Shown here one piece after another: positions 1 through 64,000 of a DNA stretch of 64,000 nucleotides. The number at the start of each line of letters is the position of its first letter. Within the stretch, counting starts at the first letter, position 1. Source of the stretch: Cupriavidus pauculus (lineage in GTDB: Bacteria > Pseudomonadota > Gammaproteobacteria > Burkholderiales > Burkholderiaceae); the NCBI RefSeq assembly GCF_003854935.1, contig NZ_CP033970.1:992001-1056000 (forward strand). Direction: 5' to 3'. The notes beneath the pieces are model-generated. The model saw nothing but the letters and a program-made list of their open reading frames with translations. It was not told the DNA's origin and did not search any database. Both the position numbers and the translations under genes were made by a program.

Positions 1-459
1 TGCCGATGCCATGGAGAAACTGCGATGGCTGCCGTCCTCCAGCCAGACTTTCAGGTACTGGCCGGGCGCGTAGACGAACGGTTCGTCGTCCGGCAGGGCC
101 AGCCGCAGGTGCTGGACGTCCGGACCCAGCGGCGCCACCGACATCACCGATGCCGACGTGCGGCGCGGCGGCGTCAGCGCGGCCCCGGCGCGCGCGGTGC
201 TGATGACGAGGTCGCTCAGCGGGCGCGCCTGGCAGGCCAGCGCGACGCCCTCGGCGTGCTCGGCCTCGGTCAGCGCCATCGGAAAATCCTCATAGGACAC
301 CGACCCTTCCACCACCTGCATGCGGCACGTGCCGCATCCGCCGAACGTGCATTCGTGGGCCAGCGCCACGCCGCTGCGCAGCGCGGCATCGAGCACCGAC
401 TCGCCGGCCGCCACCTGGAACACCTGTTGCGTTTCCGCAATCTCGACGCGATGGGCCAT
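1..459 (-). CDS. 2Fe-2S ferredoxin/FAD-dependent oxidoreductase, N-terminal part (cut by window edge)
   Basis: The frame opens with ATG at 459 and stays open to base 1, so only the first 153 residues are visible. Residues 1-95 form a plant-type 2Fe-2S ferredoxin domain with Cys37-x4-Cys42-x2-Cys45 and Cys76. From about residue 105 a flavin reductase domain begins, with APGQYLKVW and then RSFSMAS, the FAD-binding RxxS motif of the ferredoxin-NADP reductase family. Such proteins pass electrons from NAD(P)H through FAD and the cluster to an oxygenase or hydroxylase. It begins 15 bp after the stop of the GlcG/HbpS-like gene and is probably in the same operon. The oxygenase partner may lie beyond the left edge; that is inference. 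Confidence 0.85.
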   Translation of the reverse strand, partial: MAHRVEIAETQQVFQVAAGESVLDAALRSGVALAHECTFGGCGTCRMQVVEGSVSYEDFPMALTEAEHAEGVALACQARPLSDLVISTARAGAALTPPRRTSASVMSVAPLGPDVQHLRLALPDDEPFVYAPGQYLKVWLEDGSHRSFSMASA

Positions 460-474
460 GACTGATTCCCCCGC

Positions 475-954
475 CTACTTCTTGATGTCGGCCTGCGCCA
501 GCACGGTCAGGTCGTCGGCGGCCAGCAGGTCGCGCAGCGCTTCCAGCGCGGCCACGCCGCACGCGGTGTCCTGCTCGCCGTTGCCGCCGGACAGCCCCAC
601 GCCGCCGATGACCTCGCCGTTCACCACGATCGGGTAGCCGCCCACGAACACCGCGAACTTGCCCTCGAAGCTCCACTGGATGCCGAACGCCTCGTTGCCG
701 GGCAGTGCCGGGCCGTTCGGCGCCGTGTTGAACAGGTGCGTGGAGCGCTTGTGCCCGGCGGCCGTGAACGCCTTGTTCCAGGCAATCTGCGGCCCGGTGA
801 TGCGTGCGCCGTCCATGCGTTCGAGCAGCAGCGGGTAGCCGCCGTCATCGACGATGCAGACCGATTCCAGCACGCCGATTTCCTCGGCCTTGCGGATCGC
901 GGCGGCCACCATGTGGCGCGCCTCCCTGAGTTCGAGCTTGATCGATTTTTTCAT
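475..954 (-). CDS. GlcG/HbpS-like protein (DUF336 family)
   Basis: This 159-residue protein has the typical family layout: an N-terminal helix with AAAIRKAEEIG, then VCIVDDGGYPLLLERMDGA, and the C-terminal glycine-rich segment GEVIGGVGLSGGNGEQD. Members of this family (HbpS, GlcG) bind haem or small ligands, or accompany oxidative catabolic operons; their catalytic role is often unknown. There is no signal peptide, so it is probably cytoplasmic. It lies 21 bp downstream of the aldehyde dehydrogenase gene and 15 bp upstream of the iron-sulfur reductase, so the three are likely cotranscribed. The family assignment is firm; the function is not. Confidence 0.85.
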   Translation of the reverse strand: MKKSIKLELREARHMVAAAIRKAEEIGVLESVCIVDDGGYPLLLERMDGARITGPQIAWNKAFTAAGHKRSTHLFNTAPNGPALPGNEAFGIQWSFEGKFAVFVGGYPIVVNGEVIGGVGLSGGNGEQDTACGVAALEALRDLLAADDLTVLAQADIKK

Positions 955-975
955 CGTAGTTTCCTTGGATTCGGG

Positions 976-2424
976 TCAGACGCCCTGGTAGACGGTCTTG
1001 ATCTGCGTATAGAACTCCAGCCCGGCGCGGCCTGATTCGCGGAACGTCGACGTGCTGGAGCGCTTGAGCCCGCCGAACGGGGCGTTGACGAGGTTGCCCG
1101 TGGTGGTGCGGTTGATCTTGACCGTGCCCGATTCGATGTCGCGCGCAAAGTCGTGCAGGTAGCGCGGGTTGCGCGTGGCGATGGCGGCGGACAGCCCGTA
1201 GTCGGTGTCGTTGGCCTTGGCGATGGCATCGGCGTAGCTGTCCACCTCGATGATCGCCAGCACCGGGCCGAAGATTTCCTCGCGGGCAATCCGCATCGAC
1301 TGCGTGACGTCGGTGAACACGGCCGGCGCCACGTAGTAGCCGTGCGCGAAGTCGCCGTCGGTCAGCGCGTCGCCGCCGCACAGCAGCGTGGCTTCCTGGC
1401 GCCCGGCGGCGATGTAGCCCAGCACGGTCTCGCGCTGCTTGCGCGTGGCCAGCGGGCCCAGGTCCATGCCCGGCGTCATGCCGCTGCCGATTTTCAGCGC
1501 CTTGACCCTGGCCACCAGCTTGTCGGTGAACGCCTGCCGGACCTCGCGCATCACCAGGATGCGGCTGGTGCCGGTGCACGCCTGGCCCGACAGCGACAGC
1601 CCGCCCTTGATGGCCAGGTCCACGGCGTGGTCCAGGTCGGCGTCCTCCATCACGATCAGCGGATTCTTGCCGCCCAGCTCCATCTGCGTGCGCGTGGTCA
1701 TCGGCAAGGCCTTGTGGATCTGCTCGCCGGCCGCCGTGGACCCCGTAAACGACACGGCGCGCACCGCGCGCGATGCCACCAGCGTCGGGCCCACCTCGGC
1801 CGCGCTGCCGGTCACGAAGTTGAGCACGCCTTTCGGAATGCCGGCCTTGACGAACGCCTCGGCCAGCCGGTAGCCGGACAGCGGCGCGTCCGACGACGGC
1901 TTGAACACCACGGTGTTGCCCGTGATCAGCGCCGGCGCGATCTTGCGCGCGGGAATCGACACCGGGAAGTTCCACGGCGAGATCACGGTCACCACGCCCA
2001 GCGGCTCGCGCAGCGTGTAGACCAGCATGTCCGGATCGTCGTTAGGAAAACTCTCACCGCCGAAGGTCTGGCCTTCCACGGCGTAGAAGCGCAGGGTCTG
2101 GGCCGACCGCATGACTTCGTCGCGTGCCAGGTTCAGCGCCTTGCCTTCCTCGCGCGTCAGTTCGGCGGCGATGCTGTCGGCGTTGGCTTCCAGGTGCGCG
2201 GCGGCGTCGTTCAGGACCTTGGCGCGCTTGCCGATCGGGGTCTTCTTCCATCCGTCGAACGCGGCGGCGGCGGCGGCCACCGCGGCGGCGGCATCCCGGG
2301 CGTCCGACGCGGCGTGGCGGCTGACGATCTCGCGCGTGTCGGCGGGGTTGACGTTGTCGAGCGTGCGGCCGGTGGCGCTGTCGCACCATTCGCCGTCGAT
2401 GTAGTTGCGGTACGTCTCGGTCAT
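976..2424 (-). CDS. NAD(P)-dependent aldehyde dehydrogenase, semialdehyde dehydrogenase-like
   Basis: This 482-residue protein of usual ALDH length oxidises an aldehyde to an acid. The Rossmann and catalytic motifs are intact: SPWNFPVSIPARKIAPAL, KPSSDAPLSG, FTGSTAAGEQI, the catalytic Glu in MELGGKNP and the catalytic Cys in SGQACTGTSR. The C-terminal NAPFGGLKRSSTSTFRESG and IKTVYQ segments resemble the 2-oxoglutarate semialdehyde dehydrogenase/YcbD branch, so a dicarboxylic semialdehyde is a reasonable guess, not proven. ATG at 2424 (MTETYRNYIDGEW) is chosen over an in-frame start 63 bp upstream because it matches the usual family N-terminus. It lies in a leftward operon behind the TenA/PqqC-like gene. 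Confidence 0.92.
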   Translation of the reverse strand: MTETYRNYIDGEWCDSATGRTLDNVNPADTREIVSRHAASDARDAAAAVAAAAAAFDGWKKTPIGKRAKVLNDAAAHLEANADSIAAELTREEGKALNLARDEVMRSAQTLRFYAVEGQTFGGESFPNDDPDMLVYTLREPLGVVTVISPWNFPVSIPARKIAPALITGNTVVFKPSSDAPLSGYRLAEAFVKAGIPKGVLNFVTGSAAEVGPTLVASRAVRAVSFTGSTAAGEQIHKALPMTTRTQMELGGKNPLIVMEDADLDHAVDLAIKGGLSLSGQACTGTSRILVMREVRQAFTDKLVARVKALKIGSGMTPGMDLGPLATRKQRETVLGYIAAGRQEATLLCGGDALTDGDFAHGYYVAPAVFTDVTQSMRIAREEIFGPVLAIIEVDSYADAIAKANDTDYGLSAAIATRNPRYLHDFARDIESGTVKINRTTTGNLVNAPFGGLKRSSTSTFRESGRAGLEFYTQIKTVYQGV

Positions 2425-2503
2425 CTTGCGGGGGCCTGGTTGGAGGATTCGAAGACGGCCCCGGACGCGCCGGGCGCCCAGGGTCACGCGGGGCGGTGCG
2501 GCC

Positions 2504-3223
2504 TCAGGCGGCCGCGGCCTCGGGCTTGGCGTCGACGTAGTCGTAGTACAGCGCCGTGGTGTAGAGCAGCCGCATCTGGGCGCCGATCTCGCAGATCTTC
2601 AGGCAACGCTGCTGCAGCTCGGGCGTGTTGGCGTGCTCCAGCACGATCTGGTAGCCGCGCTCGCCGTGGATTTCGTCGGACACGATGTGCAGGTCGAAGA
2701 ACTCGACTTCCTCGTCGGTGAAGCCGTACTTCTCGCGCAGCGTCGGGGTTTGCTTGCGGTAGATCGACGGCACCTGCGACTCCAGCCCCACCACCAGGCC
2801 GGCCACGGCCACCACGGGGTCCTCGCGCATCGCCACGGCGTAGCACCAGCTTTGCAGCCCGCGCGTGGTCGGCGACATGTTGTCGGGGTTCACCACGCGC
2901 TCGCGCGAGGTGCCGCAGGCTTCGGCAAAGCGGATCAGCAGGTCCGTGTGGCGGTCGCCGCCGATTTCCTCCTCGTACATGTTGGCCAGCAGGAAGTCCT
3001 TGGCCTCGGTCATGTGGTCGGGCGTGCGGGCGTAGATATAGGCCAGGTAGTCGGCGAACGGCCCGACGTAGTGGTAGTGGTTCTCGGCCCAGCGGGCCAG
3101 GTGCTCGCGGCTCAGCGTGCCGCCGGCCCACGCCTTGCTGAAGGGCGCCTGGTTCGCGCTCTTGCCTTTGATGGCGTTTTCCAGCGCGGCACGGAAGTCT
3201 TCTCGGTTCATCAGTTCGGCCAT
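2504..3223 (-). CDS. TenA/PqqC-fold enzyme (iron-containing redox enzyme type)
   Basis: This is a 239-residue all-helical protein of the TenA/PqqC/haem-oxygenase-like superfamily. Features of the fold are visible: WAENHYHYVGPFADYLAYIY, EEEIGGDRHTDLLIRFAEA, then VVGLESQVPSIYRKQTPTL and FFDLHIVSDEIHGERGY. The conserved Glu and His residues in these helices are arranged as in the non-haem diiron (HDO/CADD-like) branch. Such enzymes perform cofactor-independent or di-iron oxidations, or thiaminase II reactions. No thi or pqq genes are nearby, so thiamine salvage or PQQ synthesis is unlikely here. ATG at 3223 has a good AGGAG site. A hairpin and an operator-like element upstream suggest it begins its own transcript. 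Confidence 0.8.
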   Translation of the reverse strand: MAELMNREDFRAALENAIKGKSANQAPFSKAWAGGTLSREHLARWAENHYHYVGPFADYLAYIYARTPDHMTEAKDFLLANMYEEEIGGDRHTDLLIRFAEACGTSRERVVNPDNMSPTTRGLQSWCYAVAMREDPVVAVAGLVVGLESQVPSIYRKQTPTLREKYGFTDEEVEFFDLHIVSDEIHGERGYQIVLEHANTPELQQRCLKICEIGAQMRLLYTTALYYDYVDAKPEAAAA

Positions 3224-3265
3224 TTGGGGGCTCCTGTTTTCGTAGCGTTCGGGGTGAAAGGGGTT

Positions 3266-3280
3266 TGTATACTTTCTACA
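3266..3280. promoter_or_regulatory. Cluster operator-like element, copy 1
   Basis: The sequence TGTATACTTTCTACA (TGTA-N7-TACA inverted ends) lies 43 bp upstream of the TenA-like start. Related elements occur at 4291-4305 and 4472-4486, each just ahead of another gene of the same cluster. It overlaps a plausible -10 on the minus strand. This is a candidate binding site for a cluster regulator, possibly the IclR protein at 7165-7986. Confidence 0.45.
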
Positions 3281-3296
3281 ACGTCGCCCGGGCGAT

Positions 3297-3316
3297 AAAA
3301 AAGCCGCGCAGGGCGG
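3297..3316 (-). terminator. Possible intrinsic terminator after the cyclodeaminase gene
   Basis: On the minus strand a short GC stem (CCGC-CCTGC-GCGG) is followed by C and six T residues. It lies between the end of the cyclodeaminase gene (3337) and the promoter-like region of the TenA-like gene. The stem is only 4 bp, so termination is probably partial. Confidence 0.4.
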
Positions 3317-3336
3317 TGACTGCAATCGTCGGCGGG

Positions 3337-4266
3337 TCAGGCGGCGACGGCCTGGGCGGCGGCGATCCGTTGCCAGGCCACGCCGGCCAGGGCCACGTCT
3401 TCCAGCCCGACGCCCACCGACTTGTAGATCACGATGTCGTCGGCATGGCGGCGCGCGGGTTCGGTATCGAGCAGCACATCGGCCAGTTCCACGATCTTGC
3501 TGTCGGGCAGTGCGGCCTTGTCGGCCAGCACAAGGTCGCCGGCTTCGCGCAGCGATTGCTGGCGCCACTCGACCACCACGGCGGCGGCGCGCGCCAGCAG
3601 CGTGTCGTCCAGCTCGCGCGTGTGCGGCAGGCTGGATCCGATGGCGGCCACGAACGCGCCGGGCTTGACGACGTTGCCGGGGAATAGCGGTGTGGTCGAG
3701 CGCGACGCCGTCACGATGATGTCCGCCGCCGACGCGGCGGCCTCGGCCGGCGCGAAGGCCACCGGGATGCCGCACTGGCTGGCCAGCCGGTCGGCCGCGT
3801 CGGGCGCCGCGTACGGGTCGCAGACCAGCACCTGCCGCAGCGGCAGCGCGGCCGATAGCTGCAGCGCATGTTGCACGCCCTGGGTGCCGGCGCCGAACAG
3901 CGCCAGCGTCGACGCGCCGGGCGTGGCCAGCTTGCGGGCCGCCAGCACCGTGCAGGCCGCCGTGCGCAGCCGTGTGATCGCGCCGGCATCGAACGAGGCC
4001 AGCGGGCGGCCGTCAACCGTCGAAAACAGCAGGATGACAAACGAGAACTGGCCGGCGATGGTGGTGTAGACCTTGGCGCCTGCCACCTGCTGGGCCGGGA
4101 TGACCGCGCCGAGCGTCGACAGCTTCACGCCGCCCGCCTCGGTGCGGATGCGTTCCTGCATGGCCGCGTCGCCCCGGCCGAAGCTGCGGAAAGCGTCGAG
4201 CATGGCGGCCTGGGCGTCGGCGGCGGTGACGTGGCGATCGATCATCGCGTCGGTGACATGGAGCAT
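3337..4266 (-). CDS. Ornithine cyclodeaminase/mu-crystallin family enzyme
   Basis: About 309 residues. The family's Rossmann fold is clear, with the NAD(P) motif LALFGAGTQGVQHALQL near the middle and the preceding ITRLRTAACTVLAA helix. Later segments VTASRSTTPLFPG, GAFVAAIGSSLPHTRELD and IVIYKSVGVGLEDVA are typical. Members deaminate and cyclise ornithine or reduce cyclic imino acids and ketimines such as pyrroline-2-carboxylate; the true substrate cannot be told from sequence. ATG at 4266 is preferred because AGG sits 9 nt ahead. ATG at 4287 is also possible but has no Shine-Dalgarno sequence and abuts the operator-like element at 4291-4305. It is transcribed divergently from the permease gene. 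Confidence 0.88.
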   Translation of the reverse strand: MLHVTDAMIDRHVTAADAQAAMLDAFRSFGRGDAAMQERIRTEAGGVKLSTLGAVIPAQQVAGAKVYTTIAGQFSFVILLFSTVDGRPLASFDAGAITRLRTAACTVLAARKLATPGASTLALFGAGTQGVQHALQLSAALPLRQVLVCDPYAAPDAADRLASQCGIPVAFAPAEAAASAADIIVTASRSTTPLFPGNVVKPGAFVAAIGSSLPHTRELDDTLLARAAAVVVEWRQQSLREAGDLVLADKAALPDSKIVELADVLLDTEPARRHADDIVIYKSVGVGLEDVALAGVAWQRIAAAQAVAA

Positions 4267-4290
4267 GGGAACGGGCCTGTAAGTCATTTC

Positions 4291-4305
4291 GGTATACAGT
4301 CTACA
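4291..4305. promoter_or_regulatory. Cluster operator-like element, copy 2
   Basis: GGTATACAGTCTACA matches copy 1 (3266-3280) at 11 of 15 positions in the same orientation, keeping GTATAC and TCTACA. It lies directly upstream of the cyclodeaminase start codons, where the minus-strand -10 region would be expected. A regulator bound here would block that promoter. Confidence 0.45.
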
Positions 4306-4453
4306 CACAGTTTCCGAAAAAGCCAGCGGGTTTTCCAGCAGCCGCCAGCCCCGACCGGAACGGTGCGCACCGCCCGCAATCCGTGCAGTGTGGCCCGTTC
4401 CGGGGAATCTGCCGCACCGCGGCGGTGATTTCCCTAGGTCCGGCAGTTTTCGC

Positions 4454-4486
4454 TTGTGATCGTGATCGAGCGGGATATAGTATACA
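4454..4486 (+). promoter_or_regulatory. Permease operon promoter with operator-like element, copy 3
   Basis: A sigma-70-like promoter is visible: TTGTGA at 4454-4459, 16-bp spacer, TATAGT at 4476-4481. The segment 4472-4486 (GGGATATAGTATACA) resembles the reverse complement of copy 1 (10 of 15 positions, including GTATACA) and overlaps the -10. It lies 65 bp upstream of the permease start. The layout fits a repressor site over the -10, which is inference. Confidence 0.45.
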
Positions 4487-4550
4487 AAAAAGCGATTCGA
4501 CAACGATTCATATACCGCCCCCACAAGGGCCTCCAGGAAAGGGGAGCCTC

Positions 4551-6089
4551 ATGCAACAAACTGTTGAGATTGGCCTGGCACATTGGGTGTACCTGCTGGG
4601 CGTGGCAGTGATCGTGCTGACCATGATCCTGCGGGCCAATGTCGTGGTGCCGTCGATCCTGGGCACCTTCCTCGTGATCCTGGCCATCACGGGCAGCCCG
4701 ATCAGCGCGCTGGGCGGCATCTTCGCGGCCAGCCTCGTGGCGGCCAAGGAACTGTTCAACATCTTCCTGGTGATCGCGTTCATGACGGCGCTGCTCAACG
4801 CGCTGAAGACGCTGCGATCCGATATCCGCATGGTCGAGCCGTTCCGGCTGGTGATGAAGAACGGCCATAGCGCCTATTTCATCCTGGCCGGCATCACCTA
4901 CGTGATCTCGCTGTTCTTCTGGCCCACGCCGGCCGTGCCGCTGGTGTCGGCCATCCTGCTGCCGGCCGCCATCGCCGCCGGGCTGCCGCCGCTGGCTGGC
5001 GCCATGGCCATCGCCATTGCCGGGCAGGGCATGGCGCTGTCGTCGGACTACGTGATCGGCGTGGCGCCGGGCATCAGCGCCAAGGCGGCCGGCGCGGCGG
5101 TCAGTGCGGCCGTAGTGGCGGACCGCGCGCTGATCCTGTCGATCATCACCGGTGCCATCGCGCTGTCGCTGGCCTACCTGTCCATGCGCCGCCATATCGT
5201 GCCGGCCAGCGGCGCGCTGCTGGACCGCTGGCAGGCCCGCGCCACGGGCCCCGACGCCGCCGTGGAAGCCATCGGCACGTTCGACAAGGCCGAGATCGCG
5301 CGCGGCACGTCGCACGAAGAGCCGCTGGCCACCGACGCCAACATCGAGCAGAGCCTGGCGATGGTGGCGCGCCGCCGCGTGAAGTGGTCAAAGTTCTTTG
5401 CCGTGCTGACGCCGCTGGCGTTCATCTGCGTGGTGACGCTGATGGTGCTGCCGAAGATCGCCTCCGGCATGCCCGACCTCAAGGGCGGCGCCGCCGCCGC
5501 GCTGGTGGGCGGCGTGGCCGCGCTGCTGATGATGCTGGCCACGCTGGCCGCCGAAGGGCCGCGCCGCATGCTCGACGTCTGCCCGGACCACATCACCGAC
5601 GGCTTCGTGTTCGCGTTCAAGGCCATGGGCTCGGTGCTGCCGATTGCCGGCTTCTTCTTCGTGGGCGCCGGAGAAACCGCCGTGCAGATCCTGGGCGTGG
5701 ATGCCGGCCGCGCGCCGAGCCTGCTGTTCGAGCTGATCCAGGCGTACCAGCACATGATCCCGGACAACCACGTGCTGGTGGCGTTCGGCGTGCTGCTGGT
5801 GGGCATGATCACCGGCATCGACGGCTCGGGGTTTGCCGGGCTGCCGCTGACGGGCACGCTGGCCGGGGCGCTGGGCCCGGTGGTCGGGTTCGATTCCGCC
5901 ACGCTGGCAGCCGTGGGCCAGATGGGCGCGGTCTGGACGGGCGGCGGCACGCTGATCGCGTGGTCGTCGCTGATCGCCGTGGCCGGGTTTGCCCGCGTGC
6001 CCGTGCTCGACGCCGTGCGCGCGCTGCTGCTGCCCGTGCTGGCCGGGCTGTTCGTCTCCACGATCTGCGCCATGCTGCTGTGGCACTGA
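4551..6089 (+). CDS. Multi-pass membrane permease of unknown substrate
   Basis: This 512-residue, strongly hydrophobic protein has about 10-12 predicted membrane spans in two halves, separated by a polar cytoplasmic stretch at roughly residues 230-280 (RWQARATGPDAAVEAIG to VARRRVKWSKF). Glycine-rich, partly re-entrant segments such as GMITGIDGSGFAGLPLTG and AVWTGGGTLIAWSSL occur in the C-terminal half. The two-repeat architecture suggests the ion-transporter superfamily of organic-anion/proton or sodium permeases, but the precise family is not recognised. ATG at 4551 follows AGGAAAGGGGAG. It is the first gene of the operon with two ferredoxins and probably imports the substrate of the cluster. 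That role is inferred from context. Confidence 0.75.
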   Translation: MQQTVEIGLAHWVYLLGVAVIVLTMILRANVVVPSILGTFLVILAITGSPISALGGIFAASLVAAKELFNIFLVIAFMTALLNALKTLRSDIRMVEPFRLVMKNGHSAYFILAGITYVISLFFWPTPAVPLVSAILLPAAIAAGLPPLAGAMAIAIAGQGMALSSDYVIGVAPGISAKAAGAAVSAAVVADRALILSIITGAIALSLAYLSMRRHIVPASGALLDRWQARATGPDAAVEAIGTFDKAEIARGTSHEEPLATDANIEQSLAMVARRRVKWSKFFAVLTPLAFICVVTLMVLPKIASGMPDLKGGAAAALVGGVAALLMMLATLAAEGPRRMLDVCPDHITDGFVFAFKAMGSVLPIAGFFFVGAGETAVQILGVDAGRAPSLLFELIQAYQHMIPDNHVLVAFGVLLVGMITGIDGSGFAGLPLTGTLAGALGPVVGFDSATLAAVGQMGAVWTGGGTLIAWSSLIAVAGFARVPVLDAVRALLLPVLAGLFVSTICAMLLWH

Positions 6090-6125
6090 CGCGCCGGTCG
6101 TTTTCGCGGATTTAAAGAGATTGCT

Positions 6126-6428
6126 ATGCCGAAAGTCGTCTTCCACAAGAACGGACAGGTGTTCACCGACGAGGTGAAGCCCGACACCAACCTGGTCGTG
6201 CGTGCCGGGATCAAGCAGTTCCCGTATCCGAACCTGCGCTACGAATGCGGCATGGGCAAGTGCTCCAAGTGCGCGTGCCGGGTGCTGGCCGGCGCCGAGC
6301 ACCTGCCGCCGCCGAACTGGAAGGAAAAGAAGCAGCTTGGCGAGCGGCTGGACCAGGGTTTCCGGCTGGCGTGCCAGATCTGGCTCACGCACGACATCGA
6401 GCTGGAACAGGAAGCGCTGGCGGCCTGA
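6126..6428 (+). CDS. 2Fe-2S ferredoxin (first copy)
   Basis: A 100-residue soluble plant-type ferredoxin with ligands Cys41-x4-Cys46-x2-Cys49 (ECGMGKCSKC) and Cys83 (RLACQ). It would carry single electrons between a reductase and an oxygenase. It is 36 bp downstream of the permease gene and one base upstream of the next start codon, so it is translated from the same transcript. It differs from the second ferredoxin (6753-7151) in the insertion between the third and fourth cysteines, so the two are not a recent duplication. The reductase at 1-459 could be its electron donor. Confidence 0.88.
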   Translation: MPKVVFHKNGQVFTDEVKPDTNLVVRAGIKQFPYPNLRYECGMGKCSKCACRVLAGAEHLPPPNWKEKKQLGERLDQGFRLACQIWLTHDIELEQEALAA

Positions 6429-6429
6429 C

Positions 6430-6756
6430 ATGTTCGTGATCCTGACCAGCAAGCCGGGCCAGTTCCGCACCGAGCCCGTGCCCGGCGTGGAGCCGCGCGA
6501 GACCTGGGAATACCTGTTCTACGGCCGGCCCAAGGCCGTGTTCGTGATTGCCGAGCTGACGGCGCCGCGCGATGCCATCGTCAAGGTGCGCGTGATCGAC
6601 GAATCCGGCCCGGCGGGCCGCGACGACCCCGCGCCCGTGGTCAACCACGTGCCAACCCGGTTCCTGGAGCGTTTCGACACGCTCGCCGCCGCCCACGACG
6701 CGCTGCACAAGCTGGCGCGCTTTGGCAGCATGGACCTCTCGATAAGGAAAATATGA
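6430..6756 (+). CDS. Protein of unknown function between two ferredoxins
   Basis: A 108-residue protein that I do not recognise. It begins MFVILTSKPGQFRTE, one base after the stop of the first ferredoxin gene, and its stop codon overlaps the start of the second (ATGA). It has no cysteine, no signal peptide and no membrane span. The central part (YLFYGRPKAVFVIAEL, IVKVRVIDESG) looks like a small alpha/beta or beta-sandwich domain, and the C-terminal part (LERFDTLAAAHDALHKLARFG) is a predicted helix. Tight coupling on both sides implies a job linked to the ferredoxins, for example an oxygenase effector or small subunit. This is inference. Confidence 0.75.
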   Translation: MFVILTSKPGQFRTEPVPGVEPRETWEYLFYGRPKAVFVIAELTAPRDAIVKVRVIDESGPAGRDDPAPVVNHVPTRFLERFDTLAAAHDALHKLARFGSMDLSIRKI

Positions 6757-7151
6757 TGCGGGCCGACTCCGACGCTGCCATCGCCCCGACCACCCCGACC
6801 ACCCCGAACACCCCGGATGCGGCCGATGGCGCGTCACCGGCGCCGACGCGCATGGTCGCCATCACGTTCGTGACCAACCAGGGCAAGACCGTGAACGCGC
6901 CCGAGAACAGCAACCTGCTGCGCGTGTCGCTGCGCGAGCAGGGCGGCATTCCGTTCAAGTGTGGCGGCGGCATCTGCGGCACGTGCAAGTGCCGGATCGA
7001 GCAGGGGCTGGAACATACGGACGCGGTCAAGCCCAAGGAGCGCAAGCACCTGACCGACGACGACCTGCGCGCCGGCTATCGCATGGCATGCCAGACCTTC
7101 GTCAAGGGGGATGTGGCGGTGTCCTGGGAACCCCGCACCGGGCCCCGCTAG
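6753..7151 (+). CDS. 2Fe-2S ferredoxin (second copy), with N-terminal extension
   Basis: A 132-residue protein. Residues 1-33 are a Pro/Thr/Ala-rich leader (TTPTTPNTPDAADG), then a ferredoxin domain with Cys70-x4-Cys75-x2-Cys78 (KCGGGICGTC) and Cys113 (MACQT). The start overlaps the upstream stop, so either of two adjacent ATG codons (6753, 6756) may be used. An internal ATG at 6852 would give a plain ferredoxin without the leader. It ends the rightward operon, 13 bp from the end of the convergent IclR gene. It is probably an electron carrier for the oxidative step of the cluster. Confidence 0.85.
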   Translation: MMRADSDAAIAPTTPTTPNTPDAADGASPAPTRMVAITFVTNQGKTVNAPENSNLLRVSLREQGGIPFKCGGGICGTCKCRIEQGLEHTDAVKPKERKHLTDDDLRAGYRMACQTFVKGDVAVSWEPRTGPR

Positions 7152-7164
7152 CGCGCCGGACCGC

Positions 7165-7986
7165 TCAGGTCCGCAGGCTCACCATCGCGGAAATCTTGCC
7201 GGCCGCCTCCAGCAGCGGCGGCAGGAAGCGGTCGACCATCTCCTGCGCGCTGGTGCGGTTGGCCTGCCCGCTGATGTTCAGCGCGGCAATCACCTGCCCG
7301 GTGCGGCTGCGGATCGGCGCCGCCAGCGACACCAGCCCTTCCTCCAGTTCCTGGTCGTTCTGGGCCCAACCCCGGCTGCGGATGTCGGCCACCAGCCGCT
7401 TCAACTGGTCGATGTCGGTGACCGTGCGTCGCGTGCGCGGCTGCAGGTCTGACGCCTGGAGCACGCGGTCCAGCTCGGCGTCGTCCAGGCCGGACAGCAG
7501 CACGCGGCCCATCGACGAGCAATAGGCCGGCAGCCGGCTGCCGATCGACAGGTTGATCGTCATGATCTTGCGCGCCGGCACGCGCAGCACGTAGACGATC
7601 TCGGTGCCGTCCAGCACGGAGATCGAGCAGCTTTCGTGCACCGACTGCGACAGCGCCTCCATGACCGGCTCGGCCAGGTTCCAGAACGGCATCGACGTCA
7701 GGTACGCGAACCCCAGGTCCAGGATCTTCGGCGTCAGGCGGAACAGCCGGCCATCGTTCTGCACATAGCCCAGCCCCACCAGCGTCAGCAGGATGCGCCG
7801 CGCGCCGGCCCGGGTCAGGCCGCTGGCCTGCGCAATCTCGGTCAGCGTCTGGGCCGGATGGGCGGCGTCGAAGGCGCGGATCACCGACAGGCCGCGCGCG
7901 AACGATTGCACGTAGCTGTCGCTCGGCTTTTCCGTCGTACCGGCAGCGGGCGCGCGGGTCGTAGCGGGATCGGCAGGATGCGCCAT
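7165..7986 (-). CDS. IclR family regulator, PcaR/PobR-like
   Basis: A 273-residue regulator. An N-terminal winged helix (SFARGLSVIRAFDAAHP, LTEIAQASGLTRAGARRIL) is followed by the IclR effector domain (VLDGTEIVYVLRVPARKI, LPAYCSSMGRVLLSGL, LEEGLVSLAAPIRSRTG, VIAALNISGQANR). It most resembles the PcaR/PcaU/PobR branch, which senses aromatic-pathway intermediates. ATG at 7986 is chosen because upstream in-frame codons are low-complexity and run into the divergent promoter. Candidate targets are the flanking catabolic cluster and the pcaIJF operon at 36720, whose promoter holds a PcaR-like palindrome. Neither link is proven. Confidence 0.88.
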   Translation of the reverse strand: MAHPADPATTRAPAAGTTEKPSDSYVQSFARGLSVIRAFDAAHPAQTLTEIAQASGLTRAGARRILLTLVGLGYVQNDGRLFRLTPKILDLGFAYLTSMPFWNLAEPVMEALSQSVHESCSISVLDGTEIVYVLRVPARKIMTINLSIGSRLPAYCSSMGRVLLSGLDDAELDRVLQASDLQPRTRRTVTDIDQLKRLVADIRSRGWAQNDQELEEGLVSLAAPIRSRTGQVIAALNISGQANRTSAQEMVDRFLPPLLEAAGKISAMVSLRT

Positions 7987-8177
7987 GGGTCTGGAAAGGG
8001 TGGCAGAGGCTTGGAAGGCCGAAAGGGTAGAGGAAATGTGCCTGCTTTGCCAGTCCGGGGCAACCTTGGCCGGCACAATCGGCTCTGCCGCATAATGTGC
8101 GGTCGATGCGTGGCGGCACGCGGCGGCGACAGACGGCCGCGACAGGCGGCCGCCGACAACGGTGTCTGACAAGGGGA

Positions 8178-9116
8178 ATGGGTCCGGTGAGCGAGACAAT
8201 CCAGTGGAATGACTGGGAGGCGTTCTGCTGTGTGGTGGAACAGGGGACATTCACGGCGGCGGCCGCCGCGCTGGACTGTCCGAAGTCACGGGTATCGGCG
8301 GCGGTGATCCGGCTGGAAACGGCCATCGGCGCCAAGCTGCTGGAGCGCACCACGCGCCGCATGCGGCTGACCGATGCGGGCGGCGCGGTCTATCGTGACG
8401 TGGCACCGCTGTTTGCGCGGCTGCGCGAGATCCGCCAGGAAACGCTGGCGCGCGAGGAGCGCGTGCAGGGCATGCTGCGCATCGCCACGCCTTACGAATT
8501 CGGCGCCCAGCAGCTTGGCGGCGTGATCTGCCGGACGCTGGCCGCGCATCCGGCGCTGGACATCACCGTCGAAATCGCCCAGGGGCTCGTCGATCCGATC
8601 CGCGAGGGCTTTGACATCGCGTTCGTGACCGTCGATACCGAACTGCCGGATTCGGGCACCATCGCGCGCCGCATCTGGAACGTCGAGCGGGGCCTGGTGG
8701 CCGCGCCGAGCCTGGCCGCCAGCCTGCCGGCGCAGATGCAGCCCGAGGACCTGTCCAACATGCCGACGCTGGCCACGCCGGGCGTCTCCGTCTGGGAATT
8801 CTCGCGTCACGGGCAGCGCATCGCCGTGCCCATCCGGCCGCGCATGCAGACCTACAACGCCGAACTGCGGATGCAGGCCGCGCTGGCCGGGCTGGGCATC
8901 GCCCGCGTGCCGATGACGGCGGCCGAGACCGAGATCGCGCAGGGCCGGCTTGTGCGCGTCATGCCCGACTATCCGCTGCCACCGCTGCGCGTGTTCGCGC
9001 TGCTGCCGGACCGCCGGCTCCAGCCGCGCAAGGTGCGCGCGTTCATGGAAGCCATCGAATCGATGATGGGGGCGGACCTGGGAGATCTGGGCGACGCGGG
9101 ACATCCGGCGGGATAG
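8178..9116 (+). CDS. LysR family transcriptional regulator
   Basis: 312 residues with an N-terminal winged helix-turn-helix (FCCVVEQGTFTAAAAALDC, SRVSAAVIRLETAIGAKLLER) and a substrate-binding co-inducer domain (LRIATPYEFGAQQLGG, VDPIREGFDIAFVT, MQAALAGLGIARVPM). The sequence is of the CrgA/DsdC-like short type common in Burkholderiales. ATG at 8178 follows AAGGGGA. It is divergent from the IclR gene, with 191 bp between the start codons. LysR proteins usually control a divergent neighbour, so the IclR gene or this catabolic cluster is the natural target, but no clear T-N11-A box was identified. Confidence 0.9.
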   Translation: MGPVSETIQWNDWEAFCCVVEQGTFTAAAAALDCPKSRVSAAVIRLETAIGAKLLERTTRRMRLTDAGGAVYRDVAPLFARLREIRQETLAREERVQGMLRIATPYEFGAQQLGGVICRTLAAHPALDITVEIAQGLVDPIREGFDIAFVTVDTELPDSGTIARRIWNVERGLVAAPSLAASLPAQMQPEDLSNMPTLATPGVSVWEFSRHGQRIAVPIRPRMQTYNAELRMQAALAGLGIARVPMTAAETEIAQGRLVRVMPDYPLPPLRVFALLPDRRLQPRKVRAFMEAIESMMGADLGDLGDAGHPAG

Positions 9117-9193
9117 TGCCGGGGGCGCTGCGGGTATGGCGGGGAACTGGATGAGGGGCCCGGCAAGGACAGGGGGAGCACCCTGCCGGGCAA

Positions 9194-9218
9194 GCCTCGC
9201 CGGGGGAAGTGGCGAGGC
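9194..9218. terminator. Hairpin between convergent genes
   Basis: A perfect 8-bp inverted repeat (GCCTCGCC / GGCGAGGC) with a 9-nt loop lies between the end of the LysR gene and the end of the small exported protein gene. There is no T-run, so at best it is a weak bidirectional terminator. Confidence 0.35.
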
Positions 9219-9233
9219 CGGGGGAGCGGGCGA

Positions 9234-9509
9234 TCAGGCGCCTTCGGTAAAGGCGTCGCGCCGTTCGGTCACGCCACGGGCGCCTTCCGAGTACACGTCG
9301 CGCTTGTCGGTCACGCTGCGCGAACCTTCGGTGTACACGTCACGCTTTTCAGTCACGCCGCGCGCGCCGTCCAGGTACGGGTCGATCTTGCGGCCGATGC
9401 TGCCATCCAGGCGGGCAAGGTCAGAAATGGTCTGCGAAGCCTGGGCGGCGGTGGCGCCGACCGACAGGCCGAGGGCGCAGAGCAGGGAGAGGGCGAGGGT
9501 CTTCTTCAT
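9234..9509 (-). CDS. Small exported protein with three 14-residue repeats
   Basis: A 91-residue protein. A Sec signal peptide (MKKTLALSLLCALGLSVG, cleavage probably after AQA at about residue 24) is followed by a short linker and then three 14-residue repeats that reach the C-terminus: RGVTEKRDVYTEGS, RSVTDKRDVYSEGA and RGVTERRDAFTEGA. The repeats are charged and hydrophilic, and the mature protein has no cysteine. No family function is known to me. ATG at 9509 is selected because it gives a canonical signal peptide. It lies downstream of yggT on the same strand, separated by about 200 bp, so it probably has its own promoter. Confidence 0.8.
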   Translation of the reverse strand: MKKTLALSLLCALGLSVGATAAQASQTISDLARLDGSIGRKIDPYLDGARGVTEKRDVYTEGSRSVTDKRDVYSEGARGVTERRDAFTEGA

Positions 9510-9662
9510 GGTTGTGCTGTTCCGACTTATGGCAAAGATCGCGGGTCGTGGCCCGCGGTGGCTGTAATGTAGGCGTCGGCCACAGCATGAAAAAGGTCGA
9601 TTTCTCGACACACTGTCCAGCAGCTTGAACAGTACGGGAAAACCCTAGGACGGGATTTCCGG

Positions 9663-9694
9663 CAACCCCGGCGATCGTTTGCCCGCCGGGGTTG
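9663..9694. terminator. Strong hairpin after yggT
   Basis: A 10-bp perfect stem (CAACCCCGGC / GCCGGGGTTG) with a 12-nt loop sits 17 bp beyond the yggT stop on the minus strand. No T-tract follows, so it may protect the 3' end or cause partial termination. Confidence 0.45.
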
Positions 9695-9710
9695 TAGGGT
9701 TAGCGGTCGC

Positions 9711-10262
9711 TTACACCACGCCCCGGCTCACGCCGGCGATCAGCATCAGCAAAATTTGCGCGACGACGAACAGCACCAGCGGTGAGAGGTCGAAGCCACC
9801 CAGGCGCGGCATCACGCGCTGGATCGGGCGCAGCAGCGGCGCGGTCAGGTGCCAGATCGGGCCGGCCAGCGGCGACTGCGGGTTGAGCCACGACAGCACG
9901 GCCATCAGCAGCGTCACCCACATCACCATCGTGATGCCCCACTTCAGCATCGTCAGCAACGCCAGCGCCAGGATGGCGGGCAGGAAGGCGATGGGGTCGG
10001 CGTCCAGCAGCAGCGCGCGGCAGACCAGGAAGGCCACGGCCGTCAGGTAGGCGGCCAGCACCGTGGCCCAGTCCACGCCGCCGATGCCGGGGATGATGCG
10101 GCGCAGCGGGCGCACGATCCAGTCGGTCACCTGGAACACGCCCTGCGACACCGGGTTGCGCGACGGCAGCCGGGTGAGCTGCATCCACAGCCGCAGCAGC
10201 AGGGCCATGCCGAACAGCGTGAAGACGGTATCCAGCAGGAACAGGAAGATTTCCATGAACAT
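9711..10262 (-). CDS. yggT: YggT family inner-membrane protein
   Basis: 183 residues made of two YggT repeats, each a hydrophobic pair of helices around a conserved amphipathic stretch: LRLWMQLTRLPSRNPVSQG...RPLRRIIPGIGG in the first, and AVLSWLNPQSPLAGPIW...RPIQRVMPRLGGFDLSPL in the second. YggT proteins are small membrane proteins linked to osmotic or turgor homeostasis and cell division in some bacteria. The exact role is uncertain. ATG at 10262 is chosen because AAGGG precedes it at a workable distance; ATG at 10256 is a second option. It is divergent from the MarR gene. Confidence 0.9.
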   Translation of the reverse strand: MFMEIFLFLLDTVFTLFGMALLLRLWMQLTRLPSRNPVSQGVFQVTDWIVRPLRRIIPGIGGVDWATVLAAYLTAVAFLVCRALLLDADPIAFLPAILALALLTMLKWGITMVMWVTLLMAVLSWLNPQSPLAGPIWHLTAPLLRPIQRVMPRLGGFDLSPLVLFVVAQILLMLIAGVSRGVV

Positions 10263-10453
10263 CGGGCGGCTTTCCCTTTGAAGACGTTAGGGGGGCGACA
10301 AGGTGTCGACGACCGCACAGATTCTGCCATACCGCGCCGGCCGGGCTCCGTGGAAAATAGGGCCCGTATGCGCGCCAGCACACCGGATGGCCGTACGGCG
10401 ACGCCATATAATGGGCGCCTTGTCCGATCCACCCGCGCCCACGAACAGCCCCT

Positions 10454-10918
10454 ATGGCCCGCCAGCCTGCTTCCGCGAAGTCTTCCCCCGACACCGCACT
10501 GACCAAACAGGACTTCGAGGCGCTGTCCGATTTCCGCTACCAGTTGCGCCGCTTCCTGCGGTTTTCAGAGGAAGCCGCGCAGGCCGAGGGCGTGACGGTG
10601 CAGCAGTACGTGCTGATGCTCCATATCCGCGGCAGCCGGGACAAGAACTGGGCGTCCGTGGGCGAACTGGCCGAGCGGCTGCAGGCCAAGCAGCATGGCG
10701 TGGTGGCGCTGGTCAACCGCTGCGAGGCGGCGGGGCTGGTGGCGCGGCGCGTGCATCCCGATGACCGGCGCGTGGTGCAGATCCACCTGCTGGCCAAGGG
10801 CGAGCGATGCCTGAACCGGCTGGCCGCGCTGCACCGGGCCGAGCTGCAGTCCCTGCGCAACACGTTCCGCGTGGCGCGGATCACGGCCTTCAACGACGAC
10901 GAGGCCGAGCGCGGCTGA
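10454..10918 (+). CDS. MarR family transcriptional regulator
   Basis: A 154-residue winged-helix regulator. Residues 20-45 form the dimer helix (FEALSDFRYQLRRFLRFSEE). SVGELAERLQAKQHGVVALV is the recognition helix region and RRVHPDDRRVVQIHLLAKG the DNA-binding wing. MarR proteins are dimeric repressors that release DNA on binding phenolic ligands or on oxidation. This protein has one cysteine in the recognition region (NRCEAAG) and one after the wing (ERCLNR), so redox sensing is possible but unproven. It is divergent from yggT by 191 bp and not obviously in an operon; its target is unknown. Confidence 0.9.
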   Translation: MARQPASAKSSPDTALTKQDFEALSDFRYQLRRFLRFSEEAAQAEGVTVQQYVLMLHIRGSRDKNWASVGELAERLQAKQHGVVALVNRCEAAGLVARRVHPDDRRVVQIHLLAKGERCLNRLAALHRAELQSLRNTFRVARITAFNDDEAERG

Positions 10919-11052
10919 GGCCGCCAGCGGGGCCGCCGGCCGGGGCGTTACAGCCGGTTACCCATCACAATCTCCGGTGACACCTGCCGCCATGGCGCGG
11001 CACTAGACTCCCGCGCATCACAGATACGCGCAACGTCGCAGGAGTCCCCACC

Positions 11053-11787
11053 ATGTCCATCTCGATCCGCCCGGCCGTCCGCACGCTCGCCCTGGCCGTC
11101 CTGGCTGCCGGTACGCTGGCCGGTTGCGCCGCGCCCTACGGCGCGGGCTACGGCGATGGCTATGGCACGGGCTACCAGACCGGCTACCAGACCGCCGGCT
11201 ACCAGGGCGCCTACGGCAACCCGGCCTACAACGGCGGCTACAACAACGGCTACAACACCGGTTACGGCACGTCCGGCACGCAGATCAGCGGCGCGCCGGG
11301 CTATCCGCAGTCGTCGCCGTACCCCGCCACGTCGTCCTATCCGCAGCAGCCCGGCTACGACCAGTACGGCTATCCGCAACCGGCGCAGGGCGGCAGCTAC
11401 GGCGCCTATGACGGCGCCAGCGCCAGCGGCGGCTACAGCGACCCGTACGCGGTGCGCTACGGCTGGGTGGAATCGATCGAACAGGTGGGCGGGCAGCCGG
11501 CCAACGCCAGCGGCGTCGGCGCGGTGCTGGGCGGCGTGGCCGGGGGCCTGCTGGGCCACCAGATCGGCGGCGGCCGGGGCAACACGGTGGCCACCATCGG
11601 CGGTGCCGTGGCCGGCGCGCTGGCCGGCAACGAGGTGGAAAAACGCACCAGCACCGCCCCGGCGGCATTCCGCGTGCGGGTGCGCACGCAGGACAACGGC
11701 TACCTCACGCTGACGCAGGGCAGCCCGTACAACATGCGCATCGGCGACCGCGTCCGCATCCAGAACGGCGTGGCGATGCCGTACTGA
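11053..11787 (+). CDS. Glycine-zipper lipoprotein with Gly/Tyr-rich N-terminal repeats
   Basis: A 244-residue lipoprotein. The signal peptide ends in lipobox LAGC (Cys25). Residues about 30-130 are low complexity, with many GY-containing units (GYGDGYGTGYQTGYQT, GYNNGYNTGYGT) and a Pro/Ser/Tyr part. A glycine-zipper 2TM domain of the SlyB/17-kDa antigen type follows (GAVLGGVAGGLLGHQIGGG, TIGGAVAGALAGNEVEKR), then a conserved C-terminal beta domain (FRVRVRTQDNGYLTLTQG). Related proteins sit in the outer membrane and affect envelope stability. The tyrosine-rich extension is longer than usual for the family. It is monocistronic and convergent with the hydrolase gene. Confidence 0.85.
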   Translation: MSISIRPAVRTLALAVLAAGTLAGCAAPYGAGYGDGYGTGYQTGYQTAGYQGAYGNPAYNGGYNNGYNTGYGTSGTQISGAPGYPQSSPYPATSSYPQQPGYDQYGYPQPAQGGSYGAYDGASASGGYSDPYAVRYGWVESIEQVGGQPANASGVGAVLGGVAGGLLGHQIGGGRGNTVATIGGAVAGALAGNEVEKRTSTAPAAFRVRVRTQDNGYLTLTQGSPYNMRIGDRVRIQNGVAMPY

Positions 11788-11794
11788 CCGGCGC

Positions 11795-12511
11795 TCAGGC
11801 CAGCGCGTTGACCAGGAACGTCAGCGCGCGGCCATGCGCCAGCGCGGCCGCGCGCTGGTTGTAGGATTCGCGCGCCCAGCAGTTGAAGCCGTGGTCGGCC
11901 TGGTCGTAGACCAGCACCTCGGTGCCGCGCTTGCCGGCCACGGCCTGGCGCACCTGTTCCACGTCGTCGGGCTTGATGTGGGCGTCCAGCGCGCCGTAGT
12001 GGAACTGCACGGGCACGTTGAGCGCGGCCGCCTCGTGCAACTGGTTCTGGATGCCGCCGCCGTAATAGGGCACGGCGGCGTCCACCAGGCCGCGCGCCGC
12101 GGCCAGGTACGACACCAGGCCGCCAAAGCAGTAGCCCACGGCCGCCACCTTGCCGCCTTCGCCAATCTCGGCGCGCAGCGCCTGCACGGTGGCCGCGACG
12201 TCGCCCACCGTATCCTCCAGGTTCACGGCCTTGCGCAGTTCCATCGCGCGCTCCCAGTCCTTGCCGCTGTAGCCCAGCTCCACGCGCGGGCCGGTGCGCC
12301 AGAACACGTCCGGCGACAGCACCACGTAGCCGTCGGCCGCGTACTGGTCGGCCACCGAGCGGATGTGCTCGTTGACGCCAAAGATCTCCTGGATCAGCAC
12401 GATGCCCGGGTTGCCGGGCTTCTTGCCGCCGGGCGGCAGGCTCAGGTAGGCGTCGAAGCTGCCGGCGTCGGTGTCGATGCGGATCCAGCGGCTGTTGGGG
12501 ATCGTGGTCAT
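11795..12511 (-). CDS. Dienelactone hydrolase family protein
   Basis: 238 residues with an alpha/beta-hydrolase fold. The nucleophile is the Cys in GYCFGG at about residue 122. The other catalytic residues are an Asp in YGALDAHIK and a His in QADHGFNCW, the Cys-Asp-His triad of carboxymethylenebutenolidase. The family opens the lactone of chloro- or methyl-substituted muconolactones to maleylacetate, but many members act on other esters, and no chlorocatechol genes are near. ATG at 12511 (MTTIPNSRW) has GGAG upstream. It is convergent with the glycine-zipper lipoprotein gene, only 7 bp apart. Confidence 0.88.
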   Translation of the reverse strand: MTTIPNSRWIRIDTDAGSFDAYLSLPPGGKKPGNPGIVLIQEIFGVNEHIRSVADQYAADGYVVLSPDVFWRTGPRVELGYSGKDWERAMELRKAVNLEDTVGDVAATVQALRAEIGEGGKVAAVGYCFGGLVSYLAAARGLVDAAVPYYGGGIQNQLHEAAALNVPVQFHYGALDAHIKPDDVEQVRQAVAGKRGTEVLVYDQADHGFNCWARESYNQRAAALAHGRALTFLVNALA

Positions 12512-12717
12512 GGTCGGGCACTCCAGGAGGTTGGTCGAGACGGGCGGCGCGCCCGGCAGCCGCCAAGTGTGCCACCGCCATGGCGATCGTGCAGGCCCGT
12601 GGCCGAACACCGGCCGACAAAAAAATATGCCGGCACCCGCGGGAGGGGTAGCCGGCATGGCGGCCGCCAGCGAACTGGCGGCTCAGGACTGCTTGACTCG
12701 CTCTTCAGCCTCGCGCG

Positions 12718-13137
12718 CTACCAGCGAAGCTGTACATTTTTCTCGCCCGGGCTCAGCGTCGTCTGCTTGGACTTGCCCTCGAACGTCGCCACCACCTGGT
12801 ACGACGCACGCGGCCCCTTGATCAGGCAACGCGGGCCGGTGGCCTTGAATTCCGCCACCTGCTGGCCGTCGCGCATCAGCTTGACGTTGACATCCGAGAG
12901 GTACTCGCCCCGGGTGCCCTGGGTGAACAGCAGGCCCATGTCGTAGTTGCGGGCCTCGCTGTTCATCTGCGCCTGCTCGTCGGCGGCCACGCCGCCACAG
13001 ACGTAGGTGAACGGGCCGGCCGTGTCGGTCCGCATGTCGGCGTGAGCGGCCATCGAGATGCCCAACGCCGCGGCGGCGGCACCCACGGCGCACCATTGGC
13101 GCGCCATGCGGCCCATCGAAGTGTTTCGTGCTTGCAT
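12718..13137 (-). CDS. Secreted protein of unknown function
   Basis: 139 residues. A signal peptide (hydrophobic CAVGAAAAALGISMAAHA, cleavage probably before DMRTDTAG) is followed by a roughly 105-residue mature domain containing two cysteines (YVCGG and GPRCLIKG) that could form a disulfide. The second half (VNVKLMRDGQQVAEFKATG, ASYQVVATFEGKSKQTTL) looks like a beta-sandwich of the transthyretin or carboxypeptidase-regulatory type that recurs in periplasmic proteins. I do not recognise a specific family. ATG at 13137 has a strong GGAGGA site. Probably periplasmic and monocistronic. Confidence 0.8.
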   Translation of the reverse strand: MQARNTSMGRMARQWCAVGAAAAALGISMAAHADMRTDTAGPFTYVCGGVAADEQAQMNSEARNYDMGLLFTQGTRGEYLSDVNVKLMRDGQQVAEFKATGPRCLIKGPRASYQVVATFEGKSKQTTLSPGEKNVQLRW

Positions 13138-13417
13138 CGCTTCCTCCTGCCGGAATGGGCGGGATGCGCGCGCATGGCGCTGACCACGGGGCAGGGAACT
13201 GTCAGAGACGCGGGCCTGGACATGCAGCCTGCCGCGGCATCCTCGCTCGGTACCTGAAGTACACACCACGGCACAGGAGGCGTCTGTCGGCGTTTGACTG
13301 ATCTTCCTGCGGGAAGCGTCCGGGGGATGCGCGGAACAGCGGGCGGTTATGCCCGCATTCGTGCCGTTGACGGCAAAAGAGAGGCGCGGGACACCCGGCC
13401 GCCGCGCCCCGGCACGC

Positions 13418-14026
13418 TCAGTACGCCGACGACTTGTCGAAGCGCGTGCGCCAGTTGTCGGTATAGGCGCGCACCACGGCGCTGTCGCCACGGATCAGCA
13501 TGCCGTTCTCCGCGTTACGTTCCTGGGCCGACTTGGTGAAGTTGAACGACCCCGTGAACACGGCCTGGTCGTCGAACACCATCACCTTGTTGTGGGCGAT
13601 GGCCGGCTTGGTATCGACCACCACCTGGATGCCCGCGTTCTTGAGGAAGGTGGCGCTCGTGTAGCGCTCAGACGCCTGGCTCTTGTCCACGATCACGCGC
13701 ACGTCCACGCCGCGCTGGTGGGCCTCGGCCACGGCCTTGGCAATCGGGGTGCTGGTGAACGAGTACGCCTGGATCAGCAGCCTCTTGCGCGTGCGGTGAA
13801 TGGCGTCGACGATCATGTCCTGGCAGCTCGGGCCGTCCGGCACGAAGCACAGCGTGTAGGTGCTGCCGCTGGCAAACGGCGTGGACTGGGCGCGCGGCGT
13901 GGTCAGCGCGTCGACGGCACGGTCCAGCATGGATGTGGTGCGGGCCTGGGCGGCGCCCACGACGGCCAGCAGTCCGGCAATGCCGGCAACGGCCAGCCGG
14001 CGGCAGGGAAGCAAGGAAAGAAACAT
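13418..14026 (-). CDS. Phospholipase D-type nuclease (Nuc-like), exported
   Basis: 202 residues with a signal peptide (LPCRRLAVAGIAGLLAVVG, cleavage near AQA). One HKD motif is present, H-N-K-V-M-V-F-D-D within AHNKVMVFDDQAVFTGSFN, followed by the family Asn (NFTKSAQERNAEN). Single-HKD enzymes of this size, such as Nuc of Salmonella, dimerise and act as metal-independent endonucleases in the periplasm. The upstream part (IHRTRKRLLIQAYSFTS, AVAEAHQRGVDVRVIVDK) is also typical. ATG at 14026 gives the best signal peptide. A role in DNA degradation or nutrient recycling is likely. No mobility genes adjoin it. Confidence 0.88.
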   Translation of the reverse strand: MFLSLLPCRRLAVAGIAGLLAVVGAAQARTTSMLDRAVDALTTPRAQSTPFASGSTYTLCFVPDGPSCQDMIVDAIHRTRKRLLIQAYSFTSTPIAKAVAEAHQRGVDVRVIVDKSQASERYTSATFLKNAGIQVVVDTKPAIAHNKVMVFDDQAVFTGSFNFTKSAQERNAENGMLIRGDSAVVRAYTDNWRTRFDKSSAY

Positions 14027-14236
14027 CAGGTTACAGGGGAGTGACGGGAAATCGAGGGCCCGCAGCGTAACAGGCGCCGCGCCGATCCCGCAACCGGAAA
14101 CGCGCGGCAAGTTGATCGGGAACCTGCGGCCCGTCTTGGGACTCGACAGGGCTGGTGCCTATGATGAAGGCACGCACCGCCGCGGCACCCGCGCTGCATC
14201 GCCGCATCTCCCCACGCCAGACCCCAGGAGGCCCGC

Positions 14237-14443
14237 ATGACCGATCACACCTACAAGCTCGTGGAAATCGTTGGATCCTCGCCCGATGGCAGCGACCAGG
14301 CCATCCGCAACGCGCTGGCCAAGGCCGCCGAGACCATCAAGCACATCGACTGGTTCGAAGTCGTCGAGACGCGCGGCCATGTGCAGGACGGCAAGGTCGG
14401 CCATTTCCAGGTCACGCTCAAGATCGGCTTCCGCGTGAACTGA
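14237..14443 (+). CDS. Dodecin, flavin-binding protein
   Basis: A 68-residue complete dodecin. It shows the family pattern: YKLVEIVGSSPDGSDQAI, then ALAKAAETIKHIDWFEVVE with the Trp that stacks on flavin, and a C-terminal beta hairpin (GKVGHFQVTLKIGFRVN). Dodecins form hollow dodecamers that store or sequester FMN, riboflavin or CoA and protect against flavin photochemistry. The gene has a good GGAGG site and sits alone between the PLD-type gene (divergent) and the TpsB-like gene (convergent). Confidence 0.95.
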   Translation: MTDHTYKLVEIVGSSPDGSDQAIRNALAKAAETIKHIDWFEVVETRGHVQDGKVGHFQVTLKIGFRVN

Positions 14444-14482
14444 CCGGGCCGCGCCCGCCTGCCGCCCCGGCCGCGCGCCGCT

Positions 14483-16159
14483 TCAGTCGAACTGGTACGA
14501 CCAGAGCAGGTTGATGCGCGGCGAGCGGTGGCTGGCGTTGGTCGGCCTGTCGCCCACGGGCTGGGCCACCGACACGTCCATCGTGTAGTAGCGCCGGTCC
14601 GAGAAGCGCAGGCCGATGGCCAGCGACTGCAGCGTCCGGTGCGACAGCGACACGCTGTTCGAGTACACGCGCGCCATGTCCGCCACCAGGAACGGCTGCA
14701 GCGTCTTCAGGTACGTGAAATCCACCGTGAACAGCCGGTTCAGCTCGGCCGATGCGCCCCAGCCCTTGTCGCCCGCCACCTCGCCGGCCGGGTAGCCCAG
14801 CCCGAAGAACCGGCCGCCAACGCTGATCTGCTCGCTCGACGCCAGCCGGTTGGCGCTGTACTGGCCCGCCGCAGACAGCGCCATGCCAAAGCCGAACGGC
14901 AGGTCGCTGGCCTGCGACAGCAGCAGCCGCGTGCGGAAGAAGCTCAGGTCGTTGAGGTTGTTCTGCCGGCTCGCGCCCAGTCCGTCGATGCCCTTGTAGA
15001 AGCCCAGCGTGGCATTGCGCGTCACGCCCGTGCCGCGCTGCAGGTACGCCACCTCGGCCGTCGCCACGCGCACGCTGGTGGCCAGTTCCACCTGCCGGCC
15101 GGCGCCGGGCTGCACGGCCTGCGTGTAGCGCTCGAACTGGTTGTTGGCGTAGAAGCCGCCGGTCAGCGTCAGCGCGTGACGGTTGTTCAGGATCACCGGA
15201 TAGCTCAGCGTGCCGCCCAGCCGCTTGGAATCGTTGACGTAGCGCGACTCGAACCCGATCGGCGCCAGCGCGTTGTTCTCGGGCACGCCGCGGTAGTGCG
15301 ACGCCGTGAGCCGGGCCAGCATCCCCTCGGTGCCCAGCGGCTGCGCGTAGGTGGCCGAGTAGTACTCCTCGTTGTCGCGGCCCTTTGGGAACAGCGTCGA
15401 GAACGACAGCTGCTCGCCCAGCGGCGTCAGGCTGTTGGTGGTGGCCGTGGCGATGGCCCGCACGCCCGGCGACATCCATTCCACGCCGGTGCCGAACGTG
15501 AACGGCTTGCGCTTGACCTCCAGCACCATGTCGCACGCGCCGTCGGTGGTGGTCGGCGGCTGCACGGTGGCGTTGACCTGCATGCCGGGCTGCTGGGCCA
15601 GCACGTTCACGTAGTGCTCGAAGCTTTCCTGCCGCAGCGGGCGGTCCTTCTTCAACTGCTCGGCGATCTTGCGCAGCCGCCCCTCGGCCGGGCCGGGCTT
15701 GCCCTTGACCGTGATGTTGGCCACGTAGCCCTCCACCACGGTGATCAGCACGTTGCCGTTCTCGAACGCCTGCGCCGGCACGAACGCGAACGACAGCGGG
15801 TAGCCCGCGTCCTTGTACATCTGCGTGACGGATTCCGCGGCCTGCAGCAGCTCGGCCACCGTGATCTCGCGGTTGGCCAGCGGGGTGAACTTTGCCGCGA
15901 TCTGGTCGAACGGCAGCGTCTTGGCGCCTTCGATCTGGAAATGCCGCGGTGTCAGCCGCGACGCCAGCAGGTTCTGCAGCGCCGAATCGGGTCGCTCCAC
16001 CTGCACGGTCACGTTGCTCTGGGCGGGTTTGCTGGGTGCGATGCTGGGCAGCGTCTGCGTGGGATCGCCCTGCACCGGGCCGCGCTCCGCATGGGACAGC
16101 CCGCTATGGAAGAGGCCGACGCCGACCAGCAGCGCGGCAACGCTCTCGCGTGTACGCAT
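14483..16159 (-). CDS. TpsB/FhaC-like outer-membrane transporter
   Basis: 558 residues. A signal peptide ends near SHA (residue 24). A ShlB-type POTRA_2 domain follows (about 70-145: RHFQIEGAKTLPFDQIAAKF, AAESVTQMYKDAGYPLSFAF, ITVVEGYVANITVKG), then a second POTRA and a beta-barrel ending in WSYQFD with the C-terminal aromatic residue. Such proteins secrete a partner in two-partner secretion. The L6 loop motif reads FGLGYPAGEVAGDKG, where the family normally has Arg (FGRGY or VRGY); this is Leu here. It lies 135 bp downstream of the lipoprotein gene 16295-17707 on the same strand. No classical haemagglutinin-type TpsA gene is nearby. Confidence 0.88.
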   Translation of the reverse strand: MRTRESVAALLVGVGLFHSGLSHAERGPVQGDPTQTLPSIAPSKPAQSNVTVQVERPDSALQNLLASRLTPRHFQIEGAKTLPFDQIAAKFTPLANREITVAELLQAAESVTQMYKDAGYPLSFAFVPAQAFENGNVLITVVEGYVANITVKGKPGPAEGRLRKIAEQLKKDRPLRQESFEHYVNVLAQQPGMQVNATVQPPTTTDGACDMVLEVKRKPFTFGTGVEWMSPGVRAIATATTNSLTPLGEQLSFSTLFPKGRDNEEYYSATYAQPLGTEGMLARLTASHYRGVPENNALAPIGFESRYVNDSKRLGGTLSYPVILNNRHALTLTGGFYANNQFERYTQAVQPGAGRQVELATSVRVATAEVAYLQRGTGVTRNATLGFYKGIDGLGASRQNNLNDLSFFRTRLLLSQASDLPFGFGMALSAAGQYSANRLASSEQISVGGRFFGLGYPAGEVAGDKGWGASAELNRLFTVDFTYLKTLQPFLVADMARVYSNSVSLSHRTLQSLAIGLRFSDRRYYTMDVSVAQPVGDRPTNASHRSPRINLLWSYQFD

Positions 16160-16294
16160 GGTGTTACCCCTCGATGGAAACCTGCTTTGCGGCTATGTGG
16201 TGGCGTGCCACGGGCGGGAGAGGTGCCGCTCCCCTGCCGCCCCTGCGTGGCCGCAACGCTTGCTTGATGCGGGGCGCGCGGGCGCCCCTTGCCG

Positions 16295-17707
16295 CTATCG
16301 CTTGCCGCCGAGCGCGCCGGTCAGGCCGCCGACGAGTCCGCCCACCAGCCCCGTGACCGGGGCCAGCGGGCTGGCGGGCTTGGTGCCGCCCGTCGTCGGC
16401 GTGGTGCTGCCGCTGGTGGCCGGGGCGTTGCCGCCGGTCAGGCCGGCCACCAGCCCGGTGACCGGTGCGAGCGGGCTGGCGGTGCTGCCGCCCGCGCCGC
16501 CCGTGGCCCCCGACAGCGCACCGGTGGCGCCGTTGGCGATGCCGCTGACCAGGCCGGTCACCGGCGCCAGCGGGCTTGCCGTGCTGCCGCCCGTGGCGCT
16601 GGTCAGGCCGCTGGTGACCGTGTTGACCAGGCCCGTGACCGGGGCGAGCGGGCTGGCCGCGCCGCCAGTGGCACTGGTCAGGCCGCCGGTCAGTCCGGCC
16701 ACGAGGCCGGTCACCGGCGCCAGCGGGCTGCCGGTGCTGCCCGCCGGGCCATTCACGACGCCGCCCACGGCGGCCACCGTGTTGCCGGTGCCCGTGACGA
16801 TGCCGCCCACGCCGGAGACCACCGGCGTGTTGGTGCTGGTCAGTTGCGAGCCGGCCGTCGCCAGCGCGCCGCCCACGGTGGCAAGCAGGTTGTTGACCGG
16901 CTGGCCCAGGCCCGTGGCCGCGCCCAGCGATTGCGTGCTGCTGGTCAGCGTCGACGTCAGCGGCACGATGGCCTTGCTGACGCTCGACGTGAGCTGTTCG
17001 ACCGGGCCCGTCGAGAGCGCGGTGCCCAGTTGCCCGCCAAGGTTGTTCACCGCGCCGCCCACCTGCGAGACCACGCCGCCCAGCGGCGTCGTGACCGCGC
17101 CCAGCGGCGCCAGCGGGCCGCTGCCCAGGCCAGTGACCGCGCTGCCGGCGCTGGTCACCGCGTTGCCAAGCTGGCTGACCACGCCGCCCGTGCTGGCCAC
17201 CGTGGTGCCCACCGGGTTCGTGGCATTGGGCATGCTGCCCAGGCCGGATTGCACGCCGGTGCCCAGCGCGCCCACCGCGCCGCCGATCGACGTCACCACG
17301 CCGGCCAGCCCGTCCTTGGTCTGCACGGAGACGACCGGCACGTTGGCGTCCTTGATGGCCTCGCCCACGCCGGTGACGGTATCGGCCACGCCGCCGATAA
17401 TGCCGCCCGCGTTGTTGACGATGGCGCCGGTTGGCGTCAGCGCGGGCGTGGTGCCGCCGTTGTTGCCGTCGTTCGGGTTGCCGCCGTTGGGCTGCCCGCC
17501 GTTGGGCTGGCCGCCGTTGCTGGCGGTGTCGGTGCCGCCGCCCGTGGTGGCGGTGCTGTTCGACCCGCCGGCGCCGCTGCTCCCACCCGCGCCGCTGGTG
17601 CCCATCGACGTCGAACCGCTGCCGCTGGCGCAGCCGCCCAGTGCCAGCAGGGACCCCAGCAATGCCGTGACGAAGCATTGCTTCGCCGAAAGTTGTGCCT
17701 TGCGCAT
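16295..17707 (-). CDS. Large low-complexity lipoprotein with SPLAPVTGL repeats (first paralogue)
   Basis: 470 residues. The lipoprotein signal has Cys26 (LLALGGC). A Gly/Ser/Asn/Pro-rich linker (about 30-85) is followed by a long region of Gly/Thr/Val-rich heptad-like units (TPTGAIVNNAGGIIGGVADT, GGVVSQLGNAVTSAGSAV) and then five copies of SPLAPVTGL spaced by 15-30 residues. Automatic annotation tends to call such proteins collagen-like, but there is no Gly-X-Y periodicity. ATG at 17707 is chosen because AGGA precedes it by 8 nt. It is probably cotranscribed with the TpsB-like gene downstream and is divergent from a paralogue at 18334. It is likely surface- or periplasm-anchored; its role is unknown. 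Confidence 0.82.
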   Translation of the reverse strand: MRKAQLSAKQCFVTALLGSLLALGGCASGSGSTSMGTSGAGGSSGAGGSNSTATTGGGTDTASNGGQPNGGQPNGGNPNDGNNGGTTPALTPTGAIVNNAGGIIGGVADTVTGVGEAIKDANVPVVSVQTKDGLAGVVTSIGGAVGALGTGVQSGLGSMPNATNPVGTTVASTGGVVSQLGNAVTSAGSAVTGLGSGPLAPLGAVTTPLGGVVSQVGGAVNNLGGQLGTALSTGPVEQLTSSVSKAIVPLTSTLTSSTQSLGAATGLGQPVNNLLATVGGALATAGSQLTSTNTPVVSGVGGIVTGTGNTVAAVGGVVNGPAGSTGSPLAPVTGLVAGLTGGLTSATGGAASPLAPVTGLVNTVTSGLTSATGGSTASPLAPVTGLVSGIANGATGALSGATGGAGGSTASPLAPVTGLVAGLTGGNAPATSGSTTPTTGGTKPASPLAPVTGLVGGLVGGLTGALGGKR

Positions 17708-17958
17708 GACCATTTCCTTTTTCAGATTTTCCCGACCAGGTTCACGGACACGCTGTGGATCGTCTCTGTTGCGATGCCTGTGGCGTGCCGCGTCTGCCAT
17801 GGCTTGCGCAAGCGGTGTGCCAGTGGGTGGGCCACGTCGGCGGCGGACCCCGCGCAAGCAGGGGATGCCGCGCGCAAACGCGCGTGCCGCAAGGGTTTGC
17901 GGCCGATCGGTCAAACGCGCGCATGAAGCGGCCGGGCGCGGCGGGCCGCGTGTTTCGC

Positions 17959-17975
17959 GTTACGTGTTACGTAAC
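17959..17975. promoter_or_regulatory. Palindromic operator candidate A
   Basis: GTTACGT-GTT-ACGTAAC is a perfect 7-bp inverted repeat with a 3-bp spacer. The same arms recur 109 bp away at 18068-18084. It lies about 250 bp upstream of the leftward lipoprotein start. Confidence 0.6.
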
Positions 17976-18067
17976 GCACGGTGACGCGGAGGGAACGGCG
18001 CGGGGTGCGATGCCGCGCGCGTGGACGGGGCGGCCGGTGTCCGGTGTAACGGCCGGCGCGGGAACAC

Positions 18068-18084
18068 GTTACGTAGCACGTAAC
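18068..18084. promoter_or_regulatory. Palindromic operator candidate B
   Basis: GTTACGT-AGC-ACGTAAC has arms identical to copy A with a different 3-bp spacer, centred 109 bp from it (about 10 helical turns). It lies 250 bp upstream of the rightward lipoprotein start. A dimeric repressor or activator bridging both sites is plausible. Confidence 0.6.
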
Positions 18085-18333
18085 ACCGTGCGGCCATCGC
18101 GCCAACGCTTGCGGCCGGGGCCCGCCGCGTGCCCGAAAGCCTTGCCCGGCAACGGTCTCCGGCCGGGGCACAGGCACGCGGCGCGCCTGTATCGAACACG
18201 CGATTGAGCCTGGCATACCGCTTGCGCTTCCGGTCCGCAGCCACGACGCATCACCCAGCCGCCGAACGGGTCGCGGCGATATGCGCGGGAAGACAGCGGG
18301 CCACGCCCAGCACATCGAAAAGGAGATCAGGAC

Positions 18334-19500
18334 ATGCAAGCAACCAAGCCGACGCGCCCCTTGAACATGATGGCCATCGCCTGCGCGGCGATGGTGGCCC
18401 TGCTGGCCGGCTGCGCCTCGGGCGGGTCCAGTGGCGGCAGCCCCAGCCCCGCCACGCCGGGCACCCCGACCAATCCCGGCACCGACAACCCGCAGCCCAC
18501 CGCGGCAACCACGCCCACGGGCAAGGTGGTGGAAGGCGCGGGCAACACCGTGGTGGCCACCGGCAACGCGGTGAGCCAGATCGGCCAGCAGATCAAGGAC
18601 ACGAACCTGCCGCTGGTGCCGACCAATGCGAAGAACGCCACCGGCGACGTGGTGATCGAGGCGGGCCAGACCGTGGCCACGCTAGGCACCGGCGTGCGCG
18701 ACGGCCTGGGCCAGATCGGCGCGGTGGACAACCCCGTGGGCGTGACCGTGGCCAACACCGGCAACGTCGTCACGCAGGCGGGCGCCACGGTGGTCAGCGC
18801 GGGCGATCTCGTCAAGGCCGTCGGCACGGACCAGCTCTCGCCGCTGTCGGCCGTGACCAATCCTGCCGGCGGACTCGTGCAGACCGTGGGACAGGGCGTG
18901 ATGACGTTGGGCGGCAAGCTGGGCGAGACGCTGTCCACGGGGCCCGTGGCGCAGCTCACCGGCAGCACCAGCAAGGTCATCGTGCCACTGACCACTCAGC
19001 TCACCAACGCCACGCAGACCGTGGGCGGCGCCACGGGGCTCGGCGTGCCCGTCGACAACCTGCTGACCAAGCTCGGCAATACCGTCGCCACGGCGGGCAG
19101 CATGATCGCCAACACCAACACGCCGATCGTCTCGCCGCTGGGCGGCGTGGTGAACCAGACCGGCCAGACCGTTGCGGTGGCCGGCGTGCTGCTGAACCAC
19201 AACGGCGCCACGGGCGGCAATCCGCTCGGTGGACTGCTCAACAACCTGCCGCTGGGCGGCACGGGCGGCAGCACCGGCGGCAGCAGTCCGCTGGCACCGG
19301 TCACCGGCCTGCTGGGATCGGTGGGTGGCGCGGCGGGCGGCAGCACCGGCGGCAGCAATCCGCTGGCGCCGGTCACGGGCCTGCTGACCACGGTCACAAG
19401 CGGCCTGACCGGTGCCACGAGCGGCGCCGCATCGGGCGGGACCACCGCCAGTCCGCTTGCCCCCGTCACTGGCCTGCTGGGCGGGCTGACGCGCCACTGA
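18334..19500 (+). CDS. Large low-complexity lipoprotein with SPLAPVTGL repeats (second paralogue)
   Basis: 388 residues, paralogous to the protein at 16295-17707. Lipobox LLAGC (Cys27), a Pro/Thr-rich linker, then the same chain of segments: PTGKVVEGAGNTVVATGNAV, QIKDTNLPLVPTNAKN (first paralogue EAIKDANVPVVSVQTKD), VGVTVANTGNVVTQ and ALSTGP/TLSTGPVAQLTGS. The C-terminus has three units, SPLAPVTGL, NPLAPVTGL and SPLAPVTGL. A good AGGAGATCAGGAC precedes ATG 18334. It is shorter than its partner mainly through fewer C-terminal repeats. Divergent transcription over shared palindromes suggests joint control. Function unknown. Confidence 0.82.
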   Translation: MQATKPTRPLNMMAIACAAMVALLAGCASGGSSGGSPSPATPGTPTNPGTDNPQPTAATTPTGKVVEGAGNTVVATGNAVSQIGQQIKDTNLPLVPTNAKNATGDVVIEAGQTVATLGTGVRDGLGQIGAVDNPVGVTVANTGNVVTQAGATVVSAGDLVKAVGTDQLSPLSAVTNPAGGLVQTVGQGVMTLGGKLGETLSTGPVAQLTGSTSKVIVPLTTQLTNATQTVGGATGLGVPVDNLLTKLGNTVATAGSMIANTNTPIVSPLGGVVNQTGQTVAVAGVLLNHNGATGGNPLGGLLNNLPLGGTGGSTGGSSPLAPVTGLLGSVGGAAGGSTGGSNPLAPVTGLLTTVTSGLTGATSGAASGGTTASPLAPVTGLLGGLTRH

Positions 19501-19670
19501 GCTGCAAACCTTTATCGCGGACGACTCGGGATTTTCCCTGTCATCCGCGCCGGCTACTTTACGGTGCGCTGTCGTCCTTACCCCGCGCGGCGCATCCTTT
19601 TATTTCGTGCCGTGCGCCCGCCTGCAGCAATACGTGCAGGCTGCCGCACGGCACACCGCCTTTATTGCGC

Positions 19671-19684
19671 GCTCTTTAACAATT
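19671..19684 (+). promoter_or_regulatory. boxA-like antitermination element
   Basis: GCTCTTTAACAATT matches the core of the rRNA-leader boxA (GCTCTTTAACA) that loads the Nus complex. It lies 256 bp upstream of the flp pilin start and 26 bp ahead of a hairpin. No rRNA genes are near, so either the leader borrows boxA or the match is chance. Confidence 0.35.
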
Positions 19685-19709
19685 CGGCTCAGGGTCATCC
19701 CGAAGTCGG

Positions 19710-19747
19710 AAGGCGGGCCGACATTGTTTCAAACGTCTGTCCGCCTT
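19710..19747 (+). terminator. Leader hairpin upstream of flp
   Basis: AAGGCG pairs with CGCCTT and GACA with TGTC, with a 4-nt bulge and a 14-nt loop. TTTAAG follows the stem. It could be an attenuator in the pilin leader; the U-run is short. Confidence 0.35.
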
Positions 19748-19939
19748 TAAGCTGAAACAGCCATAGCTCGAACGGGGGGTATGGTTGAGACATGCGTTGT
19801 CTTATAAATGTTTGCACCAGCGGTTTCACACATAAAAAACGCCACGCGGGGCTTGCGCCCGGCACAGATGGCAGAGGAACAGGGGTCAGGTCGTACCGCT
19901 GGATATCCGTGCAGGGTAGACACTTTCGGGAGTGAGATC

Positions 19940-20119
19940 ATGCAAAAGAAACTGGCGCGCCATGGCAAGACCCAACGGGGAGCCACTGCCATCGAATATG
20001 GCCTGATCGTGGGCCTCATCTCCATCGCCATCGCAGCCGGAGTCGGCTTGATGGGCACCAACCTCGGCGCCGGGTTCAATACCCTGGCCGGCCGCATCGC
20101 GGGCTGGTTCGCCCCCTGA
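19940..20119 (+). CDS. flp: Flp/Fap type IVb pilin
   Basis: A 59-residue prepilin. A basic leader (MQKKLARHGKTQRG) is cut by prepilin peptidase after Gly14, giving a mature protein beginning ATAIEYGLI. Glu5 and Tyr6 of the mature chain are the Flp signature, and the hydrophobic helix GLIVGLISIAIAAGVGL is intact. Flp pilins polymerise into adhesive Tad fibres. ATG at 19940 is fixed by the leader and a GGGAGTGAG site. The gene heads the Tad locus and is separated from the rest by a UUCG hairpin, which would allow pilin excess over machinery. Confidence 0.95.
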   Translation: MQKKLARHGKTQRGATAIEYGLIVGLISIAIAAGVGLMGTNLGAGFNTLAGRIAGWFAP

Positions 20120-20446
20120 GCGCCCGCGGATTCGCGCACACACACCATTTTTTGACCCATCCGGCTTCGGCCGGACGCACCTGAAGCAACCGGTTCAACG
20201 TGCTGGCAGTCATGCCAGCCGTGGCGGGCGCTCGCACGCCTGTCTGAAGCAGTGGCGGAAGTGGTAGCGGTAGGCACTGGCCGCAGGCACTGAAGGACGG
20301 CCAGGCAAGAACGGTAAGAGTGGTTCCAAGTCGCGCATCAACGCAGTACGCCCACCGGGCACGCCGCTAGCCGGGCGCCGCGCAGCAATGCCGGCGCCTG
20401 GGGCGCGGTGTCGTGTGTCGCCAATGCAAGACGAATCGGGTGAAGC
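20120..20446. other. Gap between flp and the Tad machinery genes
   Basis: 327 bp without a recognisable gene. Near its left end is a UUCG-tetraloop hairpin (20160-20175). The position where a TadV/CpaA prepilin peptidase gene often lies is empty here: no frame encodes its membrane or aspartate-protease motifs. Confidence 0.6.
20160..20175 (+). terminator. UUCG-tetraloop hairpin after flp
   Basis: TCCGGC-TTCG-GCCGGA is a perfect 6-bp stem closed by a stable tetraloop, 41 bp past the flp stop. There is no T-run after it, so it most likely stabilises the flp mRNA 3' end or partly terminates transcription. Confidence 0.55.
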
Positions 20447-20908
20447 ATGGCTTTACGGGGGAACGCGAACCAGCGGCGCGCGCGTGGCGTGGCCGCGGTG
20501 GAGTTTGCGCTGGTGTTTCCGCTGCTGTTGGCAGTGGTGCTGGGCATCGTCTACTACGGCGTGGTGCTGGCACTGCAGCAGGTACTGACGCTCGCCGCCC
20601 AGGAGGGTGCGCGGGCTGCCTTGCGTTATCCGCTCGCCGTCAACGGCGGCACGCTGGCCGATACGCTCGACCTGCGCGTGAGCGCCGCCAACCTGGCCGC
20701 GCGCAACACGCTGCCGGAGGCCATTGCCGCACAGATCGGTGACGGCGCCGTGGCCCAGCCCGTGGCCTGTACCGCCCCGGCCGGCACGCAATGCGTGCAG
20801 GTCACGCTGAACCTTCCCACCCGCGCGCTCCTGCCGGTCATCCCGCTGGTCCCCGTGCCCGGCACGCTGACCGGCGCCGCCGTCGTGCAGCTTTCTCCCG
20901 ATCTCTGA
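20447..20908 (+). CDS. tadE: TadE-like pseudopilin
   Basis: 153 residues. The basic N-terminus (NQRRARG) is followed by VAAVEFALVFPLLLAVVLGI, the TadE signature with the Glu5 pilin-like helix, then LQQVLTLAAQEGARAALRYP and a periplasmic domain with two cysteines (VACTAPAGTQC) that probably form a disulfide. TadE-like minor pilins are processed by prepilin peptidase and are needed for Flp fibre assembly. The stop lies 6 bp before the cpaB start, so these genes are cotranscribed. Confidence 0.88.
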   Translation: MALRGNANQRRARGVAAVEFALVFPLLLAVVLGIVYYGVVLALQQVLTLAAQEGARAALRYPLAVNGGTLADTLDLRVSAANLAARNTLPEAIAAQIGDGAVAQPVACTAPAGTQCVQVTLNLPTRALLPVIPLVPVPGTLTGAAVVQLSPDL

Positions 20909-20914
20909 GGCCAC

Positions 20915-21871
20915 ATGAGCAGCAAACAGATAAGGATCCTTGCCATCGTGCTGCTGGTACTGGCCGCGCTGCTGGCGGTCATGGCGTGGCAGGTGGCGCG
21001 CACGCAGTCGGTCGCCATTCCGCATGCCAAGGCCAGGCCGGCCCACGCCGTGGTGGTCACCACGCGCGCCGTGGAAGCGGGCAAGCCGCTGACGGCTGAT
21101 GCGCTGGCGGTCATGGAGCTGCCGATCGACCCGGCCGGCGCCTACCAGGACGCCGCGCGCGTGGTGGGGCAGGTGCCGGTGGTCAACCTGGGCGCCAACG
21201 TGCCCGTGCTCGAAGGCCAGTTGCTGTCCGGGCTGGCACGGCAGATTCCCGATGGCGAACGCGCGCTGGCCGTGGCCGTGGACGAGGTGATCGGCGTGGG
21301 CCACCAGGTGCAGCCCGGCGATTTCGTCGACGTGTTCGTGACGCTGCGCCGCGACAGCCAGGAGATTGGCGAAAGCCAGAGCCGCCTGCTGCTGTCTCAC
21401 CTGCGCGTGCTGGCCTACGGCAGCGGCAGCGTCAGCGATACCCGCAAGGTGCAGGCCGAGCAGATGATGGCGCGCCGCGAGGGCGCCAAGACGGCGGTGT
21501 TGTCGGTGCCGGTGGACCAGGTGGGCAAGCTGGCGATGGCGCAGCAGGCCGGCCGGCTGGTGCTGGCGCTGCGCAACCCGGCCGATCCGTCGATGCCCAG
21601 CGACGGCATGTATGCCGAACCGCCGGCCGTGCTGCCGGCGCGCGCCGGCGTGCCGGCCGAGGCCCAGCGGTCGCCGGTGGACCGCGCCGCCGCCGGCATC
21701 AGCCTGGTCGGACTAGCCGGCCCGAATGCCGCGCCGACCCCGCGCACCACGGCGCAGCCGCCCCGCCCGCTGCCGGCACCGGTGCCGGCGGCCCCGGCCA
21801 CGCGGCGCGAGCCCCAGGACAACCCCGTCGGCGTGGAAGTGATCCGCGCCGGCAAGCGAGCGATCGAATAA
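20915..21871 (+). CDS. cpaB: Flp pilus assembly protein CpaB/RcpC
   Basis: 318 residues. An N-terminal anchor (IRILAIVLLVLAALLAVMAW) precedes the SAF domain (VVVTTRAVEAGKPLTADALAV, VVGQVPVVNLGANVPVLEGQL) and the RcpC region (GDFVDVFVTLRRD, QEIGESQSRLLLSHLRVLAYG). The C-terminus is Pro-rich (QPPRPLPAPVPAAPA). CpaB is a periplasmic component that helps assemble or gate the Tad secretin. It is 6 bp after tadE and 13 bp before cpaC, within one operon. Confidence 0.93.
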   Translation: MSSKQIRILAIVLLVLAALLAVMAWQVARTQSVAIPHAKARPAHAVVVTTRAVEAGKPLTADALAVMELPIDPAGAYQDAARVVGQVPVVNLGANVPVLEGQLLSGLARQIPDGERALAVAVDEVIGVGHQVQPGDFVDVFVTLRRDSQEIGESQSRLLLSHLRVLAYGSGSVSDTRKVQAEQMMARREGAKTAVLSVPVDQVGKLAMAQQAGRLVLALRNPADPSMPSDGMYAEPPAVLPARAGVPAEAQRSPVDRAAAGISLVGLAGPNAAPTPRTTAQPPRPLPAPVPAAPATRREPQDNPVGVEVIRAGKRAIE

Positions 21872-21884
21872 CGGACAACAGGGC

Positions 21885-23291
21885 ATGCCCAAACCCATGA
21901 CAGCCCGAGGCAATACCGGCCGGATCGGCCGGCGCGTGGTCACCATCGCCCTGCTGGCGATGACGTCGATACCGATGACGGCGCCCCACCCGGTGGCGGC
22001 CCAGGAGAACACGGCGGCGGTCCCGTCGCCAGGCGCCGCGCGCACGTTGCGCCTGATGGCCGGCGCGCAACAGGAGATCCGCCCCGGCCAGCCGCTGGAG
22101 CGCGTGGCCGTGGGCAACCCGGCCGTGGCCGATGCGCTGCTGCTCAAGGCGCGCAGCGGCCCGCCGACCGTGCTGGTGGTGGCCAGGAAGCCCGGCGTGA
22201 CCGACGTGATGCTTTGGACCCGCAACGCGGCGCCGGTCACGTACACGGTGCAGGTGGATGCCGTGTCGCCCGATGCCGGCGGCGCCAGCGTGGACCTGTC
22301 GGCGGTGGGCGCCGCCATTCGTGGCGAATCGCCCGACGCTGCGGCCGCCGCCCGCACGCAGCAGGCCGCGCGCGCCGCGGTGGCCGGGCCGGACGGCAAG
22401 GGCGGCGTGGTGGTCGACCGCTCCGTGGTGCCGGTATCGAACACGGTGCAGGTGGACGTGAAGGTCGTGGAGATCAGCAAGACCATCCTGAAGGAGGTGG
22501 GCTTCAACTTCATCAAGAGCAGCGGCGGCTTCACGTTCGGCCAGTTCAGCCCCACGTCGCTGACCAAGACCACGATCGGCCCGCAGCCCAGCTTCGAGGG
22601 CACGTTGCCGATCGGCAGCGCGTTCAACCTGGTGGCCGCGTGGGCCAAGGAGGGCATCTTCGCCAACCTGAGCCTGCTGGAGGCCAACGGGCTGGTGCGC
22701 GTGCTGGCGGAGCCGAGCCTGGTGGCGCTGTCCGGCCAGAGCGCGAGCTTTCTGGCGGGCGGCGAGATCCCGATCCCGGTGCCGCAGGCGCTGGGCACGA
22801 CGACCATCCAGTTCAAGCCGTTCGGCATCGGGCTGACGGTGTCGCCCACGGTGGTGTCGAAAGAGCGCATCGCGCTGAAGGTGGCCCCCGAGGCCAGCGA
22901 CCTCGACCCGTCGCGCGGCATCAGCATCAACGGCGCGTCGGTGCCCGCCATCGTCACGCGGCGCGCGGACACCACGGTGGAGCTGGGCGACGGCGAGAGC
23001 TTCGTGATCGGCGGGCTGGTCAGCCGCAACACGGTCAGCAACGTGAGCAAGGTGCCGTTCCTGGGCGATTTGCCGATCCTGGGCAGCTTCTTCAAGAACC
23101 TCAATTTCCACCAGGAGGACCGCGAGCTGATGATCGTGGTCACGCCACACCTGGTCAAGCCGCTGGCCCGCGATTCGCAGGTGGCGGCGAACGTGGCCAA
23201 GGACGGCCGCACGACCGCCAGCCCCAACGTCTGGGGCCGCTTCGTGCTGGGCGAATACGCAGACCCGACGCTGCCCGGCTTTTCGCGGTAG
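21885..23291 (+). CDS. cpaC: Tad outer-membrane secretin CpaC/RcpA
   Basis: 468 residues. A signal peptide (VVTIALLAMTSIPMTAPHPV) is followed by an N-terminal pilus-assembly domain (RPGQPLERVAVGNPAVADALLL, PTVLVVARKPGVTDVMLW) and the type II/III secretin domain (LVRVLAEPSLVALSGQSASF, GGEIPIPVPQ, TPHLVKPL). The secretin forms the outer-membrane pore through which the Flp fibre leaves. Length is in the family range. It lies downstream of cpaB and just upstream of cpaE. Confidence 0.94.
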   Translation: MPKPMTARGNTGRIGRRVVTIALLAMTSIPMTAPHPVAAQENTAAVPSPGAARTLRLMAGAQQEIRPGQPLERVAVGNPAVADALLLKARSGPPTVLVVARKPGVTDVMLWTRNAAPVTYTVQVDAVSPDAGGASVDLSAVGAAIRGESPDAAAAARTQQAARAAVAGPDGKGGVVVDRSVVPVSNTVQVDVKVVEISKTILKEVGFNFIKSSGGFTFGQFSPTSLTKTTIGPQPSFEGTLPIGSAFNLVAAWAKEGIFANLSLLEANGLVRVLAEPSLVALSGQSASFLAGGEIPIPVPQALGTTTIQFKPFGIGLTVSPTVVSKERIALKVAPEASDLDPSRGISINGASVPAIVTRRADTTVELGDGESFVIGGLVSRNTVSNVSKVPFLGDLPILGSFFKNLNFHQEDRELMIVVTPHLVKPLARDSQVAANVAKDGRTTASPNVWGRFVLGEYADPTLPGFSR

Positions 23292-23296
23292 CGCAG

Positions 23297-24535
23297 ATGG
23301 AGCGAATCACACCGATGGATGCCTTCCTGCTGAATACCCCGCGAGAAGACGTGCGGCTCTGGCTGGAGCAGGCGCTCGACGGCGCCGGCACGCTGGTGAC
23401 CGAGGAAGGCGCGCAGGAAGCCTTTGTCGAGCAGATCTCGGAGCTGCGTCCGGGACTGGTCTTTCTCGACTTCTCGGCGTCGCAGGCGCAGGCGTCGGCC
23501 CGGCTGGCCGAGCAGGTGGCGCGGCTGTTCCCGCAGTTGCCGCTGGTGGCCGTGGGCCACGCGGGAGATTCCGACGCGATGCTGGCCGCGCTGCGCGCCG
23601 GCGTGCGCGATTTCATCGACCTGCGCGGCGCGCCGTCGCAGGCCACCCATGCCGTGCGCCGCCTGATGGTGCCGCGTGCGCAGGTGCGCGCCGTGACGCC
23701 CGCGCACCGGCATGGCCGCATCGTCGCGCTGCTCGGCGCGCGCGCCGGCGTGGGCGTGACCAGCGTGGCGGTCAACCTGGCCGCGGCGGTGCGCCAGCGC
23801 GCCAGCGCCGAGGTACTGCTGCTGGACCTGGGCCTGCCCGCGCGCGACGGCGCGCTGCACATGAACATCGCGCCCGAATTCCACTTTGTCGAGGCCGTGC
23901 GCAACCTGCGCCGCTTCGACCAGGTGTTCGTCGATACCGCGCTGGCGCGCCATGCCAACGGCGTGTCGGTGCTGCCGCTGCCGGCCACGCTGTCCGAACT
24001 GCGCGACGTGTCGTTCTCCGAGGCGCTGGCGCTGCTGGACCGCCTGCGCGCGTTCTTCGACCTCCAGGTGATCGACCTGGGCGGCTTCTCGAACGCCGAG
24101 TTCATGTCGCAGATCGTCAAGGCCGCCGACGCCGTGGTGATGGTGGCCGAGCAGAGCGTGGGCGCCATCGTCTCGGCCGCCGAGCTGCTGCACGAGCTGA
24201 AGAAACGCGAGATCGAGCGGCCAGACCTGCACCTGCTGGTGTCGCGCTTCGACGACGCGCTGGGCGTGGACGCCGCGCAGATGGCCGAGCGCATCGGCGT
24301 GGCGTCGGTCGATACGCTGCCGGAGCGGCGCGCGGCGCTGGTGCAGGCGGCCAACCGTGGCGTGGTGCTGGCCGACGACGCGCCGGCGGACCCGTACGTG
24401 CGCGCGCTGGGCGCGCTGATGGACCGGCTGGGCTACCGCGCGGGCCAGGCGCCCGAGCGCGGCATCCTGGCCCGGATCAAGCAAAAGCTGCCCGAGACGC
24501 TGCGTGTCGCGCGCACCGCGCGGGCGGGGAACTGA
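23297..24535 (+). CDS. cpaE: CpaE/TadZ-like localisation protein
   Basis: 412 residues from ATG 23297 (or 406 from ATG 23315). An N-terminal receiver-like domain (MDAFLLNTPREDVRLWLEQAL, LVFLDFSASQ, GVRDFIDLRGAPSQ) precedes a MinD/ParA-type ATPase domain. The Walker A region reads LLGARAGVGVTSVAVNLA: the signature lysines of the deviant P-loop (KGGxGKT) are replaced, so ATP hydrolysis is doubtful, as in other TadZ proteins. CpaE/TadZ places the Tad machine at the pole. The start overlaps no other gene; the stop is 1 bp before the cpaF start. Confidence 0.88.
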   Translation: MERITPMDAFLLNTPREDVRLWLEQALDGAGTLVTEEGAQEAFVEQISELRPGLVFLDFSASQAQASARLAEQVARLFPQLPLVAVGHAGDSDAMLAALRAGVRDFIDLRGAPSQATHAVRRLMVPRAQVRAVTPAHRHGRIVALLGARAGVGVTSVAVNLAAAVRQRASAEVLLLDLGLPARDGALHMNIAPEFHFVEAVRNLRRFDQVFVDTALARHANGVSVLPLPATLSELRDVSFSEALALLDRLRAFFDLQVIDLGGFSNAEFMSQIVKAADAVVMVAEQSVGAIVSAAELLHELKKREIERPDLHLLVSRFDDALGVDAAQMAERIGVASVDTLPERRAALVQAANRGVVLADDAPADPYVRALGALMDRLGYRAGQAPERGILARIKQKLPETLRVARTARAGN

Positions 24536-24536
24536 C

Positions 24537-25853
24537 ATGACCGAAGCGATCGAATTCTCGGACAACACCGCCGCGCCGTTTCCTGTGTCGCAGGAATTCC
24601 ACAAGATCAAGGAAGCGGCGCACGAGCACCTGCTCACGCGCATCGAGGAGCTGGGCGCCGAGTTCGGCCGCTGGTCGCGCTCCGCCATCCAGCGCTTTGT
24701 CGACCTGGAGCTCGAAAGCTTCACGCGGCTGCGCCGCATCCCGATCAACGAGGCCGAGCTGCACCAGATCTCCGAGGCGCTGACCAAGGAGCTGGCCGGC
24801 TTTGGCCCGATCGAGGACCTGCTGCACGACGTGGCCGTGGAGGACATCCTGGTGAACGGACACATGGACGTCTACGTGTCGCGCCACGGCGTGCTGGAGC
24901 GGATTCCGGTGCGGTTTGCCGACAACGGCCACCTGCTGCGCATCGTGCGGCGCATCCTGGCGCCCATCGGCCGCCGGCTCGACGAATCGAACCCGATGGT
25001 GGACGCGCGGCTGCCCGACGGCGGCCGCATCAACGTGATCATCCCGCCGCTGGCGCTGGCCGGCCCCGTGGTGTCGATCCGCAAATTCCGCAAGGACCCG
25101 CTGACGCCGGCCGACCTGCAGGCGCTGGGCACCATGAGCCCCGAGATCACCGAGCTGCTGGAGGCGGCGGTGCGGGCGCGCTGCAACATCCTGGTCAGCG
25201 GCGGCACCAGTTCGGGCAAGACGTCGCTGCTCAACGCGCTGGCCACGTTCATCCCGCCCACCGAGCGCGTGATCACCATCGAGGACACGGCCGAGCTGGC
25301 GCTGAACCACCCGCACGTGGTGCGGCTGGAAAGCCGGCCCGGCGGGTTCGAGGGCACCGGCACGGTCACCATCCGCGACCTGCTGCGCAACAGCCTGCGG
25401 ATGCGGCCGGACCGCATCATCGTGGGCGAGGTGCGCGGCGGCGAGGTGCTGGAGATGCTGCAGGCCATGAGCACCGGCCATGACGGCTCGATGGGCACGA
25501 TCCACGCCAGCAGCCCGCGCGAATGCCTGTACCGGCTGGAGATGCTGGCCGGCTTTGCCGGCTTCCAGGGCAGCGAGGTGAGCCTGCGCCGGCAGATTGC
25601 CAACGCGGTGGACTTCATCGTGCAGATCGGGCGGCTGTCGAACGGCCGGCGGCGCATCCTGTCGATCACCGAGGTCACCGGGCTGGGCGACAACATCATC
25701 GCCACGCAGGAGCTGTATCGCCACGAGCCGGTGCCCAACCCCGACGGCACCGAAGGCGACCGCTGGCAGGCGCTGGGCATCCTGCCCCATTCGCCCAAGC
25801 TCGCGCGCATGCGCCCGGCCAACTTCGGACTGGACGATCGCTTTGATCTCTAG
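24537..25853 (+). CDS. cpaF: Tad secretion ATPase CpaF/TadA
   Basis: 438 residues, a hexameric ATPase of the secretion superfamily. Domain order: N-terminal helical region, N-domain with LTKELAGFGPIEDLLHDVAV, Walker A at GGTSSGKTSLL, the Asp box ITIEDTAELAL, Walker B around RPDRIIVGEVRGGE and the His box GHDGSMGTIHASSPRE. It powers pilin assembly, and possibly retraction, at the inner membrane. ATG at 24537 (MTEAIEFSD) directly follows the cpaE stop. The 3' end overlaps the probable TTG start of tadB. Confidence 0.95.
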   Translation: MTEAIEFSDNTAAPFPVSQEFHKIKEAAHEHLLTRIEELGAEFGRWSRSAIQRFVDLELESFTRLRRIPINEAELHQISEALTKELAGFGPIEDLLHDVAVEDILVNGHMDVYVSRHGVLERIPVRFADNGHLLRIVRRILAPIGRRLDESNPMVDARLPDGGRINVIIPPLALAGPVVSIRKFRKDPLTPADLQALGTMSPEITELLEAAVRARCNILVSGGTSSGKTSLLNALATFIPPTERVITIEDTAELALNHPHVVRLESRPGGFEGTGTVTIRDLLRNSLRMRPDRIIVGEVRGGEVLEMLQAMSTGHDGSMGTIHASSPRECLYRLEMLAGFAGFQGSEVSLRRQIANAVDFIVQIGRLSNGRRRILSITEVTGLGDNIIATQELYRHEPVPNPDGTEGDRWQALGILPHSPKLARMRPANFGLDDRFDL

Positions 25854-26772
25854 CGCCAGCCTTCTCGTCGCCGCGATGGCCCTGGTGCTGCTGGGCCTGG
25901 GTCTGCTGCTGCTGGCCACGGCCCGGGGGCGCGCCCAGGCCGAGCTGTCGCGCGCGCACCTGGCCGCGCAGACCGAGCAGGTGCGCGCCCGCTACGCCAC
26001 GGCGGCCGAGCCCGGCCCGCAGGGCAACGTGCGCGACCTGCGCCGCCGCTGGGCGGACCTGATGCGGCGCGCGGACATCGCGCCCACGCGCGGCACGTGG
26101 CTGCGCTGGGGCATGCCGCTGCTGTGCCTGGTGCTGGCGGGCGCGGCAGCCGGCGGCGCGCTCGGGGCGGTGGCGATGCTTGCGGTGGGCGTGGCGCTGG
26201 CCGCGTTCCTGCTGTGGCTGCGTATCGGCCGCGTACGCGACAGGATGCTGCGGCAGCTGCCCGGCTTTCTCGATGGCGTGGTGCGGCTGATGACCATCGG
26301 CAGCAGCGTGCCGGCCGCGTTCCAGAATTCGGTGGCCAACACCGAGCCGCCGCTGCGCCAGTGCCTGGTGCAGGCCATCCACCTGCAACGGGCCGGCAAG
26401 GAACTCGACCAGGCCGTGCTGCAGATGGGCCGCGCGTACCGGCTGGACGAGCTGGTCATCGTGTCGTCGGTGCTGCGGCTGTCGCAGCGCTACGGCGGCC
26501 GCGCCGACGTGGTGATGGAGCGCACCGCCACCTTCATGCGCGACCGCGAGGAAGCCCAGCGCGAGCTGCTGGCGCTGTCCGCCGAGACGCGGCTGTCGGC
26601 CTGGGTGCTGGGCCTGCTGCCGCTGGTGGTGGCGGGCGGGCTGTTCGTGCTGAACGCCGGCTACGTGATGCTGATGTGGAAGGACCCCACGGGCCGCAAC
26701 CTGCTGCTGGGCGCGGCCGTGCTGGAAGTGGTGGGCGTGCTGATGCTGTACCGGCTGGCCAAGTCGATCTAG
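25843..26772 (+). CDS. tadB: Tad inner-membrane protein TadB
   Basis: About 309 residues. Membrane helices are predicted near the N-terminus (SASLLVAAMALVLLGLGLLL), at about 85-125, and two at the C-terminus. The type II secretion F domain is in the middle (LPGFLDGVVRLMTIGSSVPA, KELDQAVLQMGRAYRLDEL, RTATFMRDREEAQRELLALSA). It forms the inner-membrane platform with TadC. The start is uncertain: TTG at 25843 overlaps cpaF by 11 bp and keeps the first membrane helix whole; ATG at 25876 would cut into it. I prefer the TTG. Confidence 0.88.
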   Translation: MISSASLLVAAMALVLLGLGLLLLATARGRAQAELSRAHLAAQTEQVRARYATAAEPGPQGNVRDLRRRWADLMRRADIAPTRGTWLRWGMPLLCLVLAGAAAGGALGAVAMLAVGVALAAFLLWLRIGRVRDRMLRQLPGFLDGVVRLMTIGSSVPAAFQNSVANTEPPLRQCLVQAIHLQRAGKELDQAVLQMGRAYRLDELVIVSSVLRLSQRYGGRADVVMERTATFMRDREEAQRELLALSAETRLSAWVLGLLPLVVAGGLFVLNAGYVMLMWKDPTGRNLLLGAAVLEVVGVLMLYRLAKSI

Positions 26773-26781
26773 GGGCGCGCC

Positions 26782-27867
26782 ATGCAGATGCCAGCCACCA
26801 CCCTGATCTCCGCCAGCCTGATGGCCGCGGCCGTGGCGCTGCTGATGCTGGCGTGGCCGCTGCTGCGGCAGTGGCGCCAGCGGCGCGTGGCCGCGCGGAC
26901 GATCGACGCCGCGCTGGAACGGCAGGCCGCCGCGCAGCCGCATCCCGCCGGCCAGCCCCCGGGCCAGCCGGCGGCGCCGGCCACGCCGCAGATGTCGGCA
27001 CGTGCCGCCGCGGCCGCCGCCGCGCTGGCGCAGGCCGCGCCCCAGCCCGCCGAGGACGCCGCGCGCAAGCCGGCCGCCACGGGGCTGGGCGCGCGGCTGG
27101 GCGATGCTTTTGGCGAGCGCTTCAACCAGCGCTGGCTCGCATCGCGGCTCGGGCGCGCCGTGGTGACGGCCGAGGAACAGCGGCTGCTGGAGCAGTGCGG
27201 CTACTACGGCGTGCAGCCGCGCGCGGTCTTTGGCGGCGTGCGGCTGGTGGTGCCGGCGGTGCTGGCGGCTGGCGTGCTGCTGTGGCGCATCGACGGGCCG
27301 ATGGCGGCCACGTTTGCGTGGACCTTCGCCACGTTCGCGCTGGCCTTCCTGCTGGCCAAGCTGATCCTGCGCCGGTGGGCCGGCAGCCGGCAGCGCCAGG
27401 TGGCCGAGGAATTGCCGGTGCTGATCGACATGCTGCGGCTGCTGCAGGGCGTGGGCCTGTCGATGGACCAGAGCCTGCAGGTCATCGTCACCGAATTCGG
27501 CACGATGCTGCGCGTGCTGGGGCCCGAGCTGCAGCGCGCGAACCAGCAGTTCGCGTCCGGCCGCTCGCGCGAGCAGACGCTGCAGCGCATCGGCAAGCTG
27601 TTCGACGACGAGGACCTGAAGAGCCTGATCACGCTGCTGACGCAGGTGGACAAGCACGGCGGCGCCGTGCAGGAGCCGCTGCGCCAGTTTGGCGAGCGGC
27701 TGCAGGTGGCGCGCAAGGCGCGCATGAAGGACAAGATCGGCCGGCTGACGGTCAAGATGACCGGCGTGATGGTGGTGAGCCTGCTGCCGGTGCTGCTGAT
27801 CCTGACGGCCGGGCCCGGCTTTCTGGGCGTGATCCGGATGCTGGCCCGCATGAACGGAGGAACCTAG
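26782..27867 (+). CDS. tadC: Tad inner-membrane protein TadC
   Basis: 361 residues. One N-terminal helix, then an Ala/Pro-rich linker (about 50-100, AAAQPHPAGQPPGQPAAPA), two central helices (VVPAVLAAGVLLW and AWTFATFALAFLLAK), the F domain (AEELPVLIDMLRLLQGVGLS, SREQTLQRIGKLFDDEDL) and a C-terminal helix (MVVSLLPVLLILTAGPGF). It is the paralogous partner of TadB in the platform. The start is 9 bp after tadB; the stop abuts the next start codon. Confidence 0.9.
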   Translation: MQMPATTLISASLMAAAVALLMLAWPLLRQWRQRRVAARTIDAALERQAAAQPHPAGQPPGQPAAPATPQMSARAAAAAAALAQAAPQPAEDAARKPAATGLGARLGDAFGERFNQRWLASRLGRAVVTAEEQRLLEQCGYYGVQPRAVFGGVRLVVPAVLAAGVLLWRIDGPMAATFAWTFATFALAFLLAKLILRRWAGSRQRQVAEELPVLIDMLRLLQGVGLSMDQSLQVIVTEFGTMLRVLGPELQRANQQFASGRSREQTLQRIGKLFDDEDLKSLITLLTQVDKHGGAVQEPLRQFGERLQVARKARMKDKIGRLTVKMTGVMVVSLLPVLLILTAGPGFLGVIRMLARMNGGT

Positions 27868-28686
27868 ATGACGATGACATCGCGTGGCCTGTGGGCCGGC
27901 GCGCTGGTGGCGGCCGGCGCGCTGCTGGGCGGCTGCGCCAGCGTGCCCGGCAGCGCCGAGGCCATGGCGCGGCAGGCCGACGCCCAGATCGAGCTGGCGA
28001 AGCTGCAGGAAAAGACCGCGCGCGCCGAATATAACGACCAGAACGTCTACCTGGGCCTGATCGGCAAGATGCAGCAGGAAGGCATGTACTACGCGTCGCT
28101 GGCCCATATCGACGCCTTCCAGCAGCGCTTTGGCGCCACGCCCGCGCTGCAGGTGCTGCGCGCCGACGCGCTGCGCGAGACCGGCCAGGACGACGCGGCG
28201 CTGCAGGCGTACCGCGATCTGCTGAACACCGACCGCGCGGCCCGCGCGCAGCATGGCATCGGCCTGGTGCTGGGCCGGCAGGGCGATTTCATCCGCGCCG
28301 CCGTGGCGCTGCGCCAGGCGGCCACGCTGGACCCGGTCAACCCGCAGATCGCCAACGACCTGGGCTACGCGCTGATGCGCGGCGGCGCGCTGCAGGACGC
28401 GCGCGTGCCGGTGATGCAGGCGCTGGAGCTGGACGCCAACAACCCGCGCGCGATCAGCAACGCGGTGGTGTGGATGCTCGCCACCGGCAAGCGCACCGAA
28501 GCCACCGCGATGATGCAGCGCGCCGCCATGCCCGAGCCCACGCGCGCGGCCATCCGCAAGGAAGCGGACCGCGTGGCCCGCGCGGCCCAGTTGCGCGACA
28601 AGGCCGCGCCGCGCGGCAATCCGCAGACCACGATCCACCCGGCGTCCACGCAAGCCGTGGCGCTCAACGCAGGAGCCCGGCCATGA
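27868..28686 (+). CDS. tadD: TadD-like TPR lipoprotein
   Basis: 272 residues. The lipobox is LLGGC (Cys23). Several TPR units follow (PALQVLRADALRETGQDDAALQ, AQHGIGLVLGRQGDFIRAAV, QIANDLGYALMRGGALQDAR), giving a helical scaffold in the periplasm. TadD acts like a pilotin, stabilising the secretin. The C-terminal 35 residues are unstructured. ATG at 27868 directly follows the tadC stop (TAGATG), so translational coupling is likely. Confidence 0.9.
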   Translation: MTMTSRGLWAGALVAAGALLGGCASVPGSAEAMARQADAQIELAKLQEKTARAEYNDQNVYLGLIGKMQQEGMYYASLAHIDAFQQRFGATPALQVLRADALRETGQDDAALQAYRDLLNTDRAARAQHGIGLVLGRQGDFIRAAVALRQAATLDPVNPQIANDLGYALMRGGALQDARVPVMQALELDANNPRAISNAVVWMLATGKRTEATAMMQRAAMPEPTRAAIRKEADRVARAAQLRDKAAPRGNPQTTIHPASTQAVALNAGARP

Positions 28687-29003
28687 AGCGCGTTTGCCAT
28701 GCCGTGATTGCCACGGCCATTGCCACCGTTTGCGTGCCCGCCCTGGCCCAGCAGCCGCCCGCGCCCGAGGCCGCGCGCGCCGCCGAGGTGCCGGTGGGCG
28801 ATACCACGCGCACGCTGCTGGAGATCCAGCGCAGCGGCGCGCAGGCCGGGCCGATGCTGCCGCTGACCGGCGACCAGGCCGCGCTGGGCTACGCGCGCTA
28901 CATGCGCAGCTTCACGCATCCGCTGCCAGAGTTCTTCACCACGATGGCCACCGGCAGCCCGTTGCGCGGCGGCGCGGGCAGCCAGCCCATGACCGGGCAG
29001 TAG
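28683..29003 (+). CDS. DUF3613-like exported protein of the Tad locus
   Basis: 106 residues with a cleavable signal peptide (MKRVCHAVIATAIATVCVPALAQ is the leader region; cleavage after ALA). The mature part contains GDTTRTLLEIQRSGAQAG, PLTGDQAALGYARYMRSFTH and PLPEFF, as in the small DUF3613 proteins encoded in Tad loci of Burkholderiales and Pseudomonas. Function is not known. Its start overlaps the tadD stop by 4 bp (ATGA), and the next gene starts 9 bp after its stop. Confidence 0.82.
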   Translation: MKRVCHAVIATAIATVCVPALAQQPPAPEAARAAEVPVGDTTRTLLEIQRSGAQAGPMLPLTGDQAALGYARYMRSFTHPLPEFFTTMATGSPLRGGAGSQPMTGQ

Positions 29004-29012
29004 GCACCGGCC

Positions 29013-30722
29013 ATGCGCGCGCGAGCCGGCCCTTCGCGTCAACGCGGCGCCATCAGCGTGATGGTCGCCGTGCTGATCGCCACCGTCGCCATCGGCGCGC
29101 TGGTGTCGATCGACGTCGGCTTCGTGTTCTATACGCAGCGGCAATTGCAGAAATCGGTGGACCTGGCCGCGCTGTCGGGCGCCCAGCAACTGAAGCGGGC
29201 CGACGATCTGCCCACGACCACGGCCAATGTGCTGGCGTCGGTCACGGCGGCGGCCAGCCAGAACGGCTACGGTCAGCCCGTGGCGGCCAACTGCGCGGAC
29301 ATGGCGCCAGGCGGCGCCGACGGCATGCGTGCCTGCCTGGGCCTGTGGGACCCGGCCGATCCCGGCAATGGCGACGCGGTGCGGCACTTCAGCGCCGGCT
29401 ACAACAGCGCGGTGGTCTCGCCCAACGCGGTGCGCGTGCAGGCCACGCGCACGGTGCCGCTGCTGTTCGTGCTGCCGGGCGGGCAGTCGCGGCAACTGCG
29501 CGCCGAGGCCATCGCGGCCGGCAGCCCACCCGTGGCGGCGTTCGCGGTCGGCAGCGGGCTGCTGGACCTCGACCGCGCCAGCGGTGTGCTCGGGCTGCTG
29601 CTGGGCAACATCGTGAGTCTTTCAGTGGCCGACTGGACCGGGCTGGCCAGTACCACGGTGACGCTGGACAAGCTCAAGCTCCAGCTCGGTGCCGGCACGG
29701 TCCAGCAACTGCTCGACACGCAACTGTCGATCCAGGATTTCTACGCGCTGGTGCTCAACGCGGCCGGTCGGCAGGCGCTGCTGGGCGCCGCGCTGGGCAG
29801 CCCCACCACGCAGCTCGGGCTCAACGGTATCGGCACGCGCTTCACGCTGGGCCAGATGCTGGACCTGGGCGTGCTGACGCCGGCTGCGTCGTCGGCGGCC
29901 GAGGTGGGGCTCAACGTGGCGTCGCTGCTGACCACGGCCGCCTATGTGGCGCGCGGCACCGATGCCGTGGCGCTGAACGTGCCGAACCTGAACCTCAACA
30001 CGGGGCTGGTCAACGTCTCGGCGGTGGCGGCGCTGACCGTCATCGAACCGCCGCAGGTGGCCGTGGGCCCGGCGCGCCAGTTGGCGGACGGCCGCTGGCG
30101 CACCACGGCCAGCACCGCGCAACTGGGCGTGCGGGTGGCCGCGCAGGCGTCGGTCAACCTGGGGCTGGCATCGGCCCAGGTAGACCTGCCGGTGCTGCTG
30201 CGCGCCGCCACGGCCCGCGCGGACCTGACCGGCGTGCAATGCGCGGCCGCGCGGGCGCAGCGCCGGGCCACGCTCAATGTTTCGTCCGAACTGGTCAACG
30301 CCTGCCTGTCGACCGATGGACGCACCTGCCGCGGCAGCGGCGCGCCGCCGTTCCAGATCGCGCGGGTGAGCGGGCTGGGCCTGGGGCTGGCCAGCATCAC
30401 CGCGCAGCCGGTGACGCCCGCGCGGCAGCGGCAGTCGGGCACCGACGTCGTACTGGCGCCCGAAGGGCACGCGCGCCTGTCGTTCACGTCCACGGCCGTC
30501 GACCAGGCGATCAGCGGGCTGCTCAACAACCTCAATCCGAGCCTCAACGTGCTGGGCGGCGATGCCAAGGTCGACGAACTGCTGAACCTGCTGGCCCCGC
30601 CGCTGAGCAGCCTGGTCGGCACGCTGGCCGGCTGGCTGCTGACCACGCTGGGCATCAACATCGCCAATGCCGATGTCTGGCTCAACGGCATCGACTGCAA
30701 CAACGCAGAACTTGTGTATTGA
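29013..30722 (+). CDS. TadG-like pilus locus protein
   Basis: 569 residues. A basic leader (RQRGAIS) is followed by one hydrophobic helix VMVAVLIATVAIGALVSIDV and the TadG/TadE-like continuation YTQRQLQKSVDLAALSGAQQ. A long periplasmic region follows with many Leu/Ala/Thr-rich segments (LGVLTPAASSAAEVGLNVAS). It has a few cysteines (VQCAAARA, CLSTDGRTC, IDCNN). TadG proteins are membrane-anchored and may link the fibre to the wall. No von Willebrand domain is apparent, unlike in some TadG proteins. It is 6 bp upstream of the sigma-54 activator gene. Confidence 0.83.
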   Translation: MRARAGPSRQRGAISVMVAVLIATVAIGALVSIDVGFVFYTQRQLQKSVDLAALSGAQQLKRADDLPTTTANVLASVTAAASQNGYGQPVAANCADMAPGGADGMRACLGLWDPADPGNGDAVRHFSAGYNSAVVSPNAVRVQATRTVPLLFVLPGGQSRQLRAEAIAAGSPPVAAFAVGSGLLDLDRASGVLGLLLGNIVSLSVADWTGLASTTVTLDKLKLQLGAGTVQQLLDTQLSIQDFYALVLNAAGRQALLGAALGSPTTQLGLNGIGTRFTLGQMLDLGVLTPAASSAAEVGLNVASLLTTAAYVARGTDAVALNVPNLNLNTGLVNVSAVAALTVIEPPQVAVGPARQLADGRWRTTASTAQLGVRVAAQASVNLGLASAQVDLPVLLRAATARADLTGVQCAAARAQRRATLNVSSELVNACLSTDGRTCRGSGAPPFQIARVSGLGLGLASITAQPVTPARQRQSGTDVVLAPEGHARLSFTSTAVDQAISGLLNNLNPSLNVLGGDAKVDELLNLLAPPLSSLVGTLAGWLLTTLGINIANADVWLNGIDCNNAELVY

Positions 30723-30728
30723 ACGAAC

Positions 30729-32093
30729 ATGAAAGCAGAGCGCTGGGCCTACGAGAGCCTTGAAGTCTATGTGTGGGAAGGCCAGTACGAGATTGCCGAC
30801 CGCGTGGCGCGCTTTCTGGCGCCGCTGGGCGCCGAGGTGATCCGCGCCGGCGCGCTGGACGCGCTGCCCGGCGAGGCGCGCGTCAAGCCGTGCATCGCCG
30901 TGATCAGCGCGTCGGCCATCGGCTCGGCCAAGTTCACGCTGGACTGGGAGGCCGCGCACGGCATGCCCGTGATCTGGGTGGGCGCGCCGGACCGCGACAA
31001 CGACCCGGGCCGCTTTCCGCCCGAGTACGCGCATATCCTGCCGCACGACTTCAACGGGGCCGACCTGCGCAACCAGATCGCCAAGCTGGTGCCGCAACTG
31101 CTGGCCGCCGCCGAGGCGCGGCCCGACGTGGCGGACCTGGTGGCCGAGTCCCCGGCCATGCTGGAGCTGATGGAGCAGGTGGACACGTTTGCCGGCTTCG
31201 ACAGCAACGTGATGCTGTACGGCGAGACCGGCGCGGGCAAGGAACGCATCGCGCGGCTGTTCCACGATCGCAACGCCCAGTACGGCAAGGGCCCGTTCGT
31301 GGCCGTGAACTGCGGGGCGATCCCCGACGGGCTGTTCGAGTCGCAGTTCTTCGGCCATGCCAAGGGCGCGTTCACGGGGGCCATGTTCGCGCACCGGGGC
31401 TTCTTCGAGCAGGCCACGGGCGGCACGCTGTTCCTGGACGAGATTGGCGACCTGCCGCTGTTCCAGCAGGTCAAGCTGCTGCGCGTGCTGGAGGAAAACG
31501 CGCTGACGCGGCTGGGGTCGACGATGGCCGTCAAGCTGGACTTCCGGCTGGTGGCGGCCACCAACAAGGACCTGCGCGAGGCGGTGCGGGAGGGGCGCTT
31601 TCGTGCCGACCTGTACTTCCGGCTGGCCGTGATCGAGCTGCGCATCCCGAGCCTGGAGGAGCGCGGCGCCGGCGACAAGGTGGGCCTGCTGCAATCGTTC
31701 CTGCGCCACATGATGGGCGCGGCCACGTACGACGCGCTGCCGCCGATGCCCGACTGGCTAAAGGGCGCCGTGGGCACCGCGTACTTCGTCGGCAACGTGC
31801 GCGAGCTGCGCAACCTGGCCGAGCGTGTGGGCATCACGGTGCGCCAGTGCGGCGGGTGGGACGAGGAGCGCATCCGCCCGCTGTTCCGCGGCCTGCGCCC
31901 CGGCGCGTTCGACGGCACGGAGCGCAGCGACCCGCGCGGCGACGCCGAGGAACGGCGCCGCATCATCGCCGCGCTCGATGCCAATGGCTGGCGGCGCCAG
32001 GATACGGCGGCGTGCCTGGGCATCAGCCGCAAGGTGCTCTGGGAGAAGATGCGCAAGTTCCAGATCGCCGACAGCGAAGCGGAGCCGGTCTGA
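30729..32093 (+). CDS. Sigma-54-dependent transcriptional activator at the end of the Tad locus
   Basis: 454 residues. Residues 1-130 form an atypical receiver-like domain ([32 protein letters not shown]) without a clear phosphorylatable Asp pocket. The AAA+ domain is complete: Walker [12 protein letters not shown], sigma-54 contact loop GAFTGA, Walker [15 protein letters not shown] and the Arg finger region [10 protein letters not shown] Fis-type HTH ends the protein ([21 protein letters not shown]). It is probably cotranscribed with the Tad genes and likely regulates them or flp. No sensor kinase is near, so input may be other than phosphorylation. Confidence 0.88.
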
Positions 32094-32179
32094 GCGCCGG
32101 GCGCCGCCGCGCGGGCGTTATGATGCGGGACCGCGCGGCCCGGCCGTGCTCCCTGCGCCACCGCGCCGAAGGATCCGAA

Positions 32180-33325
32180 TTGCGTTTTCTCCACACCGCC
32201 GACTGGCATCTGGGTCGGCTCTTCCATGCCCGCAGCCTGATCGAGGACCAGGCGCACGTGCTCGACCAGTTCGTGGCGCTGGTGCGCGACGTGCGGCCCG
32301 ATGCCGTGTTGATTGCCGGCGACGTGTACGACCGTGCGGTGCCGCCGCCCGAGGCGGTGTCGCTGCTGGACGACGTGCTGGCGCGCATCGTGGTGGAAGC
32401 CGGCGTGCCGGTGGTGATGATTGCGGGCAACCACGACAGCGCGCAGCGGCTGGACTTCGGCGCGCGGCTGCTGTCGGCGCGCGGGCTGCACGTGGCCGGC
32501 CGCACCGGCCCCGCCGCGTCGTCGGTGACGCTGCGCGACGCCCACGGCGACGTGCGGATCTACGCGCTGCCGTACGCGGAGCCGGCGACCGTGCGTGACG
32601 CGCTGGGCATCGACCTGGGCTCGCACGAGGCCGCGCTGGGCGCGCAGCTCGATGCGATCCGCGCCAGCCATCCGGCGGGCGTGCGCGCCGTGGCGGTGGG
32701 CCATGCGTTCGTGGTGGGCGGGGCGGTCAGCGAGTCGGAGCGGCCGCTGTCGGTGGGCGGCAGCGGCGCGGTGGCCGCCGACCTGTTCCACGGCTTCGAT
32801 TTCGTCGCGCTGGGGCACCTGCACCGGCCGCAGACCATCGGCGGGCGCATCCACTACGCGGGGTCGCTGCTCAAGTATTCGCTGTCGGAAGCCGATCACC
32901 ACAAGACCGTGTCACTGGTGGAACTGGACCAGAACGGCGGCGTGCGCATCGAAGCCATCGCGCTGCAGCCGCGGCGGGACCTGCGCATCCTGACCGGCGA
33001 ACTGGCGCACCTGGTGCAGGCCGGCGCCGCCGACCCGCGCCGCGACGACTACGTGTATGCCGTGCTGACCGATGCCGGCGCGCTGCTGGACCCGATGGCG
33101 CGGCTGCGCGAGGCGTACCCGAACGCGCTGGCGATCGAGCGGGCCGTGCTGGCGCGCAGCGGTCAGGCCGGCGAGAGCGGCCGCCGCATGCGCGAGCTGG
33201 ACACCGGCACGCTGTTCGCGCATTTCTTCCGCGAGGTCGCTGACGCGGACCTGGACGGCGACCAGCGCCGCGCGCTCGACCATCTACTGGCTGGCATGGA
33301 GGCTTCGGAAAGGGAATCGGCATGA
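32180..33325 (+). CDS. sbcD: SbcD exonuclease subunit
   Basis: 381 residues. The Mre11-type phosphoesterase motifs are present: LHTADWHLG, LIAGDVYDR, MIAGNHDS, VGHAFVVGG and LGHLHRPQ. With SbcC it forms an Mn-dependent nuclease that cuts hairpins and processes double-strand ends. TTG at 32180 is chosen because LRFLHTADWHLG is the usual family N-terminus and AAGGA precedes it. ATG codons at 32120 and 32123 are in frame but add an Arg-rich leader that the family lacks. The stop overlaps sbcC by 4 bp (ATGA). Confidence 0.93.
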   Translation: MRFLHTADWHLGRLFHARSLIEDQAHVLDQFVALVRDVRPDAVLIAGDVYDRAVPPPEAVSLLDDVLARIVVEAGVPVVMIAGNHDSAQRLDFGARLLSARGLHVAGRTGPAASSVTLRDAHGDVRIYALPYAEPATVRDALGIDLGSHEAALGAQLDAIRASHPAGVRAVAVGHAFVVGGAVSESERPLSVGGSGAVAADLFHGFDFVALGHLHRPQTIGGRIHYAGSLLKYSLSEADHHKTVSLVELDQNGGVRIEAIALQPRRDLRILTGELAHLVQAGAADPRRDDYVYAVLTDAGALLDPMARLREAYPNALAIERAVLARSGQAGESGRRMRELDTGTLFAHFFREVADADLDGDQRRALDHLLAGMEASERESA

Positions 33326-36300
33326 AACCGCTGTACCTGAAGTTGCAGGCGTTCGGCCCGTTTGCCGCCACGGAGACCATCGATTTCACGCGGCTCGGGG
33401 ACCAGGCGTTCTTCCTGATCCACGGCCCGACCGGCGCGGGCAAGACCACGCTGCTCGACGCCATCTGCTTTGCGCTCTATGGCGACACGTCGGGCGGCGA
33501 GCGCACCGCGCAGGACATGCGCAGCGCCAACGCCGACCCCGCGCTGCGCACCGAGGTGACGCTGGAATTCGGCCTGGGGCCGATGCACTACCGCGTGACG
33601 CGCTCGCCCACGCAGGACCGGCCGAGCCAGCGCGCAGCCGGCGGCTTCGTCAAGGAGGCCGCCAAGGCGCAGCTGGACGTGCTGCTGGACGATCAGTGGA
33701 AGAGCCACGCGAGCCAGCCGAACCGCGTTAGCGACGCCGTGCGCGACCTGCTGGGCTTCGACAGCGCCCAGTTCCGGCAGGTCATCGTGCTGCCGCAGGG
33801 GCGCTTTCGCGAACTGCTGACCGCCGATTCCCGCGCGCGCCAGGGCATTCTGGAGCGGCTGTTCCACACCGAGCTGTACCGGCGTGTGGAAGAGCAGCTC
33901 AAGGAGCAGGCCGCCAGCATCCGCCGCGAGGCCGAGGACATCGCCGTGCGCCGCAAGGCGCTGCTGGACCAGCACCAGATGGCGTCGGTGGAGGCGCTGG
34001 GCGCGCGCATCGACGACTTGCAGGGCACGCTCACCGAGTTGCAGCGCCGCGAGGATGTGGCGCGCGCGACCAGCGAGGCCGCCCAGGCGTCGCTGCGCAA
34101 GGGCGAACTCGAAAACACCCAGATCAAGGCGTGGCAGGAGGCCGAAGGCGCCCACGCGGTGCTGGCCGCCCGGGCCGCAGGCGTCGATGCCGACCGCGCG
34201 CGGCTGCTGGCGGCGCGACGCGCGGCACAGGTCACGCCGGCCGTGCAGCACCTGCAGGCGGCGCGGCAGGACCAGGCCGCCGCCCGGGCCGCCCAGGCCC
34301 AGGCCGAGGCATCGGCCGCGCGGGCCGGGCAGCAGGCCGAAGCCGCCGCGCGCGCGCTGCGTGCCGAGCTGTCGCGCCATGACGCCCGCACCGCCGCGCA
34401 ACGCACCGTGGCCACGCTCGAACACCTGTTGCCGCAGGCCCGCAAGCTCGGTGTGCTGCGCAACGCAGTGGCACAGGCCGGCACCGCGCTGGCGATGGCG
34501 CAGTCGGTCTGCACGCAGCGGATCGAAGCGTTCGGGGCCGCCGCCGCCACGCTGAAGACGTGCGAAACCCAGTTCGAACAGGCGCGCCACGACGCGGCCG
34601 GGCTGCAGGCGCTGGAACTGCAACTGGCGCAGGCGCGCGAACGTGCCGCGCGCGTGGCCCGGTATCGGCAACGTGAAGCCGAACTGGCGCCGCTGCGCGC
34701 CGCGCTGGCCACGCACGAGGCGGCCCGCCGCAGCGCCGCCGACGCGCGCGACGCGGCGCGCGCCGCCGTGCGGCAGGCCGAGGTGGACTGGCGCCACGGC
34801 CAGGCCGCGCGGCTGGCCGGCAGCCTGAAGCGGGGCGAGGCATGTCCGGTCTGCGGCGGCAAGGACCATCCCGCACTGGCCCAGCAGACGCTGGCGCTGG
34901 TCAGCGACGACGACCTGGATGCCGCGCGGCTGGCCTTGCAACGCGACGAGGACCGCCTGGCGCAGGCCACGGCCGCCTGCCAGGACGCCGGGGCGAAGGT
35001 GGCGCAGTGCGAGGCGCGGCTGGCGGACCTGGCCGAGGCGGCCGGCGATGTCTCGGCCGCCGGCGCGCAGGCGCTGGACACGCAGATCGCCGAACTGGCG
35101 CAGGCGGTGGCACGCGCCGCACAGGCCGCGCAGCGCGCGGCGACGCTGGGCGAGCAACTGGCCCAGGCCCGCACCGCGCGCGAGGCGGCCGAGGCGGCGG
35201 CGCAGGCGGCCGACGTGGCCGTGCGCACCGCCACGCAGGAGCACGCGCGGCTGGACGGCGAATGGCAGGCCCACTGCGCGCAGGTGCCCGAGGCATCGCG
35301 CGACCCCGACGCGATGACCGTGGCGATCGAGGCGGCGCGCCGCGAATCGGGCGCGCTGGAAGCGGCCTTGCAGGCCGCGCAGGGTGCCGAGCGCGATGCG
35401 GTGGCGTTGCAGGCGGCCACGGCGGCCGCGCTGGCATCGGCGCGCGACAACGCCACGCAGGCCGACGCCCGCATGCAGGAGCGCGAGGCCGCGCTGGCAG
35501 CGGCCATGGCAGCGGCCGGGTTCGACGACGACGCGGCCTACGCCGCCGCCTTCCTGCCCGAGGCCGAGATGGCCGCGCTGGACGACGCGATCCGCGCGTT
35601 CGACGTGGAGATTGCCCGGGCGGCCGAATGGCGCGCCCGCACGGCCGCGCTTGCCCAGGCGCTGCCATTGCCCGACCTGCCGGCGCTGCTGGCCGCGCGC
35701 GACGAGGCGGCGGTGCGGCTGGAAAACGCGATCCGCCAGCGCAGCGAGGTGGCGGCCGCGCGCGATGCGCTGCTGCAATGCAAGGGCCAGGTGGAATCGC
35801 TGGCCGCCGAGGGCCGCGAGGTGGAAACGCGCTACGCGGTGCTGGGGCGGCTGTCGGAAGTGGCCAACGGCAACAATCCGCGCCGCATGACGTTCCAGCG
35901 CTTTGTGCTGGCCACGCTGCTGGACGAGGTGCTGGAGGCGGCGTCGCTGCGGCTGCTGCGCATGAGCCGGGGCCGCTACGCGCTGCAGCGCGTGCGCGAG
36001 CAGGGCGACCAGCGCATGGCCGGCGGGCTGGACCTGGAGGTGTTCGACCACGATACCGGGGTCACGCGGCCGGCCAATACGCTGTCGGGCGGCGAGGGCT
36101 TCCTGGCGTCGCTGTCGCTGGCGCTGGGGCTGGCCGACGTGGTGCAGTCGCGCGCCGGCGGCATCCAGCTCGACACGCTGTTCGTCGACGAAGGCTTCGG
36201 CACGCTCGATCCGGAGAGCCTGGACTTCGCCATCCGCACGCTGCTGGACCTGCAGCAGACCGGGCGGCTGGTGGGCATCATTTCGCATGTGGCGGAGTTG

Positions 36301-36375
36301 CGCGAGCGCATCGACGTGCGGCTCGAAGTGCGCCCCGGCGTGGCCGGCAGCCAGGCGGTGCTGCGCCTGCCCTGA
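33322..36375 (+). CDS. sbcC: SbcC exonuclease ATPase subunit
   Basis: 1017 residues. Rad50-like architecture: Walker A GPTGAGKTTLLD at about residue 36, long Ala/Gln/Arg-rich coiled-coil arms on both sides of a zinc hook CPVC (GEACPVCGGKDHP, about residue 511), then the signature NTLSGGEGFLASLSLALGLA and Walker B LDTLFVDEGFGTLDPESLD. It tethers DNA ends and drives the SbcD nuclease. The coiled coil is typically alanine-rich here, which reflects the base composition. The start overlaps the sbcD stop. Confidence 0.95.
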   Translation: MKPLYLKLQAFGPFAATETIDFTRLGDQAFFLIHGPTGAGKTTLLDAICFALYGDTSGGERTAQDMRSANADPALRTEVTLEFGLGPMHYRVTRSPTQDRPSQRAAGGFVKEAAKAQLDVLLDDQWKSHASQPNRVSDAVRDLLGFDSAQFRQVIVLPQGRFRELLTADSRARQGILERLFHTELYRRVEEQLKEQAASIRREAEDIAVRRKALLDQHQMASVEALGARIDDLQGTLTELQRREDVARATSEAAQASLRKGELENTQIKAWQEAEGAHAVLAARAAGVDADRARLLAARRAAQVTPAVQHLQAARQDQAAARAAQAQAEASAARAGQQAEAAARALRAELSRHDARTAAQRTVATLEHLLPQARKLGVLRNAVAQAGTALAMAQSVCTQRIEAFGAAAATLKTCETQFEQARHDAAGLQALELQLAQARERAARVARYRQREAELAPLRAALATHEAARRSAADARDAARAAVRQAEVDWRHGQAARLAGSLKRGEACPVCGGKDHPALAQQTLALVSDDDLDAARLALQRDEDRLAQATAACQDAGAKVAQCEARLADLAEAAGDVSAAGAQALDTQIAELAQAVARAAQAAQRAATLGEQLAQARTAREAAEAAAQAADVAVRTATQEHARLDGEWQAHCAQVPEASRDPDAMTVAIEAARRESGALEAALQAAQGAERDAVALQAATAAALASARDNATQADARMQEREAALAAAMAAAGFDDDAAYAAAFLPEAEMAALDDAIRAFDVEIARAAEWRARTAALAQALPLPDLPALLAARDEAAVRLENAIRQRSEVAAARDALLQCKGQVESLAAEGREVETRYAVLGRLSEVANGNNPRRMTFQRFVLATLLDEVLEAASLRLLRMSRGRYALQRVREQGDQRMAGGLDLEVFDHDTGVTRPANTLSGGEGFLASLSLALGLADVVQSRAGGIQLDTLFVDEGFGTLDPESLDFAIRTLLDLQQTGRLVGIISHVAELRERIDVRLEVRPGVAGSQAVLRLP

Positions 36376-36719
36376 TTGCTGCGCTGCAAAACGTCCCGTG
36401 TCCGATTATCGCCCTCGTCGCGCCAACCCTTATTGCGGGACGCGGGCGGGGGCGGTAACCTTTGTTCATTCTGCGAATTGGAGTTCGTATAGCGAACAGT
36501 GCTGTACGATCGCTGTACGATAGCTCCACGGTTTGATCGCGGACCTTTCACATAGGCCGCCGCAAGACGGCTCATCAAGACAACTGCAAGATTGTTGGAC
36601 CCTGTCCTGGAAATCCTCGGGACGCCCGTTCGCGCAGCCTGCCCGGAGACGACTTTGCGTGCCGCCCATCTTGCGGCCAGCTCCGGTGCGACGCCGGACC
36701 CTTCCGTACTGGAACGCAA
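36376..36719. other. Intergenic region with the pca promoter
   Basis: 344 bp between sbcC and pcaI, with lower GC than its neighbours. It contains a promoter, a PcaR-like palindrome and a tandem 10-bp repeat near 36465-36521, and then an approximately 200-nt untranslated leader without a convincing gene. Confidence 0.65.
36465..36521 (+). promoter_or_regulatory. pca promoter with PcaR-like palindrome and tandem repeats
   Basis: A sigma-70 promoter can be placed at TTCATT (36465-36470), 17-bp spacer, TATAGC (36488-36493). GTTCG-TATAG-CGAAC (36483-36497) is a perfect palindrome of 5-5-5 layout over the -10, the layout of the known PcaR site. It is followed by GCTGTACGAT at 36501-36510 and again at 36512-36521. 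IclR-type PcaU sites likewise combine a palindrome with a direct repeat. Confidence 0.55.
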
Positions 36720-37403
36720 GTGATCAACAAGCTATATGACTCGGTGGAAGCGGCGGTGGCCGGCATCCACGATGGCGCCACGATCCTGATCGGCGGCTTT
36801 GGCCTGGCGGGCATGCCTGCCGAACTGATCGACGCGCTGATCGCCCAGGGCGCGCGCGACCTGACCATCGTCAACAACAACGCCGGCAACGGCGACACCG
36901 GCCTGGCCGCGCTGCTGAAGACCAAGCGCGTGCGCAAGATCATTTGCTCGTTCCCGCGCCAGGTGGATTCGTACGTGTTCGATTCGCTCTACCATGCGGG
37001 CGAGATCGAGCTGGAACTGGTGCCGCAGGGCAACCTGGCCGAGCGCATCCGCGCCGCCGGTGCCGGCATCGGCGGGTTCTTCACGCGCACGGCCTACGGC
37101 ACCCCGTTGGCCGAAGGCAAGGAAACGCGCATCATCGACGGCCAGGGCTACGTGTTCGAGGGCCCGATCCATGCCGACTTTGCGCTGATCAAGGCCGACA
37201 CGGCCGACCGCTGGGGCAACCTGACCTACCGCAAGACGGCCCGCAACTTCGGCCCGATCATGGCGATGGCCGCCAAGTGCGCCATCGTGCAGGTCAGCAA
37301 CGTCGTGGAACTGGGCGAGATGGACCCCGAGCACATCGTCACGCCGGGCCTGTTCGTCAAGCGCGTGGTCAAGGTCGGCGGCGCCGCCGCCAAGGCCGCC
37401 TGA
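36720..37403 (+). CDS. pcaI: 3-oxoadipate CoA-transferase, alpha subunit
   Basis: 227 residues. Family motifs: DGATILIGGFGLAGMPAELI, LTIVNNNAGNGDTGLAALL, RKIICSFPRQVDSYVFD and GEIELELVPQGNLAERIRA. With the beta subunit it moves CoA from succinyl-CoA to 3-oxoadipate, the penultimate step of the beta-ketoadipate pathway. The IVNNNAG and CSFPRQ segments favour PcaI over acetoacetate-specific AtoD, but close homologues overlap in substrate. GTG at 36720 is the only reasonable start. The gene begins the pcaIJF operon. Confidence 0.9.
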   Translation: MINKLYDSVEAAVAGIHDGATILIGGFGLAGMPAELIDALIAQGARDLTIVNNNAGNGDTGLAALLKTKRVRKIICSFPRQVDSYVFDSLYHAGEIELELVPQGNLAERIRAAGAGIGGFFTRTAYGTPLAEGKETRIIDGQGYVFEGPIHADFALIKADTADRWGNLTYRKTARNFGPIMAMAAKCAIVQVSNVVELGEMDPEHIVTPGLFVKRVVKVGGAAAKAA

Positions 37404-37423
37404 GCGCAGAAGGAGATAGAGAC

Positions 37424-38071
37424 ATGCAACGCCTGACCCGCGACCAGATGGCCGCCCGCGTGGCCAAAGACATTCCGGAAGGTGCCGTGGTGAACCTCGG
37501 CATCGGCCTGCCCACCCTGGTCGGCAACCACCTGCCGGCCGACCGCGAGATCCTGCTGCACAGCGAGAACGGCCTGCTCGGCATGGGCCCCGCGCCCGCG
37601 GCCGGCCAGGAAGATGGCGACCTGATCAACGCCGGCAAGCAGCCGGTGACGATCAAGGCCGGCGGCTCGTACTTCCACCATGCCGATTCGTTCGCGATGA
37701 TGCGCGGCGGCCACCTGGACTTCTGCGTGCTGGGTGCCTTCCAGGTGTCCGAGCGCGGCGACCTGGCCAACTGGCACACCGGCGCGCCCGGCGCCATCCC
37801 CGCCGTGGGCGGCGCGATGGACCTGGCAATCGGCGCCAAGCAGGTGTTCGTGATGATGGAACACCAGACCAAGCAGGGCGAGAGCAAGATCGTGCCCGAG
37901 TGCACCTACCCGCTGACCGGCATCGGCTGCGTGACCCGCATCTACACGGACCTGGCGACCATCGACGTGACGCCGGACGGCCTGGTGGCGCGCGACCTGG
38001 TCGACGGCCTGTCGTTCGACGAACTGCAACGCCTGACCGGCGTGCCCCTGAAGCAGGCCGTAGCCGCCTGA
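37424..38071 (+). CDS. pcaJ: 3-oxoadipate CoA-transferase, beta subunit
   Basis: 215 residues. The catalytic Glu is in LLHSENGLLGMGP (near residue 50), the residue that forms the glutamyl-CoA thioester. Further family segments are EGAVVNLGIGLPTLVGNHLP, GGHLDFCVLGAFQVSERGDL and IPAVGGAMDLAIGAKQVFV. It completes the heterotetrameric transferase. ATG at 37424 has AAGGAGATAGAGAC. The gap to pcaI is 20 bp and to pcaF 28 bp. Confidence 0.92.
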   Translation: MQRLTRDQMAARVAKDIPEGAVVNLGIGLPTLVGNHLPADREILLHSENGLLGMGPAPAAGQEDGDLINAGKQPVTIKAGGSYFHHADSFAMMRGGHLDFCVLGAFQVSERGDLANWHTGAPGAIPAVGGAMDLAIGAKQVFVMMEHQTKQGESKIVPECTYPLTGIGCVTRIYTDLATIDVTPDGLVARDLVDGLSFDELQRLTGVPLKQAVAA

Positions 38072-38099
38072 TATCCACCCCAGACGAGTGAGACAGAAC

Positions 38100-39302
38100 A
38101 TGAGCGACGCATTCATCGTTGACGCCATCCGCACCCCCATCGGCCGTTACGGCGGCAGCCTGTCGGCCGTGCGCGCGGACGACCTGGGCGCGGTGCCCCT
38201 GAAGGCCCTGATGGCCCGCAATGCCAACCTGGACTGGAAGGCCATCGACGACGTGATCTTCGGCAACGCCAACCAGGCGGGCGAAGACAACCGCAACGTG
38301 GCGCGCATGTCGCTGCTGCTGGCCGGGCTGCCGCAGGAAGTGCCGGGCGCGACGATCAACCGCCTGTGCGGCTCGGGCATGGACGCCACCGGCACGGCCG
38401 CGCGGGCGATCAAGTCGGGCGAAGCCAACCTGATGATCTCGGGCGGCGTGGAAAGCATGAGCCGCGCCCCGTTCGTGATGGGCAAGGCCACGTCGGCGTT
38501 CTCGCGCCAGGCCGAGATCTTCGACACCACCATCGGCTGGCGCTTTATCAACCCGGCCATGCGTGCCGCGTACGGCGTGGATTCGATGCCGGAGACGGCC
38601 GAGAACGTGGCCACCGACTACAAGATCAGCCGCGAGGACCAGGACCTGATGGCGCTGCGCAGCCAGGAAAAGGCGTCGCGGGCCCAGGCCGACGGCACGC
38701 TGGCGCAGGAAATCACCGCGGTCACCATCGCCCAGAAGAAGGGCGACCCGATCGTGGTGGACCGTGACGAGCACCCGCGCGCCACGAGCATGGAAGCGCT
38801 GGCCAAGCTGCGCGGCGTGGTGCGCCCGGACGGCACCGTGACGGCGGGCAATGCGTCGGGCGTGAATGACGGCGCCTGCGCGCTGCTGCTGGCAAGCGAG
38901 GCGGGCCTGAAGCAGCACGGCCTGAAGCCGCGCGCCCGCATCGTCGGCATGGCCACGGCCGGCGTGGCGCCGCGCGTGATGGGCATCGGCCCGGCACCGG
39001 CCACGCAGAAGCTGATGAAGCAACTGGGCATGTCGCTGGACCAGATCGACGTGATCGAACTGAACGAGGCGTTCGCGGCGCAGGGCCTGGCCGTGCTGCG
39101 CGAACTGGGCGTGGCCGACGACGACAAGCGCGTGAACCCGAACGGCGGCGCCATCGCCCTGGGCCACCCGCTGGGCATGAGCGGCGCGCGCCTGGTGACC
39201 ACCGCCCTGTACCAGCTCGAACGCACCAACGGCCGCTTTGCGCTGTGCACGATGTGCATCGGCGTGGGCCAGGGCATCGCGATGGTGATCGAGCGGGTTT
39301 GA
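38100..39302 (+). CDS. pcaF: 3-oxoadipyl-CoA thiolase
   Basis: 400 residues. Thiolase motifs are intact: catalytic Cys in INRLCGSGMDATG (near residue 90), NGGAIALGHPLGMSGARL with the His, and the second Cys in CTMCIGVGQG. It cleaves 3-oxoadipyl-CoA to succinyl-CoA and acetyl-CoA, feeding the TCA cycle. ATG at 38100 (MSDAFIVDAIRTPIGRYGG) is preferred to a GTG 12 bp upstream. It ends the operon; a terminator follows at 39416. Confidence 0.94.
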   Translation: MSDAFIVDAIRTPIGRYGGSLSAVRADDLGAVPLKALMARNANLDWKAIDDVIFGNANQAGEDNRNVARMSLLLAGLPQEVPGATINRLCGSGMDATGTAARAIKSGEANLMISGGVESMSRAPFVMGKATSAFSRQAEIFDTTIGWRFINPAMRAAYGVDSMPETAENVATDYKISREDQDLMALRSQEKASRAQADGTLAQEITAVTIAQKKGDPIVVDRDEHPRATSMEALAKLRGVVRPDGTVTAGNASGVNDGACALLLASEAGLKQHGLKPRARIVGMATAGVAPRVMGIGPAPATQKLMKQLGMSLDQIDVIELNEAFAAQGLAVLRELGVADDDKRVNPNGGAIALGHPLGMSGARLVTTALYQLERTNGRFALCTMCIGVGQGIAMVIERV

Positions 39303-39415
39303 GGTAATTGGGGGTCTTGAGCTGGCCCTGAGACCACTCAACTTCCCCTCGCTTCCTGCCGTTAACCCGGATGGGAAGTCCAGGTAGTGTCTCTTCCCCA
39401 ACGAGGTAGAGCATT

Positions 39416-39457
39416 GCGGCCAGGCCGACGGGCTCGCCGGTCCGGCCGCATCTTTTT
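39416..39457 (+). terminator. Intrinsic terminator after pcaF
   Basis: GCGGCC (39416-39421) pairs with GGCCGC (39444-39449), extended by imperfect inner pairs, and the stem is followed by ATCTTTTTT. It separates pcaF from the SDR gene. Confidence 0.7.
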
Positions 39458-39499
39458 TGACTGACCCGGCGCCCTGGGCGGCCGGTGCGGAGTATCGAG

Positions 39500-40231
39500 A
39501 TGTCCCTTCCCGTTGCCACGCTTGTGACTGGCGCCAGTTCCGGTATCGGCCGTGCCATTGCCGAGATGCTGCTCGCCGACGGCGTGACCCGTGTGATCAA
39601 TGTCGACTATGCAGCGCCGACGTGGTCGCACCCCAACATGACCTTCTTCCAGGCCGACCTGACCGATGCCGACGCCACGCGCGCGGTGGGCGAGCAGGTG
39701 ACCGCGCAGTTCGCGGTGACGCGGCTCGTGAACAACGCCGGCGCCACGCGGCCCGGCACGGCCGACACGGCCACGGCGGCCGATCTGGACTATGTCGTGG
39801 GCCTGACGCTGCAGGCCACGATGCTGCTGACCCAGGCCTGCCTGCCCGCGATGCGCGCGGCCGGCTTTGGACGTATCGTCAACATGGCCTCGCGCGCGGC
39901 GCTGGGCAAGCCCGAGCGCGTGGTGTATTCCGCGGCCAAGGCCGGGCTGGTTGGCATGACCCGAACGCTGGCGATGGAGCTGGGCGGCGACGGTATCACC
40001 GTCAACGCCGTGGCACCGGGTCCCATCGCCACCGAGCTGTTCCGACGGAGCAATCCGGAGGGCAGCGAACAGACACGGCGCATCCTGGCAAGCATCGCCG
40101 TGAAGAGAATGGGAACGCCGGAAGATGTGGCGCGTGCCTCGCTGTTCTTCCTCGCCCCCGAGAATGGTTTCGTGACGGGACAGGTGCTGTACGTCTGCGG
40201 CGGAACCACGCTGGGGGTGGCGCCCGTATAA
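39500..40231 (+). CDS. Short-chain dehydrogenase/reductase
   Basis: 243 residues. Classical SDR signatures: NAD(P) motif TGASSGIGRAI near residue 10, NNAGAT, catalytic Ser in IVNMASRAALGKPERVVYSAAK with YxxxK (Y-S-A-A-K), and the substrate-loop VAPGPIATELFRR. It reversibly oxidises an alcohol or reduces a carbonyl group. The substrate is unknown. The cofactor acidic residue (NVDYAAP) favours NAD(H). It is 95 bp upstream of a Bug-type solute-binding protein gene with no terminator between, so a shared substrate is plausible. Confidence 0.9.
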   Translation: MSLPVATLVTGASSGIGRAIAEMLLADGVTRVINVDYAAPTWSHPNMTFFQADLTDADATRAVGEQVTAQFAVTRLVNNAGATRPGTADTATAADLDYVVGLTLQATMLLTQACLPAMRAAGFGRIVNMASRAALGKPERVVYSAAKAGLVGMTRTLAMELGGDGITVNAVAPGPIATELFRRSNPEGSEQTRRILASIAVKRMGTPEDVARASLFFLAPENGFVTGQVLYVCGGTTLGVAPV

Positions 40232-40326
40232 GTTGCCCGCCCCGAGGCACGGGGTGGAATAGCGATACACAAGCATTGCGCCCGCGGCGGGGCCGCCGGG
40301 CGTGCATCAAACTCCTGGAGCACAAG

Positions 40327-41331
40327 ATGAGCATCATCAACCAAACCTCGAAGGCGCGCAGACGCCTGCTGGCCGCTGGCGTGGCCATGGCCGCCGGCTT
40401 TGCCGTCATGACGGGCGCGCAGGCGCAGGGCAACTATCCGACCAAGCCGATCACGATGATCGTGCCGTTCTCGGCCGGTGGCACCACCGACATCCTGGCG
40501 CGTATCGTCAGCCTGCAACTGGGCAAGGCGCTGGGCCAGTCCGTGGTGGTGGACAACCGTCCGGGCGCCGGCGGCAACATCGGCGCGTCGCTGGCCGCCA
40601 AGGCCCCGGCCGACGGCTACACGCTGTTCATGGGCACCATCGGCACGCACGCGATCAACCAGTCGCTGTACTCGAAGCTGCCGTTCGACCCGGTCAAGGA
40701 TTTCGCGCCGATCACGCGCGTGGCCATGGTGCCGAACATCGTCGTGGTGAACCCGAAGGTGCCGGTCCACAACATCAAGGAACTGATCGCCTACGTGAAG
40801 GCGAACCCGGACAAGCTTTCGTACGGTTCGTCGGGCAGCGGTTCGTCGATGCACCTGTCGGGCGAGCTGTTCAACTCGATGACCGGTCTGCACATCCAGC
40901 ACATTCCGTACAAGGGCAGCGCCCCGGCCGTGAATGACCTGCTGGGCAACCAGATCGGCCTGATGTTCGACAACCTGCCGTCGTCGTACCCGCATGTGAA
41001 GGCTGGCAAGCTGCGCGCGCTGGCCGTGACGTCGGGCAAGCGCTCGCCGGCGCTGCCGGACGTGCCGACCGTGGCCGAAGCCGGCGTGCCGGGCTATGAA
41101 GCCACGTCGTGGTTCGCGCTGTACGCCACCGGCGGCACGCCGCAGCCGATCGTCGACCGCCTGAACGCCGAAGTGGTCAAGATCCTGGCCATGCCGGAAG
41201 TGAAGAAGCAGATGGCCGAGCAGGGCGCCGAAGCCAACCCCGAGAAGCCGGCCCAGCTGGCCGCGTTCATGAAGTCCGAGGCCGCCAAGTGGGCCAAGGT
41301 CGTGAAGGCGTCGGGCGCGACGGTGGACTGA
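40327..41331 (+). CDS. Bug/TctC family periplasmic solute-binding protein
   Basis: 334 residues. A signal peptide with twin Arg (ARRRLLAAGVAMAAGFAVM) is cleaved near AQA. The mature Bug-family domain has NYPTKPITMIVPFSAGGTTD, VVVDNRPGAGGNIGA, GYTLFMGTIGTHAIN, HIPYKGSAPAVNDLLGNQI and VPTVAEAGVPGYEATSWF. Bug proteins bind carboxylates and usually serve tripartite tricarboxylate transporters, but no tctAB genes are adjacent; orphans of this kind are numerous in Cupriavidus. ATG at 40327 is preceded by GGAG. A strong terminator follows. Confidence 0.93.
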   Translation: MSIINQTSKARRRLLAAGVAMAAGFAVMTGAQAQGNYPTKPITMIVPFSAGGTTDILARIVSLQLGKALGQSVVVDNRPGAGGNIGASLAAKAPADGYTLFMGTIGTHAINQSLYSKLPFDPVKDFAPITRVAMVPNIVVVNPKVPVHNIKELIAYVKANPDKLSYGSSGSGSSMHLSGELFNSMTGLHIQHIPYKGSAPAVNDLLGNQIGLMFDNLPSSYPHVKAGKLRALAVTSGKRSPALPDVPTVAEAGVPGYEATSWFALYATGGTPQPIVDRLNAEVVKILAMPEVKKQMAEQGAEANPEKPAQLAAFMKSEAAKWAKVVKASGATVD

Positions 41332-41357
41332 TCGCTCCCGCGTAGCTTGCTGTACTG

Positions 41358-41393
41358 AAACGGCCGCCGGGTGCCTTGCCCGGCGGCCGTTTT
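41358..41393 (+). terminator. Strong intrinsic terminator after the Bug gene
   Basis: A perfect 14-bp stem (AAACGGCCGCCGGG / CCCGGCGGCCGTTT) with a 7-nt loop and a short T-run lies 27 bp past the stop codon. Confidence 0.85.
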
Positions 41394-41414
41394 GCATTGG
41401 GCGCCGCGCCGGGG

Positions 41415-41447
41415 CGAAAAAAAAACCCGCGAGATCATCGCGGGTTT
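41415..41447 (-). terminator. Intrinsic terminator for the 71-residue protein gene
   Basis: On the minus strand AAACCCGCGA-TGATC-TCGCGGGTTT is followed by a run of T residues (A-run at 41417-41425 on the plus strand). It is 61 bp past the stop of the small leftward gene. Confidence 0.8.
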
Positions 41448-41508
41448 AAATCCCAGGTCCGTGGAGGACAGGAGGAGACAAGCGTTGGCGCCGTCGGCGG
41501 GTACCAGG

Positions 41509-41724
41509 TCAGAACAGGCTGTACTTGACGACCTGTTCTTCCACGCCGACAAAGCGCACCAGCTGCCGCAGGCCGCTGGCGTATTCCTTGATGTGATGGC
41601 CGTCCGGGGTATCCGGCAGCCGGTAATAAATCGGCGCCGCACCGGCACGGGCGCGCGCCGCACTGACGGAGGCGGAGATATCGCCCGCCGACGTGCCTTC
41701 GGAAATTTCCGGTCTTGCGTTCAT
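41509..41724 (-). CDS. Small protein of unknown function
   Basis: 71 residues starting MNARPEISEGTSAGDISASV, with no signal peptide. The C-terminal half (APIYYRLPDTPDGHHIKEYA, LRQLVRFVGVEEQVVKYSLF) has a hydrophobic, ordered character, while the first 25 residues look disordered. GGGAG precedes the ATG, and a dedicated terminator follows, so the gene appears real and monocistronic. I recognise no family. Confidence 0.65.
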   Translation of the reverse strand: MNARPEISEGTSAGDISASVSAARARAGAAPIYYRLPDTPDGHHIKEYASGLRQLVRFVGVEEQVVKYSLF

Positions 41725-42068
41725 CGACGACTCCCTTGAGACGCATGGCGCTGAACGTTGGGCCGGCAAACAAAAGGCGCGCGCATGCGGGTAACAATGT
41801 CTGGAATGTATTGCAGGCGGTCGCGAAAAGCCATTTCGATTTTTTTAAATCAGTTTCAGGACAATTGACTTTCTTGTCATATTTCAGAATTCCACCGTGG
41901 CGGTCGATATCGGAAGGTGTCTCCCCTTCGTGGCCAGCCGCTCGGCGCGTCCAAGGGGTTAACGGCATGACGGGCCCCGACTTGCGGGTTACCATAGCGC
42001 CACCCTGAACATTCCCGGCACTAGGCAGCAATCTCCATGCCAACCGGGCTCACTGGACGCTCCGGCGA
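41725..42068. other. Intergenic region, partly AT-rich
   Basis: 344 bp between divergent genes. The segment 41830-41900 is clearly AT-rich for this genome and includes TGAC-TTTCTT-GTCA, a small inverted repeat. It probably holds the promoters of the 71-residue protein and the PadR gene, but I could not fix -10/-35 elements with confidence. Confidence 0.5.
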
Positions 42069-42644
42069 ATGTCGACCCAGCACGCGCTCCTGATTTCCCT
42101 GATCGAAAAGCCATCGTCGGGCTACGACCTGGCGCGCCGGTTCGACAAGTCCATCGGCTACTTCTGGCACGCCACGCACCAGCAGATCTACCGCGAACTG
42201 GGCCGCATGGCCGAACTGGGCTGGATCTCGGCCGAAGACCCCGCGCGCGAGGCGCCGGTGGCCGAGCCGGCGGACGCCGCCGGCGGCAGCGAGAAGAAGA
42301 GCCGCAAGAAGGTGTACTACGTGCTGCCGGCCGGCCGCGAGGAACTGGTGCGATGGGTGCTGGCGCCCGGTGCCGGGCTGGACCAGCGTGAGGAAATTCT
42401 GGTCAAGCTACGTGCAGATGCTGCAATCGGGCCGCTGGGGCTGGACCAGGAAATGCTGCGGCTGATCGCGCTGCACGAGGAGCGGCTGGCGCTCTACCGG
42501 CGCATCGAAAGCAAGGATTTCGCGGGGACGCTGGACCGGCGCCAGCAGATCCAGTACGCGCTGCTGATGCGCGGCATCCGGTTCCAGGAGGACTGGGTGA
42601 AGTGGGGGCGGGAACTGCTGCCGATGCTGCGTAAGCCCGGCTGA
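42069..42644 (+). CDS. PadR family transcriptional regulator
   Basis: 191 residues. An N-terminal winged helix (HALLISLIEKPSSGYDLARRF, YFWHATHQQIYRELGRMAEL) is followed by a lysine-rich wing (SEKKSRKKVYYVLPAGREEL) and a C-terminal four-helix dimer region of the vir-like PadR type (LALYRRIESKDFAGTLDRRQ). PadR proteins repress detoxification or efflux genes and respond to phenolic or xenobiotic ligands. The nearest target is uncertain; it is convergent with the nitronate monooxygenase gene. Confidence 0.9.
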   Translation: MSTQHALLISLIEKPSSGYDLARRFDKSIGYFWHATHQQIYRELGRMAELGWISAEDPAREAPVAEPADAAGGSEKKSRKKVYYVLPAGREELVRWVLAPGAGLDQREEILVKLRADAAIGPLGLDQEMLRLIALHEERLALYRRIESKDFAGTLDRRQQIQYALLMRGIRFQEDWVKWGRELLPMLRKPG

Positions 42645-42706
42645 GACCGGGTGGGGCTGGCGCCCGCCGCCGGCATGGCCGGCGCGGGCAAGCGAGTGAG
42701 CGGGGA

Positions 42707-43696
42707 TCAGGCCACGCTGGCGGCGCGGGCGGCCGCTTCGGCCGGGGCCAGGCCCAGGCGGCGGCGGGCCAGCGCGTACTCTTCCACAAACCGGCGCACC
42801 AGCTCGGCGGCCGGCACCACGCGCTTGATGGCGCCCACGCCCTGGCCGGCACCCCAGATATCCTTCCACGGCTTGACGCGGGTCGAGCCAAAGTTCATGG
42901 CCGAGGCGTCCGACGTCGGCAGCGCCTCCGGGTCCAGGCCCGACCGCACGATGCTTTCGCGCAGGTAGTTGCCGTGCACCCCGGTGAACAGGTTCGAGTA
43001 GATGATGTCGTCGGCCGTGCTGTCGACGATCATCTGCTTGTAGGCGTCCTGGGCGTTGGCTTCCAGCGTGGCGATGAAGGCCGAGCCGATGTAGGCCAGG
43101 TCGGCGCCGGCGGCCTGCGCGGCCAGCACCGCGTCGCCGCTGGCAATGGCGCCCGACAGCAGCAGCGGGCCATCGAACCATTCGCGGATCTCGTGCAGCA
43201 GCGCAAACGGCGACAGCGTGCCGGCATGGCCGCCCGCGCCGGCTGCCACGGCGATCAGGCCGTCGGCACCCTTCTCGATCGCCTTGCGGGCGAACTTGTT
43301 GTTGATCACGTCGTGCAGCACGATGCCGCCGTAGCCGTGCACGGCGTCGTTGACCTCCGCGCGCGCGCCCAGCGACGTGATCACGATCGGCACCTTGTAG
43401 CGCACGCACTGTTCCAGGTCGTGTTCGAGGCGGTCGTTCGACTTGTGCACGATCTGGTTCACCGCGAACGGCGCGGCGGGACGGTCCGGGTGCTTGGCGT
43501 CGTGCTCGCCCAGTTCGGTCGTGATGCGGTCCAGCCATTCCGACAGCTTCTCGGCCGGCCGGGCGTTCAGGGCCGGGAACGAGCCGACCACGCCGGCCTT
43601 GCACTGGGCAATCACGAGGTCCGGGTTGGAAATGATGAACAGCGGCGAGCAGACGGCCGGCAGCGACAGGTTTTGCAGCAGGGCGGGAATGGCCAT
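42707..43696 (-). CDS. Nitronate monooxygenase
   Basis: 329 residues, FMN-dependent TIM barrel of the NMO/2-nitropropane dioxygenase family. Features: PLFIISNPDLVIAQCKAGVVG, VPIVITSLG, LIAVAAGAGGHAGTLSPFAL with the catalytic-type His, LLLSGAIASGDAVLAAQAAGA and YIGSAFIATLEANAQDAYK. It oxidises alkyl nitronates such as propionate-3-nitronate, a plant and fungal toxin. ATG at 43696 is chosen; an upstream in-frame start is poorer. A perfect ATGCAAC/GTTGCAT palindrome lies 39-54 bp upstream. Confidence 0.92.
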   Translation of the reverse strand: MAIPALLQNLSLPAVCSPLFIISNPDLVIAQCKAGVVGSFPALNARPAEKLSEWLDRITTELGEHDAKHPDRPAAPFAVNQIVHKSNDRLEHDLEQCVRYKVPIVITSLGARAEVNDAVHGYGGIVLHDVINNKFARKAIEKGADGLIAVAAGAGGHAGTLSPFALLHEIREWFDGPLLLSGAIASGDAVLAAQAAGADLAYIGSAFIATLEANAQDAYKQMIVDSTADDIIYSNLFTGVHGNYLRESIVRSGLDPEALPTSDASAMNFGSTRVKPWKDIWGAGQGVGAIKRVVPAAELVRRFVEEYALARRRLGLAPAEAAARAASVA

Positions 43697-43726
43697 GACG
43701 GTTCCTTCGGGGTCACATCGGAGCGA

Positions 43727-43750
43727 ATGCAACTATGCAACCAGTTGCAT
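43727..43750. promoter_or_regulatory. Operator candidate upstream of nitronate monooxygenase
   Basis: ATGCAAC (43727-43733) is repeated at 43735-43741, and the second copy forms a perfect palindrome ATGCAAC-CA-GTTGCAT (43735-43750). A dimeric repressor site over the promoter would explain the arrangement. The regulator is not identified; the PadR protein is one candidate. Confidence 0.5.
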
Positions 43751-43884
43751 GATGGCTGGCAAGGTATCACGGTGCCGGCGCATCGTGCAACTCGTTGGCA
43801 AGACATTTCCGCGCGGGCGTCCGGCTGCCAGTGGCGCTTTGTCTACAATGAGCGGATTGCGACGCGCCAAGCAGGAGATCAGTG

Positions 43885-44949
43885 GTGACTCACCCCGCGA
43901 CCGACGGTGTCCCGGCCAACGGGCCGAAGCCGGTGTCCGACGACCTGTTCGACGCCGACCTGGCGGCGTGGTATGGCCAGCCCGAACGCGCGTTCGATGG
44001 CTGGCTGGCGCACCATGGTTTCCGGCCCGGCACGGCCGTCGTCTACCGGGCGATGTGGGGCAAGCTGCTGCGCTGGTCGGGCGAGCAGGGCCTGCCGCCG
44101 CTGAAATGGTCGGCGGCCCAGATCGGCGCGTTTCTGGACGCCCAGGACCTGCACAAGCGCCATCGCTATCGCTACGCCAGATTGATAGAGCGCATCTTCC
44201 ACCACCTGGCCTCGCTGCAGCAGAACCTGCACAACCCGGCCAGCCAGGCCGTGAAGTCGCATCTGGCCGAGGGCGAGAACGATCCGACCGCCTTCCTGCT
44301 GCCCGGCGAGCGTGACCTGCTGGTGGCGCGCATCCTCGCGCCGGGGCTGCCGGCCGAGCGGGACGGCAAGGCTGGCAAGGATGGCATTTCGCCGACGGCG
44401 TGGAAGCGCGCGCGTGACGTGGCGCTGCTGGCCGTGCTGCTGGGCGGCGGGCTCAAGGTGGCCGAGGTGCGCGCGTTGCGCATCGAGTCCATCAAACGGG
44501 TCAACGACGGTGCCATGTCGATCCGCATGGTCCGGCCCGACAACGGCCGCGCGTACACGGTGCCGCTGTTCGGCTTTGCCCGCGCGCCGCTGCGCCAGTG
44601 GCTGGCCCTGCGGGCGGCCGCTGATACGCTTGGCGACCTGGTCTTCCCGGCCATGGCCAACGGCCGGCCCATGCACGCGGCGTCGGTCTATCGGCGGGTC
44701 GAAATCCTGCTGGAGGAAGCCGGCGTGCTGGCCGGCCGCAGCGAGCGAGCATCGCCGCAGACGCTGCGCAATACGTGCGGTGCGATGCACTTCGATGCCG
44801 GCGCAACGCCGGCCGCCGTGGCGCAACTGCTGGGCATGCGCGACCTGGAATCGGGCTGGCGGCTCCATGCGGCCTACGAAGCCTGGCAGGCGCGGGCTGG
44901 CCTGCCGCTGATGGCCCGGCAGCCCGAACGGACCGGGCGGGAAATGTAG
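43885..44949 (+). CDS. Degenerate tyrosine recombinase-family protein
   Basis: About 354 residues from GTG 43885 (GGAG 8 nt upstream; GTG 43882 also possible). An N-terminal SAM-like core-binding domain (FDGWLAHHGFRPGTAVVYRA, AQIGAFLDAQDLHKRHRYRY) and a C-terminal integrase-like domain are visible. The catalytic set is eroded: the first Arg in GGGLKVAEVRAL is Lys, the HxLR motif reads QTLR, LGH reads LGM, and no Tyr is at the expected distance (the nearest is in LHAAYEAW). It may be a DNA-binding relative without recombinase activity. There are no transposon ends or attachment sites nearby. Confidence 0.75.
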   Translation: MTHPATDGVPANGPKPVSDDLFDADLAAWYGQPERAFDGWLAHHGFRPGTAVVYRAMWGKLLRWSGEQGLPPLKWSAAQIGAFLDAQDLHKRHRYRYARLIERIFHHLASLQQNLHNPASQAVKSHLAEGENDPTAFLLPGERDLLVARILAPGLPAERDGKAGKDGISPTAWKRARDVALLAVLLGGGLKVAEVRALRIESIKRVNDGAMSIRMVRPDNGRAYTVPLFGFARAPLRQWLALRAAADTLGDLVFPAMANGRPMHAASVYRRVEILLEEAGVLAGRSERASPQTLRNTCGAMHFDAGATPAAVAQLLGMRDLESGWRLHAAYEAWQARAGLPLMARQPERTGREM

Positions 44950-45054
44950 ACGACCGTACAAACGGACGAGGCGGTCGTAATATCGCTCGGTTAAGATGGG
45001 TGCCGGCCGGCCATTTGCCGCCGGCACCGACACAAATCCGATCTCAATATCTCC

Positions 45055-46074
45055 ATGGCTCAAACCCTATTGCTCACTGGCGCAACCGGATATATCGCTT
45101 CCCACACCTGGCTGGCGCTTCATGCCGCTGGCTATCAGGTGATCGGGCTCGATAATCTTTGCAACAGTAACCGCGAGGTCGTGAACCGCCTGGCCCGCAT
45201 TACCGGCACCACGCCCCAATTTGTCGAGGGTGACGTGCGCGACCGCGCGCTGCTGGACCGCCTGTTTGCCGAGCACGACATCACGGGCGCCATCCATTTC
45301 GCGGCGCTCAAGGCCGTGGGGGAATCGGTCAGCCAGCCGCTGGCGTATTACGGTAACAATCTCGAAGGGATGATTACGCTGTGCAGCGCCATTCAGGCGG
45401 CCGGCGTCAAGCAGCTGGTCTTCAGTTCGTCGGCCACCGTGTATGGCAATCCGCATACCGTGCCGATTCTGGAAGATTTCCCGCTGTCGGCCACGAATCC
45501 CTACGGCCAGACCAAACTGATGGGCGAGCAGATCCTGCGCGATCTCGAAAAATCGGATCCGGAATGGCGCATCGCGTTTTTGCGATATTTCAATCCGGTC
45601 GGCGCGCATGAAAGCGGGCTGATCGGCGAAGACCCGGGCGGTATTCCGAACAACCTGATGCCTTACGTGGCCCAGGTGGCCGGCGGGCGCCGGGAAAAAC
45701 TCAGTGTTTATGGCGACGACTACCCAACCGTGGACGGCACCGGCGTGCGCGACTACATCCACGTCTGCGACCTCGCCGACGGCCACGTGGCGGCGCTGAA
45801 CTACCTGCGCGACCACACCGGCGGCGTCACGGTCAACCTCGGCACAGGCCGTGGCTACAGCGTCCTGGAGGTAGTGAAGGCCTACGAACGTGCCAGCGGT
45901 CGCCCGGTGCCGTACCAGATCGTCGACCGGCGGCCCGGCGATATCGCGTCGTGCTACGCCGATCCGTCGCTGGCCCAGTCGCTGCTCGGGTGGCGTGCCC
46001 GGCACGACCTCGACCGCATGTGCGAGGATTCCTGGCGCTGGCAGTCGATGAATCCGATGGGGTTTGCGAACTGA
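45055..46074 (+). CDS. galE: UDP-glucose 4-epimerase
   Basis: 339 residues, an extended SDR. NAD motif TGATGYIASHT, the Ser/Thr segment VFSSSATVYG, catalytic Tyr and Lys in NPYGQTK (about 150), and RYFNPVGAHESG plus VRDYIHVCDLADGHV are all standard GalE. It interconverts UDP-glucose and UDP-galactose for polysaccharide and LPS synthesis. The third Gly of the nucleotide motif is Ala (GATGYIA), which is tolerated in the family. It is followed by a bidirectional terminator. Confidence 0.95.
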   Translation: MAQTLLLTGATGYIASHTWLALHAAGYQVIGLDNLCNSNREVVNRLARITGTTPQFVEGDVRDRALLDRLFAEHDITGAIHFAALKAVGESVSQPLAYYGNNLEGMITLCSAIQAAGVKQLVFSSSATVYGNPHTVPILEDFPLSATNPYGQTKLMGEQILRDLEKSDPEWRIAFLRYFNPVGAHESGLIGEDPGGIPNNLMPYVAQVAGGRREKLSVYGDDYPTVDGTGVRDYIHVCDLADGHVAALNYLRDHTGGVTVNLGTGRGYSVLEVVKAYERASGRPVPYQIVDRRPGDIASCYADPSLAQSLLGWRARHDLDRMCEDSWRWQSMNPMGFAN

Positions 46075-46091
46075 ATCGACGCAGCCAATAA

Positions 46092-46121
46092 AAAAACCGG
46101 GCCGAAGCCCGGTTTTTTTTT
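46092..46121. terminator. Bidirectional terminator between galE and the H-NS gene
   Basis: AAAAACCGGGC-CGAA-GCCCGGTTTTT is flanked by A-run on the left and T-run on the right, so it can end transcripts from both strands. galE and the H-NS family gene are convergent here. Confidence 0.9.
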
Positions 46122-46142
46122 GATCCCGCGTGGCGGCGGAGA

Positions 46143-46454
46143 TCAGCGAATCAGAAAGTCTTCCATCGACTTGCCGTTGGCCAGGGCCTGGGTCAGCCAG
46201 CCCGGGCGCTTGCCGCGGCCCGTCCAGGTATTGCCGGCGCTGTCGCGGTAACGGACCGGCACCTTGCGGGCCACCGGCGCCTTCTTGCCGGCCGCGGCCT
46301 TGCCGCCAAATCCCAGGTCTTCGGCGGTCAGGCCAAATTGTTCGATTTTCTCGCGAATCTCGGCGATCACGGACGCTTGTTCGCGTGCCTTGATCTCTTC
46401 GGCCTGCTTCTGCAGTTCGCTGATTTTCTGAACGATTTCCTGATATGTCGCCAT
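46143..46454 (-). CDS. H-NS family nucleoid protein
   Basis: 103 residues. An N-terminal coiled-coil oligomerisation helix (EIVQKISELQKQAEEIKARE) is joined by a flexible Ala/Gly/Lys linker (FGGKAAAGKKAP) to the C-terminal DNA-binding domain with core motif TWTGRGKRPGW, followed by LTQALANGKSMEDFLI. H-NS proteins silence AT-rich and foreign DNA. ATG at 46454 is supported by a downstream-facing promoter at 46502-46530. The gene is monocistronic and convergent with galE. Confidence 0.94.
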   Translation of the reverse strand: MATYQEIVQKISELQKQAEEIKAREQASVIAEIREKIEQFGLTAEDLGFGGKAAAGKKAPVARKVPVRYRDSAGNTWTGRGKRPGWLTQALANGKSMEDFLIR

Positions 46455-46501
46455 TTGTATCCCTCGATTTACTGGTGGGTCCGTGAATTGACGCAAAGCA
46501 T

Positions 46502-46530
46502 TTTATAACCATAGACGGCCGGCCTGCAAA
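46502..46530 (-). promoter_or_regulatory. Promoter of the H-NS family gene
   Basis: On the minus strand TTTGCA (46530-46525), 17-bp spacer and TATAAA (46507-46502) form a good sigma-70 promoter about 48 bp upstream of the start codon, within an AT-rich segment, as expected for autoregulation. Confidence 0.6.
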
Positions 46531-46894
46531 TGCTTTAAGGCGCCAGACCCGCATTTTGCGAAAATTCTCAATAACGAAGAATTACTGAACTTATATCGGA
46601 CGACAAAGTCAGCCAGGGCGAGCGCAAAATGCGCGGCCCATTCCGCAAGCGCGCGTCCCATGGGGCGCCAGCCTTGCGGTGCCGGTACGGGCCGCCGCCA
46701 TCAGACAATTCCGCCATTCGCCATTGGCCGGGCCGCCATTCAAAGCGCGGATTCAGCAGGCGCTGAATACAGTCTTCAAGGATTTTCATTACCGCCGGGG
46801 CAAATGGCGCGTTGGCGCGGCAGCGGTGTTTAATCGGGCTGGCGCGAATCCAAGTGCATCACGCGCCATACCCGAAATCGATTTGCCGCGCAAC

Positions 46895-46922
46895 TCAAGT
46901 AAGGTTGCCAGCCGACCGTTAT
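46895..46922 (+). promoter_or_regulatory. Possible sigma-28 (FliA) promoter for a chemoreceptor gene
   Basis: TCAAGTAA (46895-46902) and ACCGTTAT (46915-46922) resemble the flagellar sigma-28 elements TAAAGTTT and GCCGATAA with a 12-bp spacer. It is about 90 bp upstream of the chemoreceptor start. The match is imperfect. Confidence 0.35.
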
Positions 46923-47010
46923 CGAGTCCTGAGCAGGCCGTACGGGGTGTCGGTCTGCCGGACCGGGGCAGGGGAGTGGCTCCGGGTTATCTCCTAATGG
47001 TCAGCACATC

Positions 47011-48768
47011 ATGTCCTTTCACCAGAATATCCAGATCAAGACCCTCCTGCGGGGCGCCATGGCCTTGCTCGGGGCCATCCTGCTGCTTGTGGGCGGCGCG
47101 GGACTGCATGGGATGTCCCAGTCCAATGATGCGCTGAGGGAGACCTACACGAACCAGCTGGCGTCGTCGCAGGCGCTGGCCGAGGCCATGGTCGGCACCA
47201 CCCGCCTGCGCCTGGCGCTGGACCGCACCGTCATGCCGGGTAGCGAGGGCGACGACATGCAGAAGCACGTCGACCGCTCCAAGACGTTCATCGAATCGTC
47301 CGAGCGCGGCTGGAAGCGCTACATGGCCCTGCCGCAGAACGACGAGGAAAAGGTGCTGTCCAGCGCGCTGGCCGCCAAGCGCCAGGACTTCTTCGAGAAA
47401 GGCGTGGCCAGGTGGCAGCAGGCGCTGACCGCCGGCAACCGTGAAGAATCGCTGAAGCTGGCGCGCGACGTGATGCCCGAGCTGCAGCGCAGCATGGCCT
47501 CCGCGCACGACAAGCTCGAAAAATTCCAGATGGAAGCGGCCAGGACGAGCTTCGAGACGGCCCAGTCGCGCTTCGAGACGATCCGGATGATGGCGATCGT
47601 GCTGATCGTCGCCGGCATCGCCATTGCCATCGGCGCGGCCGTGATGCTCCACCGCGCCATCGTGCGCCCCGTGGAAGAGGCGCTGACCGTGTTCGAGCGC
47701 ATGGCCGGCGGCGACCTGACGTCGCACATCAGCAGCATGTCGAAGAACGAGATTGGCCGGATGATGCAGGCGCTGGCGAAGATGCAGGACAGCCTGTCCG
47801 GCATCGTGTCCGAAGTGCGCGGCGGGACCGATTCGATCGCGTCCGCCACCAAGCAGATCGCCGCGGGCAACACCGACCTCTCGCAGCGCACCGAGGAACA
47901 GGCCGCGTCGCTGGAGCAGACCGCCGCGAGCATGGAGGAACTGACCACGGTCGTGCGGCAGAACGCCGACAACGCGCGCCAGGCCGGCATGCTGGCCGGC
48001 GAGGCGTCGCAGATCGCCATGAAGGGCGGCGACGTGGTGGGCCGCGTGGTGGACACGATGAACGAGATCAACGGCGCGTCGCGCAAGGTGGTGGAGATCA
48101 TCGGCGTGATAGAGGGTATCGCGTTCCAGACCAACATCCTGGCGCTGAACGCGGCCGTGGAAGCGGCCCGCGCCGGCGAGCAGGGCCGTGGCTTTGCCGT
48201 GGTGGCGGGCGAGGTGCGCAGCCTGGCGCAGCGCAGCGCCAACGCCGCCAAGGAAATCGAATCGCTGATCAGTGAGTCCGGCCAGCGCGTGGAAAGCGGC
48301 ACGAAGCTCGTGGCCGAGGCCGGCCAGACGATGGGCGAGATCGTGCAGGCCGTGCGCCGCGTGACGGACATCATGAACGAGATCAGCGCGGCGTCGCAGG
48401 AGCAGACCACCGGCATCGAGCAGGTGAACCAGGCCGTGTCGCAGATGGACCAGGTAACGCAGCAGAACGCGGCGCTGGTGGAAGAAGCCGCCGCCGCGGC
48501 CGGCGCGCTGGAAGAACAGGCGCAGAAGCTGAAGAGCGTGGTGTCGGTGTTCTCGCTGGCATCCGACGGCGGCGCGACGCGCCAGCTTGCTGCCCCGGCC
48601 CGTCCGGCCCCGGCCCCCGCCCCGGCCGCCCCGGCTGCCAAGGCACCGGCCCGCCCGGCCGCCAAGCGTCAGCCCGTGGTCCGCACGGCCCGCGAGCCCA
48701 AGCTGCTGCGTCCCGCGATGAACCAGCCGGGCGGCGGATCGGCCGACGACGACTGGGCTGCCTTCTGA
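47011..48768 (+). CDS. Methyl-accepting chemotaxis protein with C-terminal tether peptide
   Basis: 585 residues. Membrane helix 1 (about 14-34), a periplasmic helical ligand domain of the four-helix-bundle type ([20 protein letters not shown]...), membrane helix 2 (about 190-212, [20 protein letters not shown]), a HAMP domain ([14 protein letters not shown]) and a cytoplasmic signalling domain with the hairpin [18 protein letters not shown]. An Ala/Pro-rich linker leads to the C-terminal DDDWAAF, resembling the CheR-binding NWETF pentapeptide. It signals to CheA through CheW. The gene stands alone, with a possible sigma-28 promoter upstream. Confidence 0.92.
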
Positions 48769-48913
48769 TTGTTTCCGGACCGATACAAGACAGGACAGAC
48801 TGCCACGCGGTTCCAGGTTCACAGCACGCGCGCGGGATGCCATGATGCGGGGTTTTTCCCATCCCGCATCTTGTTGTCCGCCGCGCCGCTGCCGTCATTC
48901 TTCGCGCCCCCCG

Positions 48914-50890
48914 ATGATTGCCACGAATACCCTCCTGTTGCTGCTTGCGGCCACGCTCGGCGTCGCGGCCGCGCTGTGGCTGCGCGCGGCCAAAGCGGAC
49001 GGCGAGCCGGGGCGCAAGGCGGTCCGGTCGCTGGGCTGGTCCGCCGCGCTGATGTCGCAGACCACGACCGGCATGCCGCTCTGGGTGACGCTCGGTTCCG
49101 GCACGATCAGCGCCGCCAACCAGGGCGCCGAGATGGCGGCCACGTTCGCCGCCACGCTGGCCGCCAGCGTGGCGGCGTCCAACCTGCTGGCGCCGGTGGT
49201 GCAGTGGACGCGCCACGGCGGCCGGGGCTGGCAACTGGCCATCGCCACGGCGATGCTGGCCGGCGCCGGGCTGGTGGCCGTGGCCGGCGCGCGGCTGGGC
49301 CGGGCGTGCGGCGGGCTGTCGATGTCGCCGCGCGGCTGCCTCGATGCGGCAGGCGTGCACGGGCCGGCGTGGCTGGCCGGCGGGCTGGCGCTGCTGTGCT
49401 CGGGGCTTTACGCGATGCACCGGCTGCAGTCGCGCAAGTGGGCGGGCGCGTTCGGCGACATGGCGCTGCCCGATGACGCCATCGACGATCATCCGGCGGC
49501 CGGGCGCGGCGGCGAGTCGCGCGTGGTGCGCCGCGCCCATGGCCGCATGGGCGGCCTGACCGTGCGCTCGCCGGGCCGGGGCCAGCCGCCCGTGGGCGAA
49601 TACAGCGTCAGCACCGAACTGCCCGACCGCACCGCGTTTGCGCGCTGGCTGGACCAGACCATCGCGCACGCGCGGCTGTCGGAAACCGCCTGCGCGGTGC
49701 TGCTGATCCATATCGCCGATTTCCGCGAGGTGGACGAAGTCTTCGAAGTCCGCGCCGACGACATCCTGGCGCAGGACGCCGGCGCGCTGGCGCAGGCCGC
49801 GCTGGAGCCGCACCACTTCCTGGCCCGGCTGGCGCGCGACGAATTTGCCGTGGGCGTGCCCGAACTGGTGCAGCACAGCCGCGCGCACGACGTGGGCGCC
49901 CGCGTGCTGGGGTCGCTGTCCGAGTTCGTGGCCGCGCGCGGGCTGCAGATGCAGATCGGCGTCAACATCGGCATCGCGATCTACCCGCGCGACGCGGCCA
50001 CGTCGGAGTCGCTGATGCAGGCCGCGCGCGTGAGCCTGTCCGAGGCGCGCGAAAGCGGGTCCAACCAGATGCGGGTGTTCAATTCGGCCGCCGGCGAGCG
50101 CGCGCGCCGCATGCGGGTAATCCGCCGCGACCTCTGGCCCGCCATCCAGGACGACGCCCTGTCGCTGGTCTACCAGCCCAAGTACGACGTGAAGTCGCGC
50201 GGCGTGGTGGGTGCCGAGGCGCTGTGCCGCTGGCGCCATCCGACGCTGGGGCCCGTGAATCCGGCCGAATTCATCATGGTGGCCGAGCAGTCGGGCCAGA
50301 TCGACAAGCTTGACGACTGGGTCATCTCCACGGTCTGCGCGCAGGTGCGCCAGTGGCAGGACGCCGGGCTGCCGACGGTGCCGGTGGCCATCAACGTGTC
50401 CGGCCTGCGCTTTGCCAGCCGCAATTTCCCGCAGTACCTGCTCGAACAGATCCACCAGCACGACATTCCGCCGTCGGCCATCACGCTGGAAATCACCGAG
50501 ACGGCGGCCATGAAGGACATCGGCAAGTCGATGGAGACGCTGGCGGAGCTGCAGTCGCTGGGCATCCACGTGGCGCTGGACGACTTCGGCAGCGGCTATT
50601 CCAGCCTGGGTTACCTGAAGCGGCTGCGGGTGGGCACGCTGAAGATCGACCGCACGCTGATCGGCGGGCTGGACGCCGACCCGCAGGGCCGGGCCATCGT
50701 CGGGTCGATGGTGGCGCTGGCGCACGAACTGCGCATGAAGGTGGTGGCCGAGGGCGTGGAATCGGCGTCGCAGCTGGAAATCCTGCACGACATGGGCTGC
50801 GACGAGGTGCAGGGCTACCTGATGGCCATGCCGCTCGACGTGCCGGCCTTTGCCGAGCTGATGGCCGGCGCCCAGCGGCTGCGGGCGTAG
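48914..50890 (+). CDS. Membrane-anchored degenerate GGDEF-EAL protein
   Basis: About 658 residues from ATG 48914; a start at 48842 adds a Cys/Arg-rich leader that is probably not translated. Several N-terminal membrane helices (NTLLLLLAATLGVAAALW and others to about residue 175). A GGDEF domain follows in which the active-site motif is ARDEF, so cyclic-di-GMP synthesis is unlikely. The EAL domain is intact: GAEALCRWR, VAINVSGLRF, LEITETAAM, DDFGSGYSSLGYLK, KIDRTLI and AEGVES. It is therefore a probable c-di-GMP phosphodiesterase that may couple second-messenger level to motility, consistent with its place among chemotaxis genes. Confidence 0.9.
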   Translation: MIATNTLLLLLAATLGVAAALWLRAAKADGEPGRKAVRSLGWSAALMSQTTTGMPLWVTLGSGTISAANQGAEMAATFAATLAASVAASNLLAPVVQWTRHGGRGWQLAIATAMLAGAGLVAVAGARLGRACGGLSMSPRGCLDAAGVHGPAWLAGGLALLCSGLYAMHRLQSRKWAGAFGDMALPDDAIDDHPAAGRGGESRVVRRAHGRMGGLTVRSPGRGQPPVGEYSVSTELPDRTAFARWLDQTIAHARLSETACAVLLIHIADFREVDEVFEVRADDILAQDAGALAQAALEPHHFLARLARDEFAVGVPELVQHSRAHDVGARVLGSLSEFVAARGLQMQIGVNIGIAIYPRDAATSESLMQAARVSLSEARESGSNQMRVFNSAAGERARRMRVIRRDLWPAIQDDALSLVYQPKYDVKSRGVVGAEALCRWRHPTLGPVNPAEFIMVAEQSGQIDKLDDWVISTVCAQVRQWQDAGLPTVPVAINVSGLRFASRNFPQYLLEQIHQHDIPPSAITLEITETAAMKDIGKSMETLAELQSLGIHVALDDFGSGYSSLGYLKRLRVGTLKIDRTLIGGLDADPQGRAIVGSMVALAHELRMKVVAEGVESASQLEILHDMGCDEVQGYLMAMPLDVPAFAELMAGAQRLRA

Positions 50891-51113
50891 CTGCCGGGGC
50901 CGGTCCGCCCATTGCCGGAACCGCCGAAACCGCCGCGAACGTGAAAAATTGTCAACTTTGCCCCGCCAACGCTAAAGCGCGGCGCTGGCGTGTCGATATG
51001 GAAAGGACAGGGCAGTGGCGCGTGCCGGCATTGGCGCGCGCCAGCCAGCTGGCCTGTCCGTCGCCGGCCGCATTGCCTTGGCACTGGCGGACCCACCGCT
51101 TCTGGAGTCACCG

Positions 51114-51497
51114 ATGTCCCTTCCGCACATCCTCGTCGTCGACGATTCGCCGTCCCTGCGCCGCATGACCGTTGCCTGCCTGCGCGCGGGCGGATTCACG
51201 GTCACCGAGGCGGCCGATGGCAAGGAAGCGCACGAGGTGGCGATGGAGGGCGGGTTCGGCATGCTGGTGACCGACCAGGTCATGCCCGGCATGGACGGCC
51301 TGTCGCTGATCCGCGCGCTGCGCGCCACGCCGGCCTACGCCGCCATCCCCATCCTGATGCTGTCCACCGAGCACGACAGCCGCATCCTGGACCAGGCCCG
51401 CGAGGCCGGTGCCTCGGGCTTCCTGGCCAAGCCGTTCGACCCCGAAGAGCTGATGGCGTCGGTCCACGCGCTGCTGGACCCTCCCACGGAGGGGTAA
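51114..51497 (+). CDS. CheY-like single-domain response regulator
   Basis: 127 residues with only a receiver domain. VVDDSPSLRR carries the acidic pair, LVTDQVMPGMDG the phosphorylated Asp (near residue 57), LMLSTEHDS the conserved Ser/Thr position, and LAKPFDP the Lys. ATG at 51114 has a GGAG site. Such proteins act on flagellar motors or relay phosphate. It is distinct from the cheY expected further right of cheD and is followed by an accessory cheW gene. Confidence 0.9.
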   Translation: MSLPHILVVDDSPSLRRMTVACLRAGGFTVTEAADGKEAHEVAMEGGFGMLVTDQVMPGMDGLSLIRALRATPAYAAIPILMLSTEHDSRILDQAREAGASGFLAKPFDPEELMASVHALLDPPTEG

Positions 51498-51666
51498 TCC
51501 GGGCGCGAAGTCGTGCTTAATTCACCCCGCCGCCTGCCGTAAATACTGGAGGGCCATAGCAGGTGGTCCGGCCGGGCCCATGGGGCCGCGCCGGGTGCCG
51601 CCTCGGGTCGCCAGCAGCCAGGGGCACGCTACCCCGGCCACGACCAACCTTGCCAGCGGGGGCAAC

Positions 51667-52155
51667 ATGAACACCAGCAACAGCCGCGCGGACGGCGCGG
51701 GCGAAGAATTCCTGGCCTTCCGGCTGGGCCGCGAGGAATACGGCATCGACATCCTCAAGGTCCAGGAAATCCGTGGCTACGAATCGGTCACGCAGATCGC
51801 CAACGCGCCTGACTACCTGAAGGGCGTGATCAACCTGCGCGGCACCATCGTCCCGATCATCGACCTGCGCATCAAGTTCCGGCAGGCCCAGATCAGCTAC
51901 GACCAGTACACCGTGGTGATCATCGTCGATATCCATGAACGCACCACCGGCATCGTGGTTGACGGCGTGTCCGACGTGCTGACGCTGACCGCGTCGCAGA
52001 TCAAGCCCGCGCCGGCGCTGTCCGGCGGCGTGGAAACCGAATACATCCGCGGGCTCGGCTCGCTCGAAGGCCGCATGCTGATTCTGGCCGACATCGAGAA
52101 GCTGATGAACGTCGACGACCTCGCGGCGCTGGACGCCGCCGCCGGCACCGCCTGA
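51667..52155 (+). CDS. CheW-like coupling protein (accessory copy)
   Basis: 162 residues, a CheW fold: [59 protein letters not shown] and [17 protein letters not shown]. It couples receptors to CheA. It is clearly paralogous to the cheW gene at 62166-62660 (both share NAPD..KGV and [11 protein letters not shown]). It lies between a cheY-like gene and an aerotaxis-type receptor, so it may serve a receptor subset. ATG at 51667 follows GGGGGCAAC. Confidence 0.92.
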
Positions 52156-52225
52156 ACCCCCCGACCAACCCGCGGCCCGGCCCGCGCCGACGCGGCGGGC
52201 CAGGCCCCAGAGCCGCCACACAGCA

Positions 52226-53863
52226 ATGCGCAACAACCAGCCAGTCACGCAGCACGAGCACCTGCTCTCGCCGGACGATTACCTGATCTCGCGGACCGAC
52301 CTCAAGGGGCGGATCACCTTCGCGAACCGGGCGTTCGTGGAGACCAGCGGCTTCCCGGCGGCCGAGCTGCTGGGCGCGCCGCACAACCTCGTGCGCCATC
52401 CCGACATGCCGCCGGAGGCGTTTGCCGACCTCTGGGCATCGATCCAGGCCGGCAAGTCGTGGGTCGGCATCGTCAAGAACCGCCGCAAGAACGGCGACTA
52501 CTACTGGGTACAGGCCACCGTGACCGCCACGCGCGTGGACGGCCGCATCATCGGCTACACGTCCGTGCGCTCGATGGCCACGCGCGAGCAGATCGAGGCC
52601 GCCGACGCGGCCTACCGGCGCTTCCGCGAAAACCGCGCCGCCGGCCTGGCGATCCGCGATGGCGCCGTGGTGCGCACCGGCGTGGCGGGGCTGTTCGGCA
52701 GGCTCACGCGGCTGACGCTGCGCCGGCGCATCCTCTGGGCGCAGGCGGCCGGGCTGGCCTGGTTCCTGGCGGCGCTGGGCGGCGTGCACTGGATGTCGGC
52801 CGAGGCCGCCGCGCAACTGTGGCCATGGCTGTGGGGCGCGTTCGCGCTGGCCGTGCTGTCGTCGATGGCGTCGGGCGCGCTGCTGGTGGCGCGCGTGGAG
52901 CGGCCCGTGAGCGAGATGCTCGACTTCGCGCTGCGCATGGGCGCCGGCGACCTGACCACGACGTTCGAACACAAGGCCGCCGACGAGGTGGGCGCGCTGG
53001 CGCGTGCAATGCGCACGATGCAGCGCAGCCTGCTGTCGGTGGTGCATGACATCCAGGAAGGCATGACCAGCATCTCCACGGCCACGCACCAGGTGGCGGC
53101 GGGCAACAACGACCTGTCGCAGCGTACCGAGCAGCAGGCCGCGTCGCTGGAGGAGACCGCGTCTAGCATGGAGCAGTTGACCGGCACGGTGCGCCAGAAC
53201 GCCGACAACGCGCGGCAGGCCAGCGGGCTGGCCGCCAACGCCTCCGAGACCGCGCTGCGCGGCGGCGAGGCCGTGGGGCGCGTGGTGCACACCATGCAGG
53301 ACATCAACGAGGCGTCGCGCAAGATCGTCGACATCATCGGCGTGATCGAGGGCATCGCGTTCCAGACCAACATCCTGGCGCTGAATGCGGCCGTGGAAGC
53401 GGCGCGGGCTGGCGAACAGGGCCGCGGGTTTGCCGTGGTGGCGGGCGAGGTGCGCAGCCTGGCCCAGCGCAGCGCCAATGCGGCCAAGGAAATCAAGGGG
53501 CTGATCGGCAACACCGTGGCGCGCGTGGAAAACGGCGCCGCGCAGGTCAGCGAGGCTGGCGCGACGATGGACGAGATCGTCCAGGCCGTGAAGCGCGTGA
53601 CCGACATCATGGGCGACATCAGTTCGGCATCGGCCGAGCAGAGCGCGGGCATCGAACAGGTGAACGAGGCGGTGGCGCAGATGGACGAAGGCACGCAGCA
53701 GAACGCCGCGCTGGTGGAGCAGGCTGCTGCCGCGGCCGGCGCACTGGAGGAACAGGCCGAGCGCCTGCGCGAGTCGATCTCCACGTTTCGCGTGAGCACG
53801 CAGGCCGAGGTCCGGCCCGCGCGCCCGCGCGGCGTGGCGGCGCTGGCGCATGTGGCTGGCTGA
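52226..53863 (+). CDS. Aer-like PAS domain chemoreceptor
   Basis: 545 residues. The N-terminal PAS domain ([54 protein letters not shown]) resembles Aer, which binds FAD and senses redox or energy state. Two hydrophobic stretches around 165-215 anchor it without a periplasmic domain. A HAMP-like segment and the signalling hairpin [18 protein letters not shown] follow. Unlike its neighbours it ends without a W-x-x-F tether ([10 protein letters not shown]), so it probably depends on other receptors or lacks methylation control. Confidence 0.92.
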
Positions 53864-54036
53864 AGTGGGGAGCAGGCCCGCGCGCCGCAGGGTGGCCGGG
53901 CTTTCATAAAAGGGCCGCGTCTCGGGCGCGGCATCAGGAACGGGGTAGAGCGGCCGCCCACGCAGGCGGCAGCGACATGCAACCCGGAGCGGCGTGGCCG
54001 TTCCGGTCATTTCTGACAGAAGAAGGGGGTAGTTCT

Positions 54037-55881
54037 ATGCAGTGGTTCAATCAACTTCGCGTGACGACCAGGCTGATCGCCGGCTTCCTGGTCGTATCCG
54101 TGATCGGTGCCGTCATCGGCCTGCTGGGCGTGGTCAACATGGGGCGCATGGCGGAATGGACCGGCAAGATCTACAACACCGACCTGCAGGCGCTGAAGGC
54201 CGTGCAGGACGGCAACATCAACCTGGTCTACGCCAGCCGCGCCCAGATTGCGCTGCTGTCGGCGTCGACCATGGGCGAGCGGGCGACCGAGAAGGAACAG
54301 ATCCAGAAGTCGCTGACCGCCATGGAAACCCGCGTCAAGTCGGCCAAGGACTCGTTCGCGTCGCCCGAGGGCCAGGCCCTGTTCAAGCAGTACGAGACGC
54401 TGGTGCCGCCGTTCCGCGAGCGCATGCAGAAGTACGTCGACCTGGTCAGCAAGCAGCCGCTGGACACGTCGCAGTTCGAAAGCACCGTGTTCACGGAAAG
54501 CACCGACCTGCTCAAGGACAGCCGCGCGCTGGAAGACGTGCTGTTCAAGATGGTCAAGCGCCGCGACGAGCGCGCCAAGGCCAACATGGATGAATCGACC
54601 AGCGTCTACAACAGCTCGCGCGTGCTGATGCTGCTGCTGGTGCTGGGCGGCGTCGTGATCTCGGTGGTGCTGGGCTGGCTGCTGGCCCGCCAGCTGTCGC
54701 GCCAGCTTGGCGGCGAGCCGGGCTACGCCGCGTCGATTGCCGCGCGCATCGCCGACGGCGACTTCTCGGGCAAGGTGGAACTGCGCCGGGGCGACGACCA
54801 CAGCCTGCTGCACGCCATGAGCCAGATGCAGCAGCAGCTCTCGGGCATGGTGCGCGACTTCAAGGAATCGGCCGAATCGATCGGCACGGCGTCGCGCCAG
54901 ATCGCGGCGGGCAACAACGACCTGTCGCAGCGTACCGAGCAGCAGGCCGCGTCGCTGGAGGAAACGGCGTCGAGCATGGAGGAACTGACCAGCACCGTGC
55001 GCCAGAACGCCGACAACGCGCGCCAGGCCAGCGGGCTGGCGGCCAACGCGTCGGATACGGCCGTGCGCGGCGGCGAGGTGGTGGGCCGCGTGGTGGAGAC
55101 GATGGGCGAGATCAACGACGCCTCGCGCAAGATCGTCGACATCATCGGCGTGATCGAGGGTATCGCGTTCCAGACCAACATCCTGGCGCTGAACGCGGCC
55201 GTGGAAGCGGCCCGCGCCGGCGAGCAGGGCCGTGGCTTTGCGGTGGTGGCCGGTGAAGTGCGCAGCCTGGCGCAGCGCAGCGCCAACGCCGCCAAGGAAA
55301 TCAAGACGCTGATCGACAACTCGGTGGCGCAGGTGGATACCGGCGCGGCGCTGGTGAGCCAGGCCGGCACGACGATGGACGAGATCGTGCAGGCCGTGAA
55401 GCGCGTGACCGACATCATGGGCGAGATCAGCGCGGCCTCCGCCGAGCAGAGCTCGGGCATCGAGCAGGTGAACCAGGCCGTGGCGCAGATGGACGAGGTG
55501 ACGCAGCAGAACGCGGCGCTGGTGGAGCAGGCTGCCGCGGCGGCCGGGTCGCTGCAGGACCAGGCGTCGCGCCTGATGGATTCGGTGTCCAGCTTCCGCC
55601 TGTCCGACGACGACGGCCACGTGGCGGCGGCCCCGATGCTGGCCGCCCCGACCGCCCCGGCCGTGCGCTCGGTGGTCAAGCCGGCCGCCAAGCCGGCTGT
55701 GGCCCGCGTGGGCAAGGCTCGCAAGACCGGTGGCAAGGCGTCCCGCGCCGCGACCGCGCTGGTGGCCGTGGCGGCCGCCGCGCCGGGCGTCGGTGAAGAA
55801 GCCGAGGAAGCTGCCGATAGCTACAAGAAGCGCCCGGCATTGACCGCCGCGTCCGACAACGGCGACTGGAGCGCCTTCTGA
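54037..55881 (+). CDS. Methyl-accepting chemotaxis protein with C-terminal tether peptide
   Basis: 614 residues. Helix 1 (about 12-34), a periplasmic four-helix-bundle ligand domain ([20 protein letters not shown] ... ), helix 2 (about 190-212, [20 protein letters not shown]), HAMP and the signalling domain with [18 protein letters not shown]. The end is a long Ala/Lys-rich linker and then NGDWSAF, a tether-like peptide. ATG at 54037 is preferred because GGGGG precedes it; upstream in-frame sequence is not receptor-like. Its signalling domain is near-identical to the Aer-like receptor upstream, which suggests duplication or gene conversion. Confidence 0.93.
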
Positions 55882-55934
55882 TCGACCGCCGGGACTTGTC
55901 CCGGCGCCTGAACTCGCCGTCGTCACCAGACGGC

Positions 55935-55973
55935 ACGCCCCGGCACAGCGGCACCCCCGCTGCGCCGGGGCGT
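55935..55973. terminator. Long GC-rich hairpin after the receptor gene
   Basis: ACGCCCCGGC (55935-55944) pairs with GCCGGGGCGT (55964-55973), and CAGCG with CGCTG inside. A smaller hairpin CGCCGGGAC/GTCCCGGCG lies just before it, near 55887-55906. There is no T-run, so termination may be weak, but the stem is strong. Confidence 0.5.
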
Positions 55974-55993
55974 TCACACGTCCGCAGAACATC

Positions 55994-56746
55994 ATGCATA
56001 CGGAAATCAGTCTGTCCCTGTCGGCCGAAGCCGTAGCGCGGTTGCGAGCGGACTTCGACGCCTTTGTAAAAGTTTCCACCGGGCTGGACCCGCAGTTCAT
56101 CCCGCCCGCCTTTGACGACTTCATGCGCGCCCGGCTGATGCAGCAGGACGGGCCGCTAACCGAGCGGGCCGTGATGCGGCTGCTGGCCAGTGGCGAGTAC
56201 GGCTGGGCCAAGAAGGTCTTCGACAAGCAGCTGCCCAACGCGCTGGCGGCGCTGATGCGCGACGCGCAGCGCTTTGGCTTTGCGCTGGTCGTGCAGCCGG
56301 ACTGGACGCCTCAGCAGCGCGTGGATCACGCCCGCGAGTGGGCGGCCAACATCCTGTCCGAAGCGGGCGCCGACGCGGCGTTCACCGAGGCGCTGGCGGC
56401 GCAGATCTCGTCGTCGGCCGTCGATGTGCGCGCCATCGAGGAGCGCATGCGCACGCCGGCCTGGCGGATTGCCGACGGACTGCGCCAGCGGGCGTACGAC
56501 GTCATGTACGCGCTGCAGACCGAGCAGAGCGAGGCGCTGGGCCGCAGCAAGGTGGGCGAGCTGCGGACGCTGCTGGGGCTGGCGCTCGAATACGGTTCTG
56601 TAAGTGCCGAGGAAGCCGCGCGCGTGCTGGAACAAGTGGAGCGTGCGCGGCCGCATCTGTTCCGCGAAGCCCCCGACGACGTCTTTGCGCGGCTGGCCGC
56701 GTGGCTGCGGCGCGTGTTTAGCCAAGGCGCGCTGGTTCGTCAATAG
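55994..56746 (+). CDS. Unknown protein between chemoreceptor and flhDC
   Basis: 250 residues starting MHTEISLSLSAEAVARLRAD, predicted to be mostly helical, with no signal peptide and no cysteine. Segments such as ERAVMRLLASGEYGWAKKVF and QLPNALAALMRDAQRFGFAL are strongly amphipathic. I do not recognise a domain. Its codon use matches the surrounding genes. Its stop is 344 bp before flhD. Location suggests a motility link; a regulatory or adaptor role is only a guess. Confidence 0.75.
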   Translation: MHTEISLSLSAEAVARLRADFDAFVKVSTGLDPQFIPPAFDDFMRARLMQQDGPLTERAVMRLLASGEYGWAKKVFDKQLPNALAALMRDAQRFGFALVVQPDWTPQQRVDHAREWAANILSEAGADAAFTEALAAQISSSAVDVRAIEERMRTPAWRIADGLRQRAYDVMYALQTEQSEALGRSKVGELRTLLGLALEYGSVSAEEAARVLEQVERARPHLFREAPDDVFARLAAWLRRVFSQGALVRQ

Positions 56747-57090
56747 TGGAAAGCAGCAACCCCACTTCAGCAGGTGGCGTGTGCACGGCTCGGGAACCCT
56801 ATCCGTTCTGTACACAAACTGTTACACCTTTGATGAAAATCAGAAGTCAGTCACATTCGCTGTTACAAATTTGGCTGGCCATGTCTTTTCCTTGCGACAT
56901 TCCGCAATCCCCAACGTAAGTAGGGATTGGCATTGTGGGCGGATTGCCGATATAAACGTAACAGTTTCACTTACACTCTGTAACATCTGTAACGTTTCAG
57001 GGTTAAGGTGTAACCGGGCGAAGTATCTTTCGTTGTACGTCGTACCTACTCGAACACGCACCAAACGATCTGGTCGCCGGCAGGAGTTCC
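56747..57090. promoter_or_regulatory. flhDC upstream regulatory region with repeated TGTAAC/GTTACA
   Basis: 344 bp, AT-rich for this genome. TGTAAC occurs at 56980, 56989 and 57009 and GTAACA at 56958, with inverted GTTACA at 56821 and 56862. A sigma-70 promoter can be placed at TTGGCA (56927-56932), 18-bp spacer, TATAAA (56951-56956), with most TGTAAC copies just downstream of it. Master flagellar operons are usually controlled by many regulators, which fits a dense site array. No gene is present. Confidence 0.55.
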
Positions 57091-57462
57091 ATGCCGGTAA
57101 GCGCCGGACAAGCGGTCGAGAGGTTTTTTGGTAGCGGGGAAAAATTGGAAAGCAGTGAAGTTCTCCAGGAGATCAGGGAGGTCAATCTCGCCTATCTTCT
57201 GCTTGCGCAACGACTGGTGCGCGAAAACCAGGTGGAAGCCATGTTCAGGCTTGGTGTCAGCAAGGAAATTGCTGAGATCCTTGCCAAGCTGACGTCGGCG
57301 CAACTCGTCAAGCTGGCAGCATCCAACATGGTGCTGTGCCGTTTCCGCTTTGACGACCATGCGTTGCTGTCCACCCTCACCCACACGGCCAAGAGCCATG
57401 ATATGCAGCAGATCCACGCTGCTATCCTGCTGGCCCGGCAACCTGTGGAGTCGCTCAATTGA
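57091..57462 (+). CDS. flhD: Flagellar master regulator FlhD
   Basis: 123 residues, FlhD family: [59 protein letters not shown]. With FlhC it forms the FlhD4C2 complex that activates class II flagellar promoters with sigma-70. ATG at 57091 ([14 protein letters not shown]) follows GGAG. The stop overlaps the flhC start by 4 bp (TTGA). Confidence 0.95.
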
Positions 57463-58064
57463 CCGCGCTCCTCCAGGCCCAGCCGGCTCGCAGCTTCACG
57501 GCCACACCCGTACCCAACCGCAAGAGCGTCCTGCAGGATGCCAACCAGACCCAGCTCGCCATCGAGCTGATCGGGCTGGGGGCGCGCCTGCAGGTGCTTG
57601 AAGCCGAGACCACGCTCTCGCGCGACCGGTTGATCCGGCTCTACAAGGAGCTCCGGGGCGCGTCGCCGCCCAAGGGCATGCTCCCCTTCTCGACGGACTG
57701 GTTCACCACCTGGCTGCCGAATATCCACTCGTCGCTGTTCTTCTCGGCGTACCAGTTCATGGTGCAGGAAGGCGAGACGTCGGGCATTCGTGCCGTAGTG
57801 GCCGCTTACCGTCTGTACCTCGAGCATGTTTCGCTGCTCGGCGGCGAAATCGTCTTAAGTTTCACCCGTGCCTGGACGTTAGTACGGTTTTTCGAGAGCA
57901 ACATGCTGCAGCTTTCCACGTGCACCTGTTGCGGCGGCCAGTTCGTGACGCATGCCTATGAGCCGCACGCGAACTTCGTCTGCAGCCTGTGCCGTCCGCC
58001 CTCGCGGGCCGGAAAGGTGAAGAAGCTCTCGAAGGACGCCACAGCCGCGCAGACCGAAGCCTGA
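57459..58064 (+). CDS. flhC: Flagellar master regulator FlhC
   Basis: 201 residues. The FlhC zinc site is visible as CTCCGGQFV and CSLCRPPS (four Cys). Other family segments: [47 protein letters not shown]-like [18 protein letters not shown]. The start is TTG at 57459, which overlaps the flhD stop and follows GGAG; no in-frame ATG exists upstream. It binds DNA together with FlhD. Confidence 0.95.
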
Positions 58065-58191
58065 GTTCATCGGGACTGACGTCTTCACGGCAGGTGGGCC
58101 CCGGACGTACCGGCGGGCGCTGACCCCGTTCGCCTGTACGCCAGGGAGCCCTTGTGCGCCTGACGCGTGTTTTTCAGACGGGGATCCGATC

Positions 58192-59055
58192 GTGCTAGTA
58201 GTTCTTGGCTATGTCGTCGTAGTTGTGGCGGTGCTGGGTGGTTACGCCCTCACCGGCGGCCACATGGGCGCGCTTTACCAACCGGCGGAGCTGATCATCA
58301 TTGGCGGCGCCGCGGTGGGCGCCTTCATCAGCTCCAACAGCGGCAAGGCCATCAAGGCCACGATGAAGGCCATGCCCTCGCTGCTCAAGGGCTCCAAGTA
58401 CAAGAAGGAACTGTACCTGGACGTGATGGCGCTGCTCTACGTGCTGCTGTCCAAGGCACGCCGCGAGGGCATCCTGTTCCTCGAAAAGGAAATTGCCGAT
58501 CCCGCATCGAGCAGTGTCTTCAGCCAGTACCCCCGCATCCTGGCCGACGCCAAGATGATGGAGTTCCTGACCGACTACCTGCGCATGATGGTCAACGGCA
58601 ACATGAACGCGTTCGAGATCGAGGCGCTCATGGACCACGAAATCGAAACGTTCCGCCACGAGGCCGAGATTCCCGCCCATGCGCTGTCGCGCGTCGGCGA
58701 CGGCCTGCCCGCCTTCGGCATCGTTGCCGCGGTGATGGGCGTGGTGCACGCGCTGGCCTCGGCAGACCTGCCGCCGGCCGAACTGGGCGCCCTGATCGCC
58801 CACGCCATGGTGGGTACGTTCCTGGGCATCCTGCTGGCTTACGGCTTCGTGTCGCCGCTGGCGTCGCGGGTGGAGCACCAGGTGTCCGAGAGCATCAAGA
58901 TGTACGAATGCATCAAGGTGACCCTGCTGGCGTCGCTCAACGGCTACGCGCCGCTGGTGGCGGTGGAATTCGGCCGCAAGGTGCTGTACTCCACGGTACG
59001 TCCGTCGTTCCTCGAGCTCGACGACCACGTCCGCGAAGTCAAGAGCCTGACCTGA
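58192..59055 (+). CDS. motA: Flagellar motor stator MotA
   Basis: 287 residues, four membrane helices (VVLGYVVVVVAVLGGYAL; AELIIIGGAAVGAFI; about 170-190 FGIVAAVMGVVHAL; about 200-222). The cytoplasmic loop contains DVMALLYVLLSKARREG and the charged residues for rotor contact (Arg90/Glu98-type region), and the Pro residues near helix 3 are conserved (VGDGLPAFGIVAA). GTG at 58192 is the start. It forms the proton channel with MotB encoded 13 bp downstream. Confidence 0.95.
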   Translation: MLVVLGYVVVVVAVLGGYALTGGHMGALYQPAELIIIGGAAVGAFISSNSGKAIKATMKAMPSLLKGSKYKKELYLDVMALLYVLLSKARREGILFLEKEIADPASSSVFSQYPRILADAKMMEFLTDYLRMMVNGNMNAFEIEALMDHEIETFRHEAEIPAHALSRVGDGLPAFGIVAAVMGVVHALASADLPPAELGALIAHAMVGTFLGILLAYGFVSPLASRVEHQVSESIKMYECIKVTLLASLNGYAPLVAVEFGRKVLYSTVRPSFLELDDHVREVKSLT

Positions 59056-59068
59056 CGGGAGAGCAGCC

Positions 59069-60040
59069 ATGAGCAGCGCCCAGGACCTTCGTCCGATCAT
59101 CATCAAGAAGGCGAAGTCGCACGCCAAGCCGCACGGCAACCATAGCTGGAAGATTGCCTACGCCGACTTCATGACGGCCATGATGGCGCTGTTCCTGGTG
59201 CTGTGGCTGCTGAGTTCGTCGTCGCCCAAGACGCTGGTGGGCGTGGCCGAGTACTTCAAGACGCCGCTGAAGGTGGCGGTGGCCGGCGGCGACAAGAGCA
59301 GCCTGTCGAAGAGCGTGATCCCCGGCGGCGGCAAGGACCCCACGGCCAAGGACGGCGAGGTCATGCGCGCCATGACCAACGACCCGGCCGACGCCCAGCG
59401 CCGCCGCGACCAGATGGACAGCGAGCGCCTGCGCGCGCTCAAGGGCCGCCTGGAACAGATCATCGAGAACAACCCCACGCTGCGCCAGTTCCGGCCGCAG
59501 TTGCTGCTGGACATCACCAGCGAGGGCCTGCGCATCCAGATCCTGGATACGCAGAACCGGCCGATGTTCCGCACCGGCAGCGCCGCGGTGGAGCCGTACA
59601 TGCGCACCATCCTGCGCGAGATCGGCCCGGTGCTCAACGAGATGCCCAACAAGGTGAGCCTGTCTGGCCACACCGACTCGGCCACGTACATGCGCGGGGA
59701 GCGCGCGTACAGCAACTGGGAGCTGTCGGCCGACCGCGCCAACGCGTCGCGCCAGGAGCTGATTGCCGGCGGCATGCAGGAAGGCAAGGTGCTGCGCGTG
59801 CTGGGCCTGGCCGACACGATGCCGCTGGAAAAGAACGACGCGCTGGCGCCCACCAACCGCCGCATCAGCATCGTGGTGCTGAACAAGCGTGCGCAGGCCC
59901 AGTTCGAGCAGGAAAACGCCAGCGCCGCCGACGTGCAGGTGCAGGCCACGAAGGGGCGCGCGGCCGAGGAGTTCCAGGCGCAGGTGGAGGGCGCCCCGGG
60001 CGCGGCGGCAGTGGCTGCCAGCGCGCCGAAGGCCAAGTAG
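59069..60040 (+). CDS. motB: Flagellar motor stator MotB
   Basis: 323 residues. One membrane helix near residues 30-50 contains the essential Asp33 (YADFMTAMMALFLVLWLL). A plug/linker follows, then the OmpA-like peptidoglycan-binding domain (PNKVSLSGHTDSATYMRG, LSADRANASRQELIAGG, LAPTNRRISIVVLNK). The C-terminus is Ala-rich. It anchors the stator to the wall and conducts protons with MotA. The motAB pair is followed by the che operon. Confidence 0.95.
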   Translation: MSSAQDLRPIIIKKAKSHAKPHGNHSWKIAYADFMTAMMALFLVLWLLSSSSPKTLVGVAEYFKTPLKVAVAGGDKSSLSKSVIPGGGKDPTAKDGEVMRAMTNDPADAQRRRDQMDSERLRALKGRLEQIIENNPTLRQFRPQLLLDITSEGLRIQILDTQNRPMFRTGSAAVEPYMRTILREIGPVLNEMPNKVSLSGHTDSATYMRGERAYSNWELSADRANASRQELIAGGMQEGKVLRVLGLADTMPLEKNDALAPTNRRISIVVLNKRAQAQFEQENASAADVQVQATKGRAAEEFQAQVEGAPGAAAVAASAPKAK

Positions 60041-60116
60041 GAACAGAGGGAAGAAGGGGGCGCGCCACCGCGGTGGGCGGCGCGTCCTCCCAGCAATCTA
60101 GCGAGCCAGGACAACC

Positions 60117-62144
60117 ATGTCTGTCGATATCGATATCACGCAGTTCTACCAGACCTTCTTCGAAGAGGCAGAGGAACTGCTCGTTGAAATGGAGCAGCTG
60201 CTGCTCGAGGTGGACATCGAGTCGCCCGATGCCGAAGCGCTCAACGCCATCTTCCGTGCCGCGCATTCCATCAAGGGCGGTGCCGCCACGTTCGGCTTCA
60301 CGGCCCTGACCGAGACCACGCACATCTTCGAGAACCTGCTCGACCGCACGCGGCGGCGGGAACTGGCCCTGACCCGGGTCATCATCGACACCTTTCTGGA
60401 AACCAAGGACGTGTTGCAAGACCAGCTCAACGCCTATCGCAACGGCACCGAACCCGATCCGGAAACGTTCAAGCGCATCTGCGCCGTCCTGCAACAACTG
60501 GCGCAGGAAGCCGGCGGCGATGCGGGTCACGCTCCGGCCCCCGCACCCGCTGCCGTGGCGGCCCCGGCCCCCGCGCCGGCCGCAGCGCCGGCCGGCGGCA
60601 ACCTCAAGGTCCGCCTGATCAAGGTGTCCCCGGCCGACCAGGCGCTGCTGCGCGAGGAACTGGCCAACCTGGGCGAGATCACCGGCCAGGAAGAGGCCGA
60701 CGGCGACCTGACCATCTGGCTGAACAGCCAGTGCGGCACCGACGACATCATCGCGGTCTGCTGTTTCGTGATCGACGAGAAGCAGATCGCCGTGGAAGCC
60801 GTGGCCCCCGGCGAGGCACCCGCCGCCGCGCCGGCCCCGGCACCGGCCCCCGTGGCCGCCCCGGCGCCGGTTGCCGCCGCGCCCGCCGCCGCCCCGGCCG
60901 CCAAGGACAAGGAAAAAGCCAAGCCGGCCGCCGCGGCCGCCGCGCATGCGCCGGATTCGGGTTCGATCCGCGTGCCGACCGAGAAGGTCGACCAGATCAT
61001 CAACCTGGTGGGCGAACTGGTCATCACCCAGTCGATGCTGGCGCAGACCGCCTCGTCGCTGGACCCGGTGCTGTTCGACCGCCTGTTCTCGGGCATGGGC
61101 CAGCTGGAGCGCAACGCCCGCGACCTGCAGGAAGCGGTGATGTCGATCCGCATGATGCCGATGGACTACGTGTTCTCGCGCTTCCCGCGCCTGGTGCGCG
61201 ACCTGGCCAGCAAGCTGGGCAAGCAGATCGACCTGGTCACCTTCGGCAAGGCCACCGAGCTGGACAAGAGCCTGATCGAGCGGATCATCGACCCGCTGAC
61301 CCACCTGGTGCGCAACAGCCTGGACCACGGCATCGAGACCCCCGAGAAGCGCGTGGCCGCCGGCAAGGAGCCGACCGGCCAGCTCATCCTGTCCGCGCAG
61401 CACGCGGGCGGCAACATCGTGATCGAGGTCAGCGACGACGGCGGTGGCCTGAACCGCGACCGCATCCTGTCCAAGGCGCTGCAGAACAACCTGCCGGGCG
61501 TGTCGGAGAGCATGCCCGACGAGGAAGTCTGGCAGTTCATCTTCGCGCCGGGCTTTTCCACGGCCGAGGTGGTGACCGACGTGTCGGGCCGCGGCGTGGG
61601 CATGGACGTGGTCAAGCGGAACATCCAGGAAATGGGCGGCCACGTGGAAATTAGCTCGCGCCAGGGCCTGGGCACCACCACGCGCATCGTGCTGCCGCTG
61701 ACGCTGGCCATCCTGGACGGCATGTCGGTGCGCACCGGCGAGGAAACGTTCATCCTGCCGCTGAACTGCGTGATGGAGTCTCTGCAGCCGAAGGCCGACG
61801 ACGTGCACACCGCCGCCAACGGCGAGCGCGTGATGAACGTGCGCGGCGAATACCTGCCGCTGCTGGAACTGCACAAGGTCTTCAACGTGGCCAGCGCCGT
61901 GCAGGAGCCCACGCAGGGCATCGCCGTGATCCTGTCCGCCGAGGGCAAGCGCTTCGCGCTGCTCGTGGACCAGTTGATCGGCCAGCACCAGGTGGTGCTG
62001 AAGAACCTGGAAACCAACTACCGCAAGGTGCCGTGCATCTCGGCCGCGACGATCCTGGGCGACGGCAGCGTCGCGCTGATCGTGGACGTGGCCGCGCTGC
62101 AGCGCACCGGCGTGCGCCGCCAGGACATGGCGATCGCACTGTAA
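60117..62144 (+). CDS. cheA: Chemotaxis histidine kinase CheA
   Basis: 675 residues. The Hpt domain has the phosphorylated His50 (FRAAHSIKGGAATFGF). Two Ala/Pro-rich linkers flank a P2-like CheY-binding domain (LKVRLIKVSPADQALLREEL). Dimerisation (VDQIINLVGELVITQSML), the HATPase region (HLVRNSLDHGIETPEKR, VSDDGGGLNRDRI, GRGVGMDVVKRNIQEMGG) and the C-terminal CheW-like regulatory domain (GMSVRTGEETFILPLNCVME) are all intact. It phosphorylates CheY and CheB. It is 77 bp after motB and 21 bp before cheW. Confidence 0.96.
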   Translation: MSVDIDITQFYQTFFEEAEELLVEMEQLLLEVDIESPDAEALNAIFRAAHSIKGGAATFGFTALTETTHIFENLLDRTRRRELALTRVIIDTFLETKDVLQDQLNAYRNGTEPDPETFKRICAVLQQLAQEAGGDAGHAPAPAPAAVAAPAPAPAAAPAGGNLKVRLIKVSPADQALLREELANLGEITGQEEADGDLTIWLNSQCGTDDIIAVCCFVIDEKQIAVEAVAPGEAPAAAPAPAPAPVAAPAPVAAAPAAAPAAKDKEKAKPAAAAAAHAPDSGSIRVPTEKVDQIINLVGELVITQSMLAQTASSLDPVLFDRLFSGMGQLERNARDLQEAVMSIRMMPMDYVFSRFPRLVRDLASKLGKQIDLVTFGKATELDKSLIERIIDPLTHLVRNSLDHGIETPEKRVAAGKEPTGQLILSAQHAGGNIVIEVSDDGGGLNRDRILSKALQNNLPGVSESMPDEEVWQFIFAPGFSTAEVVTDVSGRGVGMDVVKRNIQEMGGHVEISSRQGLGTTTRIVLPLTLAILDGMSVRTGEETFILPLNCVMESLQPKADDVHTAANGERVMNVRGEYLPLLELHKVFNVASAVQEPTQGIAVILSAEGKRFALLVDQLIGQHQVVLKNLETNYRKVPCISAATILGDGSVALIVDVAALQRTGVRRQDMAIAL

Positions 62145-62165
62145 CTGACAGCAAGGAGAACGGAC

Positions 62166-62660
62166 ATGGCCGGCATCGGACACATCGATACCCAGGGCAG
62201 CGAAGCCTCTGGCCAGGAATACCTGGTCTTCACGCTGGGCACCGAGGAATATGGCATCGACATCCTGAAGGTGCAGGAGATCCGCAGCTACGAGACGGTG
62301 ACCCGCATCGCCAACGCGCCCGATTTCATCAAGGGCGTCACCAACCTGCGCGGCGTGATCGTGCCGATCGTCGACCTGCGCCTGAAGTTCAACCTGGCCA
62401 ACGTGCGGTATGACCACCAGACCGTGGTGATCATCCTGAACGTGGCGGGCCGCGTGGTGGGCATCGTGGTCGACGGCGTGTCGGACGTGCTGACGCTGAC
62501 CGGCGACGACATCAAGGCCGCGCCGGAATTCGGCGTGTCGGTGTCGAACGAGCACCTGACGGGCCTGGGTTCGGTGGAAGGCCGGATGCTGATCCTGATC
62601 GACATCGAACGCATGATGACCAGCCCCGAGATGGAGCTGATCGAGGCCGAGCTCGCCTAA
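62166..62660 (+). CDS. cheW: Chemotaxis coupling protein CheW
   Basis: 164 residues with the CheW fold: [79 protein letters not shown]. It bridges receptors and CheA. ATG at 62166 follows AAGGAG. It is more typical of the core cheW than the paralogue at 51667. Confidence 0.96.
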
Positions 62661-62730
62661 AGCGCCTGCCGGCCCGCCCCCGAAGACGCCTGTAACCGCC
62701 GTGCATCGGCAACCCTGAAGACATACACCC

Positions 62731-63642
62731 ATGACGCCGCTCCGTTCTTCCTCCAGCGCCACCGGGAAGCCAGGCGCGGCCGCCAGTGCCGGCACGCCGG
62801 TGCTGGCGCCGCTGCGCGACGACATGCGTGACTTTCTGCTGACCGAGCGTGACTTCGAGAAAGTCCGCACGCTGATCCACAAGCGCGCGGGCATCTCGCT
62901 GGGCAGCCACAAGCGCGAGATGGTCTACAGCCGCCTGGCGCGGCGCCTGCGCTCGCTGCAGATCAGCGATTTCGGCACGTACCTGGAACTGCTCGAAGCC
63001 GACGAACGGTCGGACGAGTGGGAATACTTCACCAACGCGCTGACCACCAACCTCACGTCGTTCTTCCGGGAATCGCACCACTTTCCGCTGCTGGCCGAAC
63101 ATGCCAGGAAGGTGGGCCGGCCCTACAGCGTGTGGTGCGCGGCGGCATCCACCGGCGAGGAGCCGTACTCGATCGCCATCACGCTGGCCGAGGCGCTGGG
63201 CGACCGCGCCGCCACCGTGCTGGCCACCGACATCGACACGCAGGTGCTGGCCAAGGCGCGCGCGGGGGTCTATACCACCGAGCAGGTGGCGCGCCTGCAG
63301 CAGGAACAGCTGCGCCGCTTCTTTCTGAAAGGCACCGGCGCCCGTGCGGGGTCGGTCAAGGTCAAGCCCGACCTCGCGTCGACCATCACGTTCGCGCCGC
63401 TGAACCTGCTGGCGCCCGACTGGGGCATCCGCGAGAAGTTCGACGCGATCTTCTGCCGCAACGTGATGATCTACTTCGACAAGCCGACCCAGGGCCGCAT
63501 CCTGGAACGGTTTGCGCCGATGCTCAAGCCGCATGGCCTGCTGTTCGCCGGCCATTCGGAAAACTTTTCCTATGTCTCGCGCGCGTTCCAGCTGCGCGGG
63601 CAGACCGTCTACGAACTGGCCGGCAAGGGCGGGGGTGCATGA
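62731..63642 (+). CDS. cheR: Chemoreceptor methyltransferase CheR
   Basis: 303 residues. The N-terminal CheR helical domain ([55 protein letters not shown]) precedes the S-adenosylmethionine domain ([46 protein letters not shown]). It methylates receptor glutamates. Its beta-subdomain normally recognises the W-x-x-F tether seen on two of the receptors here. The stop overlaps the cheD start by 4 bp. Confidence 0.95.
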
Positions 63643-64000
63643 TGCGCGGCACGCCCCAGATCCCAGAGGCCATCGCGACGCGCAAGTATTTCGACCGCGA
63701 GTTCGGCAAGCAGGCCATCAAGCTGCTGCCCAACGAGTACTACGTGACCGGCGACGACGTGGTGCTGACCACGGTGCTGGGGTCGTGCGTGGCCGCGTGC
63801 ATCCGCGACGAGTACGCGGGCGTGGGCGGCATGAACCATTTCATGCTGCCCGACGACGAGAACGCCGGCGCCGACCGCCTGCTGTCGGCGTCGATGCGCT
63901 ACGGCTGCTATGCGCTGGAAGTGCTGATCAATGAACTGCTGAAGATGGGCGCCCGCCGCGAGCGCCTGGAGGCCAAGGTTTTTGGCGGCGGCGCGGTGCT
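63639..64000 (+). CDS. cheD: Receptor glutamine deamidase CheD, N-terminal part (cut by window edge)
   Basis: The first 120 residues are visible. [20 protein letters not shown] contains the catalytic Cys (GSCV), and [13 protein letters not shown] the catalytic His, as in Che[13 protein letters not shown] continues the family. ATG at 63639 overlaps the cheR stop; a second ATG follows directly. CheD deamidates receptor glutamines and binds CheC or CheY-P in other species. In related genomes cheB, cheY and cheZ follow to the right of cheD. Confidence 0.93.

Follow-up and report, generated by a model that had tools for sequence, protein, structure and literature searches.

The window (the whole stretch of 64,000 nucleotides analysed here, from Cupriavidus pauculus) contains two divergent genes for large paralogous lipoproteins, A and B, separated by an intergenic gap of 626 bp. 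A gene for a TpsB-like outer-membrane protein lies on the same strand as the lipoprotein A gene, 135 bp downstream, and a further cluster begins 440 bp downstream of the lipoprotein B gene, where the joint presence of flp, rcpC, secretin, tadZ, tadA, tadB/C and tadE identifies a Tad locus. An earlier, sequence-only reading of the window was silent on this Tad locus. The features are as follows.

14483..16159, minus strand: TpsB-like outer-membrane protein, 558 aa; two POTRA domains and a 16-strand barrel; Leu 454 in place of the VRGY Arg
16295..17707, minus strand: Collagen_mid lipoprotein A, 470 aa; five exact PLAPVTGL at residues 328-454; PF15984 E 2.6e-69, residues 123-320
17808..17822, minus strand: sigma54-type promoter for lipoprotein A, sequence TGGCACACCGCTTGC, 115 bp before the gene start; motif only
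17959..17975, no strand: palindromic candidate activator site GTTACGTGTTACGTAAC, from palindrome search
18068..18084, no strand: palindromic candidate activator site GTTACGTAGCACGTAAC, from palindrome search
18211..18225, plus strand: sigma54-type promoter for lipoprotein B, sequence TGGCATACCGCTTGC, 123 bp before the gene start; motif only
18334..19500, plus strand: Collagen_mid lipoprotein B, 388 aa; three exact PLAPVTGL at residues 319-381; PF15984 E 6.3e-68, residues 92-288
19940..20119, plus strand: Flp pilin (Flp_Fap), first Tad gene; start chosen within frame 19808-20119
20447..20908, plus strand: TadE-like protein
20915..21871, plus strand: RcpC/CpaB
21885..23291, plus strand: secretin
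23300..24535, plus strand: TadZ; start approximate
24504..25853, plus strand: TadA-type ATPase (T2SSE)
25597..26772, plus strand: TadB-like protein (T2SSF); open frame, with the true start somewhere inside
26782..27867, plus strand: TadC-like protein (T2SSF)
27868..28686, plus strand: TPR protein with lipobox, TadD-like
29013..30722, plus strand: Tad/TadG-like protein
30729..32093, plus strand: sigma54-dependent activator (Sigma54_activat and Fis-type HTH, E 4.7e-63), last gene of the Tad cluster

The two lipoproteins and the TpsB-like protein

Both lipoproteins are members of the Collagen_mid family (PF15984), a named though little-understood one, scoring 233 and 229 bits against a curated cut-off of 31.1 and covering nearly the full length of the profile (positions 1-198 and 1-197 of 198 for A and B respectively). 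The sequence-only reading had given them a common layout of lipobox, Gly/Val/Thr-rich middle and three to five C-terminal PLAPVTGL repeats, and this was upheld throughout: the lipoboxes read LGGC-AS and LAGC-AS, the middle regions have the stated composition, and the exact repeats number five and three. It had suggested that repeat number may vary between strains; it does vary between species, 160 unique Collagen_mid frames containing between 0 and 6 exact copies, 79 of them having none. It could match the system to no described one; this no longer stands, because the lipoproteins belong to a named family and a similar locus, with one deletion phenotype, has been published from Burkholderia cenocepacia.

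The neighbouring protein had rightly been called TpsB-like (POTRA_2 E 7e-18, ShlB E 2e-13). Pfam, alignment and a structural model agree on ShlB-type POTRA domains and a ShlB/FhaC barrel, and structural comparison of the model ranks CdiB and FhaC highest. Its orthologues form a distinct group, scoring at least 775 bits in a genus search (one split 822 + 339) against at most 110 for the next TpsB matches. Opposite the TVRGY of FhaC the window protein aligns rfalgY, and the Arg column holds Arg in none of 109 unique orthologous frames (98 Leu, 7 Gln, 2 Ala, 1 Met, 1 Ser); Asp at residue 494 of the window protein is conserved in 108 of the 109. Each of the remaining four POTRA_2 loci of this genome has a VRGY/F string. 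The VRGY-bearing motif is reported to be essential in FhaC (PMC5422565); its missing Arg counts against export by this TpsB. The lipoprotein A and TpsB-like genes may plausibly be cotranscribed, since they share a strand and a simple terminator scan found no minus-strand terminator in the gap between them.

Sigma54-type promoters and palindromes

Sigma54 promoters have a consensus of GG at -24 and GC at -12 with fixed spacing. The mirrored motif TGGCAYRN4TTGC occurs three times in the window, twice in the A-B intergenic region, against an expectation of 0.18, and the -24/-12 motifs are correctly spaced and conserved upstream of Collagen_mid genes. There are also two perfect GTTACGTNNYACGTAAC palindromes, giving four strand-matches where 0.04 were expected (two mismatches allowed). 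With at most one mismatch allowed, the 6.18 Mb genome contains four sites for the candidate activator palindrome, and the A-B intergenic region accounts for two of these. The lipoprotein genes do, then, diverge over shared palindromes as first read, in numbers above chance expectation; what the palindromes are, sigma54-type promoters in the one case and candidate activator sites in the other, had escaped that reading.

Among 80 named loci, a strict sigma54 motif lies no more than 250 bp upstream of 84 of the 95 Collagen_mid genes with an assignable start, and these positions hold 84 of the 94 strict motifs in the same loci. None of 85 regions upstream of Flp contains it. At Pandoraea TpsB genes unlinked from the Tad locus the motif was found at 0 of 23 loci, which counts against export of the lipoproteins by TpsB. 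An orthologue of the activator is present in all six stretches that cover the 3' end of the Tad cluster. We propose that this activator regulates the lipoprotein promoters; these promoters would be active and the palindromes would bind the activator.

Occurrence with TpsB and with the Tad locus

In per-genome rows for 250 Burkholderiaceae genomes, 143 have both a TpsB orthologue and Collagen_mid, 104 have neither and three are discordant (Fisher P 2e-67, a value that ignores phylogeny, the genomes not being phylogenetically independent). Among 60 genomes of the genus the two fall in the same genomes, 43 having both and 17 neither. The query sequence aligns to the second replicon of Cupriavidus metallidurans CH34, an environmental laboratory strain, with 80.5% DNA identity over 70%. 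The association proposed from the window is thus genuine. In 62 of 80 named loci the gene immediately preceding TpsB is Collagen_mid, the other 18 comprising 15 from Pandoraea, two on contigs shorter than 5 kb and one true exception. In six Pandoraea-type genomes examined, both genes are retained, with Collagen_mid adjoining Tad and TpsB elsewhere. Individual cases point both ways. In one Pandoraea-type genome (G162) Collagen_mid gave no match and TpsB is broken by a stop, which supports the pairing. Two cases count against it: G214 retains Collagen_mid, in a frame shortened to 242 codons, but has no TpsB, and in Herbaspirillum autotrophicum TpsB stands beside Tad although the 21.6 kb fetched (L168) gave no match to Collagen_mid. 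Two class-level genomes (G316, G400) gave weak Collagen_mid matches below the cut-off. Overall, the link between Collagen_mid and TpsB is strong.

The position of the pair raises the possibility, which we consider unlikely, that TpsB and the lipoproteins both serve the Tad machine as accessory components, perhaps in a complex for docking or retention at the outer membrane, and that TpsB does not export the lipoproteins. RcpC is present in all 146 of the 250 genomes that have either partner, and the pair is found next to or within loci of a single Tad subtype, in collinear CM-TpsB-flp-tad order in Collimonas and relatives and between Flp and TadE at two loci (L107, L108). Trees of TadA, secretin, RcpC and TadZ each separate this pair-linked type cleanly from the unlinked type, with support of 1.0, 1.0, 0.995 and 0.996; filtering by length and identity had left 65/20, 77/14, 89/17 and 80/19 sequences of the linked/unlinked types. 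No Collagen_mid was found within the stretches fetched for 20 loci with the other Tad type; these were chosen away from TpsB from the RcpC matches listed, so that their lack of TpsB is partly due to selection, and the absence of Collagen_mid is a result. Such an accessory role is, however, at odds with Collagen_mid-TpsB pairs that have no Tad genes in the fetched 20 kb, at L089 and, with TpsB directly after Collagen_mid on one strand, in two genomes outside the order (L237, L238). It also fits poorly with Pandoraea, where TpsB is unlinked from Tad and Collagen_mid still linked, and with a sigma54 motif placed upstream of Collagen_mid and not of Flp.

A possible route to the cell surface

That the lipoproteins are nearly always found with one outer-membrane pore protein suggests that the pore brings them to the surface; co-occurrence could also reflect a shared role with no substrate relation. 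The surface system supposed by the sequence-only reading is probable, and we give about an even chance to its being one in which the Collagen_mid lipoproteins reach the cell surface by way of TpsB and serve there, next to the Tad pilus, as aggregation factors. Lipoproteins A and B would then be TpsB substrates, in a system like two-partner secretion with lipid-anchored passengers. They would cross the inner membrane via Sec, be acylated on the cysteine of the lipobox and arrive at the outer membrane, and TpsB, with its two POTRA domains and 16-strand barrel, would move them to the surface. There the helical Collagen_mid domain and repeat tail may form a self-associating coat, which would cooperate with the neighbouring Tad pilus in attaching cells to one another and to surfaces, sigma54 turning on the lipoprotein genes through the activator encoded at the end of the Tad cluster. 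More tentatively, lipoprotein two-partner secretion may be the property of a TpsB subfamily that lacks VRGY and is devoted to carrying acylated Collagen_mid lipoproteins through the outer membrane. This system would predate the Tad locus and be separable from it, having been built into it later in Burkholderiales.

A similar locus, BCAL1520-1537, lies beside the Flp/Tad pilus genes of B. cenocepacia, where BCAL1520, 1523, 1524 and the Flp genes are induced by contact with host-membrane vesicles (PMC10224339, PMC2753556, PMC7970998, PMC10303873). BCAL1522-1524 and the Flp operon BCAL1525-1537 likewise bring two Collagen_mid lipoproteins, an outer-membrane protein gene and a Flp/Tad operon into one neighbourhood. 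BCAL1522 (561 aa by printed coordinates) is likened to the window TpsB by description only, being printed as heme-utilisation-related and not as TpsB, and both lipoprotein genes there share one strand, whereas those of the window diverge over paired sigma54-type promoters. According to PMC10303873, deletion of BCAL1524 reduced autoaggregation, which complementation restored, and the protein was detected in outer-membrane vesicles, a location that does not prove surface exposure. The open-access literature searched yielded no printed link between Collagen_mid and TpsB.

The locus resembles type Vb two-partner secretion (FhaC/FHA) in the domain architecture of TpsB and its position next to a presumed partner, but differs in that this partner is a lipoprotein and that TpsB lacks the VRGY Arg. 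Slam proteins combine TPR with a DUF560 barrel. The window shares with Slam systems an outer-membrane protein gene beside lipoproteins that its product may surface, but encodes an Omp85/TpsB-type barrel with POTRA domains, for which Pfam gives POTRA_2 and ShlB only. Compared with other Tad/Flp loci, it has a Tad cluster directly downstream of lipoprotein B, but the module is confined to one Tad subtype and was not found in the 20 loci of the other.

TpsB proteins are normally paired with TPS-domain partners, and Pfam finds no TPS domain in A or B up to E 1, a lipobox standing in place of the unlipidated Sec signal of a TpsA. Both points favour a TpsB that exports a conventional TpsA encoded elsewhere, the lipoproteins staying on the periplasmic side and the gene pair reflecting common regulation only; this is improbable, as TpsB adjoins Collagen_mid across several gene arrangements, also outside the order, no TpsA was seen among eight proteins scanned at one unlinked locus (L080), and the vesicle and aggregation results for BCAL1524 speak against it. 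Least credible of all is that the lipoproteins are genuine adhesins of the collagen type with a triple helix, as the name of the family, the many GXX tripeptides of the B. cenocepacia relatives (PMC10224339) and a GXX run in the lipoprotein A linker would have it: that run, the longest, spans five triplets (residues 36-50) against three in B, AlphaFold predicts a middle domain that is all-helical and not collagen (in B, seven long helices over residues 61-286, with pLDDT 57-93 as 10-residue block means over residues 61-290), a single-chain prediction that speaks against a triple helix, and the authors of PMC10224339 were unable to group the relatives with known collagen-like proteins.

Export by TpsB, if true, would mean that surface lipoproteins can take a TPS-type route, which is not described in the literature found. 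Collagen_mid lipoproteins have been studied in Burkholderia as adhesins and antigens, and the papers found do not explain by what route they would get to the surface; a near-perfect genomic partner, an unusual TpsB without the VRGY Arg, allows the question to be put to a single gene. The same protein offers a natural case for the function of the VRGY motif, and the proposed sigma54 circuit would tie aggregation proteins to the Tad pilus locus.

Divergent Collagen_mid lipoproteins beside a Tad cluster

Two divergent genes encode lipoproteins A and B, both of which match the Collagen_mid domain (CM; PF15984), and a gene for a TpsB-like outer-membrane protein (TpsB) lies downstream of the first:

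14483-16159, minus strand: TpsB-like gene, with POTRA_2 and ShlB matches (Pfam)
16295-17707, minus strand: lipoprotein A, 470 aa; Collagen_mid over the domain length, E 2.6e-69 (Pfam)
18334-19500, plus strand: lipoprotein B, 388 aa; Collagen_mid over the domain length, E 6.3e-68 (Pfam)

Exact PLAPVTGL repeats number five in lipoprotein A and three in lipoprotein B, ranging from 0 to 6 across 160 unique CM frames, and the looser PLAPVTG is found 1 to 6 times in eight Cupriavidus-group loci. Long Gly-X-Y tracts were sought in both proteins and not found, the longest GXX run being five triplets in A, within its linker, and three in B. The AlphaFold model of lipoprotein B (mean pLDDT 65, pTM 0.48) predicts seven long helices within residues 61 to 286, with highest confidence at 61-200 and low confidence in the repeat tail; no solved fold could be assigned to it. 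Downstream of lipoprotein B begins a Tad cluster encoding a Flp pilin, TadE, RcpC, secretin, TadZ, TadA, two T2SSF proteins (TadB and TadC), a TPR protein, a Tad/TadG-like protein and a sigma54-dependent activator.

PF15984 is already named in the literature, in two of the open-access papers searched; CM proteins of the Burkholderia cepacia complex are described as putative adhesins and BCAL1523/1524 are placed between the Flp pilus operon and an outer-membrane protein gene, BCAL1522, labelled a heme-utilisation-related protein (Estevens et al. 2023; PMC10224339), the only open-access paper in which we found BCAL1522. The Flp cluster is reported as two putative operons, BCAL1524-1520 and BCAL1525-1537 (PMC2753556), and BCAL1520, 1523, 1524 and Flp genes are induced upon contact with host-membrane vesicles (PMC7970998). 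BCAL1524 has been found in outer-membrane vesicles, and its deletion lowers autoaggregation, which complementation restores (PMC10303873). The CM family, the genes around it and one phenotype have thus been described before; a search of the open-access literature for text connecting the family with TpsB found none.

Co-occurrence and gene order of CM and TpsB

Within the genus (60 genomes), CM and TpsB were present in the identical 43 genomes and both absent from the identical 17. Across 250 genomes of the family, each at least 90% complete, 143 carried both and 104 neither. TpsB alone was found in G260, a fragmented assembly with TpsB on a 4.9 kb contig, and in G162, which has no CM match and whose TpsB is interrupted by a stop; CM alone was found in G214, its frame shortened to 242 codons. 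RcpC was present in all 146 genomes having CM or TpsB, and in 42 further genomes without the pair.

TpsB, CM and Tad genes occur together in 28 of 38 fetched survey stretches; one (L089) holds the pair without Tad, another (L099) separates CM from a distant TpsB relative by 9 kb, and eight, all of the Pandoraea-type genus g10 and one of them a 4.9 kb contig, hold TpsB without CM or Tad. CM lies immediately upstream of TpsB in 62 of 80 named loci, with Tad genes also seen in 59 of these; the remaining three are 8-10 kb contigs. The layout is divergent from Tad in Cupriavidus, Ralstonia, Paraburkholderia and Caballeronia, and collinear (CM-TpsB-flp-tad) in Collimonas, Glaciimonas, Herbaspirillum, Herminiimonas and Oxalicibacterium. 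A single locus, that of Herbaspirillum autotrophicum (L168), is a true exception: TpsB adjoins Tad there, and no CM match was found across the fetched stretch. In Pandoraea-type genomes CM stands beside Tad, divergently, in 6/6 fetched loci, and TpsB is located elsewhere, among unrelated neighbours in the single locus scanned. Two genomes of genus g9 (L107, L108) have the order Flp-CM-TpsB-TadE, inside the Tad operon; this copy is a second lipoprotein and TpsB set.

In the TadA, secretin, RcpC and TadZ trees alike, a single clean split divides pair-linked from unlinked loci. No CM was found in the fetched stretches of 20 Tad loci of the other type, RcpC-matching and chosen away from TpsB (8 from pair-bearing genomes, 12 from genomes without the pair). 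The window's own genome has two RcpC matches, so that a second Tad locus is probable there; in the 250-genome draw, the five genomes of the genus that lack the pair comprise four with a single RcpC match and one without any. That the lipoproteins and TpsB both serve the Tad machine, with no substrate relation between them, is the main rival explanation, and one we regard as rather improbable.

Beyond the order, CM exceeded the cut-off in three of 370 class-level genomes (the window's own and two others), with weak sub-cut-off matches in two more. In both outgroup genomes the gene of a lipobox-bearing CM protein is followed directly, on its own strand, by that of a TpsB relative (E 3e-88 and 2e-84), and none of the window's Tad proteins found a match within the fetched 20 kb of either locus. 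Of all the results, this adjacency without a Tad match points most strongly to lipoprotein plus TpsB as the core unit, with Tad as a later association. Downstream of one outgroup pair lies a Gly/Val/Thr-rich frame of 326 codons (L237 5945-6922, minus) that begins like a signal peptide.

Sigma54-type promoters and palindromes

The 626 bp between the lipoprotein genes carry mirrored motifs, which we take from their consensus to be sigma54-type promoters, and two perfect palindromes:

17808-17822: sigma54-type promoter motif, 115 bp upstream of the lipoprotein A start
17959-17975: perfect palindrome, candidate activator site, 137 bp behind the 17808-17822 promoter
18068-18084: perfect palindrome, candidate activator site, 127 bp behind the 18211-18225 promoter
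18211-18225: sigma54-type promoter motif, 123 bp upstream of the lipoprotein B start

Activator sites of sigma54 promoters usually lie at such a distance. The 80 named loci contain 94 strict motifs, of which 84 fall within 250 bp upstream of a CM start; of the 95 assignable CM starts, 84 have such a motif (8 further CM frames had no assignable start). The strict motif was found upstream of 0/85 Flp genes, and a sigma54 motif at 0/23 loci of unlinked Pandoraea TpsB genes. Activator orthologues stand at the Tad 3' end in 6/6 stretches fetched for this purpose.

The palindrome is present at four genome sites with at most one mismatch. At C3:481374 (L232, about 3875) a one-mismatch copy and a strict sigma54-type motif (about 3703-3717, minus) are separated by some 160 bp, and so this may be a further target of the same activator. 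At C3:707501 (L231, about 4002) a perfect copy precedes an open frame by some 35 bp; by eye, the C-terminal part of that frame resembles a LuxR-type regulator. No relaxed sigma54 pattern was found beside this copy. A third strict motif in the window, TGGCATGGAGATTGC (42028-42042, minus), is away from the lipoprotein locus.

An unusual TpsB partner

FhaC and CdiB are PDB matches of TpsB by both sequence and fold, and its AlphaFold model (mean pLDDT 81) reads as a pair of POTRA domains and a barrel of sixteen strands. The host is of Cupriavidus type: the identity of TpsB to Cupriavidus records reaches 93%, and DNA similarity of the window is seen in four large Cupriavidus replicons. VRGY is a hallmark motif, called essential for FhaC, in which its arginine bridges to a barrel Asp (PMC5422565). 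That arginine is missing from 109/109 unique orthologous TpsB frames (98 Leu, 7 Gln, 2 Ala, 1 Met, 1 Ser), and Asp 494, aligned with FhaC's own Asp in the bridging stretch, is kept in 108 of them. The window's own genome has four more POTRA_2 loci, all with VRGY/F strings. A PLD-like protein gene (13421-14110, minus) sits downstream of TpsB, and among the named loci strong matches place a relative 3' of TpsB at many Cupriavidus loci and in no other genus.

Our best reading, to which we give roughly an even chance, is that TpsB displays the CM lipoproteins on the cell surface. The near-obligate and unusual outer-membrane partner, of which we could locate no mention in the open-access literature, goes with lipoproteins whose family and neighbourhood had already been described.
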